Source of the DNA: Allomuricauda sp.
GTDB taxonomy: Bacteria; Bacteroidota; Bacteroidia; Flavobacteriales; Flavobacteriaceae
Direction of reading: 5' to 3'
Assembly (NCBI GenBank): GCA_030148305.1
Contig: JASBTS010000225.1
Span: 1-53,867, forward strand
Length of the DNA stretch: 53,867 bases
Of the stretch, positions 1 to 53,867 are shown piece after piece (within the stretch, counting starts at the first letter, position 1; the number at the start of each line of letters is the position of its first letter). The notes below the pieces were generated by a model. That model was not told where the DNA came from and did not search any database. It worked only from the letters and a program-made list of their open reading frames with translations. Made by a program: the position numbers and the translations under genes.

Positions 1-4
1 AACT

Positions 5-3000
5 TTGATCGTCAGCTACATTGGGTACAGGACGGTAGAAATCCCAATCAATAACCAAAGTACGATCAATGTGATCCTAGAGGAGGATGCCAATCGTTTG
101 GATGAGATTGTAGTAACAGGTTATGGATCGCAGGCCAAAAAGGACCTGACCGGTGCGGTCACCGTGGTAAACACTGATGAACTTAAATCAGTGCCCGCGA
201 CCACTTTTTCCCAACAGTTGCAAGGTAGGGCAGCCGGTGTCACAATCGTTAACGATGCCCGACCAGGTGGTGAGGCAACCGTGCGTATCCGTGGTTTCGG
301 AACATTGGGGAACAACGACCCCCTCTACATTATTGACGGTGTACCATCCCAACGCCAATCTAACCTGAACCCTAACGATATTGAATCATTGCAGGTATTG
401 AAAGATGCTTCTTCTGCTTCTATCTACGGTTCTAGGGCGGCCAACGGGGTTATCATCATCACTACCAAAAAAGGAAAAATGGGGAAACCCACTATTACCT
501 ATAATACGTACTATGGTATTCAGTCTCCTGCTAAAGATGCAGAGTCATTGAATGCTGAAGAACTTGGAAGATACTTGTATTTGGCCGATTTATATGCAGG
601 TAAGACCCCTAGTCATGGACAGTACACCTTTGGGCCTAACGGTGAGGTGACCATACCAGACTATGTTTTCCCAAGTGGAGCCAATGAGGGAGATCCAGGT
701 ACGGACCCAAGCCTTTATGCCTTGGAACCAGGTAATATTTATGCCATTACCCGTTCTGCCGATACCAATTGGTGGGATGCAGTAACAAGATCGGCGCCTA
801 TTCAAAGCCATAACATTTCTGCTTCAGGAGCAACAGAAGCTGCACGTTATGCCTTTAGTCTTGGTTATTTCTCTCAAGAGAGTATAATAAAGTTCGCTAG
901 CTATGATAGGGTGTCCTTGAGGGCCAATACCGAGTTTAGGACATTGAACAAAAAATTGACCATTGGGGAAAATTTCACGACTTCCTTTGATAACTTAAAA
1001 GGAAACGTTTCCAATGATGATGAGCAAAGCCCAGTTTCTGGTGCTTACAAACACCATCCATTACTTCCCATTTATGATATTGCCGGTAATTTTGCAGGTA
1101 GTAGGGGAGCCAACTTGGGGAACAACTTTAACCCATATGCACGACTATCTAGGGATCAGGACGATAGAAGATACGGTCTACGACTACTGGGGAATGCTTA
1201 TGCGAACTATGAGTTGATCCCTGGACTAGATTTACGTACCAGTTTTGGTGTGGATGCAAGGGTGCAAAGAGTTAAGAATTTGGACCGTCCACAGCCTGAA
1301 TATGTAGAAGGTAACTTTATTCGTAGTTCGGAAGCCAGAGAGCAATATGAATATCAGTGGACATGGACCAATACATTGACCTATGCCAAAACCTTTAATG
1401 AAGTTCATAATTTCAAGGCTTATGTGGGTGTGGAATCTATTCAACAGTTTGAAGAACGTTTTGAGGCCCGTCGTGAAAGATATGCTTTCGGGACCACCAA
1501 TATTTTGAGCTATTTGGATTTGGGTGATGCTACAACAGCGACCAACAGAGGATATGTATTCCAAGATTATTCCTTATGGTCGCAATTCGGTCAGTTGAAC
1601 TATGACTATGACGGAAAATATTTGGCCCAGGTTATCTTAAGGAACGATTCCTCTTCAAGATTCCAACAAGCCTCCAGAAGTGCATTCTTCCCTGCCTTTA
1701 GTTTAGGTTGGAGGATGTCCGATGAAAAATTCATGGATAATGTTACTTGGATCGATAACTTGAAACTTCGTTATGGTTGGGGTAAAACAGGTAACCAACA
1801 AATTGGGGACTATAATGCCTACACCACCTATCGTTCTGACATCTTAACTGGAGGTTATCCAATTGATGGTTCTACAGGTTCTCCACAGATTGGATTCGCT
1901 CCAAGAGCTTTCGGAAATCCAAATGCCAAGTGGGAGGCCACAACTTCTAATAACATCGGTATGGACTTGGTAATGTTGGACAATAAGTTGTCTGTTAACC
2001 TTGATGTTTGGAAAAGGGTTACTACCGACATGTTGATCAACGTTCCTGTTACGTATACAGCTGGACAAGCTGATGAACCTGCTTTCAACGTTGGGCAAAT
2101 GACCAACAAGGGTATCGATTTGGGAATCAGCTATGGAGATAAGAAAGGGGATTTTTCCTATGAGGTAAGTGCCAACATTTCTACTTACAAGAACAATGTT
2201 GATGCTCTAGAGGGAGAAAGCACTAGAATTTTTGGTCAAAGTAGAAGGATTCCGGCTTTGTCTATCACCGAAGCAGGTTCACCATTGTCTTCTTTCTACG
2301 GGTTCAAAACCTTGGGGATTTTCCAATCACAGGCTGAAGCTGATGCCTGGGCCCCTTATGGTGATTATAATGCGCCTGGTAAATTTAGGATTGCCGATAT
2401 TAACAACGACGGGGAAATCAACGATGATGACCGTACCATTATCGGTAGCCCACACCCTGATTTCACTTATGGTATCAATATTAATTTGAGCTATAAAAAC
2501 TTGGATTTGAACATCTTTGGTAACGGATCCCAAGGTAACGATGTGTTCAACTATGTAAGGTATTTTGCAGACTTCAACACTTTCCAAGGTAACAGAAGTA
2601 GAAGGGCACTTTACGATGCTTGGCAACCAACCAACCCAACAGCTGATCCTAGCACATGGGTAGCGGCCAATCCAGGTGCCACATCGCCTATTATGGATGC
2701 CAATGACCAGATCAGTAGTAGACCTTCTTCTTACTTGATCGAGGATGGTAGTTTCTTCAGGTTAAAGAATATTCAGTTGACCTATAACTTTCCTGAGAAA
2801 ATTATATCCACCATTGGTTTGGACAGGGCCCAAGTTTATGTGCAGGCACAGAACGTAGCTACCTTTACCAAATACACAGGTCTTAACCCCGAAGTTCAAT
2901 TGAGCAACGCGGATGACTCAAGAAGGAACCTAACTTTAGGTTATGATGGAGGTTCACAACCAGTGGCCAAAACAATAAGTTTGGGGCTAAATGTTACACT

Positions 3001-3007
3001 TAAATAA
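5..3007 (+). CDS. SusC/RagA-family TonB-linked outer membrane receptor (5' truncated by window edge)
   Basis: DEIVVTGYGSQAKKDLTGAV TonB-box/plug start, GFGTLGNNDPLYIIDGVP, LKDASSASIYGSRAANGVIIITTKKGK, C-terminal beta-barrel; SusD gene follows. Confidence 0.95.
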   Translation: MIVSYIGYRTVEIPINNQSTINVILEEDANRLDEIVVTGYGSQAKKDLTGAVTVVNTDELKSVPATTFSQQLQGRAAGVTIVNDARPGGEATVRIRGFGTLGNNDPLYIIDGVPSQRQSNLNPNDIESLQVLKDASSASIYGSRAANGVIIITTKKGKMGKPTITYNTYYGIQSPAKDAESLNAEELGRYLYLADLYAGKTPSHGQYTFGPNGEVTIPDYVFPSGANEGDPGTDPSLYALEPGNIYAITRSADTNWWDAVTRSAPIQSHNISASGATEAARYAFSLGYFSQESIIKFASYDRVSLRANTEFRTLNKKLTIGENFTTSFDNLKGNVSNDDEQSPVSGAYKHHPLLPIYDIAGNFAGSRGANLGNNFNPYARLSRDQDDRRYGLRLLGNAYANYELIPGLDLRTSFGVDARVQRVKNLDRPQPEYVEGNFIRSSEAREQYEYQWTWTNTLTYAKTFNEVHNFKAYVGVESIQQFEERFEARRERYAFGTTNILSYLDLGDATTATNRGYVFQDYSLWSQFGQLNYDYDGKYLAQVILRNDSSSRFQQASRSAFFPAFSLGWRMSDEKFMDNVTWIDNLKLRYGWGKTGNQQIGDYNAYTTYRSDILTGGYPIDGSTGSPQIGFAPRAFGNPNAKWEATTSNNIGMDLVMLDNKLSVNLDVWKRVTTDMLINVPVTYTAGQADEPAFNVGQMTNKGIDLGISYGDKKGDFSYEVSANISTYKNNVDALEGESTRIFGQSRRIPALSITEAGSPLSSFYGFKTLGIFQSQAEADAWAPYGDYNAPGKFRIADINNDGEINDDDRTIIGSPHPDFTYGININLSYKNLDLNIFGNGSQGNDVFNYVRYFADFNTFQGNRSRRALYDAWQPTNPTADPSTWVAANPGATSPIMDANDQISSRPSSYLIEDGSFFRLKNIQLTYNFPEKIISTIGLDRAQVYVQAQNVATFTKYTGLNPEVQLSNADDSRRNLTLGYDGGSQPVAKTISLGLNVTLK

Positions 3008-3028
3008 CGAAAACTAATGTTTACAGAA

Positions 3029-4783
3029 ATGAAAAAGATAATATCGACATTGCTTGGAACTCTTAGCTTGCTGGCTTTGGTACTAAGTTGTAACAACGAT
3101 TTTTTGGATCGACAGCCTCAAGGCCAGTTCAGTGAATCGGATGTTGCTACGCTTGATGGAGTAAATGGTCTTCTACTTGGTGCCTATACCATGGTGCCTG
3201 GGGGAGGCTTGGAAGGTCAGACATGGCATAATGACATTCAAAACTGGGTGTTTAATTTAGCTTCTGATGATGCATTGAAAGGAACCGATGCTGGTGACCA
3301 GCCAGAGCAGTCCTTTATTGAGGCATATGACTTCCAATCCTTCAATGTTCATATCCGTGACAAATGGAGAGGACTTTATAAAGGTGTAGCTGCTACCAAT
3401 AACGTCATCAAAACTTTGGAAAAAGTGGAGGATGCTACCGATGAGCAAAAACAAGAGATCATTGCTGAAGCTCGATTCTTAAGAGGATTGTTCCATTTTG
3501 AAGCTAGAAAAATGTGGAGAATGCCCACCTATATTAGCGATGAGAACTTTGATCTTAATGACCTTGAAAGCACCAAGATTCCGAATGACCGTGAGATATG
3601 GCCGTTCATTGAAGCTGATTTTGCTGCAGCTGCTGCCGTTTTGCCTGAGACACAAAGTGAAGTAGGAAGACCAACAAGTTGGGCCGCCAAAGCATTTTTG
3701 GCCAAGGCTAAAATGTATCAAGGATGGAATTCGGATGGTTCTGCCAATACTGCTAAATTGCAAGAAGCCAAGCCAATATTGGAGGATATCTTGAACAATG
3801 GACCTTTCTCTTTGATGGAAAAATACCAAGATAACTTCTTGGTGGCTACCAGAAACAATTCGGAATCCATTTTTGAAGTTCAGTACGCCATTAGCAGTGC
3901 AACAGGTGACGCGGCCAACAGAGGAATCGGACTTGCACATCCATACATCGATCCTTGGGGTTGTTGTGGATTTTACCAAGTTTCACAAAACTTGGTGAAT
4001 GCCTTTAAAACAGAAGGCGGATTGCCAATGTTGGATACCTTTGATGATGCAGATGTACCTTCTACGGTAGACCCTGTTACCACTTTATCTACATATACCG
4101 GAGCTTTGGATCCACGTATTGACCATTCTGTGGGTAGACCAGGTATCCTTTACAAAGGATTTAAGATTTATCAAACCGATTTTGTTCGGGACCTTACTTA
4201 TGCCGGACCATTTTTCAGTATGAAACATGTGGCCGAACCAGAAGCTTTTGGTCAAGGAGGATGGGGTAACTTATCAGCCAATAATTACCGACTTATGCGT
4301 TTGGATATGATTATACTTTGGTTGGCAGAGGTTGAAGTGGAAATAGGTGACTTGGAAGTTGCCAGAGGTTTGGTAAACCAAATCAGGGCCAGGGCCGCAA
4401 ACCCAGATGGCTTCGTACCTATGGCTACTCAAGGAGAGGAACGCAACGACTTCACCATCGTTGAAGGAACTCCTGCTGCCAATTATGAGATTTCCGAATA
4501 TACTACTGCATGGACAGATAAGGATGTAGCCAGACAAGCGGTACGCTTTGAGACTAGGTTGGAATTTTCTATGGAAGGACATCGCTTCTTTGATCTTCAG
4601 CGTTGGGGAATTGCTTCAAGTGTGTTGAACCAATACATACAAAGCGAATCACAACACAGAACTTATTTGTCCGGAAGATCTTTCCAGCAGAATAAAAATG
4701 AATTTTTCCCAATTCCTATCGAAGCCATCGACAGGTCTGTGAAAGATGGTGCGCCTACCTTAACACAGGATCCAGCGTACTAG
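3029..4783 (+). CDS. SusD/RagB-family nutrient-binding lipoprotein
   Basis: Lipobox-like LALVLSC, EARFLRGLFHFEARKMW, C-terminal RFETRLEFSMEGHRFFDLQRWG and FFPIPIEAID; ORF track start 3017, internal ATG at 3029 gives a cleaner signal peptide. Confidence 0.95.
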   Translation: MKKIISTLLGTLSLLALVLSCNNDFLDRQPQGQFSESDVATLDGVNGLLLGAYTMVPGGGLEGQTWHNDIQNWVFNLASDDALKGTDAGDQPEQSFIEAYDFQSFNVHIRDKWRGLYKGVAATNNVIKTLEKVEDATDEQKQEIIAEARFLRGLFHFEARKMWRMPTYISDENFDLNDLESTKIPNDREIWPFIEADFAAAAAVLPETQSEVGRPTSWAAKAFLAKAKMYQGWNSDGSANTAKLQEAKPILEDILNNGPFSLMEKYQDNFLVATRNNSESIFEVQYAISSATGDAANRGIGLAHPYIDPWGCCGFYQVSQNLVNAFKTEGGLPMLDTFDDADVPSTVDPVTTLSTYTGALDPRIDHSVGRPGILYKGFKIYQTDFVRDLTYAGPFFSMKHVAEPEAFGQGGWGNLSANNYRLMRLDMIILWLAEVEVEIGDLEVARGLVNQIRARAANPDGFVPMATQGEERNDFTIVEGTPAANYEISEYTTAWTDKDVARQAVRFETRLEFSMEGHRFFDLQRWGIASSVLNQYIQSESQHRTYLSGRSFQQNKNEFFPIPIEAIDRSVKDGAPTLTQDPAY

Positions 4784-4823
4784 AGAAATAATTTTTTATT
4801 TTTAGAGCTAGATGCCTAACAAT

Positions 4824-4859
4824 CAAAAGGCCATGATATCTTTTTATCACGGCCTTTTG
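4824..4859. terminator. Rho-independent-type hairpin after susD
   Basis: CAAAAGGCC-A-TGATA-TCTTTT-TATCA-C-GGCCTTTTG: near-perfect inverted repeat between susD and the VCBS gene. Confidence 0.7.
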
Positions 4860-4923
4860 AAATTAATGGAAATTGGAGATTTTACAGGGTCAAAGACCTA
4901 CACAACCGGCTAAACAAACAAAC

Positions 4924-7900
4924 ATGAAAAAATGTATCCCCCTTTTATTGCTTTCTATTTTATTTGGCTCATGCCATAAGGATACAATGCATTTATATAA
5001 ACAAAAGCTTGCCGATGATACAGGTATTCATTTTAATAACAAAATTGTGGAAACGGATAGTTTCAACATTCTTACAAGTGAATACATATTTAATGGTGGT
5101 GGAGTAGCTGTTGGGGATTTCAACAATGATGGCAAAAGTGACCTATTGTTCACCGGGAACCAAGTAGCCAATCAATTGTATTTGAACCAAGGGGATTTTA
5201 AGTTCAAGGAAGTTGGCAAAGAATCGGGCATAGGTGCAGAGGATAGATGGTGTACTGGTGTAGCGGTGGTAGATATTAACTTGGATGGCTGGCTCGATGC
5301 CTATATCTGCACGGCGATGAATAATGAAGGGGATCAAAGAAAAAACTTACTCTTCGTAAATCAGGGCCCCGATAAAAACGGAGTCCCCAAATTCCGTGAA
5401 ATGGCTTCGGAATATGGCATTGCTGATTCCAGCAATAGCATGAATGCCACTTTTTTTGATTACGACAAAGATGGTCTTTTGGACCTTTATGTGCTTAACA
5501 ACCAACAAGTACATACACTACCGACCAACTATCGCCCCAAAATAAATGACGGTACGGCCATAAGCAATGATAGACTGTACCATAACAATGGTGATGGGAC
5601 ATTTACCGATGTCACCTTGCAGGCTGGGATCGTTTATGAAGGTTTCGGGCTGGGACTTGCAATTTCAGATTTGAACTATGATGGGTGGCCAGATATTCAC
5701 GTAAGCAATGATTATTTGACCAATGACCTCCTCTACATCAACAATGGTGATGGTACTTTCACCAATAAAATAGAGGATTATATAAAACACCAAAGCAAGT
5801 TTTCCATGGGATCCGACATCGCGGATTATGACAACGATGGTTTCTTGGATATTATAACGTTGGACATGTTGGGGGAAACCAACCAACGTATGAAAACTAC
5901 AATAGGAAGCACCAATTATTTGGAGTATATCTTAAACGAAAGATATGACTACCAATATCAGTATATGCGTAACATGTTGCACAAAGGTTCCGATTCTGGA
6001 GGTAATTTTAGTGAGATCGGCCTTATGGCCGGAATTTCCAAAACAGATTGGAGCTGGGCACCACTTTTTATGGATGTGGACAATGATGGATTTCGTGACT
6101 TATTGATAACCAACGGGTTTCCAAGAGATGTTACGGACAGGGATTTCGGTGATTTTAGGTTAGGAGCCGCATCGTTTCTTAGCCCTGCCCAAATCCTCGA
6201 TTCCATTCCTGTGGTAAAAATTCCGAACTATGCTTACAGGAACAAAGGCGATTGGACCTTTGAAGAAGTTGGAACTTCATGGGGCTTGAATATCCCCTCC
6301 TTTTCAAACGGGGCTGCCTTTGCAGATTTGGATGGTGATGGCGATCTTGATTATGTGGTCAACAACATAAACGAAGAAGCATTTGTTTTTGAAAATCAGT
6401 CCGAAAAAGAAGCTTTTGGAAAGAATAATTCCCTTAGGATCCAGCTAAAGGGAAGCAAGGAAAATCCATTGGCCATCGGTACCAAAATATTGATCCACTA
6501 CGGGGATGATCAAAAACAATATTACCAGCATTATCTTAGTAGGGGGTACATGTCTTCCATAGAACCCATTGCCCATTTCGGTGTGGGTGGTAATAAAACG
6601 ATCACCAAGGTTGAAGTGGAATGGCCAGATGGCAAGTATAGTATTTTCAACAATGTGCCGGCCAATGAGTTGGTACAGTTGGATTATGAATCTGGTAAAA
6701 GTCAGGAGAATCCCGATATACTGGAAATGAAATCCAATTCTTTGGTAAAACCGATGGTATCTGAAATTTCAGGAAAGGTTGGAATCGACTACAGGCATAA
6801 AGAGCAGGATTATGTGGATTTCAACTCCCAGCAAAGGATCATACCACATAAATTAACACAGAACGGACCATGCCTTGTGGTAGGTGACATCAATGGGGAC
6901 ACATTCGAAGATGTTATCGTGGGAAGTTCTGCCGGCTATTCGCCGACTATATTATTTCAGGATGCAAATGGTAATTTTGTGGAAAGCCAAATGTTTTCGG
7001 ACAAACCGGAAATGGGTTACGAAGAGGTAGGTATGGAGTTGTTCGATATTGACAATGATGGTGACCTGGATCTTTACCTGGTTTCTGGCAGTAATGAATT
7101 TGCCGAAGGAAGTGAATTATATAACGACCGTATTTTGATCAATGATGGTAAAGGAAATTTTTCTGTCGACAAAAACAGAATGCCCCAAATAAATGCCAGT
7201 GGATCAGTGGTCAGGGCCATGGATTTTGACAACGATGGCTTTATGGACCTTTTTGTGGGTGGAAGAACCCCGGTGGGGAAATATCCAATGGCAGAAAGAA
7301 GTTTTTTGCTGAAAAATGACAATGGGGTTCTAAAGGATGTTACCCAAGAACTGGCCCCCGAACTGGTAAATGTGGGGATGGTTACTGATGCCATTTGGAC
7401 CGATTACGATAATGATGATAGACCTGACTTGGTAATCGTTGGTGAATTTATGCCCATTACATTTTTCAAAAATGTAAAAACCGCTTTTCAAAAGGTTGAA
7501 GAAACCGGATTGGAAGGCAAAGTGGGTTGGTGGGAATCCATTAAGGCCAAGGATATGGATGGCGATGGGGATATTGATTTTGTGGCAGGTAACCTGGGCA
7601 AGAACAATTTTTTTCAGCCTTCGGAAGATAGACCGGTACGTTTGGTAACGAAGGATTTTGATGCCAATGGAACCCAAGACCCTGTTTTCTTTGCTTATTT
7701 GAAAGATACTAAGGGAGAATATCAACCCTATCCTGTTAATTTTTGGGGCGATTTAAATTTACAGAGTCCACTTTTCAGGAAAAAATTCGATTACTTCCGG
7801 GATTATGCCGAAGCGTCTTTGAACACCTTGTTCAGTGAAGAGGAAATCAAAGATGCATTGACATTGGAGGGGAATTTTGATGAAAGTGTTTATATCGAGA

Positions 7901-8283
7901 ATCTTGGAAACGGGAAGTTTGTTTTTCATTCATTGCCCATAGAAGCACAGTTGGCTCCCTTGAATGATCTATTACTTACCGATGTAGATGGAGATGGAAA
8001 CATGGACATACTCGGAGTTGGCAACGATTTTGGCAATGAGACTTTTATTGGTAGGTACGATGCTTTCAACGGGGTATTCCTAAAAGGTGACGGTAAAGGA
8101 AAATTTGTTGCGGTGAAAACAAGCATCAGTGGTTTCATGGTGCCTGGTGATGCCAAAGCAATTGCCACGGTTAAAACCGCATCTGGCCCTAGTATGTTTT
8201 TTGTGACCCAGAACAAAGGAAAACTGTTGGTTTTCCGACAATTTTCTGACCTGGACAGAGACCTAAAAAGCACGCTCCAGTAA
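4924..8283 (+). CDS. VCBS/FG-GAP repeat lipoprotein with ASPIC/UnbV-like domain
   Basis: Repeated DxNxDGxxD motifs (GDFNNDGKSDLLFTGN, DYDKDGLLDLYV, DLDGDGDLDYV); GVGGNKTITKVEVEWPDGK is ASPIC/UnbV-like; lipobox LFGSC; start moved to ATG 4924. Confidence 0.88.
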   Translation: MKKCIPLLLLSILFGSCHKDTMHLYKQKLADDTGIHFNNKIVETDSFNILTSEYIFNGGGVAVGDFNNDGKSDLLFTGNQVANQLYLNQGDFKFKEVGKESGIGAEDRWCTGVAVVDINLDGWLDAYICTAMNNEGDQRKNLLFVNQGPDKNGVPKFREMASEYGIADSSNSMNATFFDYDKDGLLDLYVLNNQQVHTLPTNYRPKINDGTAISNDRLYHNNGDGTFTDVTLQAGIVYEGFGLGLAISDLNYDGWPDIHVSNDYLTNDLLYINNGDGTFTNKIEDYIKHQSKFSMGSDIADYDNDGFLDIITLDMLGETNQRMKTTIGSTNYLEYILNERYDYQYQYMRNMLHKGSDSGGNFSEIGLMAGISKTDWSWAPLFMDVDNDGFRDLLITNGFPRDVTDRDFGDFRLGAASFLSPAQILDSIPVVKIPNYAYRNKGDWTFEEVGTSWGLNIPSFSNGAAFADLDGDGDLDYVVNNINEEAFVFENQSEKEAFGKNNSLRIQLKGSKENPLAIGTKILIHYGDDQKQYYQHYLSRGYMSSIEPIAHFGVGGNKTITKVEVEWPDGKYSIFNNVPANELVQLDYESGKSQENPDILEMKSNSLVKPMVSEISGKVGIDYRHKEQDYVDFNSQQRIIPHKLTQNGPCLVVGDINGDTFEDVIVGSSAGYSPTILFQDANGNFVESQMFSDKPEMGYEEVGMELFDIDNDGDLDLYLVSGSNEFAEGSELYNDRILINDGKGNFSVDKNRMPQINASGSVVRAMDFDNDGFMDLFVGGRTPVGKYPMAERSFLLKNDNGVLKDVTQELAPELVNVGMVTDAIWTDYDNDDRPDLVIVGEFMPITFFKNVKTAFQKVEETGLEGKVGWWESIKAKDMDGDGDIDFVAGNLGKNNFFQPSEDRPVRLVTKDFDANGTQDPVFFAYLKDTKGEYQPYPVNFWGDLNLQSPLFRKKFDYFRDYAEASLNTLFSEEEIKDALTLEGNFDESVYIENLGNGKFVFHSLPIEAQLAPLNDLLLTDVDGDGNMDILGVGNDFGNETFIGRYDAFNGVFLKGDGKGKFVAVKTSISGFMVPGDAKAIATVKTASGPSMFFVTQNKGKLLVFRQFSDLDRDLKSTLQ

Positions 8284-8509
8284 AGGAAAAGAGCCTCAAA
8301 AAAAATCAATTTGATACAATATGGCATAGAGGATTAAAATTCATGAATTTGAAGATGTTTTACTTCAATTGATTGTGTTTTAAATCTTTAGATGCGCTAA
8401 ATTTATTCGAGTTAGTTTTATTATACTGTTGACTTGTCTCTAAAATTTACAAGTGGCGTAAAAGCTTAAAATTTTGAGTTAGTTGAGGTTTAATTCAAGT
8501 TTAGTTAAG

Positions 8510-8540
8510 GCAATGTTGTATTTTCAGCATTGCTTTTTTT
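8510..8540 (+). terminator. Hairpin plus T-run
   Basis: GCAATGTTG-TATTTT-CAGCATTGC followed by TTTTTTT. Confidence 0.6.
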
Positions 8541-8799
8541 GTGATATATCGAGTAAGTTTTGGTGCCTTACCGGAAATTTTAGTGCTACTAAAAATGGTG
8601 CTCGAATACCTTTAAAATTGGGTTTGATTAATAAAAAATAGGATATAAAAGAGATTAAATGATGGTAAAGCAATAAGGGAAATTTGCAACCATTTTCATA
8701 TAATAATGGTATCAGGATAAAACCCCTGAACAAGGAAAAGTAATTGCTTCACAAGTAAATTGCTTATTTTAGAACTAAACTAAACTAACTGACTCCACA

Positions 8800-10668
8800 A
8801 TGTCATTGAAAAATTCATTGATAATAATTCTCTTATTGACCTTTGCGCAAGTAGTTGGTCAAGAAAGGGCACCGACCCCGCCAATTGAAATGGAACCCTA
8901 TTTCAAGGCTATAAAAAAACTTGTTGATGATAAAAGTTTTCCTCGATTGGAAAGCCTCCTCGCCAATTGGGAACACGCCCAAGGCAAGGAAAGGGTGGAT
9001 GCTTGTTTTGAACTCTTCGTACACTATATTTTTAAATCAACAGAGATAGCAAAAAAGTATAACGATGAGGCATTTTCACTTTCAATGGAACTTGGATATG
9101 ATAGGGGATATTTAAGAGCTTCTTTGAACCAAGCTTATATCTTTTTTGTTCAAGGTGAATTTGATAAGGCAACAGATATTGTTGACCGGGTTGAAACAAA
9201 TGATAAGTGCCAATACTTCGCCAAGATAGAAGCGGACGCCGAAACACTTAAATCCTACATTTTTACCGAAAGAGGAGAATACGACTTGGCCTATGAGACA
9301 GCCTTGAACTTGTTGGAAAAGGGGGAGTCTCTAAAGAACCCGTATTGTATGATGCGGGCCTATTCCGCAATTTCCCACTTTTATCTCAGATTGGGCGAAT
9401 ACGACAAAGCACTTGAAAATTGTTTAAAAGGACTGGATTTCATATTGAAGTTGAAGGAAGTTCGGTTCATTTTTCCGAAGATAGATGAGATGGCCAGAAT
9501 GACCCATAAATTGGAAGGAAGTAAAAAAGCCCTTGCAATCTATGATTTTTATCTTGAGTTGGAGAAATCCATCCAGAGCCCAGGAAGTTATATTCAAAGT
9601 GTTGTATACATGAATATTGCTTCCATATATATAGAGGAATCGGACTTTGTGAATGCCAATGATTTTCTGTGGCGAGCACTTAACCTAATCGAAACCAATA
9701 ACTATAGATTTAGGAAACCGAGGGTTCATCTGCTGATTGCCGACATGTATCTAAAGCAGGGTGATAGCCTAAAAGCTAAAGAGGATTATTATAAGGCCTA
9801 TAATGCGGCAAAAGAGATTGACGCCTTTGATGTGATCAAGGAAGTGAGCAAATCCTTATCGTCTCTAAACCGAGCAATGGGGAATAAAAGGGAAGCTGAA
9901 TTTTTTTCTGATCTGTATCTCCGTGTCGGTGATTCCCTTTTTTCAATAGAATCGGAACAAAAGTTGAAAATTCTGGAGGCAAAAAGAAGGATATCTGAAA
10001 TTTCAAGACAAAAAGAAATATTGGAGATAAAGACAGAGTCGCAAGAAGAACGATATCGGTTTATGACAATCATATTTGTTCTCACTTTGGCCTTGGGGAT
10101 TATTGCAACATACTCATACTTTAGGGTAAAAAAGAAAAATAAACTACTCTATTTCAGAACTAAGGAACTGGCCGATGAAAAGCTGAACCAAAAGAAACTG
10201 GTTGCTATGGAAAAGGTAAAAAATCCTAGCGGTCAAATAGTGAAAGCAAGTTCGGGCAAGAACTATATGGATGAAGACATTAAAGAAATAATCCTTACCA
10301 AACTCAACAGATTGGAAGAGGAAGACTTTTTTCTTGACCCCAAATGTAGTCTTCGCAGCCTGTCCAATACATTGCAAACAAATCAAAAGTATCTTTCTCA
10401 GGTTATCAATCATGAGAAGAAATCCAATTTTAACAACTATATCAATGAACTGCGGATCAATCATTTATTGAATAAGTTGTTGGAGGACAAAGAATACCGG
10501 AATAGCAAGTTGACCTATATCGCAACAACGAGCGGGTTTAACAATTTGAATACTTTTTATTCTGCGTTTAAAAAGCGTTTGGGAATATTGCCTTCCTATT
10601 TTATTGAGAAATTGAATGAGGAAGACGAGTCGATTAATTGGCGGCCAAATGGGGAGACCGATGATTAG
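8800..10668 (+). CDS. TPR-repeat, single-TM, AraC-type HTH transcriptional regulator
   Basis: TPR-like helices, one TM segment (FMTIIFVLTLALGIIATYSYF), C-terminal AraC HTH (YIATTSGFNNLNTFYSAFKKRLGILPSYF). Confidence 0.85.
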   Translation: MSLKNSLIIILLLTFAQVVGQERAPTPPIEMEPYFKAIKKLVDDKSFPRLESLLANWEHAQGKERVDACFELFVHYIFKSTEIAKKYNDEAFSLSMELGYDRGYLRASLNQAYIFFVQGEFDKATDIVDRVETNDKCQYFAKIEADAETLKSYIFTERGEYDLAYETALNLLEKGESLKNPYCMMRAYSAISHFYLRLGEYDKALENCLKGLDFILKLKEVRFIFPKIDEMARMTHKLEGSKKALAIYDFYLELEKSIQSPGSYIQSVVYMNIASIYIEESDFVNANDFLWRALNLIETNNYRFRKPRVHLLIADMYLKQGDSLKAKEDYYKAYNAAKEIDAFDVIKEVSKSLSSLNRAMGNKREAEFFSDLYLRVGDSLFSIESEQKLKILEAKRRISEISRQKEILEIKTESQEERYRFMTIIFVLTLALGIIATYSYFRVKKKNKLLYFRTKELADEKLNQKKLVAMEKVKNPSGQIVKASSGKNYMDEDIKEIILTKLNRLEEEDFFLDPKCSLRSLSNTLQTNQKYLSQVINHEKKSNFNNYINELRINHLLNKLLEDKEYRNSKLTYIATTSGFNNLNTFYSAFKKRLGILPSYFIEKLNEEDESINWRPNGETDD

Positions 10669-10763
10669 CTGACCTGAAAGGGGGTGATCGTGGTATTCTT
10701 TGATTATCAGCTACGATTCTTAACAATTCAACCCAATCTCCCAATTCTTTAAGGTACAATACC

Positions 10764-10771
10764 TAACTTTG
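10764..10771 (+). promoter_or_regulatory. Candidate -7 element (TAACTTTG)
   Basis: Perfect TAnnTTTG directly upstream of ATG 10799 and overlapping the TTG used by the ORF track. Confidence 0.4.
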
Positions 10772-10798
10772 CCTCAACAAAACGAATCCTGGTATTCT

Positions 10799-12586
10799 AT
10801 GGGTCTTATCAATTGGGGAAATGAACGTCCCGATTATCTGAAGTATTCCAAATATCTTTTTCAGATTGCATTCTATGCCAGTATCCTTGGATTGTTTTTG
10901 TTCATCGTCGATTTTGGTTTCGACAAATCACAGGAAATTCAAATTTGGTACAACACCTACTATTTTGTGGTCATTGCCCTTGGCATAGTGGCCACCGGGT
11001 TGCGGTATTTGGAGCATGATAAGCAGATGAAACGTTCGGTCTTCATCTTTGATGTCTTCAGTATTTTTGTCACGTTGGTTATTCTTTATGCCCATTTTTT
11101 GGGAGAAGAGGCACACCGTCATATTTCTTTTCTGTACAATGATAATTGGGTAAAGTTTGCCATCATCCTTACCTTCATCAGGGAATTTTCAGAACAGAAT
11201 ATCAACTATAAGAGAACGTTGCTCAATCCGGCACAGTTGTTCATCGCCAGTTTTTTTGCCATCATTTTGATAGGGGCCGTTTTGTTGATGCTTCCCAATG
11301 CAACCTATAATGGACTTTCTTTTTTAGATGCACTTTTCACCTCTACCAGTGCGGTCTGTGTTACTGGATTGATCGTGGTGGACACCGGAACTTATTTTAC
11401 CACTTTTGGCCAATCCGTTATTCTATTTTTGATACAGGCAGGGGGAATCGGGATATTGACCGTGGCGAGTTTCTTCAGTTACTTTTTCAAGGGAGGTACC
11501 TCGTACGACAATCAGTTGACGCTTAGTGATATGACCGGTTCAAATAAACTCGGTGAAGTATTTTCTACATTAAAACGAATTTTGGTCATCACCTTTTCCA
11601 TCGAATTTGTGGCTGCACTGTTGATCTATCTAAGCTTGGAAAAGGATTTCTTCGGTTCTTTTTTTGAGCGCACTTTCTTTTCCGTATTTCATGCAGTATC
11701 GGCATTCTGTAATGCGGGTTTTTCCACATTGCCCAACAGTTTGTTCGAGTCGGGCATTAGGTACAACTACACCTTTCAGGTCATTATTATCATTGCCTTT
11801 GTTTTGGGAGGTTTGGGCTTTCCCATCGTGGTCAATATCATTAAGTACCTCAAATACTTTTTACTGAGGATGTTCTTCTACTTTCAGGGAAAACAACAAA
11901 CCTATAAGCCATGGGTGTTGACCCTCAACAGCCGGATTACACTTCTCACCACAACTGCTTTGACCATTGTGGGAACCTTGTTTTTTTATTTTAACGAGTA
12001 CAACAATACCTTGGCGGAACACAATGGATTTGGAAAGTGGGTCACGGCTCTTTTTGGGGCGGCTACACCGAGAACGGCCGGTTTCAATTCGGTGGACATG
12101 GGTGCGCTTGACTTTTCAACTGTGATGATGCTATTCCTTTTGATGTGGATCGGTGCATCACCTGCATCTACCGGAGGTGGTATCAAGACGAATACCTTCG
12201 CTATCGCAACGCTAAACTTTCTAAGCTTGGCCAAGGGCAAGGCCAAGATCGAAATCTTTAGAAGGGAAATATCCGAAATATCGGTTCGACGTGCTTTTGC
12301 GGTGATATCCCTATCTCTTATGGTCATCGGGCTGGGCATCATTTTAATTTCCGTTTTTGACGGGGACAAAAAGTTGTTGGACATCGCCTTCGAGTGTTTT
12401 TCGGCATATAGTACCGTTGGATTGAGTTTGGGTATAACTGCAGATTTGAGCGCGGCCAGTAAATTTGTGATCATTGTGGTCATGTTTTTGGGAAGGGTGA
12501 GCATGCTGACTCTGTTGATTGCTGTATTTAAAAAGGTAAAAGAGAAGAATTATAAGTATCCGGTGGAAGAACTCACCATAAATTAA
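10799..12586 (+). CDS. TrkH/KtrB-family potassium uptake channel subunit
   Basis: FTSTSAVCVTGL, HAVSAFCNAGFS, GAATPRTAGFNSVD, SAYSTVGLSLG selectivity-loop repeats; ORF track uses TTG 10769, ATG 10799 preferred. Confidence 0.9.
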   Translation: MGLINWGNERPDYLKYSKYLFQIAFYASILGLFLFIVDFGFDKSQEIQIWYNTYYFVVIALGIVATGLRYLEHDKQMKRSVFIFDVFSIFVTLVILYAHFLGEEAHRHISFLYNDNWVKFAIILTFIREFSEQNINYKRTLLNPAQLFIASFFAIILIGAVLLMLPNATYNGLSFLDALFTSTSAVCVTGLIVVDTGTYFTTFGQSVILFLIQAGGIGILTVASFFSYFFKGGTSYDNQLTLSDMTGSNKLGEVFSTLKRILVITFSIEFVAALLIYLSLEKDFFGSFFERTFFSVFHAVSAFCNAGFSTLPNSLFESGIRYNYTFQVIIIIAFVLGGLGFPIVVNIIKYLKYFLLRMFFYFQGKQQTYKPWVLTLNSRITLLTTTALTIVGTLFFYFNEYNNTLAEHNGFGKWVTALFGAATPRTAGFNSVDMGALDFSTVMMLFLLMWIGASPASTGGGIKTNTFAIATLNFLSLAKGKAKIEIFRREISEISVRRAFAVISLSLMVIGLGIILISVFDGDKKLLDIAFECFSAYSTVGLSLGITADLSAASKFVIIVVMFLGRVSMLTLLIAVFKKVKEKNYKYPVEELTIN

Positions 12587-12597
12587 AAGTCAGGCTT

Positions 12598-13281
12598 ATG
12601 AAATATATTGTTGTGGGATTGGGAAGCTTTGGGGCCTCATTGGCGGCGAAATTGACCGAGGCGGGAAATGAAGTAATAGGTATAGACACCAACATGGATC
12701 GGGTGGACCATTATAAGGAACATATTTCACATACTATTTGTATGGATGCCACGGATGAGTTTACGGTGGCTGGACTGCCTCTAAAGGATACGGATATGGT
12801 TGTGGTGGCCATTGGTGAAGACAAGGGTGCCAGTGTCATGGCCACGGCATTGTTCAAGAATCTTCAGGTAAAAAGATTGATCAGTAGGTCCATTGATACC
12901 CTGCATGAAAAGGTACTTCATGCCATTGGTGTGGACGAAATTGTGCATCCAGAGGAAGAATCCGCCGAACGTTGGGCAAAGAAACTGTGTTTGAAAGGTG
13001 TGGTGGATTCTTTTGAATTGAATGACGATTTCAGCATTGTTGAAGTAAGTGTTCCTGTAAAACTTCACGGGAAAACCATCAGGGACAGCAATATTCGCGA
13101 ACAGTACAACCTTTTAGTGTTGACCACTATTGCCAATACACAGGAAAGGACTATAGTGGGCAAGGTGAAATTTGTGACCGAAGTTAAAGGCGTGGCCAAC
13201 CCCAACAGCGTGCTCAACAAAGATGACCTGATCGTTGTTTATGGCGCCAATAAAGACATCAAAAAATTCTTAAAGGACTAA
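12598..13281 (+). CDS. TrkA/KtrA-family RCK potassium channel regulatory subunit
   Basis: MKYIVVGLGSFGASLAAKLTEAGNEVIGID Rossmann/RCK-N, RCK-C domain; adjacent to KtrB-like gene. Confidence 0.9.
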   Translation: MKYIVVGLGSFGASLAAKLTEAGNEVIGIDTNMDRVDHYKEHISHTICMDATDEFTVAGLPLKDTDMVVVAIGEDKGASVMATALFKNLQVKRLISRSIDTLHEKVLHAIGVDEIVHPEEESAERWAKKLCLKGVVDSFELNDDFSIVEVSVPVKLHGKTIRDSNIREQYNLLVLTTIANTQERTIVGKVKFVTEVKGVANPNSVLNKDDLIVVYGANKDIKKFLKD

Positions 13282-13308
13282 AAACTTAAGGTTTAGCAAA
13301 ATCCTCTT

Positions 13309-14361
13309 TTATTTTTTTGGATTCAAAATGGGTTGCGGTTGTACCCCATCAAAAGTCATGATGATGTTCTTGATGGTGCCATCTTCATTGAATTCCATTT
13401 TGTCGATACACACCACCCGATGGTCCCTGTCCAAATTAGGGATGGGTCTTCGGTGATAGATCATATACCAATCATCCGTTCCCGGTACCTGGATAACCGA
13501 ATTGTGCCCAGCACCAGTGGCAATGGAACGATCGGCTTCCAAAATGGTGCCGATTCTTTCAAACGGACCTTTTGGACTTTTGCCCATGGCATAGGCCACT
13601 TTGTAGGTGTCGTTGGTCCATCCTCCTTCAGACCACATCAAATAATAGGTGTTGTTCCGTAAGAACATCAAAGGACCTTCCACATAGCCTTCAGGGGTGA
13701 TTTCTTTAAAGATTTCGCCATCTTCAAAAGGGACAAACCCCGTGAAATCATCATTTAAAATCCCCATATTACAATGGCTCCATCCACCATAAAAGAAATA
13801 GTGGGTGCCATCCACATCCTTAAATACAAATTGGTCAATGGGTTGGGCATCATTATAAAAATCGGAGACAAGGGGTTTTCCCAAATAATCTTTGAACGGT
13901 CCGGATGGAGAATTAGCAATCGCTATCCCGATGCCTCCATAATGGTTGATATCGTTTTCGGTATCCCACATGGGACCGCCAGGCCGTTGCACATCATTAG
14001 CAGAGAAAAAAAGAAAATACTTTCCATCCTTTTCTATGGCAGCAGGGGCCCAAATGGCCTGCTTTGCCCATTTAACAATGCTCGTGTCCAAAACGCGGGA
14101 ATGTTTTTCCCAAGTCACTAAATCCTTCGAAGAAAACGCATCCAAAAACACTTGGTCCGTATACTTAGCCGAAAAGGTGGGATAGATCCAATATTCTTGA
14201 CCAAAAACTACTCCTTCGGGATCGGCATACCAACCTTCAAAAATAGGGTTGCCGGAAGTTTGGGCAATTGTTGTGTTCCGATAGGATTTACAACCTAGGG
14301 TCAATACCAATGATATCGAAAGGATATAACCTATTGGCCGTACTTTTAGGGTTGAATTCAT
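13309..14361 (-). CDS. Glycoside hydrolase family 43-like lipoprotein (beta-xylosidase/arabinofuranosidase type)
   Basis: GWYADPEGVVFGQEYWIYPT, IWAPAAIEKDGKYFLFFSA, YVEGPLMFLRNNTYYLMWSEGGW; lipobox LTLGC. Confidence 0.85.
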   Translation of the reverse strand: MNSTLKVRPIGYILSISLVLTLGCKSYRNTTIAQTSGNPIFEGWYADPEGVVFGQEYWIYPTFSAKYTDQVFLDAFSSKDLVTWEKHSRVLDTSIVKWAKQAIWAPAAIEKDGKYFLFFSANDVQRPGGPMWDTENDINHYGGIGIAIANSPSGPFKDYLGKPLVSDFYNDAQPIDQFVFKDVDGTHYFFYGGWSHCNMGILNDDFTGFVPFEDGEIFKEITPEGYVEGPLMFLRNNTYYLMWSEGGWTNDTYKVAYAMGKSPKGPFERIGTILEADRSIATGAGHNSVIQVPGTDDWYMIYHRRPIPNLDRDHRVVCIDKMEFNEDGTIKNIIMTFDGVQPQPILNPKK

Positions 14362-14390
14362 TTTGATGGTTTTGTTATTTATTCAAAAAT

Positions 14391-14801
14391 TTATGTTCTG
14401 TCCTTCACTGGGATAACAAACTTGAGACCTGACCAAATCTCGCTCACGGCACAAACTTTGATGTCCACTAATCCATTGCTTAATCCGATCTCTCTTACTA
14501 TATTTCCATCTAGATCGGTTGGTATCTTGGATGTTTTCTTAGGCCACGAAATCCATATGGTGCCATGCTGTCCAATCTCTTGACGCAGCTTATTGATATC
14601 TTCTTCAAGTTGGTTCCTACTATCGGAAAAGTAATGGATGAGATCCTTTTTTAAGTCAGGATCGTTAATCCATTCCAAGTCATCCGGCAGGTCCGAAAAT
14701 AATTCAAAATATCCGTTTGGTGCATGGATCACAGAAATTTTGTAGCCAGGTTTAATACCCAGTTTTTTTGCCAATGGAGTGCCTGAATAACCAGCGGTCA
14801 T
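14391..14801 (-). CDS. DUF3052-like protein
   Basis: AGYSGTPLAKKLGIKPGYKISVIHAP...IWISWPKKTSKIPTDLDGNIVREIGLSNGLVDIKVCAVSEIWSGLKFV. Confidence 0.75.
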   Translation of the reverse strand: MTAGYSGTPLAKKLGIKPGYKISVIHAPNGYFELFSDLPDDLEWINDPDLKKDLIHYFSDSRNQLEEDINKLRQEIGQHGTIWISWPKKTSKIPTDLDGNIVREIGLSNGLVDIKVCAVSEIWSGLKFVIPVKDRT

Positions 14802-14953
14802 TTTTCTCTTGGTTTTAGAATTTTGATTGACAGTAGTTTGTGAACGGAAGATACAAAGTTATTCGTCAGCTAAAAAGTGGCTTTTTTGTTTGGATTTCAT
14901 CAAAAATGGTTTGAAAAATGTATGAAAGGGTACTGAAATCTTAGTACATTGCA

Positions 14954-14973
14954 ATATGTACACACGTACATAT
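14954..14973. promoter_or_regulatory. Perfect 8+4+8 palindrome upstream of the molybdenum-cofactor operon (candidate ModE-like operator)
   Basis: ATATGTAC-ACAC-GTACATAT, ending 9 nt before ATG 14983. Confidence 0.5.
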
Positions 14974-14982
14974 CGCGAAACA

Positions 14983-16137
14983 ATGGTGGCAAACAATAGA
15001 ATATATTTGGATTTCAATGCAACCACACCGGTAGACCCGAAAGTGTTGGATGCCATGTTGCCCTATTTCTCAGAAAATTTTGGAAATGCCACAAGCGACC
15101 ATTCCTATGGATGGTATGCGAATGATGCCGTGGAAAAAGCCCGAAAGCAAATTTCGAGCGCTTTGGTTTGCCGGGCCAATGAGATTTTATTCACTTCAGG
15201 GGCCACGGAAGCCGCAAATTTAGCCCTGTTCGGATTTTGCAAGGCAAACCAACATAGAGGCAACCATATCATCACTTGTAAAACGGAACATAAAGCCATT
15301 TTGGAAACTCTGGGGGCATTGGAAAACCAAGGCTTTCAAGTAACCTATTTGGATGTGGACGCTCAAGGAAGCATTGACTTGGAACAGTTTCAAGCAGCAT
15401 TGTTACCCACGACCATTTTGGTGTGCCTCATGTTGGCGAACAACGAAACGGGGGTCATCCATCCTATAAAAACTATTTCCAAATTAGCCCAAGATCGTGG
15501 TGTAGCGATTATATCCGATATTACCCAAGCCGTTGGAAAAATCCCTGTCGACCTTAAAGAGTTGAACATAGATTTGGCCATTTTCTCCGCCCATAAAATT
15601 TATGGACCCAAGGGAATAGGAGCTTTATACCTGAACAAAAAGAAGCAGGTAAAATTGAAAAAGCAGCTTTTTGGAGGCAGCCAAGAACAGGGGCTTCGCC
15701 CCGGTACGCTTAATGTTCCTGCCATTGTGGGGTTTGGGGAAGCTTGTGAGATCATCACTTCCAAAATGGAAGAGGAAAGCAACCGATTGTTGCAGTTGAG
15801 AAATCAATTGGAACAAAGGCTTCTTCAGGTGGAGGGGACCAAAATCAATGGTGAGAATGTACCGCGCTTGGCCAACACCGTCAACGTTACTTTTTCGGAC
15901 GTGGATGGTTCCAAATTGTTGTTGCATCTCAAAAGATTGGCTGTTTCCAGGGGGTCTGCCTGCAATGCCAATCTAATCAGTCCATCCCATGTATTGATGG
16001 CGATGGGACATGGTGAAACCTCGGCATTGGCAAGTCTTCGGATAAGTATGGGACAATCCACCACAAAAGAGGATTTGGATGTAGCGGTTGAGGAAATTTC
16101 AAAAGTGATCAACCAACTTAAGACTGTTTCTGTATGA
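14983..16137 (+). CDS. Cysteine desulfurase (NifS/IscS family), probably serving the Moco/XDH pathway
   Basis: YLDFNATTPVDPKVLDAM, FSAHKIYGPKGIGALYL (PLP Lys), SRGSACNA (catalytic Cys); start moved from 14956, which lies inside a palindrome, to ATG 14983. Confidence 0.9.
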   Translation: MVANNRIYLDFNATTPVDPKVLDAMLPYFSENFGNATSDHSYGWYANDAVEKARKQISSALVCRANEILFTSGATEAANLALFGFCKANQHRGNHIITCKTEHKAILETLGALENQGFQVTYLDVDAQGSIDLEQFQAALLPTTILVCLMLANNETGVIHPIKTISKLAQDRGVAIISDITQAVGKIPVDLKELNIDLAIFSAHKIYGPKGIGALYLNKKKQVKLKKQLFGGSQEQGLRPGTLNVPAIVGFGEACEIITSKMEEESNRLLQLRNQLEQRLLQVEGTKINGENVPRLANTVNVTFSDVDGSKLLLHLKRLAVSRGSACNANLISPSHVLMAMGHGETSALASLRISMGQSTTKEDLDVAVEEISKVINQLKTVSV

Positions 16138-17288
16138 GAGAGTTGGATGCTATCATAACAAAATATGAAGAGTTAAAAGCCCAAAATATCGGTTGTGTTT
16201 TGGCCACAGTGGTTCATGTAGAAGGATCATCTTACCGTAGGGCAGGCGCACGAATGCTGGTGGACGAATTCGGAACCATAACCGGTGCCATCAGCGGTGG
16301 TTGTTTGGAAGGGGATGCCCTCCGTAAGGCACTATATGCTTGGGAAAGAAAGGAAAACAGATTGGTTTCCTACGATACCAGTGATGAGGATGATGCCGTG
16401 GTAGGGGCACAGTTGGGCTGTAATGGAGTAATTCAAGTGTTGTTCGAACCCATTGACTTTGCTTCAAGTGAAAATGCTTGTGAAATTTTAAGCAATGCTT
16501 CCAAATTGGAAGAACCGGTGGCCATCACCATTGGTTTCAATCTGGACCACAGGAATGATCAACCCGGTACCAAGATGATGGTTTCATCATCCGAAGTGAT
16601 GACTTCCAACAGTTTAAATGAAAGGATTTTGGAGGTTCTGTTGAAGGAAAGTAACAAGGTTTTGGAGAATAATGAGTCGCGTTTTGTGGCTTTGGAATCG
16701 AACGGAAACCAATTTCAGGCTTTTGTACAAATACTGCAACCACCTGTTAAATTGGTGTTGGTAGGAGCTGGGAACGATGCCCAACTCTTGGCCCAACAGG
16801 CTGAACTTTTGGGGTGGAAAGTATTTGTCACCGATGGTCGCCCAACGCATGCCAATAAAGAACGTTTTGCCGGGTCCTGTCAGGTGATGGTATCCAAACC
16901 GGAAGAGACGCTTAAAAATATAAAGATCGATACCCGGACCTGTTTTGTGCTCATGAGCCATAATTATAATTATGACCTGGCGGTACTGGAGCTTTTATTG
17001 GACCAGCCACAACTTTTTTATATCGGTATTCTTGGGCCATTGAAAAAATACAACCGTATGTTGGATGATTTGGAGCAAAAAGGCCTACATATTTCACAAC
17101 AGGATTTGGCCAAGATCCATGCCCCGGTGGGATTGGAAATCGGTGCAGAAACCCCCGCCGAGATTGGCCTGTCCATTTTAGCGGAAATCCAAAGCGTGCT
17201 GAAAGGAAAGCAGGCACGACCTTTAAAACATAGATCGACTCCCATCCATGACAAGGAAGGGAACGAATTTCAAAAAATAAATATTTGA
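16134..17288 (+). CDS. XdhC/CoxI-family molybdenum-enzyme maturation protein
   Basis: SSYRRAGARMLVDEFGTITGAISGGCLEGD and C-terminal Rossmann domain (LVLVGAGNDAQLLAQQAELLGWKVFVTDGRP; HAPVGLEIGAETPAEIGLSILAEI). Confidence 0.92.
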   Translation: MRELDAIITKYEELKAQNIGCVLATVVHVEGSSYRRAGARMLVDEFGTITGAISGGCLEGDALRKALYAWERKENRLVSYDTSDEDDAVVGAQLGCNGVIQVLFEPIDFASSENACEILSNASKLEEPVAITIGFNLDHRNDQPGTKMMVSSSEVMTSNSLNERILEVLLKESNKVLENNESRFVALESNGNQFQAFVQILQPPVKLVLVGAGNDAQLLAQQAELLGWKVFVTDGRPTHANKERFAGSCQVMVSKPEETLKNIKIDTRTCFVLMSHNYNYDLAVLELLLDQPQLFYIGILGPLKKYNRMLDDLEQKGLHISQQDLAKIHAPVGLEIGAETPAEIGLSILAEIQSVLKGKQARPLKHRSTPIHDKEGNEFQKINI

Positions 17289-17884
17289 GTAAAACAGCAA
17301 AAATAGGAGTAGTCATTTTGGCGGCTGGTGGATCAAGCCGATTGGGTCGCCCCAAGCAATTAGTAAAGTTCAAAGGAAAACCACTTTTACAGCACACCAT
17401 TGATTTGGTGGAAAAGTTGGATTTCAAAAAGAAAATTTTGGTTTTGGGTTCCAGTCAGGATTTGATCTTAAACGAAGTGGATAGCAAGAATTTTGAAGTA
17501 TTGTCAAACCCAGATTGGGAACAAGGTATGGCAGGCAGTATAAAAATCGGGTTACAGGAATTGAGCCGTGATGTGGAAATGGAACACATCCTTCTATTGC
17601 TTTCCGATCAACCTTTTTTGACCACGGAGTACATACAAAGATTGAGCATGGCACATGTGTATCAAAAACCGATGGCAACCTATTCAAAATACGGCTCAGA
17701 AATGGGTGTTCCGGCCATTTTTTCCAAAGCTGCTTTTCCGTTTTTGGAAAATTTAAAGGGAGACCAAGGAGCCAAAAAATTAACAACGAATGCAGATTTC
17801 GTTTATAGAACGATAGAATTTGAGCACGGTGGTTTTGATATCGATACGGAAGCGGATGTGGAAAAACTGAAAGGATTGGAATAA
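17285..17884 (+). CDS. MobA/MocA-like nucleotidyltransferase (molybdenum cofactor cytidylyl/guanylyltransferase family)
   Basis: VVILAAGGSSRLGRPKQLVKFKGKPLLQHTI; LLSDQPFLTTEYI; overlaps xdhC-like gene. Confidence 0.9.
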   Translation: MSKTAKIGVVILAAGGSSRLGRPKQLVKFKGKPLLQHTIDLVEKLDFKKKILVLGSSQDLILNEVDSKNFEVLSNPDWEQGMAGSIKIGLQELSRDVEMEHILLLLSDQPFLTTEYIQRLSMAHVYQKPMATYSKYGSEMGVPAIFSKAAFPFLENLKGDQGAKKLTTNADFVYRTIEFEHGGFDIDTEADVEKLKGLE

Positions 17885-18120
17885 TGAGGGTCACCGTAAA
17901 ATATTTTGGTCAGGTAGCTGAAGCCATGGGTACAAGTCAAGAAGTTTTGCATTTGACTAGTGCTACAACGGCTCATGAATTAAAATTGAAGTGTTTGGGC
18001 CCACTTGGAATCATGGACCAAGAATCCATTCAAGTGGCCGTGAACCAAAATTTAGATGAATACATCATATTAAAAGATGGGGATGAGGTGGCCCTATTGC
18101 CACCCTTCGCAGGCGGATGA
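17884..18120 (+). CDS. moaD: MoaD/ThiS-family sulfur carrier
   Basis: 78 aa beta-grasp-size protein ending in LLPPFAGG (C-terminal Gly-Gly). Confidence 0.9.
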   Translation: MRVTVKYFGQVAEAMGTSQEVLHLTSATTAHELKLKCLGPLGIMDQESIQVAVNQNLDEYIILKDGDEVALLPPFAGG

Positions 18121-19133
18121 ACAGATACGATAGACAAATAAAGCTACAGGAAGTGGGTGCTGAAGGACAGGACAAACTACGCCAAGCCAAAGTGTTGATT
18201 GTTGGTGTGGGCGGTTTGGGTTGTCCCGCTGCCTTGTATTTGTCGGCCGCAGGTGTCGGTACCATTGGCCTGATGGACCATGATAAGGTAGACATGACCA
18301 ATCTCCATAGACAAGTGTTGTTCCAAGAATCGGATTTGGATAAATCGAAAGCTGTTGCCGCAGCGGAACATTTGTCCAGAAGAAATAGTGAGGTCGTTTT
18401 TGAAATCATTCAGGAAGCCTTGACGCAAGAAAATGCGGAAAGCATAATTGGTGGATATGATATTGTTCTGGATGGCACTGATAATTTTGAGACCAAATAC
18501 CTGATAAACGATGCTTGTCTTTTGTCTGGCAAGCCATGGGTATATGCTTCCATCTATAAAAATGAAGGGCAACTCTCGGTATTCAATTACCAAAAGGGGC
18601 CAAGTTATAGATGTTTGTTCCCCAAAACCACTCGGCAAAACATCAGTTGTGAGGCAACAGGGGTCTTGGGGGTTCTACCAGGCCTGGTGGGTACCATGCA
18701 GGCTGCAGAGGTTTTGAAAATGATTTTGGGTAAAGGTAAAGTATTGTCCGGCAAGTTGAAACTCATCAATATTTTGATGGGAACGGAACAACTTATCAAC
18801 ATAAAAAAAAGACCCGAGGAGATTGAAAGAATCAAAATGAATGGCATTGTTCCCGTAAGAGTGGAATGCACCTTAAAAAGTGGATTTCAGTGGTATTTGG
18901 ATGTCAGGGAAATCTTTGAACAGCCTAAACCCAGTGGAAGCAACATTTTAAAAATACCGATGGGAGACCTAGTGGTGCGCCATCATGAAATACCAAAGGA
19001 CCAACAAGTTATGGTGTTTTGTCAATCCGGAAAGCGGAGCCAAAATGCCATAGAAATACTGGAAAGGGAATTCGGGTTCAACAACCTGATCAATGTGGAA
19101 GGGGGAATTGAAACCATCATCAATGGAGACTAA
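18117..19133 (+). CDS. moeB: MoeB/ThiF-family adenylyltransferase with C-terminal rhodanese domain
   Basis: RYDRQIKLQEVGAEGQDKLRQAKVLIVGVGGLGCPAALYL; DGTDNFETKYLINDACLLSGKPWVYASI; rhodanese VMVFCQSGKRSQNAIEIL. Confidence 0.92.
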   Translation: MNRYDRQIKLQEVGAEGQDKLRQAKVLIVGVGGLGCPAALYLSAAGVGTIGLMDHDKVDMTNLHRQVLFQESDLDKSKAVAAAEHLSRRNSEVVFEIIQEALTQENAESIIGGYDIVLDGTDNFETKYLINDACLLSGKPWVYASIYKNEGQLSVFNYQKGPSYRCLFPKTTRQNISCEATGVLGVLPGLVGTMQAAEVLKMILGKGKVLSGKLKLINILMGTEQLINIKKRPEEIERIKMNGIVPVRVECTLKSGFQWYLDVREIFEQPKPSGSNILKIPMGDLVVRHHEIPKDQQVMVFCQSGKRSQNAIEILEREFGFNNLINVEGGIETIINGD

Positions 19134-19566
19134 AAAAATAAAAAAGGTTTTTGTGGAAGGGCCCATACCCCCTGAGAAAATTGCCCAGTCCGTGGCAAAC
19201 CATCAGAGTAAGACCCAAATTGGTGCACACAGTATTTTTTTGGGCCAGATCAGGGCCGATGTGATCGATGGCAAAACAGTGGCCGCGATTCAGTACACGG
19301 CGTACGAAGAAATGGCGGAAAAAGTATTTCACGAGATAAGGGAATCGGCATTTGCCAGATTTGATATCACCTGCGCCCATATTTATCATAGTTTGGGAAC
19401 TGTGAAGACTGGGGAGCTTTGTCTGTTCGTCTTTACCTCGTCCGCCCATAGAAAGATTGCCATGGAAGCCACCAATTATTTTGTGGAGGAAATCAAGGCG
19501 AAAGTACCCATCTTCGGCAAGGAAATCTTCGAGGATGAAACCCATCAATGGAAAGTCAACAAGTAA
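19123..19566 (+). CDS. moaE: Molybdopterin synthase catalytic subunit MoaE
   Basis: GAHSIFLGQIRADVIDGKTVAAIQYTAYEEMAEKV; VKTGELCLFVFTSSAHR; KVPIFGKEIFEDETHQWKVNK. Confidence 0.93.
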   Translation: METKKIKKVFVEGPIPPEKIAQSVANHQSKTQIGAHSIFLGQIRADVIDGKTVAAIQYTAYEEMAEKVFHEIRESAFARFDITCAHIYHSLGTVKTGELCLFVFTSSAHRKIAMEATNYFVEEIKAKVPIFGKEIFEDETHQWKVNK

Positions 19567-20463
19567 ATGGTCGATATAACACACAAAGTGAACACCTTGC
19601 GGGAAGCTCCCGCGGAGGCCATCGTAAAAACGAGTAGCCCAGATACCATCAATGCCCTAAAGAACAATCAAGTTCCCAAAGGAAATGTGTTTGAAATGGC
19701 CAAGGCCGCTGGGCTGTTGGGGGTGAAAAAGACCCCAGATTTGCTACCTGATTGCCATCCCTTACCTATCGAATTCACGGGGATTGAATATGAGATCAAA
19801 GGGCTTGAGATTGTCATCACCCTAACGGTAAAGACCATTTATAAAACCGGGGTGGAAGTGGAAGCCATGCATGGGGTAAGCGTGGTGGCACTCACCATGT
19901 ACGACATGCTTAAACCCATTGATAAAAATGTGGAAATCGGAACCATTCGGTTAAAATCCAAAAAAGGCGGAAAATCGTCCTTCAAATTAAACACTGATGG
20001 ATTAAAGGCCCATGTAGTGGTCTGTTCCGATACCATTTCCAAAGGAAAAGGAGAAGATACCGCAGGAGAAGGCATTCTGTTAAAACTACAGGATTTAGGG
20101 TTGGAAACGGAAAAAACCATCATCCCGGATGAACCTTCGGAGATTGTGAAAATTTTGGAGACCACCTCATCGGATCTCATCATCTATACTGGCGGAACAG
20201 GCGTTGGTCCCCGTGATGTAACGCCCCAAACCTTGGAACCCTTATTGGATATCCGACTGAAAGGCGTGGAGGAGCAAATGCGGAGCTACGGTCAAGAACG
20301 TATGCCGTATGCCATGTTTTCCCGTTCCGTGGCAGGGATAAAAGACGGAAAATTGGTATTGGCCTTCCCGGGTTCATCCCGTGGGGCATTGGAGTCCATG
20401 GAGGCCATTTTTCCACATGTGTTGCATGCATTTAAGGTGATAGAAGGAAAACGACATGATTGA
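19567..20463 (+). CDS. moaCB: Bifunctional MoaC-MoaB fusion protein
   Basis: N-terminal MoaC (LLPDCHPLPIEFTGIEYEI; GVEVEAMHGVSVVALTMYDMLKPID) fused to MoaB (DLIIYTGGTGVGPRDVTPQTLEPLLD; AFPGSSRGALESMEAI). Confidence 0.93.
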   Translation: MVDITHKVNTLREAPAEAIVKTSSPDTINALKNNQVPKGNVFEMAKAAGLLGVKKTPDLLPDCHPLPIEFTGIEYEIKGLEIVITLTVKTIYKTGVEVEAMHGVSVVALTMYDMLKPIDKNVEIGTIRLKSKKGGKSSFKLNTDGLKAHVVVCSDTISKGKGEDTAGEGILLKLQDLGLETEKTIIPDEPSEIVKILETTSSDLIIYTGGTGVGPRDVTPQTLEPLLDIRLKGVEEQMRSYGQERMPYAMFSRSVAGIKDGKLVLAFPGSSRGALESMEAIFPHVLHAFKVIEGKRHD

Positions 20464-21448
20464 AAGAACGCCTAAAATAATTGACAATTTTGGTAGGCCG
20501 CATACGTATCTCAGAATATCATTGACGGATCGGTGCAACCTGCGCTGTTTTTACTGCATGCCCGAAGAAGGTATTGAATTGATTGAAAAGCCCAACATCA
20601 TGACGTTGGAAGAAATCATTGAGATGGCACGTACTTTTAGGGATTTAGGTGTGGATACCATTCGGTTGACGGGTGGTGAACCTTTGGTTCGTAAGAATTT
20701 TGATTTTCTGGTGGAAGAACTGTCCAAATTGGGCGTAACACTTAAGTTGACGACCAATGGTATCGTTTTGGACAAATACTTGGACCTGTTTGAAAAGATT
20801 GGTCTTCGGAAAATAAATCTTAGTCTGGATACATTGGATAAGGCCAAATCCGTGTTCATCACCAAGCGTGATTATTACGAACGGATCATGGCCAATTTGA
20901 ACCGTGCCCTGGAGATGGATATGGATCTCAAACTCAATGTGGTTCTGATCAAGGGAGTTAACGATAACGAGATCAATGATTTTATCGCCCTCACCAAGGA
21001 TAAAAACCTAGTGGTCAAGTTCATTGAGTTCATGCCCTTTAAGGGGAACAAATGGGATTGGAACAAAGGCGTAGGAAGAGAGGAAATTTTACATGCCATT
21101 GGCTCCAATTTTGGAGAAATTGAGGAACTGCACAATCCCAAGCACAGTACATCCACCAATTTTAAGGTGAAGGGGCACAAAGGAAGTTTTGGTATTGTAA
21201 GCACCATCACCAATCCTTTTTGCGATGATTGCAATAGGATCAGACTTACAGCGGATGGAAAAATGAAAAACTGTCTGTTCGCCACTTCGGAGACCGATTT
21301 ACTCTCTCATTTACGCAATGGCGAAAAATTGGACGATATCATCATAAATGCCATCAAATCCAAAAAACATTCTCGGGACGGCATGGAAGTGAAAATGGAG
21401 GAAGAGCACTACGAACAAAACCGGTCCATGATATCAATAGGAGGATAA
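20456..21448 (+). CDS. moaA: GTP 3',8-cyclase MoaA (radical SAM)
   Basis: YLRISLTDRCNLRCFYCMP (CxxxCxxC), TGGEPLVRKN, FCDDCNRIRLTADGKMKNCLF. Confidence 0.96.
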   Translation: MIERTPKIIDNFGRPHTYLRISLTDRCNLRCFYCMPEEGIELIEKPNIMTLEEIIEMARTFRDLGVDTIRLTGGEPLVRKNFDFLVEELSKLGVTLKLTTNGIVLDKYLDLFEKIGLRKINLSLDTLDKAKSVFITKRDYYERIMANLNRALEMDMDLKLNVVLIKGVNDNEINDFIALTKDKNLVVKFIEFMPFKGNKWDWNKGVGREEILHAIGSNFGEIEELHNPKHSTSTNFKVKGHKGSFGIVSTITNPFCDDCNRIRLTADGKMKNCLFATSETDLLSHLRNGEKLDDIIINAIKSKKHSRDGMEVKMEEEHYEQNRSMISIGG

Positions 21449-22614
21449 TGGTAAGCATAGAAGAAGCCCTCAATAGCGTTCAAAACCAAGAAATAACTTC
21501 AAAAGTGGAAGTAAAACCACTTCCAGAAGTTTTGGGCTTTGCCCTTTCCGAAAATATCATGGCCCCTTTTGACATGCCTGCTTTTGACAATTCGGCGATG
21601 GACGGTTATGCCCTTTGTGGTCTCCACAAAGAGTATAAAATTATAGGAGAAATTGCTGCGGGAGACACCAAGAATCTTTATTTAAAAGATGGTGATGCTG
21701 TGCGAATTTTTACAGGAGCAAAGGTTCCGGCCAATGCCTCAGCTGTAATGATGCAGGAAAAAACCAAAGTTGAGGGAGTAACCCTTTTTTTGGATGAAAT
21801 GCCAAAGGCTGGCCAGAGCATCCGTAAAAAAGGGGCAGAACTCCAAAAAGGACAACAGGTACTTCAAAAAGGGCATGTGTTGAATCCGTCCTCCTTAGGA
21901 CTTGTCGCAAGTTTGGGAATGGATAAGGTGAAAGTTTTTTCCAAACCAAGAATCCACATGATCACCACGGGAAATGAATTGGTAAAACCCGGTCAACCGA
22001 AACAGGAAGGCCAGATTTACGAATCCAATAGTTTTGCTATTGAAGGCGCTTTGGAACAATTCGGATTTAATTGTGCCCAACAACAACAGGTGAAGGATGA
22101 TTTTGAAGAAACCAAAAAAGGCATCCGAAAATCCATGGAAACCTGTGACGTTTTGATTCTCTCTGGAGGCATTTCCGTGGGCGATTATGATTTTGTAAAA
22201 CAGGCTTTGGAAGGAAATGGGGTGCAGGAACTGTTCTACAAAGTATTCCAAAAGCCCGGGAAACCCTTGTATTTTGGTAGAAGGGATAATCAGTTTGTAT
22301 TTGCTTTGCCGGGGAATCCTGCTTCCTCGCTGACCTGTTTTTTCATTTATGTACTGCCTTTGCTTCAAAAATGGAGCGGACATACAAATCTTGGACTGCC
22401 CTGGTATGAATTTCCCCTTCAACATGAGTATGAAAACCGGTTTGACCGCCCTTCTTTTTTAAAGGCCCGAATGACTTCTAATGGTGTAGAGATTTTGGAT
22501 GGTCAAGGTTCATCCATGATACAATCCATGGCATTGGGTAATGCCCTTGCTTTTGTTGAACTCGGTCAAAAGTTTAAAAAAGGAGACCTGATCAAGTGCA
22601 AACTCATTTCCTGA
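21448..22614 (+). CDS. moeA: Molybdopterin molybdenumtransferase MoeA
   Basis: PAFDNSAMDGYAL, AVRIFTGAKVPANASAVMMQE, ILSGGISVGDYDFVKQAL, ALPGNPASSLTCF. Confidence 0.95.
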   Translation: MVSIEEALNSVQNQEITSKVEVKPLPEVLGFALSENIMAPFDMPAFDNSAMDGYALCGLHKEYKIIGEIAAGDTKNLYLKDGDAVRIFTGAKVPANASAVMMQEKTKVEGVTLFLDEMPKAGQSIRKKGAELQKGQQVLQKGHVLNPSSLGLVASLGMDKVKVFSKPRIHMITTGNELVKPGQPKQEGQIYESNSFAIEGALEQFGFNCAQQQQVKDDFEETKKGIRKSMETCDVLILSGGISVGDYDFVKQALEGNGVQELFYKVFQKPGKPLYFGRRDNQFVFALPGNPASSLTCFFIYVLPLLQKWSGHTNLGLPWYEFPLQHEYENRFDRPSFLKARMTSNGVEILDGQGSSMIQSMALGNALAFVELGQKFKKGDLIKCKLIS

Positions 22615-22615
22615 T

Positions 22616-23371
22616 ATGCCAATAGAATACTTGCCCATAATTTTCTTTTTGATCGCCTTGTTTTATAGTTCCGTAGGATTCGGAGGTGGATCCAGTTATT
22701 TGGCTATCCTCAGCCTGTTTTTGACCGATTTCTACGAGATCCGTTCTACGGCACTCATCCTCAATATCTGTGTGGTCACCATCGGGACATTTGTGTTCAT
22801 TCGGAATCGGGTGTTTAGTTTTAAGATGTTCTGGCCGTTTTTGGTCCTCAGCATTCCCTTTGCCTATGTGGGGGCGCAGGTCCGACTTTCCCAGAAGGCA
22901 TTCTTCTTGGTTTTAGGAAGTGCATTGATCTTGGCAGGCTTTTTTATGTTGTTGCGGTTCGTGAAACAAAAATTGGAATCGAAGGAATTCAACAATACCA
23001 AAAAACTCTTGCTTGGGGGTAGTATTGGATTACTATCCGGTATCTCTGGTATAGGTGGTGGAATTTTTCTATCCCCTGTGTTAAATCTGCTAAAATGGGC
23101 AAATCCAAGGATTGTGGCCTCTTTGGCGTCGGTATTTATTTTGGTGAATTCCCTTTCGGGGTTGGTAGGCTTGAATATGGCCGGGACCTTTAAATTGAAC
23201 CAAAGTCTCATGCTTCAGCTTATTGTGGCCGTAGTGTTGGGAGGAAGTTTGGGATCTTATCTCTCCAACCGAAAGTTCAATCTCAAGTTTTTGGGAGTCC
23301 TTACCAGTATTTTGGTCTTGTATGTGGGTTTACGGTTGATTTTACTCCATGGTTTTGGAATAAAAATCTAG
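22616..23371 (+). CDS. TSUP/TauE/SafE-family membrane permease
   Basis: Multi-TM; GFGGGSSYLAILSLF and GLLSGISGIGGGIFLSPVL glycine-rich repeats; 1-nt gap after moeA. Confidence 0.88.
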   Translation: MPIEYLPIIFFLIALFYSSVGFGGGSSYLAILSLFLTDFYEIRSTALILNICVVTIGTFVFIRNRVFSFKMFWPFLVLSIPFAYVGAQVRLSQKAFFLVLGSALILAGFFMLLRFVKQKLESKEFNNTKKLLLGGSIGLLSGISGIGGGIFLSPVLNLLKWANPRIVASLASVFILVNSLSGLVGLNMAGTFKLNQSLMLQLIVAVVLGGSLGSYLSNRKFNLKFLGVLTSILVLYVGLRLILLHGFGIKI

Positions 23372-23388
23372 TTGCGATAATGTACCAT

Positions 23389-23736
23389 TTAAATTAAATC
23401 CAAGAATTTTTTCTCCTTTTTTTTGACGGTGGAATTCAGTTCCTCCATCAATTGTTGAAAGAACATCAAGACCATTTTGCCGGTTTCCGTTAATTCGGCA
23501 CCACCCCCTTTGTTGCCCCCTTTGTGGAGCGTCACGTAGGGTTTTTGTCCTTTTTGATTCATGTCGTCCACCATGGACCAGGCCTTTTTATAGGACATTC
23601 CCATTGCCTTGGCAGCCTTGCTTATGGAACCTTCCTTATCTATATGATGTAGCAGTTGTGCACGACCCGGCCCGAAAAACCTTTCCCCATCAATATCTAT
23701 CCAGCAGCGTAAACGAAGTTCTTTTTGTGCGTCCAT
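23389..23736 (-). CDS. ModE N-terminal-like winged-helix regulator
   Basis: RCWIDIDGERFFGPGRAQLLHHIDKEGSISKAAKAMGMSYKKAWSMVDDMNQ; GGNKGGGAELTETG; start moved to internal Met. Confidence 0.87.
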   Translation of the reverse strand: MDAQKELRLRCWIDIDGERFFGPGRAQLLHHIDKEGSISKAAKAMGMSYKKAWSMVDDMNQKGQKPYVTLHKGGNKGGGAELTETGKMVLMFFQQLMEELNSTVKKKEKKFLDLI

Positions 23737-23939
23737 AATGGTTGTGAAATATAATGCCCCAGTTTGTAATGGAAACAATTTTTGATACCCTTTTCAAGGT
23801 AACCATAAATTCCATTGTGTTTGGAAAGATTTTGGACTCTTGTCGTTGGTATATAAAATTTTATTAAGAATTGGAGGCGACCATGGCACACCGAGCGGGA
23901 TTCCATAACTTCGAAGGAACATTCCAGTCACGGTTCAAC

Positions 23940-25073
23940 ATGAAGGAAACATTCAATCTGGTATCGCTCTTGGACACTTTGGGCCTCGTTCAGGGTGTGT
24001 TGTTGGGTATTATGTTAATCTTGATCCATTCCAGAAAACGGAAGGCCGTATTGTATTTGGGCTTGTTCATCATCCTGTTTTCCATGGAACCCTTGGAAAA
24101 TATTTTCCATGAACTCGGGGTTTTGCAAAAATGGCCACATTTGATCTTACTTCCTGTGAGTTTTCACTTTTTGGCGTTCCCACTTTTCTATATCTATCTA
24201 CAGAAAATATCCATTCTAGAGGACGAAAGACCGAGTTATTGGACCATGATTCCCGGTTTTGTGGAGGTTGTCATCGGTATTGTGGTGTTCTTTTTACCCT
24301 TGCACATTAAAACATGGATTAAGGATTCCAATGCCACCATGATCTATTTTTTATTGGGAATGGGGTATTCCCTCTATATTCAAATTTTGGCATTGCGGTG
24401 GATCGCCCGTCATCAAACCGAATTGGAGAATCAATACAGCCTGCTTTTGCACCGTAGCTTAAAATGGTCAACATACTTCATTTACGCCAGTATTGTATTT
24501 AGCCTACTTTTCCTTTTAACTTTTCTAACCGAAGAGCGTTCGGTATATCTAATTTATTCTGCCGTGAATGTGGTGTTGATCTACTGGATTTCCTATCAAG
24601 GATTTGCCCAACAGAATATTTCACCGGTTTATCATGCCATTTTGAATCTTCCTTCGGATGCTAAGAATGTATCTGGTAAAATTATCAATGAAAATCCCAC
24701 AGGGAAGAAGGCCGATAAAACTTCAGATGAGCAGGAAATATTTAGACAAGTATTGGCTCGGATACAGGATCATATGGTAAAAAGCAGGTGCTTTACCAAA
24801 GAGGACCTTACCATTGTGGATGTTTCGGAAGCCATACATGAACATCCCCGACGTATTTCGCAATCCATCAATAGCTTGCTCGGTACCAACTTCAACAACT
24901 ACATCAACAGTTTTAGGGTGGAATATGCGAAGGAGCTTTTTGCCAGTGCACAACACAAAAATCTTTCCATAGAGGGCATTGGTATGGAAGCGGGTTTTCA
25001 TTCCAAGAGTACTTTTTATGCCGCCTTCAAGAAAATTGAAGGGACTACGCCAGCCAAACTTAGACCAGAATAG
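23940..25073 (+). CDS. AraC-family regulator with N-terminal multi-TM domain
   Basis: Several hydrophobic segments, then AraC HTH (NFNNYINSFRVEYAKELF...IEGIGMEAGFHSKSTFYAAFKKIEGTTPAKLRP). Confidence 0.85.
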   Translation: MKETFNLVSLLDTLGLVQGVLLGIMLILIHSRKRKAVLYLGLFIILFSMEPLENIFHELGVLQKWPHLILLPVSFHFLAFPLFYIYLQKISILEDERPSYWTMIPGFVEVVIGIVVFFLPLHIKTWIKDSNATMIYFLLGMGYSLYIQILALRWIARHQTELENQYSLLLHRSLKWSTYFIYASIVFSLLFLLTFLTEERSVYLIYSAVNVVLIYWISYQGFAQQNISPVYHAILNLPSDAKNVSGKIINENPTGKKADKTSDEQEIFRQVLARIQDHMVKSRCFTKEDLTIVDVSEAIHEHPRRISQSINSLLGTNFNNYINSFRVEYAKELFASAQHKNLSIEGIGMEAGFHSKSTFYAAFKKIEGTTPAKLRPE

Positions 25074-25246
25074 CTTGTTTTGATACACCTTTATCCTCAA
25101 AGGATTTTTTCAAAAGGGAAATGTTGCAAAAAAGTTCGAATTTCTGAATTCCGAACCCCAATCCCTTGAAAATACTAGGCTTTGAGCATTTGCTTATGGA
25201 ACTTTGTGTTGACAAAATGAAGTACGAATTTCTAAAAGTTACTACA

Positions 25247-25912
25247 ATGAAAGCAAAGTTCACCAACAGTACATTCTTGATTTTACTGATGCTATTATCA
25301 GTATCATGCAAAAACCAGGACAATAAAGAAATTGCCTTGGCCGATGAAACCACCGAATTGGAAATCCCAAATATTTCCGATGCACACTTTGAACTGGCGC
25401 TGCAATCTATCCAGAACAAAGACAATTTGAAAGCCGCAGAGGAAATCCAGAAGGGAAAGGAAGGATTGATCAATGAAAGTGGTAGGGTAATCCTCACCTT
25501 AAAAGGAAAAGATCAACTGGACTCATCGGTTTTTAAACTTGATGAGATGGCCGACACCTTAAAAAATGGAGGAACCGTGGAATTGAACCAATTAAGGGAA
25601 ACCATTTTGGAAGCAGAACTCGTCATTAAGCACAATTATCTGGTCACAGAGGATTTTTACGTGCTCACATCTACCAAAAATAAAGAAGAAAATCAGGTCA
25701 GGGATGTGTTTACCAACAATATGGAAGCCTTGGATACCTTCAACAAAGATCTTAAAACCGATAACAAGGATACCGCTAAAAAACTATATGCCGAAGGTGT
25801 TGAACTGGGCAAAGAGTACAAACAATGGTTGGAGAAAGTAAAAGTGCACAATGCCAAAACATCCGACTTTTTGGAGAGTGAAATTTTTGAAGGGAATCTA
25901 CCCTTGAGATAA
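25247..25912 (+). CDS. Hypothetical lipoprotein (possibly YfdX-like)
   Basis: Lipobox-like LLMLLSVSCKN; helical, KAAEEIQKGKEGL; weak family call; start moved to ATG 25247. Confidence 0.55.
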   Translation: MKAKFTNSTFLILLMLLSVSCKNQDNKEIALADETTELEIPNISDAHFELALQSIQNKDNLKAAEEIQKGKEGLINESGRVILTLKGKDQLDSSVFKLDEMADTLKNGGTVELNQLRETILEAELVIKHNYLVTEDFYVLTSTKNKEENQVRDVFTNNMEALDTFNKDLKTDNKDTAKKLYAEGVELGKEYKQWLEKVKVHNAKTSDFLESEIFEGNLPLR

Positions 25913-25936
25913 TGCAAATGAATAAATCCTGATAAA

Positions 25937-26449
25937 ATGAAAACGTGGTTTACATACGCAATTTGTGTGGGCTTCATGGGAACGATTAATGCCCAGGCCA
26001 GTAATTCCGTTATCGAGGAAAAATTGCCCTACTATCCCAATGAAATCAATTTTACCACAGAGATCCTTGGTTTGGGCGAAGATTTTATACTGGATCATTG
26101 GCAACAGTATATTCTAGAGCACGGAGGCAAATCGGAAATTTTAGGGTATGAAAAGGGAGACCTTCAAATGGTATCAAGAGAAGTAAGACTACCTCCATTG
26201 GATAATGAGATTGTGACCCTGAATGCTATGTTGTCCCCAAACGCTAGTGAAACGGGAGTCAATCTATCCATCAATGTTCAGAAAAAGGACGGCACCTATT
26301 TGTCGGACCAAGGACAGGATAAGGTTGCAGCAAAAAAAATGGAAGCATGGTTGTTGGATTTCAATCGAGGGCTTACCTCCTTGGAAAAACAAGAAGTTTT
26401 CAGTCATTATCAAGTAAAAGAGAATAACCATAAAAACAATGAGAGATGA
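25937..26449 (+). CDS. Hypothetical exported protein
   Basis: Signal-peptide-like N-terminus, ORF continuity and operon-like spacing. Confidence 0.55.
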   Translation: MKTWFTYAICVGFMGTINAQASNSVIEEKLPYYPNEINFTTEILGLGEDFILDHWQQYILEHGGKSEILGYEKGDLQMVSREVRLPPLDNEIVTLNAMLSPNASETGVNLSINVQKKDGTYLSDQGQDKVAAKKMEAWLLDFNRGLTSLEKQEVFSHYQVKENNHKNNER

Positions 26450-26706
26450 GTTTATTATCTAAAAATGTAGTACCGGATATGCGCGGCAGGATCTTTACCA
26501 CCAATGCCGAGACCATGGATGATTTGGCCGCCATAAAAAGACACCTTCTTAAGCTGAAGGGTGTTGATGAAATCTCCATCGATCATAAAAAATTCCCAAA
26601 GGAACTGGTTGTTCGCACAAGCAAAATGATCTCTGTGGAAACCATTCAAAAAGAGGTGGGCAAACTGGGTTTCGATATTCTGCCCAAGGGCATATTTGCC
26701 ATCTGA
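26446..26706 (+). CDS. Small HMA-like (ferredoxin-fold) protein without a CxxC motif
   Basis: GRIFTTNAETMDDLAAIKRHLLKLKGVDEISIDHKKFPKELVVRTSKMISVETIQKEVGKLGFDI; no Cys. Confidence 0.6.
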   Translation: MSLLSKNVVPDMRGRIFTTNAETMDDLAAIKRHLLKLKGVDEISIDHKKFPKELVVRTSKMISVETIQKEVGKLGFDILPKGIFAI

Positions 26707-26746
26707 AACAAAAGAAAATTAAAGCAAAACATAAATAATTTACATC

Positions 26747-27274
26747 ATGAAAAATTTAATTATGGGGGTAGTTTTAACAGGTTTGTCAGCCCAAACCTAT
26801 GCCCAAGAAGTTTTTTTTAAGGCTGAAGTGAATGAGAAAGAAGTACCAGTTGCCATTGTGGAAGCAGTGGAAAAAGATTTTCCGGGATTTTCCGTGACCG
26901 AGTATGCCACCATCCCCGTGGAATTGATAGATGAGGAAGTTTTTGTGGATACCACCAAAAAACCTGGATCCGATTATGACACGTATCAACTTACCCTCAA
27001 CCAAGGAACGGATAGGTACTTGGAGGCAACATACAATATCAAAGGTGAGCTATTGAGCTCTGTGGAGCATCTTAAAAACATTACCCCACCAGCTCCCGTG
27101 AGAAATTCCGTAGCGCAAATGTATCCTGGTTGGACCATTGAAAAAGATGCCTTTAAAATGGTACACTATGAAGGTAAAAAGACAAAAGAACGATACAAAC
27201 TATTGCTTGGTAAAGGTGATAAGAGAATGAGGGTGTATACTGATGAGAAAGGTAAAATCCTGAAAGTATCATGA
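26747..27274 (+). CDS. PepSY-like exported protein
   Basis: Signal peptide, VPVAIVEAVEKDFPGFSVTEYATIP, YLEATYNIKGELLSS, RMRVYTDEKGKILKV. Confidence 0.65.
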   Translation: MKNLIMGVVLTGLSAQTYAQEVFFKAEVNEKEVPVAIVEAVEKDFPGFSVTEYATIPVELIDEEVFVDTTKKPGSDYDTYQLTLNQGTDRYLEATYNIKGELLSSVEHLKNITPPAPVRNSVAQMYPGWTIEKDAFKMVHYEGKKTKERYKLLLGKGDKRMRVYTDEKGKILKVS

Positions 27275-27330
27275 TTGTTTTTTGATTGGTGTTTTGTTAA
27301 TGCGGATAGATGATTTTGTCCGTGACATGG

Positions 27331-27373
27331 GCAGCGTAATATCTATAAAAGGATATTGCGCTGCTTTATTTTT
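27331..27373 (+). terminator. Rho-independent terminator
   Basis: GCAGCGTAATATC-TATAAAAG-GATATTGCGCTGC followed by TTTATTTTTT. Confidence 0.75.
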
Positions 27374-27382
27374 TGGTGCCCA

Positions 27383-28147
27383 CTAAGGAAACAGGCTTGC
27401 ATTTTGCTGTAGGGCTTCAACCGCTTTGGTATATCCAATTTCAAAGATAGTATCAATGTCGTGCGCATAAAAGGTTGCATAATTGTTCAGTTCCCTAGGG
27501 CGGATGACAAGATCGCAGTCTTTGAACTTTGCTATGGATTCGGCGGCCATTTTGATCTTGTATGACCTTTCCACCACATTGTAGGAATGCTTTAGATCTT
27601 CAAATTTTATGTACTTCAAGGGATTTACATACACCCCGATGATTTTGTCGCACAGGGGAGTCAAGGGTTCAATCGGAAAATTATTGAGAACACCGCCATC
27701 AACATAAAAGGAACCCTCTATTTTGGTCGGGGTAAAAACGCCGGGAAAGGAAGCCGAAGCCAGTATCGGCATGATCAAGGGCCCTTCAAAAAAATATTTG
27801 AGTGTTCCGTTCAGTACATCGGTTCCCGTAATGAACAAGGGCTTTTGGAGTGCCTTAAAATCATCGTCGGGCAAAAGCTCTTTGAAATCATTGTAGAACT
27901 TTTCGGTATCAATGAAACCCGGTTTCTTTCTCGCATACTTTTCACGATGAAAAATGGGTATGGTCCTGAAAAAATCAAGCATTTTTTCCCAACCGATACC
28001 GGCAGCATAAAAGGCTCCCACAATGGCCCCTGCGCTGGTTCCTGAAATATGCGATGGGAATATGCCCCGCTCTTCAAGGGCTTTGATGACACCAATGTGT
28101 GCCACACCCCTCATACCCCCACCTGACAAAACCAAACCAATGTTCAT
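27383..28147 (-). CDS. Patatin-like phospholipase (RssA-type)
   Basis: GLVLSGGGMRGVAHIGVIKALEERGI, SGTSAGAIVGAFYAAG (GxSxG), YVDGGVLNNFPIEPL (DGG). Confidence 0.93.
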   Translation of the reverse strand: MNIGLVLSGGGMRGVAHIGVIKALEERGIFPSHISGTSAGAIVGAFYAAGIGWEKMLDFFRTIPIFHREKYARKKPGFIDTEKFYNDFKELLPDDDFKALQKPLFITGTDVLNGTLKYFFEGPLIMPILASASFPGVFTPTKIEGSFYVDGGVLNNFPIEPLTPLCDKIIGVYVNPLKYIKFEDLKHSYNVVERSYKIKMAAESIAKFKDCDLVIRPRELNNYATFYAHDIDTIFEIGYTKAVEALQQNASLFP

Positions 28148-28174
28148 AACCGATGATTTTTTATTCTGATAACA

Positions 28175-28768
28175 TTAATCTTTGGCCACCATTTGAAACC
28201 CTACGATTCCACCATCAATATTGGCCTCCTTTAGAGCTCCATTTTCATATTGATAGATATTTTCCCGCCCTTTTGAATTGATTTTTTTATAACGGTGCTC
28301 GCCAAGCGCTACAAGGTCGTTAAAACTGCCATTTTGCTCTGAAAAACAACGTTCAATGCCCATGGGTTCCCTAAAGTAGAGCATGATGGTACTGTAAACG
28401 ATGGAATCTTTGAGAACAGCTTCCTTCTTGCCATTTACTTCAATTGCATAGGCCATGTTGGTCCATTCAACCGAAGTTTGTGCATGGGGCTTTTGATTGA
28501 TGGTGATATCCACATCCGACTTTTTCAACATCCCATCCTCAAAATATACCTCAAAGTCATAATCCACCTGAAAATCCTTTAGGATTTTGACCCCCAAAGA
28601 AGATGTGCTACTATAGCGAAGCATGGAATCATCCAAGAACTTGGAGGCTTCGAGGTTGCCCACAACCTCATCTTTGAATAAAATATCGAAATGCAAGGTG
28701 GTTGCCTCCGAAGAGTTGTTTCCAAGCTGTAGCAAAGCCAAATAAAAGGGAAGAATGTATAAAACCAT
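28175..28768 (-). CDS. Hypothetical exported protein (DUF6134-like)
   Basis: N-terminal hydrophobic segment; LHFDILFKDEVVGNLEASKF, VSLG-type beta-rich sequence. Confidence 0.55.
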   Translation of the reverse strand: MVLYILPFYLALLQLGNNSSEATTLHFDILFKDEVVGNLEASKFLDDSMLRYSSTSSLGVKILKDFQVDYDFEVYFEDGMLKKSDVDITINQKPHAQTSVEWTNMAYAIEVNGKKEAVLKDSIVYSTIMLYFREPMGIERCFSEQNGSFNDLVALGEHRYKKINSKGRENIYQYENGALKEANIDGGIVGFQMVAKD

Positions 28769-28930
28769 GGTCTAAATTTCGGACAATAATATTGGTTTTC
28801 AAATGGGGTCTATAAAGTATCCGCAAAATAAACACATATAGGGAAGTGGAAAAATATGATAGGGAAGGATTTGGGAAAGGATATGAAAATCATCATTCTT
28901 TTGATGAAAAAGGTTGTTTACTTTAGTGGT

Positions 28931-29773
28931 ATGGCGCATAAAAAAATAGACATCACCAAATCAACCGGGGAAAAGGTTCGGTTTTCCATCGATAAGCTGC
29001 AAAGATCACTTCGGCTTAGCGGTGCAAGCGAAACCGCGGTGCAGGAAATTGTCAAGGTGGTTCAGGACGAACTGTACCCAGGCATCACCACAAGGGAAAT
29101 CCACAATCGTGCCTTTGCCCTTTTGAAAAAAAGAAAGTCCATCTATGCATCCAAGTACAAACTGAAAAAGGCCATTTATGAGTTGGGCCCAACAGGTTTT
29201 CCGTTCGAACGATTTTTGAGTGGGATCTTGCATTATTCAGGATATCGCACCAAAGTGGGAGAGGTTTTGCGGGGGACTTGTGTTTCCCATGAAATAGATG
29301 TGCTGGCCATTAAGAATGGCACCTTGAACATTATTGAATGTAAGTTCCATAGCGAGGATGGACTCAATTGCAATGTAAAAATTCCGCTATACATCAACTC
29401 CCGTTATCATGACGTAAAAGGCCCGTTGGAAGCCAAACCAGACAAAGATTTTAAAGACACCTTGGGTTGGGTGGTTACCAATACCCGTTTTACTATGGAT
29501 GCCATTCAATATGGAAAATGCATGGGGCTGTACTTGTTAAGCTGGGACTACCCCGAAGGGGACGGACTAAAGGACCGCATTGATAGGTTGGGACTTTACC
29601 CGATTACGGTTTCCACCTTACTAAGTAATCGGGAAAAGGATTTTTTGTTGGAGCGTGATGTGGTGCTTTGCCGCCAATTGTTGCACGATAGCTTTTTATT
29701 GGACCACCTTGGGGTATCCAACGGAAGAAAGGAACGCATCTTGGGCGAGATGAAATCACTGTGTGTAATGTAA
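28931..29773 (+). CDS. ATP-cone domain plus restriction-endonuclease-like (PD-(D/E)XK) protein
   Basis: N-terminal ATP-cone (ITKSTGEKVRFSIDKLQRSLRLSGASETAVQEIVKVV...ITTREIHNRAFALL); C-terminal HEIDVLAIKNGTLNIIECKFH (D...ExK); start moved to ATG 28931. Confidence 0.82.
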   Translation: MAHKKIDITKSTGEKVRFSIDKLQRSLRLSGASETAVQEIVKVVQDELYPGITTREIHNRAFALLKKRKSIYASKYKLKKAIYELGPTGFPFERFLSGILHYSGYRTKVGEVLRGTCVSHEIDVLAIKNGTLNIIECKFHSEDGLNCNVKIPLYINSRYHDVKGPLEAKPDKDFKDTLGWVVTNTRFTMDAIQYGKCMGLYLLSWDYPEGDGLKDRIDRLGLYPITVSTLLSNREKDFLLERDVVLCRQLLHDSFLLDHLGVSNGRKERILGEMKSLCVM

Positions 29774-29780
29774 GATCGGG

Positions 29781-31151
29781 ATGAACAAACTTAAAATTCA
29801 GTTTTTAGGAGGAGCCGGAACCGTCACGGGGTCCAAGTTTTATTTGGAGACAGATGGAATCAACATCCTGGTGGACTGTGGCATGTTTCAGGGATTGAAG
29901 GAACTCAGGTTACAAAATTGGGAACCCTTGCCCATTCAGGTTTCCAATATCGATGTGGTTTTGTTGACCCATGGGCATTTGGATCACTGCGGGTATTTGC
30001 CTTTATTGGTTAAACAGGGTTTTACAGGAAAGATTTTGGGAACTGCTCCCAGTTTGGAAATTACGCGGATTATTTTAGAGGATAGTGCCAAAATCCATGA
30101 AGAAGAGGCAGAAAGGGCAAACCAAGAAGGCTATAGTAAGCATCATCCAGCGCTTCCTCTTTATACCCAGGATGATGTGGTTGCAGCACTCAGCCTTTTT
30201 GAAAGTATTGAGGAGGGGGAAGACATATCCCTATCCGAAAACTGCCGGGCTTGTTTTAAATACAATGGTCATATCATCGGTTCCACTTTTATCGAATTGC
30301 ATCTTTTTGGTAAACTTTTTGTTTTTTCAGGGGATGTGGGAAGAATGCAGGATGACCTGCTCAATCCGCCTAAACAACCCCAATGGGCCGACTATCTTTT
30401 TGTGGAAAGCACCTATGGAGATAGGTTGCACCCGAAGGAAGATGTCGCAGGAATACTTACCGAACTGATTGATCGATCCATAAAAGAACGGGGTACTTTG
30501 ATCATTCCTTCCTTTGCTGTAGAACGGTTACAATCCCTGATGTATCAATTGTGGAAATTATATAGCAAGAACCTGATTCCCAATATTCCCATTTTTGTGG
30601 ACAGTCCAATGGGCACCAATGTGTTGGGAGTGTTCGAACATTATCCAAAATGGCACAAGCTTTCCTTGGAAGAATACCACAATATGTGCAACCATATCAA
30701 TTTGGTCAGTTCGTACAGGGAAACCTGGGAAACCATCGATGATCCACGACCAAAGATTGTGATAGCCGGGAGCGGCATGGTTACTGGAGGAAGGGTTTTG
30801 ACCTACATCAAGCAATTGGCGGATAAAAAATCGACCTCCATTTTGCTTGTAGGTTACCAAGCCGAAGAGACCCGTGGCCGAAAATTGTTGGAAGGTGCCA
30901 CTGAGCTTAAAATGTTCGGAAAGTATGTGGATATCAATGCCAAGATCATGCACTTGGAGAGTCTATCCGCACATGCCGATCAAGAAGAACTGTTGACATG
31001 GATGGGCTTCATTCAAAATATTCCTGAAAAGGTTTTCTTGATCCATGGCGAAAATGCCGCAATGGAAACCTATCGAACAAAAATTAAGGAAAGGTTCGGA
31101 TGGAGCTGCCATATTCCCAAACTACACGAAGTTGTGGAATTGTGGCTGTGA
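29781..31151 (+). CDS. MBL-fold beta-CASP RNA exonuclease/endonuclease (RNA specificity factor-like)
   Basis: LLTHGHLDHCGYLPLLVKQG (HxHxDH), FSGDVGR, VFVDSPMG beta-CASP, SGMVTGGRVLTYIKQ, LSAHADQEELL. Confidence 0.93.
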   Translation: MNKLKIQFLGGAGTVTGSKFYLETDGINILVDCGMFQGLKELRLQNWEPLPIQVSNIDVVLLTHGHLDHCGYLPLLVKQGFTGKILGTAPSLEITRIILEDSAKIHEEEAERANQEGYSKHHPALPLYTQDDVVAALSLFESIEEGEDISLSENCRACFKYNGHIIGSTFIELHLFGKLFVFSGDVGRMQDDLLNPPKQPQWADYLFVESTYGDRLHPKEDVAGILTELIDRSIKERGTLIIPSFAVERLQSLMYQLWKLYSKNLIPNIPIFVDSPMGTNVLGVFEHYPKWHKLSLEEYHNMCNHINLVSSYRETWETIDDPRPKIVIAGSGMVTGGRVLTYIKQLADKKSTSILLVGYQAEETRGRKLLEGATELKMFGKYVDINAKIMHLESLSAHADQEELLTWMGFIQNIPEKVFLIHGENAAMETYRTKIKERFGWSCHIPKLHEVVELWL

Positions 31152-31152
31152 A

Positions 31153-31806
31153 TTACAGTTTCACCCCATAACTCAAGTCCCCGGCATCTCCGAGTCCGGG
31201 AATGATGTATCCCTTGCTCGAAAGTGTTTCGTCTACAGCAGCAATCCATAATTGGGTATCCCTTGGAAACACCTCTTCTACCTTGGAAACCCCAATTTTG
31301 GACCCTATGACCGAAATAATGTGGATTTGTTTTGGCGTACCATGTTGCTTTAATGCATTCAACACATTTTCCAAAGTTTTTCCTGTGGCCAGCATCGGGT
31401 CGGTAAGGATCAAGATTTTTCCATCTAGGGATGGAGCAGCAAAATATTTTACGATGACCTCAAAATCATCCTCATCATTTGGGTGATGACGATAGGCGGA
31501 GATAAAGGCATTTTCGGCACCATCAAAGAAATTCAAAAGACCATTATGAAGGGGTAGACCTGCCCTCAAAACCGAACAAAGTACGAGCTGGTCAGAGCAG
31601 AGATAGGTCTTTTTCTTGCCAAGGGGTGTGGTAATTTCAGCTTCCTCATAATCTAAAGATTGACTCACCTCATAGGCCAAGACCTCGCCAATCCGTTCAA
31701 TGTTCCTTCTAAAGCGCATGGAATCCTTTTGAATGTTGACATCGCGCATTTCGGCCAAAAAGGTATTTAAAATGGAATTGGTCTGATCGAACTGGTGTAC
31801 TATCAT
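31153..31806 (-). CDS. upp: Uracil phosphoribosyltransferase
   Basis: VLRAGLPLHNGLLNFF, LILTDPMLATGKTLENVLNAL (PRPP loop), YIIPGLGDAGDLSYG. Confidence 0.92.
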   Translation of the reverse strand: MIVHQFDQTNSILNTFLAEMRDVNIQKDSMRFRRNIERIGEVLAYEVSQSLDYEEAEITTPLGKKKTYLCSDQLVLCSVLRAGLPLHNGLLNFFDGAENAFISAYRHHPNDEDDFEVIVKYFAAPSLDGKILILTDPMLATGKTLENVLNALKQHGTPKQIHIISVIGSKIGVSKVEEVFPRDTQLWIAAVDETLSSKGYIIPGLGDAGDLSYGVKL

Positions 31807-31885
31807 CAGTAAAAACTTTGGTGGTTGGATTTTAAGCTTATTTTAAAAATAGGGAGAAACTTCGTAAAGGCGGATATGGGTTTTC

Positions 31886-31899
31886 CTGATATCGATCAT
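31886..31899 (+). promoter_or_regulatory. Crp/Fnr-type operator A (upstream of dnaJ/cbpM)
   Basis: C-TGAT-ATCG-ATCA-T; -7-like TTATTTTG at 31923-31930, centre-to-centre 34 bp. Confidence 0.55.
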
Positions 31900-32001
31900 T
31901 GTGAACATTCCCCAACTTTTTCTTATTTTGAGGAGTGATTTCATAGTGATGAAGTTTTGGTTCATCACAGGAGAGAGCGATCAGTGAACACAATTTCAAC
32001 T

Positions 32002-32910
32002 ATGGATTTTATTGACTATTACAAGGTTTTAGGGGTTGATAAAAGCGCAAGCACCGACGACATTAAAAAAGCGTATCGGAAACTGGCCCGAAAATATCAC
32101 CCCGATTTGAATCCGAATGACAAGGATGCCGAATTGAACTTTAAAAAAGTGAACGAGGCCAATGAAGTGCTGTCGGATCCGGATAAAAGAAAAAAATACG
32201 ACCAGTACGGAAAGGATTGGCAACATGCCGAAGAATTTGAAAAGGCAAAACGTTCCAGGGCACAGCGGCCACAAGAAGATTATTCGGGATATACCTATTC
32301 CCACTCGGGTGGTTCCGCCCAGGATTTTTCGGATTTTTTTGAATCCATGTTTGGGGGAGCCACAGGTTTTGGTGGTAGGGGCCAAAAAGTGCGTTACCGG
32401 GGCCAGGATTATCATGCCGAATTGCATTTATCGCTCATGGATGTGTATACCACGCAAAAGCAGACCCTCACCGTGAATGGCAAGAACATTCGGTTGAACA
32501 TCCCAGCGGGAATCGAAGATGGACAGACCATCAAGATTAACGGTCATGGCGGACCTGGCATTGAAGGCGGCCCGGCAGGAGACCTTTATATCACCTTTTC
32601 CATTACCAACAATACCGATTTTAAAAGAGATGGGGCCGACCTCTACAAAAATGTCCGGGTTCCTTTGGTAAAAGCGATACTCGGTGGCGAGATTGTGGTG
32701 GAAACTTTAACGGGAAAAGTAAAATTAAAAGTAGCTCCCGGAACGGACAACGGAACCAAGGTAAAACTAAAAGGAAAAGGATTTCCCAAATATAAAAAGG
32801 AAGGTCAGTTCGGGGATTTGATATTGACTTATTCAGTCAGCATTCCTAAAAACCTTACCCAGGAACAACATTCCCTGTTTGAAGCTCTTGAAAAAACCAA
32901 CCTAACCTAA
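32002..32910 (+). CDS. DnaJ C-terminal-domain co-chaperone (CbpA-like)
   Basis: [39 protein letters not shown]-domain (HPD); no zinc-finger repeats; start moved to ATG 32002. Confidence 0.93.
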
Positions 32911-32914
32911 AAAA

Positions 32915-33205
32915 ATGGCACAAGAAAACTACATATCGATCAAGGCATTTTGTGAACATCATGGGGTTCAGGAATCCTTTGTTTTCTCTATGCATGAGTT
33001 CGAACTTTTAAGGGTTGACCATGTTGAAGAGGAAGCTTTCATTCCCATGGAAGAATTGCCCATCCTTGAGAAAATGGTACGGTTACATCGAGAACTGGAC
33101 ATAAATCCTGAAGGTATTCAGGCGGTGTATCATTTGTTGGAGCAGGTGCAAAATCTACAACAAGAAGTTGCCTCCCTACGTAGAAAATTGGATAGGCTAG
33201 GATAA
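32915..33205 (+). CDS. CbpM-like MerR-type chaperone modulator
   Basis: ISIKAFCEHHGVQESFVFSMHEFELLRV...LEKMVRLHRELDINPEGIQAVYHLLEQVQNLQQEV; directly follows the DnaJ gene. Confidence 0.85.
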   Translation: MAQENYISIKAFCEHHGVQESFVFSMHEFELLRVDHVEEEAFIPMEELPILEKMVRLHRELDINPEGIQAVYHLLEQVQNLQQEVASLRRKLDRLG

Positions 33206-33224
33206 ATTCCCATTTATTCGTGAT

Positions 33225-33238
33225 ATGACCTAGGTCAT
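33225..33238 (+). promoter_or_regulatory. Crp/Fnr-type operator B (upstream of UspA-1)
   Basis: Perfect palindrome ATGACC-TA-GGTCAT (fits TGAY-N4-RTCA); only a T-rich TTTTTTTA lies at +33. Confidence 0.6.
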
Positions 33239-33369
33239 AGGATTGGGGTTACAGCATTTCTTTTTTTAAGCTTAAATCCAAACAAATGGAAACTATTTCA
33301 GGAATAGGGGTTTTGGGTTTTGGATTCTTTGTTCAAGAACAAAATCCCGTGGCGATAACTTCGGACATC

Positions 33370-34191
33370 ATGAAAAAAATTCTAGTACCCATCGATTTTT
33401 CCGAGTATTCGGAATATGCCCTTGAGGTGGCTGCGCAGATTGCCAAAAGCCATGAATCAGGGATTGTGCTGTTGCATATGATCGGCATGTCCGAATCCGT
33501 ATTGGACAACTCGGAAATTGCCAAGGAGCAAGAGGCCAAGTACTATTTAAAATTGGCCAAGAAAAAACTAAAAGACTTTACCAAAAAAGAGTATCTCCAA
33601 GAAATTCCTGTTGAGGTCATCATTCAAAACTACAAGGATTTTAAGGAAGTGAACCAAGTGGCCAAAGAGCAAAATTGCGATTTGGTGGTCATGGGATCCC
33701 ATGGTACAAGTGGTTTGTCCGACTTGTTTGTAGGCTCCAATACGGAAAAGGTGATCCGTACTTCGGATATCCCCGTTTTGGTTATCAAACACCGTTACTT
33801 GGATTTTAAGGTGAAGAAAATAGTCTTTGCTTCCGATTTGGAAAATGAAAGCATTACAGCTTTTAAAAAAGCATCCGCATTTGCAAAGCTGTTATCGGCC
33901 TCTATCGAAATAGTATACATCAATGATGCAGGTGCCAATTTCATGGGAGTTGATGATGTGAGAAAACGGGTGGACGATTTTAAAAAGGAATTAGACCAAA
34001 CCATTGAGGTGCATTTTTACAACTATCACACGGTGGAAGGTGGATTGTTCAACTATTGCCTGATGAACGATGTGGATTTATTGGTAATCCCCACCCACGG
34101 CCGAAAAGGTTTTGCTCATTTTCTAGTTGGAAGCTTAGCAGAAAATGTATCCAATCATGCCAAACTACCGGTGATGACCATTAAACTATGA
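33370..34191 (+). CDS. Universal stress protein, two UspA domains (Usp-1)
   Basis: MKKILVPIDFSEYSEYALEVA; GSHGTSGLSDLFVGSNTEKV and PTHGRKGFAHFLVGSLAENV nucleotide-binding motifs. Confidence 0.92.
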   Translation: MKKILVPIDFSEYSEYALEVAAQIAKSHESGIVLLHMIGMSESVLDNSEIAKEQEAKYYLKLAKKKLKDFTKKEYLQEIPVEVIIQNYKDFKEVNQVAKEQNCDLVVMGSHGTSGLSDLFVGSNTEKVIRTSDIPVLVIKHRYLDFKVKKIVFASDLENESITAFKKASAFAKLLSASIEIVYINDAGANFMGVDDVRKRVDDFKKELDQTIEVHFYNYHTVEGGLFNYCLMNDVDLLVIPTHGRKGFAHFLVGSLAENVSNHAKLPVMTIKL

Positions 34192-34599
34192 TCATTTTCT
34201 GAACAACAGTTCCAATCTACCCAATTGGATCAATTCGGCCTTGTTGCTTGCTGCGAATGAGGAGGCAATTGCCCTAGCTGTGGACATGGTCAATTGTTTG
34301 ATCTTTGGGGTGAACAATTGTTTGTTTTCCATATAGAACTGTTCAAACTCTTCATAGATATCATCAGCCTCTTTTCCGTATTCCAAAAGCCAGTCAAAAA
34401 CGGTATCAATTTGGAAAGCGGCATCCGTACCATACTCATCTTCAATGGTATCCATGCCAAGCCAATGGTCATGGACCACTTCGTTCAACTTTTCCAATTC
34501 CTTCACATGAATGCTATGATCGGCCATTGCAACGGCATAAAAAAGCTTACCTAAATTTTGGTATAGCTCATTGCCCAATTTCTTATCAGTTTCCATCAT
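34192..34599 (-). CDS. TerB-like/helical hypothetical protein
   Basis: LGKLFYAVAMADHSIHVKELEKLNEVV resembles the TerB-like AxADGxIxxxE pattern. Confidence 0.6.
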   Translation of the reverse strand: MMETDKKLGNELYQNLGKLFYAVAMADHSIHVKELEKLNEVVHDHWLGMDTIEDEYGTDAAFQIDTVFDWLLEYGKEADDIYEEFEQFYMENKQLFTPKIKQLTMSTARAIASSFAASNKAELIQLGRLELLFRK

Positions 34600-34654
34600 T
34601 TTGCTGTTAAGTGGTGCTAATCATTAAAGATAGGCATGCAAAAAATTTCTGCCC

Positions 34655-34668
34655 ATGACCAAAATCAG
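34655..34668 (-). promoter_or_regulatory. Crp/Fnr-type operator C (upstream of TerB-like gene; overlaps annotated kinase start)
   Basis: A-TGAC-CAAA-ATCA-G; minus-strand -7-like TATCTTTA at 34632-34625, centre-to-centre 33 bp. Confidence 0.55.
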
Positions 34669-34684
34669 TACCTTTAAGGTGACC

Positions 34685-36214
34685 ATGGAACTACTTGAAA
34701 AATATGATGTTTTGAAGGTGATTTCGGAAGTGATTTCCGAAGGAGTTGTCATTGTGGATGAATCACAAGAGATTGTGTCAAGCAACACCGCGGCCAATAA
34801 AATGTTCGGATACCAAGAAGAAAACCTAGTGGGCAAGCCCTTGGATGTTTTGATTTTGGATGGATTGCGCCAAAGACATCGTCATGAAGTACGGGATTTT
34901 ATCGAGGAAGGCAAAGCAAGGACCATGGGTCCAGGTCTGGAACTTTACGGCGTGCAACAGAGCGGGCAGCGTTTTCCTTTGGAAATAAGCCTGAACCCTT
35001 TCAATTTGGGGGGTAAAAAATATGTGATGGCCATTGTGGTGGACGTTACCGAGCGGAAAAAAGCGGAACAGACGATTGACTATTGGTTCCAAATTTTTGA
35101 TGAATCGCTGAATGAGATCTATGTATTTGATGCCGAAACGTTCGTGTTCATCAATGTGAATCGTGGGGCCCAGCTCAATTTGGGGTACAATCTGGAAGAA
35201 TTGAACAGATTATCGGTGCTGGACATCAAACCTAAGTTATCCAAAGAGGTGATGAAACGATTGGTGGCACCCTTGATCAGTGGAAAGCGTGAAAAAGTGA
35301 GTTTTGAAACTGTTCACAAACGAAAGGATGGTAGCCACTATCCGGTAGAGGTGCACCTTCAATTGTCCGCCATTGGCAAACGGAAGGTCTGTGTGGCCAT
35401 TGTTTTGGATATCACGGAACGAAAAAACTACACCCAGCAGTTGGAGAACACGGTTGAGGAACGTACCCAGCAACTTAGGGAAGCCTTGACCGCAGAAAAA
35501 AAGTTGAACGAACTCAAGACCAAGTTTTTGTCCTTGGTCTCCCATGAATTCAAAACCCCGTTGACCAGCATTTTGACTTCCACTTCATTATTGTCCAAAT
35601 ACACGGAAACCGATCAGCAAGACAAAAGGGACAAGCACATCAATACCATCAAGTATAAGGTGAGGCATTTGGACAACATCCTCACCGATTTTCTTTCCAT
35701 TGAGCGGTTGGATACAGGCAAGGTCAATTATAATATAACCAACTTCCCGTTGAGCAAGTTGGTCAATGAGGTTATTTATGACTCCAATACATTACTGAAA
35801 GAAGGACAGCATATCCGATACCCTTTGGATATTGAAGGTATTACTATCGATTTTGATGAAAAGATAGTGGCATTGTCCCTCTCCAACTTGGTACACAATG
35901 CCATAAAATATAGTCCCGAGGAAACGGAAATAGAACTTAGGGCAACACAGACAGGCACTATCTTACGGATTGACATTATTGATCAAGGACTTGGCATACC
36001 GATAGAGGAGCAACCCTTTATTTTTGATCGGTATTTTAGGGCCAGTAACGTACTCACTGTTCAGGGTACGGGGATTGGGTTGAACATAGTACGCCAGCAT
36101 ATGCACAACCTTGGAGCCAACATCACCTTTACAAGTGAGTTGGGCAAGGGCTCCACATTTACACTGCACATACCCATTAACAACAAGGAAAATGAAAAAA
36201 GTGCTTCTGGTTGA
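34685..36214 (+). CDS. PAS-PAS sensor histidine kinase (soluble, no TM segment)
   Basis: Two PAS domains, HisKA SLVSHEFKTPLTSILTS, HATPase NLVHNAIKYSPEE...DQGLGIP...GTGIGLNIVRQHM; ORF track start 34655, ATG 34685 preferred. Confidence 0.93.
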   Translation: MELLEKYDVLKVISEVISEGVVIVDESQEIVSSNTAANKMFGYQEENLVGKPLDVLILDGLRQRHRHEVRDFIEEGKARTMGPGLELYGVQQSGQRFPLEISLNPFNLGGKKYVMAIVVDVTERKKAEQTIDYWFQIFDESLNEIYVFDAETFVFINVNRGAQLNLGYNLEELNRLSVLDIKPKLSKEVMKRLVAPLISGKREKVSFETVHKRKDGSHYPVEVHLQLSAIGKRKVCVAIVLDITERKNYTQQLENTVEERTQQLREALTAEKKLNELKTKFLSLVSHEFKTPLTSILTSTSLLSKYTETDQQDKRDKHINTIKYKVRHLDNILTDFLSIERLDTGKVNYNITNFPLSKLVNEVIYDSNTLLKEGQHIRYPLDIEGITIDFDEKIVALSLSNLVHNAIKYSPEETEIELRATQTGTILRIDIIDQGLGIPIEEQPFIFDRYFRASNVLTVQGTGIGLNIVRQHMHNLGANITFTSELGKGSTFTLHIPINNKENEKSASG

Positions 36215-37241
36215 GGATGACACCTCTTTGCGTGAAAATGTAGAAGAATTATTGGGACTTTCGGGATTCAGGGTTTTTACTGCCTCCAATGGAAAATTAG
36301 CCGTGGAACTGGCGCAAAAGGAGCGTCCGGACATTGTGCTTTGCGATATCATGATGCCCGAAATGGACGGTTATGAGGTGCTTGAGCAAATGGCATCCTG
36401 TGATCGGACCAAACATATCCCCTTCATTTTTGTATCGGCCAAAACCGAGCGCTCCGAAGTACGCAAAGGGATGGACTTGGGTGCGGATGATTATCTGACC
36501 AAACCTTTTGAGGAGGAGGAACTATTAGGAGCTATTTATTCCCGATTGGAAAAAGCGGAGCATTTAGAGAGTTCCTTTTTGGAGCGTAATAAGCCAAACA
36601 AAGAGGAAGATGACATACGTTCACTGAATGAACTGAAGAATTTCTTCGATGATCACGGACAAGTATTCCAATACAAAAAAGATGAAACTATTTATACCAT
36701 TGGCGACCATTCCAATATGGTATATCTTATTTTAAAAGGGGTAGTGAAGTGCTGTGGACTTGACGAAGAAGGTAAGGAACTTATTACTTCGGTATACTCG
36801 GAGGACGATTTTCTTGGATTCACCTCGCTCACCGATAACCTTCCTTACCAAGAATATGCTGTGGCCATCGAAGATGTGGAATTGGCGGGAATCCACAAGG
36901 AAAAGGTAAAATCCATCCTTGAAGAAAACAAACACATTTCCTTGGAACTGATGGATGTCATTGCAGAAGATCTGGTGCAGATAAAAAAGCAGTTGTTGCA
37001 AATGGCCTATAGTTCTGTACGAAAGAAGACGGCCCAAACCCTATTGATGTATTCAAAGGCCATGAACAGGGGCAAAAACAACCCCTTAAAAATTGCCCGT
37101 AGCGATTTGGCAGGCGTGGCGGGCATTGCCACGGAAAGCTTGATCAGAACCTTGTCCGATTTTAAGAATGAGGGACTCATCGTCATAGAAAACAGAAATA
37201 TTGTGGTGTTGGACAAAGAAGCGTTGGAGCGGGTGCACTAA
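36192..37241 (+). CDS. Response regulator: receiver domain fused to Crp/Fnr effector (cNMP-fold plus HTH_Crp)
   Basis: MKKVLLVEDDTSLRENVEEL...DIVLCDIMMPEMDGYEVL...ADDYLTKPF receiver; GVVKCCGLDEEGKELITSVYSEDDFLGFTSL beta-roll; ARSDLAGVAGIATESLIRTLSDFKNEGLI HTH; overlaps kinase by 23 bp. Confidence 0.94.
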   Translation: MKKVLLVEDDTSLRENVEELLGLSGFRVFTASNGKLAVELAQKERPDIVLCDIMMPEMDGYEVLEQMASCDRTKHIPFIFVSAKTERSEVRKGMDLGADDYLTKPFEEEELLGAIYSRLEKAEHLESSFLERNKPNKEEDDIRSLNELKNFFDDHGQVFQYKKDETIYTIGDHSNMVYLILKGVVKCCGLDEEGKELITSVYSEDDFLGFTSLTDNLPYQEYAVAIEDVELAGIHKEKVKSILEENKHISLELMDVIAEDLVQIKKQLLQMAYSSVRKKTAQTLLMYSKAMNRGKNNPLKIARSDLAGVAGIATESLIRTLSDFKNEGLIVIENRNIVVLDKEALERVH

Positions 37242-37266
37242 TATTGGGAGTCTGTGGAAATTGGGC

Positions 37267-37280
37267 ATGATATTTATCAT
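37267..37280 (+). promoter_or_regulatory. Crp/Fnr-type operator D (upstream of Usp-2)
   Basis: ATGAT-ATTT-ATCAT; -7-like AAACTTTG at 37303-37310, centre-to-centre 33 bp. Confidence 0.62.
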
Positions 37281-37329
37281 TCCATTTGTTTAAGGGAATG
37301 TTAAACTTTGGGCCTTATTCAGAAGCCCG

Positions 37330-38166
37330 ATGAAGAATATTTTGATCCCGACGGATTTTTCTGAAAACTCCACCAACGCGTTAAAATATGCCCAGATGTT
37401 GTTCGGTTCCTTGGAGTGCAACTTTTATTTGCTCTATGTGGGTTCGGTTTTGGATTCCAATGTTGAAGATGGAACAGTAGATGAGACCAAAGGCACATTT
37501 CCTTTGACTTCCAAGCAAAAATTGATGGAATTGGTGGAGAATATCCGAAAACAAAACAATGACCCTGACCATTCCTTTTACTCCCTACATGAAAATGGTT
37601 TTTTTGTTCCTACGATCAAAAAACATGTGGAAGGTCAACACATCGACCTTATTGTGATGGGTACCAAAGGAGTGTCGGGTATTCAAGAGAAAGTGGTGGG
37701 CAGTAATGCTGGCGATGTGGTGACCAAGGTACAATGCAATACTTTGGTGGTGCCTAATAATGTGGAGTTTTCAAAACCCATTGAAATTGCTTTTCCCACA
37801 GATTATAATATTTTCTATTCCCATGAGATATTGCGCTCCATGGCCGAAATGTTGGACTTGGGCGACGGGAATTTTAGGATCATGAATGTAATGAAAGACC
37901 ATGATTCCCTAAATCCTGAACAAACCACAAATAAGGATTACCTCCTCGATTTTATGGAAGAATCCTTTCCTGGGCGGTACAGTACGCACACCATAACCAA
38001 CAAAAGTGTAAAGTCCGCTATTCAATGTTTTGTTGAAAGCAGGGATATCGATATGATGTTCATGGTGGCCAAAAACCTGAACTTTATTCAGTTGATATTG
38101 TTCGATTCCCTTGTGGAACAGATCAGTTTTCATACCAAGGTACCTTTCTACGTCATACACCAATAA
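37330..38166 (+). CDS. Universal stress protein (Usp-2)
   Basis: MKNILIPTDFSENSTNALKYA; GTKGVSGIQEKVVGSNAGDVV. Confidence 0.9.
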   Translation: MKNILIPTDFSENSTNALKYAQMLFGSLECNFYLLYVGSVLDSNVEDGTVDETKGTFPLTSKQKLMELVENIRKQNNDPDHSFYSLHENGFFVPTIKKHVEGQHIDLIVMGTKGVSGIQEKVVGSNAGDVVTKVQCNTLVVPNNVEFSKPIEIAFPTDYNIFYSHEILRSMAEMLDLGDGNFRIMNVMKDHDSLNPEQTTNKDYLLDFMEESFPGRYSTHTITNKSVKSAIQCFVESRDIDMMFMVAKNLNFIQLILFDSLVEQISFHTKVPFYVIHQ

Positions 38167-38196
38167 GGCGATTTAAAATAGCGACCTTTTGTTAAG

Positions 38197-38210
38197 GTGA
38201 TGGAAATCAT
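38197..38210 (+). promoter_or_regulatory. Crp/Fnr-type operator E (upstream of Usp-3)
   Basis: G-TGAT-GGAA-ATCA-T; -7-like TAGCTTTA at 38233-38240, centre-to-centre 33 bp. Confidence 0.65.
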
Positions 38211-38271
38211 AGAATTTGAATCCATGAGTAGCTAGCTTTATGGTATTGTAGGATATGTAAACACTTGAGCT

Positions 38272-39120
38272 ATGATGAAGGTTGTACTGCCCACCGATTT
38301 TTCCGAAAACGCATTCCATGCCATCAGTTATGCGGCCCAGTTGTTGGAGAATACCACCACCGTATTTTATTTGATGCATGCTTATTCGCCCCCTGTTTAT
38401 CGTATTGATTATGCATTGGGAAGTCCAGGTCAAATGGGTCTGCCAGACGATTTTAGGTATGCGGCGGAATCAAAGTTGGATAAAACCCGAGAACGGATCA
38501 AAGCCCAATTTGACAACCCTAAACATCAATTTGTTACCCATGCGGCATTCAATACCCTTGAGGATGAAATTAGGTTGTTTTCCACCAAGGAACAAGTGGA
38601 TTTGATCATCATGGGAACTCAGGGAGCAACTGGCGCACGGGAAATTTTGTTCGGTTCCAATACGGTTCACGTACTCAACCGTACACAGATTCCGGTACTG
38701 GCCATTCCTGCGGATTACCAATATATTACCCCTGGTGAAATTTTGTTTCCTACCGACCTCGAAATCAATTTTGATCAGGTGGATGTTCCCTTCCTTTTGA
38801 AAATGGCCAAACTATGGCATTCCAAGATCCATATCATGCATGTGGCTTCCCCAGAAGGATTAATGGAGGAACAAGAAAATAACAGGGCCCATTTAGAAGG
38901 ATTGTTAGTGGAACACAACCACACATTTCACGATTTACCTGATCAGGAGTTGACCACCGCCATCAATGCCATACAAGAAAAAGTGACTGCGGAGATGTTG
39001 GTAATGGTCAAAAACAAACACACCTTTTTGGAACGGTTGTTCATAGAACCTGTAATTAAAAATATAGGTCTTCACAGTCCTATTCCCTTTTTGGTATTGC
39101 CCTATAATCTTAAAAGTTAA
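38272..39120 (+). CDS. Universal stress protein (Usp-3)
   Basis: MMKVVLPTDFSENAFHAISYA; GTQGATGAREILFGSNTVHVL. Confidence 0.9.
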   Translation: MMKVVLPTDFSENAFHAISYAAQLLENTTTVFYLMHAYSPPVYRIDYALGSPGQMGLPDDFRYAAESKLDKTRERIKAQFDNPKHQFVTHAAFNTLEDEIRLFSTKEQVDLIIMGTQGATGAREILFGSNTVHVLNRTQIPVLAIPADYQYITPGEILFPTDLEINFDQVDVPFLLKMAKLWHSKIHIMHVASPEGLMEEQENNRAHLEGLLVEHNHTFHDLPDQELTTAINAIQEKVTAEMLVMVKNKHTFLERLFIEPVIKNIGLHSPIPFLVLPYNLKS

Positions 39121-39123
39121 GCC

Positions 39124-39939
39124 ATGTTACAAATTTTGGTTCCAACGGATTTTTCCAACAATTCCTACAATGCCCTGTATTATGCGGCAAAACTGTTCAA
39201 AAACAAGGAATGTATCTTCCATCTGGCAAATGTTTGTACAACATTAGGAGGAAGTGTTTCGGAAACCGAACAAGTGGAATCCGTGCAAGGGTTGGACGCC
39301 ATGGCACACAGGTTGGTGTTGGATTTGGGTAAAAATTCTAAACACCAGATAAAAAAAGTGTCCTTATGCCAAAGTGTTACCAAAGGAGTTTCTGGTTACG
39401 CTAAAGATTTCCCGATAGATTTGATGGTCATTGGCAACAAGTCCAAAGAAGAAGGCGCCAATATCATGTTTGGTAATAATGCCATGCAACTGGTACGTGA
39501 GGTAAATCAATGTCCGGTATTGATTGTACCGTTGGAAATCGATTTTAAACCTGTGGAAAGGATGGCCTTCATTTCCAATTTTATCAATCCTATTGCTGAG
39601 GACAATATAAAGGCAATTTTGTTTTTTTCCAACATCATGGATAGTGCATTGGTGCCCATGAGCATTGAAGAAGGCAAGGGAACGGATTCCATGGCCAAGC
39701 ATAAGGACCATTTTTTAAAAGCCGTTTCCAAAAACCTTTCCAAAGAAGTGGTCTTGCCGGTTTTTCAGGATAAGGTGAAGACCATTTTGGAATTTGTGGA
39801 ACTTTGGAACATTGACATACTTTGCATGGTCTATTACCAACATCACTTCTTTTTGGAATTCATCGGTAAGGGAATCATCAAAGACCTGAACACCAAACTA
39901 TCGGTTCCATTTTTGATTCTTCCAGACCGATCAAGATGA
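39124..39939 (+). CDS. Universal stress protein with degenerate nucleotide-binding motif (Usp-4)
   Basis: MLQILVPTDFSNNSYNALYYA; GNKSKEEGANIMFGNNAMQLV. Confidence 0.88.
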   Translation: MLQILVPTDFSNNSYNALYYAAKLFKNKECIFHLANVCTTLGGSVSETEQVESVQGLDAMAHRLVLDLGKNSKHQIKKVSLCQSVTKGVSGYAKDFPIDLMVIGNKSKEEGANIMFGNNAMQLVREVNQCPVLIVPLEIDFKPVERMAFISNFINPIAEDNIKAILFFSNIMDSALVPMSIEEGKGTDSMAKHKDHFLKAVSKNLSKEVVLPVFQDKVKTILEFVELWNIDILCMVYYQHHFFLEFIGKGIIKDLNTKLSVPFLILPDRSR

Positions 39940-39949
39940 CCTAGGTCAT
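39936..39949 (+). promoter_or_regulatory. Crp/Fnr-type operator F (upstream of Usp-5; contains Usp-4 stop codon)
   Basis: ATGACC-TA-GGTCAT, identical to operator B; -7-like TAGCTTTA at 39972-39979, centre-to-centre 33 bp. Confidence 0.67.
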
Positions 39950-39997
39950 GGCATAGGATTTAAGTTCAGTTTAGCTTTAATGAAAAACATAAAAGCC

Positions 39998-40849
39998 ATG
40001 GACAAGCGTGTATTGTTACCCACGGATTTTTCTAAAAATGCGCTGAATGCCATTAGATATGCCTTTGAGTTGTACAAAGACGTTCAGTGCGATTTTTACC
40101 TTTTGAACGCATTCCATGTTTCTGGCTATAATTTAGACAGCATGAGGGTGCCCGAGATTGGCGAACCTTTATATGAGGCTGCAAAAAAAGAGGCAGAGGA
40201 CGGCATGGCCCGTTTAATGGAACTCCTCGACCTGCATCCTGATAATGAAAAACATACCCTGCATACCATCGTTACCTTTAATAGTCTTACCGAAGCCATA
40301 CGCAACGTAATCGAAACGAAAGATATCGATATTATCATAATGGGTACCAAAGGGGTGACGGATGCCAAGGCCAGGGTTTTTGGAACCAATACGGTATCAG
40401 TGATGGAACGTATTAAAGATTGTCCGGTAATAGCCGTTCCAAGCGATTTTTCTGTGGAACCCCCAAAGGAAATTGTTTTCCCAACGGATTACAAAACGCA
40501 TTTTAAGAAACGCGAAATCCAATACCTTATCGAGATAGCCAAACTACATGGTGCCAAAATCAACGTACTACACATTGACCGTGACAAGGATGGTAAACTG
40601 AATAGGGAAGAAGAGGAAAACAAAAAATTGTTGCTGGATATTTTGGAAGGGACCGACTATGAGATCCATTTTTTGTCTTCCGTGAAGGTGAGCAAGGGAA
40701 TCCATCTATTTGTGGAAAGCAAACATTGTGATATGATTGTTTTTATGAACAGGAAACATTTGTTCTTCGGAAGCATATTATCCAACCCCTTGGTCAAAGA
40801 AATGGGATACGATCCCGAAGTGCCGATATTGGAACTGAATGATAATTGA
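39998..40849 (+). CDS. Universal stress protein (Usp-5)
   Basis: MDKRVLLPTDFSKNALNAIRYA; GTKGVTDAKARVFGTNTVSVM; start moved to ATG 39998 because the -7 element abuts ATG 39980. Confidence 0.9.
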   Translation: MDKRVLLPTDFSKNALNAIRYAFELYKDVQCDFYLLNAFHVSGYNLDSMRVPEIGEPLYEAAKKEAEDGMARLMELLDLHPDNEKHTLHTIVTFNSLTEAIRNVIETKDIDIIIMGTKGVTDAKARVFGTNTVSVMERIKDCPVIAVPSDFSVEPPKEIVFPTDYKTHFKKREIQYLIEIAKLHGAKINVLHIDRDKDGKLNREEEENKKLLLDILEGTDYEIHFLSSVKVSKGIHLFVESKHCDMIVFMNRKHLFFGSILSNPLVKEMGYDPEVPILELNDN

Positions 40850-40860
40850 AAAATAAGAAG

Positions 40861-41292
40861 ATGAAACAAGTTGGAATTTGGTTGGATAAGAAAGAGGCTC
40901 TCGGGGTGGTCTTGGAAGATGGCGGGGAAAGTGTTTTTAATGTTGAGTCCGATTTGGAATTCTTCAATCCCAAAGGCGGATCACGTTCCAAAGCCAACTG
41001 GGGGCCACAAGATGTAGTGCAGGATAGCAAATACATGGAACGGGAAAAAAATCAGCTAAAAAGGTATTTTGAAAACATAACCTTGGAGTTACAAGATGTG
41101 GATGAATTGGCCATTTTCGGACCTGCAGAGGCTCCGGAAAAGTTCATGGCCGAACTGGAGGACAACTATCCCGAACTGGCCCAAAAGGTAACCGTTTCCG
41201 AAAAAACGGACAGCATCACCAAGAACCAGTTCAAGGCCTTGGTGAAACAAACTTTTGGCATGGATGATCGATATCCGGAAAAATCCATTTAG
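40861..41292 (+). CDS. Small baeRF/eRF1-middle-domain-like protein
   Basis: MKQVGIWLDKKEALGVVLEDG...VDELAIFGPAEAPEKFMAELEDNYPELAQKVTVSEKTDSITKNQFKALVKQTFG; GPxEAPxKF resembles eRF1-domain-2-like folds. Confidence 0.55.
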   Translation: MKQVGIWLDKKEALGVVLEDGGESVFNVESDLEFFNPKGGSRSKANWGPQDVVQDSKYMEREKNQLKRYFENITLELQDVDELAIFGPAEAPEKFMAELEDNYPELAQKVTVSEKTDSITKNQFKALVKQTFGMDDRYPEKSI

Positions 41293-41302
41293 AACCACCT
41301 AG

Positions 41303-41316
41303 ATGATTTAGATCAT
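41303..41316 (+). promoter_or_regulatory. Crp/Fnr-type operator G (upstream of 41377 gene/hsp20)
   Basis: ATGAT-TTAG-ATCAT; weak -7-like TACCTTGA at 41339-41346, centre-to-centre 33 bp. Confidence 0.58.
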
Positions 41317-41376
41317 TTCAAAAAGACTGACCAAACTTTACCTTGATGAATGCCTTTGAACTAAAAATCTAGGATC

Positions 41377-41781
41377 ATGGTCACATTGGGAAAAATAGGG
41401 GATTTGCACAAGGAACTCCAGATCTGGAATTCCTATCTGCAGTTTATTGATGATGAAATGCTATTTATCCAACGATTGTTGAACTCCTATGTTTTTGAAC
41501 CAAGGACCCCCAATCTATTTGAACGGTTGGAAGAGTTTAAACGGGAATTCGCCCTTTCCAAAAAGGAAAAGAACCGATTAAAAAAGGAAATTCTGGAGCA
41601 TGAAAAACATCTGGGTGGACTGGTTGAATGCACCACGGACGATTGTGATGCCCACTACTACCAAAAGCACCAAGAATTCAAGGATGTCATGACGGCCTAC
41701 ATAGAGAGTTATCTCAACCTAAAGAACAAGGTGTATAGTTATGCAGGATCCATACTTAAGCGAAAAAAACCACAAGATTGA
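41377..41781 (+). CDS. Hypothetical coiled-coil protein, paralogue of 42343-42786
   Basis: FIDDEMLFIQRLLNSYVFEP...YIESYLNLKNKVYSYAGSILKRKKPQD; similar layout and C-terminus to 42343 product. Confidence 0.7.
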   Translation: MVTLGKIGDLHKELQIWNSYLQFIDDEMLFIQRLLNSYVFEPRTPNLFERLEEFKREFALSKKEKNRLKKEILEHEKHLGGLVECTTDDCDAHYYQKHQEFKDVMTAYIESYLNLKNKVYSYAGSILKRKKPQD

Positions 41782-41848
41782 GATACGGTACCAATGCCGG
41801 TGCATTGGGTTAATTATAACACAAATTCATTATTCTAAAATTTTAATT

Positions 41849-42289
41849 ATGTCACTGGTTAAACTAAACGGAAAGCGATTTCCATGGAATGAGAGCTTGG
41901 TCGATTTTTTTAATCGAGACACTTTTATTGACGATGATTTTTTCAACTTGGAAAAATCTATGCCATCAATGAACGTGAAGGAGCACGAAGATGATTTTGA
42001 AATTGAGTTGGCGGCCCCAGGGTTCGACAAAAAAGATTTCAACATCACTATGAAAGATGACCTTTTGGAAGTTTCTGCACAAAAAAGCAAAGAAGAAACC
42101 GAAAAGGATGAAGACTACACAAGAAGGGAATTCAATTACAATTCGTTTACCCGAACCATGCAATTGCCCCATTCCGTAGATCCAAAAAAAGAAGTGAAAG
42201 CTACTTACAAAAATGGAATCCTAAAGTTGCATCTTCTTAAAATGGAAGAAGCCAAGGAAAATTCCAAAAAAGTAATCGAGGTGGTTTAA
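41849..42289 (+). CDS. Hsp20/alpha-crystallin small heat shock protein
   Basis: MPSMNVKEHEDDFEIELAAPGFDKKDFNITMKDDLLEVSAQKSKE; ATYKNGILKLHLLK; start moved to ATG 41849. Confidence 0.94.
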   Translation: MSLVKLNGKRFPWNESLVDFFNRDTFIDDDFFNLEKSMPSMNVKEHEDDFEIELAAPGFDKKDFNITMKDDLLEVSAQKSKEETEKDEDYTRREFNYNSFTRTMQLPHSVDPKKEVKATYKNGILKLHLLKMEEAKENSKKVIEVV

Positions 42290-42299
42290 CAATGAACAC

Positions 42300-42327
42300 G
42301 CGGCAAATGGAATTTCCCGTTTGCCGC
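42300..42327 (+). terminator. Stem-loop after hsp20 (terminator, attenuator or mRNA-stabilising hairpin)
   Basis: GCGGCAAA-TGGAATTTCCCG-TTTGCCGC (8-bp perfect stem) then TTAAAAT. Confidence 0.5.
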
Positions 42328-42342
42328 TTAAAATCAAAAACA

Positions 42343-42786
42343 ATGAAAACAAAAATTCAAAAAGGGACTTTTAGGGAATGGTTGACTGCCGAAGAATTAC
42401 ATGATGCCTCCAAAAAATGGTCCTCCGAATTAAAATTTGCCATGGACGAGCAAAAATTCCTGAACAGCATGATCAAGGACTATACTTTGGACATCATCGA
42501 TTCTGATATGTTCAATACCGTACAACCTGTAGTGGAAGCGTTGAACAAATCTGAAAAAGAGTTGATCGATCTGTTCAAAAAGGTGCAGTTGCACGAAAAC
42601 CAACTTCAGATCATGGTGGATGATGTAAACCAAAGCCGCATGGAAAATGCGTATTTGGATACCCATGCCGATCTTGAAAAGGAAATGGAACGCTATTTCG
42701 CCAAATATCGGGATGCCAAGAACAGGATGTTCAATATCGTCTCGAAGGTCATCAAAAGAAAAAAACAAAAAAGGCTGCTGAATTAA
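42343..42786 (+). CDS. Hypothetical coiled-coil protein, paralogue of 41377-41781
   Basis: FAMDEQKFLNSMIKDYTLDIIDSDMFNTV...MERYFAKYRDAKNRMFNIVSKVIKRKKQKR; start moved to ATG 42343 (ORF track 42292). Confidence 0.7.
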   Translation: MKTKIQKGTFREWLTAEELHDASKKWSSELKFAMDEQKFLNSMIKDYTLDIIDSDMFNTVQPVVEALNKSEKELIDLFKKVQLHENQLQIMVDDVNQSRMENAYLDTHADLEKEMERYFAKYRDAKNRMFNIVSKVIKRKKQKRLLN

Positions 42787-42804
42787 AGGCCTGAATGAAC
42801 AAAA

Positions 42805-43815
42805 ATGATGAAAATTCTGGTTTACAGTGCCAAGGATTTTGAGGTGGAAAACCTCAAGAAGGCTAATGGGGAGAGGCACAAGATCAAATTTGTACCCGAA
42901 GCCTTGGATGCTACAACGGCGGTAATGGCTGCCGGGTACGATGCCATTTCCATTTTTTCAAATGACGATGCTTCGTTGGTCGTCCTCGAAATCCTCAAGG
43001 AACTTGGGGTAAAATACATCACCCTTCGGGCCACGGGTTATAACAATGTGAGCATTAAATCTGCCATGAGGATAGGATTAAAGGTGGCCTATGCACCGGA
43101 ATATTCGCCCCATGCCATTGCGGAACATACCATTGGTCTTCTCTTGGCTCTCAACCGGAAATTGGTCTTGGCCCATGAACAGGTATGCCAGTATAATTTT
43201 ACGTTGGACAATTTGATAGGGTTCGACCTGAACGGAAAAACCGTCGGTATTTATGGAACGGGTAAGATCGGTTCCATTTTGGTGAAGATTTTTCATGCGT
43301 TCGGATGCAAGGTAATCGCTACCGATGTCCATCAAAACCAATACCTGGAAAATCATTACGACTTGGAATATCTTCCTTTGGAAGAAATGTGCAAAAAGGC
43401 CGATGTGGTCAGTATCAATGTTCCCCTTTCCTATGAAACCCACCATTCCATTAGTGCTTCCCATTTCAAGTCGATGAAAAAAGGATCTTTTGTGGTCAAC
43501 ACGGCCCGTGGAGGGATCATAAAAACCGAAGATTTGATCGAGGCCCTAAAAAAAGGAATTCTTGGAGGTTACGCCACGGATGTTTATGAAGGGGAACGGG
43601 GCATATTCTTTAAGGATAACAGCAAAAGGGGAATTGATGATCAAAAACTCAAGGATCTCATCGCCATGCCCAATGTGCTCCTAACGCCACACCAGGCTTT
43701 TGCGACCAAAGAGGCCTTGGAACGTATTGCAGCAACTACTCTGTACAATTTGGATTGTTGGGAAGAGGGGAGGACCTGTAAAAATGAGTTGGGGTATGGG
43801 ACCTTTGCCCTATAA
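42805..43815 (+). CDS. D-2-hydroxyacid dehydrogenase (D-lactate dehydrogenase-like)
   Basis: KYITLRATGYNNVSIKSAMRIGLKVAYAPEYSPHAIAEHTIGLLL; GKTVGIYGTGKIGSILVKIFHAFGCKVIATD; FVVNTARGGIIKTEDLIEAL; LLTPHQAFATKEAL. Confidence 0.92.
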   Translation: MMKILVYSAKDFEVENLKKANGERHKIKFVPEALDATTAVMAAGYDAISIFSNDDASLVVLEILKELGVKYITLRATGYNNVSIKSAMRIGLKVAYAPEYSPHAIAEHTIGLLLALNRKLVLAHEQVCQYNFTLDNLIGFDLNGKTVGIYGTGKIGSILVKIFHAFGCKVIATDVHQNQYLENHYDLEYLPLEEMCKKADVVSINVPLSYETHHSISASHFKSMKKGSFVVNTARGGIIKTEDLIEALKKGILGGYATDVYEGERGIFFKDNSKRGIDDQKLKDLIAMPNVLLTPHQAFATKEALERIAATTLYNLDCWEEGRTCKNELGYGTFAL

Positions 43816-45216
43816 AAGAGGACTCAGCAATTTGGCAAATCCTTCTATCAACTTGTTCAACCACGGGCGTTGGCTGTATTTATGGTAATCGTTCAACACT
43901 TTGGATTTGGCACAGTCTTCCAAAAACTCCTGCTTCATTTGTTGGCAAAGTACAGCATCATAAACAAAGGCTTGGGCCTCATAATTCTGTTGAAGGCTAC
44001 GGTTGTCCAGGTTGGCCGTTCCGATGCTGGCAATCTCGTCATCGCAGAGCATTACCTTGCTGTGTAAAAATCCATCTGAGAAAAGATATACCTTGATCCC
44101 CGCTTTCAAGTACGATTCATAGTAAGCCCTAACACACCAATCCACTAGTTTCATATCCGTAGTGGCGGACATCAACAAACGCACGTCCACACCACTCAGG
44201 GAAGCCGTGACCAATCCCTGTAAAATGGCATGGTTGGGAATGATGTATGGGTTAACGATGTATAGATATTTTTCTGCGCTGTTGATGATGGAAAAATACA
44301 CTTGCTCCATCACATCAAAATCATCATCCGGGCCACTGGGAACTATTTGGAGTGCCGTTTGTGAACTATTCGACTTTGAGATTTTAAAAGATTCCATTTC
44401 TACTTGAATGCCGCTCGCCAGATACCAATCCGTGATGAAAATCCGGTTCAGGTAATCAACCGCTTCTCCTTCAATTTTTAAATGGGTATCGTGCCATTTG
44501 CCCAAAGAGGGATCGCCTTTGAGGTACTTATCGGAAATATTGATGCCGCCAGTAAATCCCATTTTGTTGTCCACAACGATAATCTTACGGTGGTTACGGT
44601 AATTGAGGGCGGTAAGGAACCGTCCAAAGCGAAAGGGGAGGAACTGGGCCGTTTCCACGCCAATTTCCTTTAGTTTTTTCAGGTACTTTTTACTAAGGGA
44701 ATAACTGCCAATGCCATCGTACAAAAGTCTAATGGTAACCCCCTCGGCAATTTTTCTTTGGAAGATTTCTAAAAGCTTCTCGGCAAGTAAGCCCTCTTCA
44801 TAAATGTAATATTGCAAGTGGATATGTTCCTTGGCACCATCCAAGGCTTCAAAAATACTTTCAAAGGTAATTCTGCCATCTTGAAGTAAATTAATCTCAT
44901 TGGAACATGTAACGGGACAGTTGACCGTCTTATGGATGAGGTGGGTTATTTTTTGTTTGTTGGAAGACAGTGATGGATCACAATGTACATACGGAATACT
45001 GGAAAAATGGGTTACGGCATTTTTTAAGGTGAACATTTTGCTCTTTCTCCTATTTCTGCCGAACAAAAGATAGAGCAAGACACCACCTACAGGAATGGTA
45101 AAAATGGCCAACAGCCATGCCAGAGTCTTACTGGGCCTCACCCCGTTCAATAATAAACTGACTACCATGATCAGGGCAACCAGGATGTAAATTCCTATGA
45201 GAATGGGTATGAGCAT
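43810..45216 (-). CDS. cls: Cardiolipin synthase (phospholipase D superfamily)
   Basis: Two HKD-type motifs: NHRKIIVVDNKMGFTGGINISD and LHSKVMLCDDEIASIGTANLDNRS; N-terminal TM helices. Confidence 0.93.
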   Translation of the reverse strand: MLIPILIGIYILVALIMVVSLLLNGVRPSKTLAWLLAIFTIPVGGVLLYLLFGRNRRKSKMFTLKNAVTHFSSIPYVHCDPSLSSNKQKITHLIHKTVNCPVTCSNEINLLQDGRITFESIFEALDGAKEHIHLQYYIYEEGLLAEKLLEIFQRKIAEGVTIRLLYDGIGSYSLSKKYLKKLKEIGVETAQFLPFRFGRFLTALNYRNHRKIIVVDNKMGFTGGINISDKYLKGDPSLGKWHDTHLKIEGEAVDYLNRIFITDWYLASGIQVEMESFKISKSNSSQTALQIVPSGPDDDFDVMEQVYFSIINSAEKYLYIVNPYIIPNHAILQGLVTASLSGVDVRLLMSATTDMKLVDWCVRAYYESYLKAGIKVYLFSDGFLHSKVMLCDDEIASIGTANLDNRSLQQNYEAQAFVYDAVLCQQMKQEFLEDCAKSKVLNDYHKYSQRPWLNKLIEGFAKLLSPLL

Positions 45217-45270
45217 CTATTTGGGTGGATACATATACCAACAAAGATACATTACTTCCGGTTTTGGGTC

Positions 45271-45284
45271 ATGATGGAAATCAG
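45271..45284 (-). promoter_or_regulatory. Crp/Fnr-type operator H (upstream of cls)
   Basis: A-TGAT-GGAA-ATCA-G, core identical to operator E; perfect minus-strand -7 TATCTTTG at 45249-45242, centre-to-centre 32 bp. Confidence 0.58.
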
Positions 45285-45298
45285 ATGCTTATTAAAAT

Positions 45299-45327
45299 TT
45301 GAACAATTGTTTTAATCATTTGTTCAA
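45299..45327. promoter_or_regulatory. Candidate TetR operator upstream of tetR
   Basis: TTGAACAA-N13-TTGTTCAA; TTTAATCATTTG inside it recurs inverted before the TolC gene. Confidence 0.5.
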
Positions 45328-45370
45328 TAATGGGTTTTGTTTTGTAGTTTTGTGATGGAATACAAGTATA

Positions 45371-45970
45371 ATGGAGGAAAACAAACTGGATACAGAGGAA
45401 AAAATCAAGGCGGCCGCGGCAAGGTTGTTCACCCAAAAAGGATACGCGGCGACCAAGACAAGGGATATTGCCGAGGAAGCGGGTATCAATCTTTCTTTGC
45501 TGAACTATTATTTCCGGAGCAAGGAAAAACTCTTCAACCTGATCATGGGTGAAAAAATCCGTCAGTTTTTTGGAATCGTGGTCCCGGTCATCACCGATGA
45601 CAGCCTGGACCTTGAACTGAAAATTGAGCTCTTTGTGGAAAAATATATCGAAACACTGACCCAAAACCCCGATCTGCCCATTTTTGTGCTGAACGAAATC
45701 CGTAATGATCCCAAACATTTTGTGGAAGAGATTGGAGCTAACAAAATTTTGATGAGCTCATCATTGATGAACCAGATCAGGGCGAAAAACCCCGATATAA
45801 ATCCTGTACATTTTGTTATGAATCTTATGGGAATGTCGGTATTCCCCTTTTTGTCCAAGCCTGTTTTTATGGCCTCGCAAGTTGTTGACGAAAATAGTTT
45901 TAAAGCACTTATGGACGAACGTAGGAAGTTGATACCCATTTGGATGAATACCATATTGGGAAGTAAATAA
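45371..45970 (+). CDS. TetR/AcrR-family regulator
   Basis: TEEKIKAAAARLFTQKGYAATKTRDIAEEAGINLSLLNYYFRSKEKLFNLIM. Confidence 0.94.
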   Translation: MEENKLDTEEKIKAAAARLFTQKGYAATKTRDIAEEAGINLSLLNYYFRSKEKLFNLIMGEKIRQFFGIVVPVITDDSLDLELKIELFVEKYIETLTQNPDLPIFVLNEIRNDPKHFVEEIGANKILMSSSLMNQIRAKNPDINPVHFVMNLMGMSVFPFLSKPVFMASQVVDENSFKALMDERRKLIPIWMNTILGSK

Positions 45971-45992
45971 AAATTTTTACCCAAAAATTGGT

Positions 45993-46004
45993 CAAATGAT
46001 TAAA
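45993..46004. promoter_or_regulatory. Second candidate TetR operator half-site (upstream of TolC-like gene)
   Basis: CAAATGATTAAA, exact reverse complement of TTTAATCATTTG at 45311-45322. Confidence 0.45.
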
Positions 46005-46018
46005 TCAAAATATCAATC

Positions 46019-47284
46019 ATGAAACGCACAAGCTTACTGACCGTTTTATTGCTTTTGTTAGGCATTGTGACACAAGCGCAATCCTTGGAAAGCCTTACCC
46101 TTGAGGAATGCTACAACATGGCACGGACCAATTATCCTTTGATTCGGCAGCAAGGGCTGATACAATCGGCATCTGATTTCAACGTGGAAAATATTGTCAA
46201 GGGAAACCTACCACAGATAAACCTCAATGCGCAGGCCAGTTACCAGACCGAGGTCACCCGGTTGCCCATAGAAGTACCTGGAATGGATGTGCCGGTTTTG
46301 GATAAGGACCAATACCAAGTGTATGCGGAGATCAACCAGAAATTGTTCGATGGAGGAAAGACCAACAAGAAAGTCAAGATCCAAGAAGCCCTCCAGGATA
46401 TTGAAGAGGGGCAATTGGAAGTTCAATTGTATGATATTTATAAAAGGGTAAGCCAACTGTATTTCGGCATTTTATTGGCCAAGGAACAGATATTGCAAAA
46501 CGACCTGCAAGAAAAGGATATTCAGTTGGCCATGGATAGGGTACAGACCCGAATCCAAAATGGTGCTGCCATCGAGAGTGATCTTTTTACCCTAAAAGCC
46601 AATCAACTGTCCATCCACCAAAGGACAACCGAGCTTATGTCCCTCAAAAAAGCCTACTACCAAATGTTGTCCATTTTTATTGGTAGGGATGTGAATGAAG
46701 AAACGCTGTTGGTCAGACCGCAGGAAGCCATGGATATAGGCGGTATCAATCGGCTGGAAGTGGGCCTTTTTGATAAACAAATGTCCCTGCTCGATTTACA
46801 ATCCAATCTTTTGAACACCAAGATTACCCCAAGCCTTTCCCTTTTCGGTAGGGCCGGATACGGAAAACCTGGTCTGAACATGCTCAGTAATGAATTTGAC
46901 TCCTATTTTCTGGGAGGTGTACGTTTGCAATGGCCTTTGTTCAATCTGTACACCAACAAAAAAGAAAAAGAAATCAATAAAATTGAAAAGGAAAAACTCC
47001 AGACCCAAAAGGAGACCTTTCTCTTCAACACCAAAATGGAATTGACCCAGCAACAGACCGAAATAGACAAGTTCCGAAAGCTTTTGGAAATGGACGATAC
47101 CATTATTGAGAGCTATGCCAAGGTGAAGGATGCCTCCCTGTTCAAATTGGACAATGGCACCATCGATGTGAACGATTACATCCGGGATGTGAACCAAGAA
47201 AGTCGGGCCATACAGAACAAACTGTTGCATGAGATACAGTTGTTGATGAAACGCGAAGAATTGAAAATAACCCAAGGAATATAA
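46019..47284 (+). CDS. TolC-family outer membrane efflux protein
   Basis: SLESLTLEECYNMARTNYPLIRQQ, signal peptide, coiled-coil repeats, PSLSLFGRAGYGKPG. Confidence 0.9.
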   Translation: MKRTSLLTVLLLLLGIVTQAQSLESLTLEECYNMARTNYPLIRQQGLIQSASDFNVENIVKGNLPQINLNAQASYQTEVTRLPIEVPGMDVPVLDKDQYQVYAEINQKLFDGGKTNKKVKIQEALQDIEEGQLEVQLYDIYKRVSQLYFGILLAKEQILQNDLQEKDIQLAMDRVQTRIQNGAAIESDLFTLKANQLSIHQRTTELMSLKKAYYQMLSIFIGRDVNEETLLVRPQEAMDIGGINRLEVGLFDKQMSLLDLQSNLLNTKITPSLSLFGRAGYGKPGLNMLSNEFDSYFLGGVRLQWPLFNLYTNKKEKEINKIEKEKLQTQKETFLFNTKMELTQQQTEIDKFRKLLEMDDTIIESYAKVKDASLFKLDNGTIDVNDYIRDVNQESRAIQNKLLHEIQLLMKREELKITQGI

Positions 47285-47295
47285 TTAGCGATACC

Positions 47296-48192
47296 ATGAT
47301 GAGACGAATTCAAATATCAACTGCCACACTACTGCTGCTGGCCATTTCCTGTTCCGATAAGGATGGACTGTACGATGCTTCCGGTACTTTTGAGGCCACT
47401 GAGGTAAACATAGCTTCCGAAGCCAACGGTGTGATCGAACAATTAGATCTTGAAGAAGGCCAAACCTTGGAAATTGGGGAGTATCTCGGCTATGTGGATA
47501 GCACCCAAGTATATCTGCAAAAACAACAATTGGAGGCCCAAATCAAGGTATTGCTGAACAGGAGACCGGAGATTGCGGTGCAGCTTTCTTCCTTGGAAGA
47601 ACAATTAAGACAGGCCAAACGGGAGCAACAACGTATCCAAAATCTGGTCAACGGAAAAGCGGCTCCGCAAAAGGCCCTTGACGATGCCAACTCGCAAGTG
47701 GAGATCATTGAAAACCAGATAAAGGCCCAAAAGTCGACGCTTTCCATCAGCACTTCAAGTCTGGTAAACGAAACCGAACCCTTGCAGGCACAGATACGTC
47801 AGTTGAACGATAAACTGGAAAAATGCAAGATCATCAATAAGGTCAAGGGTACGGTGTTGACCAAGTTTGCCGAGGAAAATGAAACTACCGTGCAGGGAGC
47901 TCCTCTATACAGTATTGCTAATTTGGATACCCTCACGCTACGGGCTTATATTACGGGAGAATTGCTTCCGGAAGTAAAGATCGGACAGCAGGTAAAGGTT
48001 TTGATCGACAGTGCTTCGGACAATTATAAAACCTATGAGGGAACTGTGGAGTGGGTGAGCGACAAGGCCGAGTTCACGCCCAAGACCATCCAGACCAAGG
48101 AGGAGCGGGCCAATTTGGTATACGCGGTAAAGATAAGGGTGCCCAACGATGGCTATCTTAAGATAGGAATGTACGGAGAAGTGAAGTTCTAA
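47296..48192 (+). CDS. HlyD-family periplasmic adaptor lipoprotein
   Basis: Lipobox LAISC; ASGTFEATEVNIASEANGVIEQLDLEEGQTLEIGEYLGYVDS; CKIINKVKGTVLTKFAEENETTVQGAPLYSIANLD. Confidence 0.92.
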   Translation: MMRRIQISTATLLLLAISCSDKDGLYDASGTFEATEVNIASEANGVIEQLDLEEGQTLEIGEYLGYVDSTQVYLQKQQLEAQIKVLLNRRPEIAVQLSSLEEQLRQAKREQQRIQNLVNGKAAPQKALDDANSQVEIIENQIKAQKSTLSISTSSLVNETEPLQAQIRQLNDKLEKCKIINKVKGTVLTKFAEENETTVQGAPLYSIANLDTLTLRAYITGELLPEVKIGQQVKVLIDSASDNYKTYEGTVEWVSDKAEFTPKTIQTKEERANLVYAVKIRVPNDGYLKIGMYGEVKF

Positions 48193-48193
48193 T

Positions 48194-49099
48194 ATGAAAG
48201 CCGTAATCGCCGAAAATATCAGCAAACAATATAATGGTAAACCTGCCGTGGAAAAGGTTTCTTTTGAAGTCGACGAAGGGGAGATTTTTGGTCTCATCGG
48301 TCCGGATGGGGCAGGAAAGACCAGCATTTTTCGAATATTGACCACCTTATTGTTGCCTGATGGCGGTTCGGCCCAAGTGCATCATTGGGATGTGGTCAAG
48401 GATTGGCGGGCCATACGGAATGCCGTGGGTTATATGCCCGGTAAGTTCAGCTTGTACCAAGACCTTACCGTGGAGGAAAATCTACATTTCTTTGCTACGG
48501 TATTCAACACTTCCATTCAAGAAAACTACCATTTGATAGAGGAAATTTACGTGCAATTGGAACCCTTCAAGAATCGAAGGGCAGGGAAGCTTTCAGGTGG
48601 GATGAAGCAGAAATTGGCCCTGTGTTGTGCCTTGATCCATAAACCTAAAGTGTTGTTCCTGGATGAACCTACCACAGGTGTCGACCCCGTTTCCCGAAGG
48701 GAATTTTGGGAAATGCTCAAAAAACTGAAGCAACAAAACATCAGCATTGTGGTCTCCACACCTTACATGGATGAGGCATCGATGTGTGATCGCATCGCTT
48801 CGATCCAATCAGGAAGTATTTTGTCCATCGATACACCGCAATATTTGGTTAAAAATTATGGCAATCAACTTTTTAAGGTGAAGGCCAATGACCGTTATAG
48901 ACTTTTGGAGGTATTGAAATCTGTACCCTCTACCAAAAGTTACGCCTTCGGGGAATATGCCCATATTTCTGTCGAAAAGGGCCATCAAATGGAAGCTTCT
49001 GAAATCCGCCAACATCTGCATCAAAATGGTTTGACCGGAGTGGAGATAGGAGATGCCGAGGTGACCATCGAGGATTGTTTTATTAACCTGTTACATTGA
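48194..49099 (+). CDS. ABC transporter ATP-binding protein (YbhF N-half-like)
   Basis: GLIGPDGAGKTSIFRIL, LSGGMKQKLALCCALIHKPKVLFLDEPTTGVDPVSR. Confidence 0.93.
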   Translation: MKAVIAENISKQYNGKPAVEKVSFEVDEGEIFGLIGPDGAGKTSIFRILTTLLLPDGGSAQVHHWDVVKDWRAIRNAVGYMPGKFSLYQDLTVEENLHFFATVFNTSIQENYHLIEEIYVQLEPFKNRRAGKLSGGMKQKLALCCALIHKPKVLFLDEPTTGVDPVSRREFWEMLKKLKQQNISIVVSTPYMDEASMCDRIASIQSGSILSIDTPQYLVKNYGNQLFKVKANDRYRLLEVLKSVPSTKSYAFGEYAHISVEKGHQMEASEIRQHLHQNGLTGVEIGDAEVTIEDCFINLLH

Positions 49100-49105
49100 T
49101 TTAGG

Positions 49106-49846
49106 ATGGAAGAAGTAGTGATACAGGCCGACAAACTCACCAAAAAGTTTGGTGATTTCACTGCCGTGGATGCCATTACCTTTCAGGTAAGAAAAGGGGA
49201 AATTTTCGGTTTCTTGGGCGCCAATGGAGCAGGAAAGACCACGGCCATGAGAATGCTGTGCGGATTGTCTGTTCCTACATCCGGAGAGGCAAAAGTTGCA
49301 GGTTTCGATATTTACAAAGAAACAGAGTCCATCAAGAAAAATATTGGTTACATGAGCCAGAAGTTCTCCCTATACGAGGATTTGACGGTGGTGGAAAACA
49401 TTCGGTTTTTTGGCGGTATTTATGGGTTGACCAATGAACAGATCAAAAACAAGACCCAGCAACTGATCGAGCGATTGGGACTTACTTCGGTGCAAAAACA
49501 ACTGGTAGTGGACCTTCCATTGGGGTGGAAACAAAAGCTTTCATTTTCAATCGCGATAATCCATCAGCCCAAAATCGTTTTTTTGGATGAACCGACCGGG
49601 GGCGTGGATCCCTTGACCCGTCGTCAATTTTGGGAATTGATCTATGAGGCCGCCCACAACGGCATCACCGTTTTTGTGACCACACACTATATGGACGAAG
49701 CAGAGTATTGTGACCGTTTGTCCATCATGGTGGACGGAAGGATCAAAGCTTTGGACACCCCAAAAAATCTAAAAGCAGAGTTTGAAGTGGAATCCATGGA
49801 CGAAGTGTTTTACAAATTGGCCCGGCAGGCCACTAGAGCGGAATAG
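49106..49846 (+). CDS. ABC transporter ATP-binding protein (YbhF C-half-like)
   Basis: GFLGANGAGKTTAMRMLCGL, LPLGWKQKLSFSIAIIHQPKIVFLDEPTGGVDP. Confidence 0.93.
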   Translation: MEEVVIQADKLTKKFGDFTAVDAITFQVRKGEIFGFLGANGAGKTTAMRMLCGLSVPTSGEAKVAGFDIYKETESIKKNIGYMSQKFSLYEDLTVVENIRFFGGIYGLTNEQIKNKTQQLIERLGLTSVQKQLVVDLPLGWKQKLSFSIAIIHQPKIVFLDEPTGGVDPLTRRQFWELIYEAAHNGITVFVTTHYMDEAEYCDRLSIMVDGRIKALDTPKNLKAEFEVESMDEVFYKLARQATRAE

Positions 49847-49852
49847 AACAAG

Positions 49853-50953
49853 ATGAAAAGACTGTTGGTTTTCATAAAGAAGGAATTTACCCATGTGCTC
49901 AGGGATAAAAAGACACTCCTGATATTGTTCGGTATGCCCATTGTACAAGTACTCATTTTTGGGTTTGTATTGTCCAATGAGGTGAAGAACACCAATCTTT
50001 TGGTGATCGATCAGGCGCAGGACAGTGCAACAAAGGAAATCATATCCAAGGTACAGGCGAGTGTGTATTTCAATATTGCATCGGTCACTTTTGATGTAAA
50101 GGATGTAGAGGCTTCCTTTAAAAAGGGAAAGAGCAAGGCCGCTTTGATCCTACCCAAGGATTTTGAGAAAAACCTGATGACCAAACATGTGGCCCAAGTG
50201 CAGATTTTGGCTGATGCTTCCGATCCCAACCATGCCACCACCATCGAAAATTACCTTACGGCCATCATTAGGGATTACACCAACTCTTTGAATACCACCA
50301 TGCCCTATACCATTACACCGGAAGTTCGCATGCTGTACAACCCGCAACTCAAGGGAGCTCCCAATTTTGTGCCCGGGGTCATGGCCTTGATCTTAATGCT
50401 GGTCTGCGTGATGATGACGGCCATTTCCATTGTCAGGGAAAAGGAAATGGGCACCATGGAAGTATTATTGGTTTCACCTTTCAAACCCATTATGGTGATT
50501 GTCTCCAAGGTAGTGCCCTATTTTATCCTTTCGATGCTCAATATTGTCTCTATTCTATTGTTGAGTGTTTATGTGCTAGGGGTGCCGATCAAAGGAAACG
50601 TGTTATTGCTGTTTGCGGAAAGTGCCCTGTTTATATCGACCTGTCTTTCCTTGGGCATTTTTATTTCCATCAAAACGCAGACCCAGCAGGTGGCCATGTT
50701 GATTTCGTTGATGGGGATGTTGTTGCCTACTGTTCTCTTTAGCGGGTTTATGTTTCCAATTGAAAATATGCCTTTTCCGCTTCGTATGATCTCGAACATT
50801 GTTCCCGCCAAATGGTTTTACATCATCGTGAAGGATATCATGATCAAAGGTTTGGGCTTTGCCGCAGTATGGAAAGAAAGTTTGATTTTGATGGGTATCA
50901 CGGTGTTTTTTCTCGGTATCAGTATCAAGAACTTTAAAATTAGACTGGCATGA
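49853..50953 (+). CDS. ABC-2 type permease (YbhS/YbhR-like)
   Basis: KEFTHVLRDKKTLLILFGMPIVQVLIFGF; REKEMGTMEVLLVSPF; multiple TM. Confidence 0.92.
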   Translation: MKRLLVFIKKEFTHVLRDKKTLLILFGMPIVQVLIFGFVLSNEVKNTNLLVIDQAQDSATKEIISKVQASVYFNIASVTFDVKDVEASFKKGKSKAALILPKDFEKNLMTKHVAQVQILADASDPNHATTIENYLTAIIRDYTNSLNTTMPYTITPEVRMLYNPQLKGAPNFVPGVMALILMLVCVMMTAISIVREKEMGTMEVLLVSPFKPIMVIVSKVVPYFILSMLNIVSILLLSVYVLGVPIKGNVLLLFAESALFISTCLSLGIFISIKTQTQQVAMLISLMGMLLPTVLFSGFMFPIENMPFPLRMISNIVPAKWFYIIVKDIMIKGLGFAAVWKESLILMGITVFFLGISIKNFKIRLA

Positions 50954-52068
50954 GAACCATCAAGTTTTTGCTCTACAAAGAATTCAAACAGATTTTTAGG
51001 AACCGATCAATCGTTGCCCTGATTCTGTTCATGCCCGTTATGCAACTGCTCATTTTGCCCTGGGCTGCGGACTATGAAGTGAAGAACATCAATGTGGCCT
51101 TGGTGGACCAAGACCATTCGACCTATGCCCAAGAATTGATTTCCAAAATATCCGGCTCCAACTATTTTAATATTGTGTCCAGTACATCATCTTACGATGA
51201 GGCCTATCGTTCCATTGAATCCGATGCTGCGGATTTGGTTTTATTGATTCCACCTAATTTTAAAAGGGACTTGGTAAAAAACAAAGCACAGAAACTGTTT
51301 TTGGCCGTGAATGCCATCAATGGTACCAAAGCCAACTTGGGGGCTGCCTATATGCAAGAGGTCATTAAAGAATACAATGGAAAGCTGCTGACGGAAATCC
51401 ATTCCGTTGGAAGGAACCCGATACCCCATAGGGCCGAGGTGACTTTTTCCAACTGGTATAACCCCCATTTAAGCTATAAGGTATTCATGGTTCCCGGAAT
51501 CTTGGCCATTTTGGTGACCATGGTGGGTGGTTTTCTATCCGCATTGAACATTGTAAAGGAGAAGGAGGTGGGTACCATAGAACAGGTGAACGTGACCCCA
51601 ATCAAGAAACATCATTTTATTTTAGGCAAAATGATACCCTTTTGGGTTTTGGGGAATGTGGTCTTTACTTTGGGTCTTATAGTTTCCTGGGTCATTTACG
51701 GCATTGTTCCCGTAGGGAGTTTGTTATTGTTGTATAGCTTCATTGCGGTGTACCTGCTTGCGGTATTGGGTTTTGGGTTGTTGATATCGACCTATAGTGA
51801 AACCCAGCAACAGGCCATGTTCGTCATGTACTTTTTTATGATGGTGTTTATTTTAATGGGTGGACTTTTCACCCCCATTGAAAGTATGCCCGAGTGGGCG
51901 CAGGAAACCATCAAGATAAATCCGTTGAGCTATTTGATCAAGGTGCTGCGGATGATTGTTCTAAAGGGAAGTACCTTTTCCGATATCGCACCCCATTTGG
52001 GGACCATTGCCCTTTTTGCCATTGGACTCAATGGTTGGGCCATGTTGAATTACAAAAAGACCAGCTGA
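50950..52068 (+). CDS. ABC-2 type permease (YbhR/YbhS-like)
   Basis: KEFKQIFRNRSIVALILFMPVMQLLILPWA; KEKEVGTIEQVNVTPIKKHHFILGKM; multiple TM. Confidence 0.92.
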   Translation: MRTIKFLLYKEFKQIFRNRSIVALILFMPVMQLLILPWAADYEVKNINVALVDQDHSTYAQELISKISGSNYFNIVSSTSSYDEAYRSIESDAADLVLLIPPNFKRDLVKNKAQKLFLAVNAINGTKANLGAAYMQEVIKEYNGKLLTEIHSVGRNPIPHRAEVTFSNWYNPHLSYKVFMVPGILAILVTMVGGFLSALNIVKEKEVGTIEQVNVTPIKKHHFILGKMIPFWVLGNVVFTLGLIVSWVIYGIVPVGSLLLLYSFIAVYLLAVLGFGLLISTYSETQQQAMFVMYFFMMVFILMGGLFTPIESMPEWAQETIKINPLSYLIKVLRMIVLKGSTFSDIAPHLGTIALFAIGLNGWAMLNYKKTS

Positions 52069-52112
52069 CCCATTTAGGATGATCCATTTGCCTAAACATC
52101 AGGTTTTCAATT

Positions 52113-52120
52113 TACCTTTG
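52113..52120 (+). promoter_or_regulatory. Candidate -7 element (TACCTTTG) for the alcohol dehydrogenase gene
   Basis: Perfect TAnnTTTG with TTTG 22 bp upstream (52087-52090). Confidence 0.4.
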
Positions 52121-52143
52121 TTCGCCATTTCAATTGAAAGCAG

Positions 52144-53190
52144 ATGAAAGCCATTGTTTATGAAAAGTTCCAAGGACCCATTACCTTGCAAAATGTAGTT
52201 GATCCCACTCCAAAGAACCATGGTGTTGTTGTGAGGGTGACTGCCACCGGCCTATGCCGAAGCGATTGGCACGGTTGGATGGGACATGACACCGATATTG
52301 AATTGCCCCATGTACCCGGTCATGAATTGGCAGGCATTGTGGCCGAAGTCGGGAAAGACGTTAAAAACTGTAGAGTAGGGGACAGGGTTACCGTTCCCTT
52401 TGTCTGTGGATGTGGTACCTGTCCCGAATGTCACTCCGGAAACCATCAAGTGTGTAACAACCAAACCCAACCGGGATTCACGCATTGGGGTTCCTTTGCC
52501 GAGTATGTGGCCTTGGACCATGCCGATATCAATTTGGTGAAATTGCCAGAAGGGATTACCGATATTACGGCTGCCATTTTAGGTTGTAGGTTTGTTACTT
52601 CTTTTAGGGCTGTGGTGGACCAAGGAAAGGTTCAAGGAGGTCAATTTGTGGCGATTCATGGTTGTGGGGGCGTTGGCCTTTCCGCTATTATGATTGCCAA
52701 TGCCTTGGGAGCACAAGTCATTGCCATTGACATCAATGATGAAACTTTGGAGTTGGCTGCCTCTTTGGGAGCGACCAATACGGTGAATGCATCCAAATCT
52801 AGCAATGTGGTAGAGGAAGTGAGGGAACTGACCCATGGCGGTGCCCACGTGTCCTTGGATGCTCTTGGTAGCCAGGTAACGTGTTTCAATTCCGTTGCCA
52901 ACCTCAGAAAAAGGGGAAAACATATTCAGGTGGGTTTGATGACGGGGGACCATCAACATCCCAAAGTGCCCATGGACAAAGTTTTGGCCAATGAACTGGA
53001 AATTTTGGGTAGTCATGGTATACAAGCCTTTCGCTATTCGGCTATGCTGGAAATGATAAAAGAAGGCAAACTCAGTCCACAAAAGTTAGTGGAAAGAACA
53101 ATTTCTTTGGAAGATGCTATAGTAGAATTACCCAATATGGACAAGTTTGCCAATAAAGGCGTTTTGGTCATTGATGATTTTGGAAAATAA
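52144..53190 (+). CDS. Zinc-dependent alcohol dehydrogenase family protein
   Basis: [63 protein letters not shown]. Confidence 0.94.
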
Positions 53191-53857
53191 AATCCACCGC
53201 CATTTGTGCATGAAGGTCGGTAGTGGCGAGAGTGGGAATGTCAACATCGTTGGATTTGATTAATAGGGGCAGTTCGGTACACCCTAATATGATGCCCTCT
53301 GCACCTTTCTTTTGTAAAAGATGAATCTGCTCTAAAAAAAAGGCTTTGGCTTCTTCCGAAAAAATACCCTGGGTCAATTCTTTGGAAACATAGTGGTGTG
53401 CTTGGGGTATATAAGCATCATCTGGAATCACTGTTTCGATATCATAGTTTTTCTTCAGCACTTTAGGTATAAAATCCCCGGTCATGGTGGGTTTGTTCCC
53501 AAGAAGTCCCAATGTCTTCAATCCCAAACGTTGGGCTTCCTTTCCCGTGGCATCTGCTATGTGTAAAATGGGAATTTCAATTTTCGGCTGAACAAAATCA
53601 TAGACCATGTGGGGTGTATTGGCACAGATGACTATGGCTTTGGCACCCACTTCCTGTAATTTTAAGGAGGTTTCCAGATATTTTGCATTGATTTTTTCCT
53701 TGTTCTGTTCCCGCATCAGTTCAATATTGATGCTGTGAATGATCAATGGTGGATTTACCTGCTCTCCAATGATTTTGGATGCCAATTGGTTGATCAATCT
53801 GTAATATTCAATGGTGGAGTGCCAAGAAGTACCACCGATCATTCCCAAGGTTTTCAT
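53168..53857 (-). CDS. Aspartate/glutamate racemase family protein
   Basis: [35 protein letters not shown] and [10 protein letters not shown] catalytic Cys motifs. Confidence 0.92.
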
Positions 53858-53867
53858 ATGATTTTGT

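Follow-up and report, generated by a model that had tools for sequence, protein, structure and literature searches.

An ATP-cone fused to a predicted PD-(D/E)XK nuclease and paired with a beta-CASP nuclease gene in a stress-gene island of Allomuricauda sp.

Introduction

To our knowledge, ATP-cones have been characterised almost only in ribonucleotide reductases (RNR) and NrdR. In Card1, Can2 and Cdn1, a nucleotide-sensing CARF domain is fused to a PD-(D/E)XK nuclease; MspJI and the Card1/Can2-type enzymes, which are among the nearest characterised folds of the nuclease described here, act on DNA. In archaea, nucleotides are degraded into central metabolism by a route of AMP phosphorylase, ribose-1,5-bisphosphate and RuBisCO. 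The ATP-cones described elsewhere read dATP/ATP (PMC5794259, PMC9110341), and in NrdB of Leeuwenhoekiella a cone is attached to an unrelated core, the activity of which is controlled via dATP-induced oligomerisation (PMC5794259). For AF1548 of Archaeoglobus fulgidus, residues D38, E51 and K53 were predicted in 2007 (PMC1821046). In Bradyrhizobium, the metallo-beta-lactamase (MBL) gene bll3115, the PRPP synthase (PRPPS) gene bll3116 and the phosphorylase gene bll3117 are upregulated in microoxia at the protein and transcript level (PMC6515984).

The window analysed here is a stretch of 53,867 nucleotides (contig JASBTS010000225.1, positions 1 to 53,867, forward strand) from a genome of Allomuricauda sp. 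(GCA_030148305.1) with a completeness of 80%. The nearest database loci were 96-98% identical (Allomuricauda/Flagellimonas-like). An earlier note, made from the sequence alone, had described an ATP-cone fused to a restriction-endonuclease-like domain and, 7 bp downstream, a beta-CASP metallo-beta-lactamase gene, and had proposed that the pair senses energy status or acts in defence. Domain searches and Foldseek analysis of an AF2 model agreed on the fusion, and the coordinates and the gap proved correct. The domains themselves are already known; for their combination in an ATP-cone nuclease, no description of a function was retrieved in a search of open-access papers.

Results

Both genes of the pair are located on the plus strand, with a spacing of 7 bp:

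28931..29773, plus strand: ATP-cone and AF1548-like PD-(D/E)XK nuclease, 280 aa (profile searches, homologue alignment, AF2 model)
28952..29155, plus strand: ATP-cone domain, aa 8-75 (PF03477, hhalign to the NrdA cone of the same genome, Foldseek to NrdR)
29198..29545, plus strand: PD-(D/E)XK core, about aa 90-205, with HEID at 29288-29299 and ECK at 29336-29344 (profiles, alignment, Foldseek)
29597..29758, plus strand: AF1548-like C-terminal domain, aa 223-276 (PF22357)
29781..31151, plus strand: nuclease with MBL, beta-CASP and RMMBL domains (bCASP), 456 aa, TTHA0252-like (domain searches, motif alignment)

The reading frame of the nuclease is open from 28856 and stops at 29773. The start was placed at 28931 because conservation and homology as well as the conserved TTTAGTRRTATG context begin there.

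Assignment to the PD-(D/E)XK nucleases was based on the fold and the D-Xn-ExK residues (profile, Foldseek, alignment). H120-E121-x-D123 and E136-C137-K138 were invariant in 29 homologues with identities down to 38%, and D123, E136 and K138 aligned with D38, E51 and K53 of AF1548. The predicted nuclease keeps intact catalytic residues. AF1548 (PDB 1y88) was the only sequence relative in the PDB (E 5e-25 with a single sequence, 1e-45 by profile). It was also retrieved by Foldseek with the AF2 model of the nuclease (pLDDT 87.4; E 7e-16, TM 0.80 on target), as were the CARF nucleases Can2 and Cdn1 (E 3e-5 for Cdn1). The nuclease and C-terminal domains are shared with AF1548 over about 187 positions, including the D...ExK residues, but the AF1548 chain is without ATP-cone, the match beginning at profile position 87. 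Among the 29 diverse homologues, 26 matched Mrr_cat and 21 matched PF22357, which scored weakly in the 280-aa protein itself (15.1 bits); the genome search with PF22357 gave no match in any control genome and was hence uninformative. Card1, Can2 and Cdn1 are related to this protein by a works-like analogy, as a nucleotide-sensing domain is fused to a PD-(D/E)XK nuclease, but the sensor here is an ATP-cone, not CARF, and no cyclic oligoadenylate system was seen.

The ATP-cone is a borderline member of PF03477, with 27.6 bits against a cut-off of 25.8 in the genome search and 24.6-24.8 bits, slightly under this cut-off, in single-protein scans. All 29 of the diverse nuclease homologues matched the family (best E 8.5e-9). 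The cone was aligned by hhalign with the NrdA cone of the host genome (E 9e-5), and Foldseek of the AF2 model matched NrdR and RNR ATP-cones with a probability of 0.98-1.00 and an E-value of about 1e-2. The cone of NrdBi gave no confident alignment, and a phmmer search of the cone alone against the PDB yielded designed helical repeats and short chance matches only. Fold, overall motif order and the N-terminal position as in NrdA and NrdBi are shared with the RNR/NrdR cones; in contrast to these, the cone resides on a nuclease, scores lower (24-40 bits versus roughly 50-80 for RNR cones) and has lost the second basic residue of KRDG. Where the nucleotide-contact motif is VxKRDG, this cone reads ITKSTG, with K and G kept and R replaced, KRDG being changed to K-S/A-x-G. 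Because of this divergence, ATP/dATP sensing should not be assumed; nucleotide sensing as judged from the sequence is plausible, and the ligand, if any, may differ from ATP/dATP. The dATP-induced oligomerisation of Leeuwenhoekiella NrdB suggests, by analogy, how a nucleotide could act on the nuclease.

The low scores, the altered KRDG motif and a Pfam match covering positions 3-79 of 88 would also suit a degenerate structural or oligomerisation module which senses no nucleotide, the nuclease being controlled by transcription only. This explanation is possible but doubtful: in homologues down to 38% identity, K10, K22 and S26 do not vary and G13, F18 and T54 hardly do, the AF2 model resembles the NrdR cone, and a glucoamylase-family protein carries a related cone in a separate fusion. 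The latter cone, 35-36% identical, was found two genes after the nuclease in one locus (L120:2685-3819) and also in another (L146). A reused sensor is suggested by this fusion, and the cone seems to have been reused on another polymer-degrading enzyme.

In bCASP, the MBL, beta-CASP and RMMBL domains are all present with their metal-binding motifs (HGHLDH at 29970-29987), and an alignment of 125 sequences showed the metal-site and beta-CASP motifs to be conserved. Among solved structures, type VII Cas14 and TTHA0252 (PDB 2dkf) come closest to bCASP, which has the complete MBL/beta-CASP/RMMBL core in common with them; unlike these, it lies outside a CRISPR context, in a stress operon, and is paired with an ATP-cone nuclease. 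Assignment as a type VII Cas14 was rejected, with 361 bits against a cut-off of 800 and no cas partners among the neighbours.

The pairing of nuclease and bCASP is conserved. bCASP was located directly 3' of the nuclease, usually within 15 bp, in 80 of the 80 best loci of the genome contigs search, most loci being from one bacterial family and not independent. In 60 relatives plus the host genome, 35 of 38 bCASP genes had the nuclease directly upstream; of the exceptions, one was at a contig end and two were in other families without the nuclease. Conversely, bCASP followed 35 of the 47 nuclease genes in this set and was missing after 12, so the nuclease also occurs alone. The pair was kept in 16 of 29 phylum-wide diverse Bacteroidota loci (L114-L142) and was present on a Pontibacter plasmid and a plasmid of Criblamydia (Chlamydiota), the breadth beyond Bacteroidota being taken from plasmid records and one genome contigs scan having been made in all. 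The neighbourhood check proposed in the earlier note thus showed the pair to be retained in different families and in a second phylum.

The surroundings of the pair in the window comprise the following features:

28884..28895, plus strand: degenerate candidate CRP/FNR-type site TGAAAATCATCA (weak)
31153..31806, minus strand: uracil phosphoribosyltransferase (UPRT), convergent with the pair (NF001097, 208 bits, cut-off 114)
31886..31899, plus strand: TGAY-N4-RTCA box between the divergent UPRT and DnaJ genes (palindrome search)
31957..32910, plus strand: DnaJ family chaperone (domain searches)
32915-33205, plus strand: CbpM-like modulator, after DnaJ (domain searches)
33225..33238, plus strand: perfect palindrome ATGACCTAGGTCAT (palindrome search), upstream of the universal stress protein (Usp) gene, ORF 33286-34191
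34655..36214, plus strand: two-PAS histidine kinase (PDB matches of the first PAS, homologue alignment)
36111..37241, plus strand: response regulator fused to cNMP-binding and CRP-type HTH domains (domain search)
37267, 39936 and 41303: boxes in the Usp tandem/pelota region (CRP/FNR-type palindrome)
within 37267..41316, plus strand: Usp tandem, ORFs 37330, 38272, 39124 and 39980 (similarity, domain searches)
40846-41292, plus strand: pelota/eRF1-like ORF, 148 aa (weak match, E 3e-4)
41741..42289, plus strand: Hsp20 family protein (domain search)
42805..43815, plus strand: D-2-hydroxyacid (lactate-type) dehydrogenase (domain searches)

The earlier idea of a link to energy status was borne out insofar as these neighbours are energy and oxygen stress genes. 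Similar stress neighbours, named by similarity to window and plasmid proteins, occurred in most Flavobacteriaceae examined, the exact set varying by genus. These surroundings argue for a low-oxygen/low-energy programme and against defence. The best PDB matches of the first PAS domain were the heme-PAS oxygen sensors DosP and FixL; His75 occupies the heme-ligand position and was kept in 35 of 41 homologues. The PAS kinase and the CRP-type response regulator (34655-37241) are therefore a candidate heme oxygen-sensing pair, and the regulator is a candidate reader of the TGAY-N4-RTCA box through its CRP-type HTH domain. Separately, ORFs at 16134-22614 resembled molybdenum-cofactor biosynthesis genes, as judged by eye from the translations.

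The motif mTGAY-N4-RTCAk was derived from an unbiased palindrome search; the classical perfect FNR box TTGAT-N4-ATCAA and the CRP box were not found in the window. The box occurred 8 times in the window versus 0.99 expected, a count that none of 100 shuffles attained. Of the 22 ATGAY-N4-RTCAT sites in the genome, 4 fell in one 8-kb stretch of the window. Background density in coding DNA was 0.096 per kb. Positioned about 55-95 nt before the gene start, the motif lay upstream of 87-100% of the Usp278, Usp282, Usp301, Hsp20, PAS-kinase, DnaJ and ORF135 genes (24/24 regions for the Hsp20 homologues), of 57% of the Usp289 genes and in 61% of the UPRT homologous regions; a control set of 'other' neighbouring genes was likewise enriched, presumably reflecting regulation of the island as a whole, so that these figures should not be read as a clean test for a regulon. 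In the promoter region from which the nuclease is served, the box was present in 42 of 49 more distant Flavobacteriaceae loci (L065-L113) and 13 of 31 loci of the Allomuricauda type; the close relatives L034-L038 have it. In the window, the degenerate site TGAAAATCATCA lies 47 nt before the nuclease ATG, with a score above the 95th but below the 99th percentile of shuffles. On the basis of sequence, the boxes are candidates for defining an oxygen/energy regulon in Flavobacteriaceae. A further TGAY-N4-RTCA box was located at 45271.

Second or third pairs were present in many Allomuricauda genomes, with identities of 45-51% for the nuclease and 53-55% for bCASP. The gene order of these sister copies was D-hydroxyacid dehydrogenase, Usp, ATP-cone nuclease, (84-aa ORF), bCASP, AMP-phosphorylase-family protein, PRPPS and P-type ATPase, with genes for phosphofructokinase, class I aldolase (FBA), type II GAPDH or acetate-kinase-like proteins nearby. 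In the 60 relatives, each of the 15 AMP-phosphorylase-family genes came directly after a bCASP, and the nuclease was present in all 13 genomes that carry such a gene. One sister phosphorylase scored 489 bits versus the AMP phosphorylase cut-off of 535 and passed the parent subfamily. Phosphorylase and PRPPS genes were absent beside the copy in the window, which is thus outside such a salvage operon, and the phosphorylase was not found anywhere in the 80%-complete host genome.

The Criblamydia operon consists of phosphoketolase, glgP (glycogen phosphorylase), ATP-cone nuclease, bCASP, phosphorylase, PRPPS and ackA. On three alphaproteobacterial plasmids and one betaproteobacterial plasmid, bCASP occurred with phosphorylase and PRPPS without the cone nuclease, two of the four also carrying a phosphoketolase-like gene. 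The microoxia-induced bll3115-3117 genes of Bradyrhizobium bring together the same gene types (MBL, PRPPS, thymidine phosphorylase; PMC6515984), but the proteobacterial operons examined were without ATP-cone nuclease. With the archaeal AMP phosphorylase route, the sister operons share a homologous phosphorylase family and would share nucleotide phosphorolysis leading to central metabolism; they differ in having PRPPS, phosphoketolase and glycolysis neighbours, and no RuBisCO-type genes were seen among the neighbours.

Discussion

Our preferred reading, held tentatively, is that of a nucleotide-gated nucleic-acid recycling module within an oxygen/energy-stress regulon to which the nuclease and bCASP genes would both belong. 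The ATP-cone would switch the AF1548-type nuclease according to the adenine-nucleotide pool and make it the gated entry step, after which nuclease and beta-CASP ribonuclease, acting in one pathway, would degrade nucleic acid of the cell itself. In favour of this reading are the conserved pairing, the linkage of bCASP to phosphorylase and PRPPS genes in sister copies, in Criblamydia and on the proteobacterial plasmids, the microoxia induction in Bradyrhizobium, the CRP/FNR-type boxes and the DosP/FixL-like kinase. The substrate is most likely RNA, which we infer from the bCASP partner, the AMP-phosphorylase-like enzyme, the UPRT and the eRF1-like neighbour, although DNases are among the PD-(D/E)XK relatives. 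Uracil might be salvaged by the UPRT at this locus, and nucleotides in the sister copies by AMP-phosphorylase-family enzymes and PRPPS; the resulting ribose phosphates could feed glycolytic or phosphoketolase/acetate-kinase ATP production. Counting against recycling are the lack of phosphorylase and PRPPS beside this pair, the degenerate box, the 12 of 47 nucleases without bCASP, the divergent, low-scoring cone and the presence of NrdD, with which the host may be an ordinary facultative anaerobe. If the recycling reading is true, a nuclease under a cone switch, with genetic links to nucleotide phosphorolysis and an oxygen-responsive regulon, would tie energy status directly to nucleic-acid turnover, which bears on what makes bacteria digest their own RNA under starvation or oxygen deprivation. 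A wider proposal, that many Bacteroidota and some Chlamydiota perform an energy-gated self-digestion in which the cone nuclease opens when the adenine-nucleotide pool falls, and RNA or DNA is passed via bCASP, an AMP-phosphorylase-type enzyme and PRPPS to fermentative ATP formation during oxygen loss, is speculative and rather unlikely.

The same genes could serve growth arrest instead of fuel supply, the pair cutting mRNA or stalled ribosome-bound RNA and, jointly with the Usp, Hsp20, DnaJ and pelota/eRF1-like proteins, shutting down translation and bringing on dormancy. In most Flavobacteriaceae loci outside Allomuricauda, the gene immediately preceding the nuclease is a pelota/eRF1-like ORF or a Usp gene, and the chaperone and Usp genes have the box in common. 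We consider such an arrest function a serious but less likely alternative, since phosphorylase, PRPPS, glycolytic and acetate-kinase genes in the sister operons would be needless for arrest alone and the pelota match is weak.

Still less probable is a role on DNA, in which the nuclease would trim or degrade DNA for repair, or to regain dNTPs once the oxygen-dependent class I RNR has stalled, its cone reading dATP/ATP as in RNR and NrdR. The DNA-acting enzymes among the nearest characterised folds and the dATP/ATP-reading cones described elsewhere fit this possibility, but the partner is an RNase-type beta-CASP, the sister phosphorylase is nearest to AMP phosphorylase, a ribonucleotide enzyme, and the genome encodes the anaerobic NrdD in addition to NrdA with its cone. 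The idea that failure of the oxygen-dependent RNR is the only driver is weakened by NrdD.

An anti-phage or restriction system set off by altered nucleotide levels is highly improbable: the similarities of the PD-(D/E)XK fold to the CARF-linked Can2/Cdn1 nucleases and of bCASP to Cas14 of type VII CRISPR are opposed by the score far below the Cas14 cut-off, by the missing cas partners and by the recurrence of the pair in stress islands. The defence role considered in the earlier note is likewise unlikely, as no homologues of the pair were detected in phage and viral scans, the identified neighbours were without defence genes, and PADLOC gave nothing specific, only domain-level matches to the PD-(D/E)XK part.

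Further observations on sister loci

The 84-aa ORF between the sister nuclease and bCASP encodes a C-terminal CCGGH (L169:9735-9989). Some sister nucleases, part of them without bCASP, were located in copper/heavy-metal efflux islands with CusA-like, P-type ATPase and HMA proteins (L147, L172, L145).
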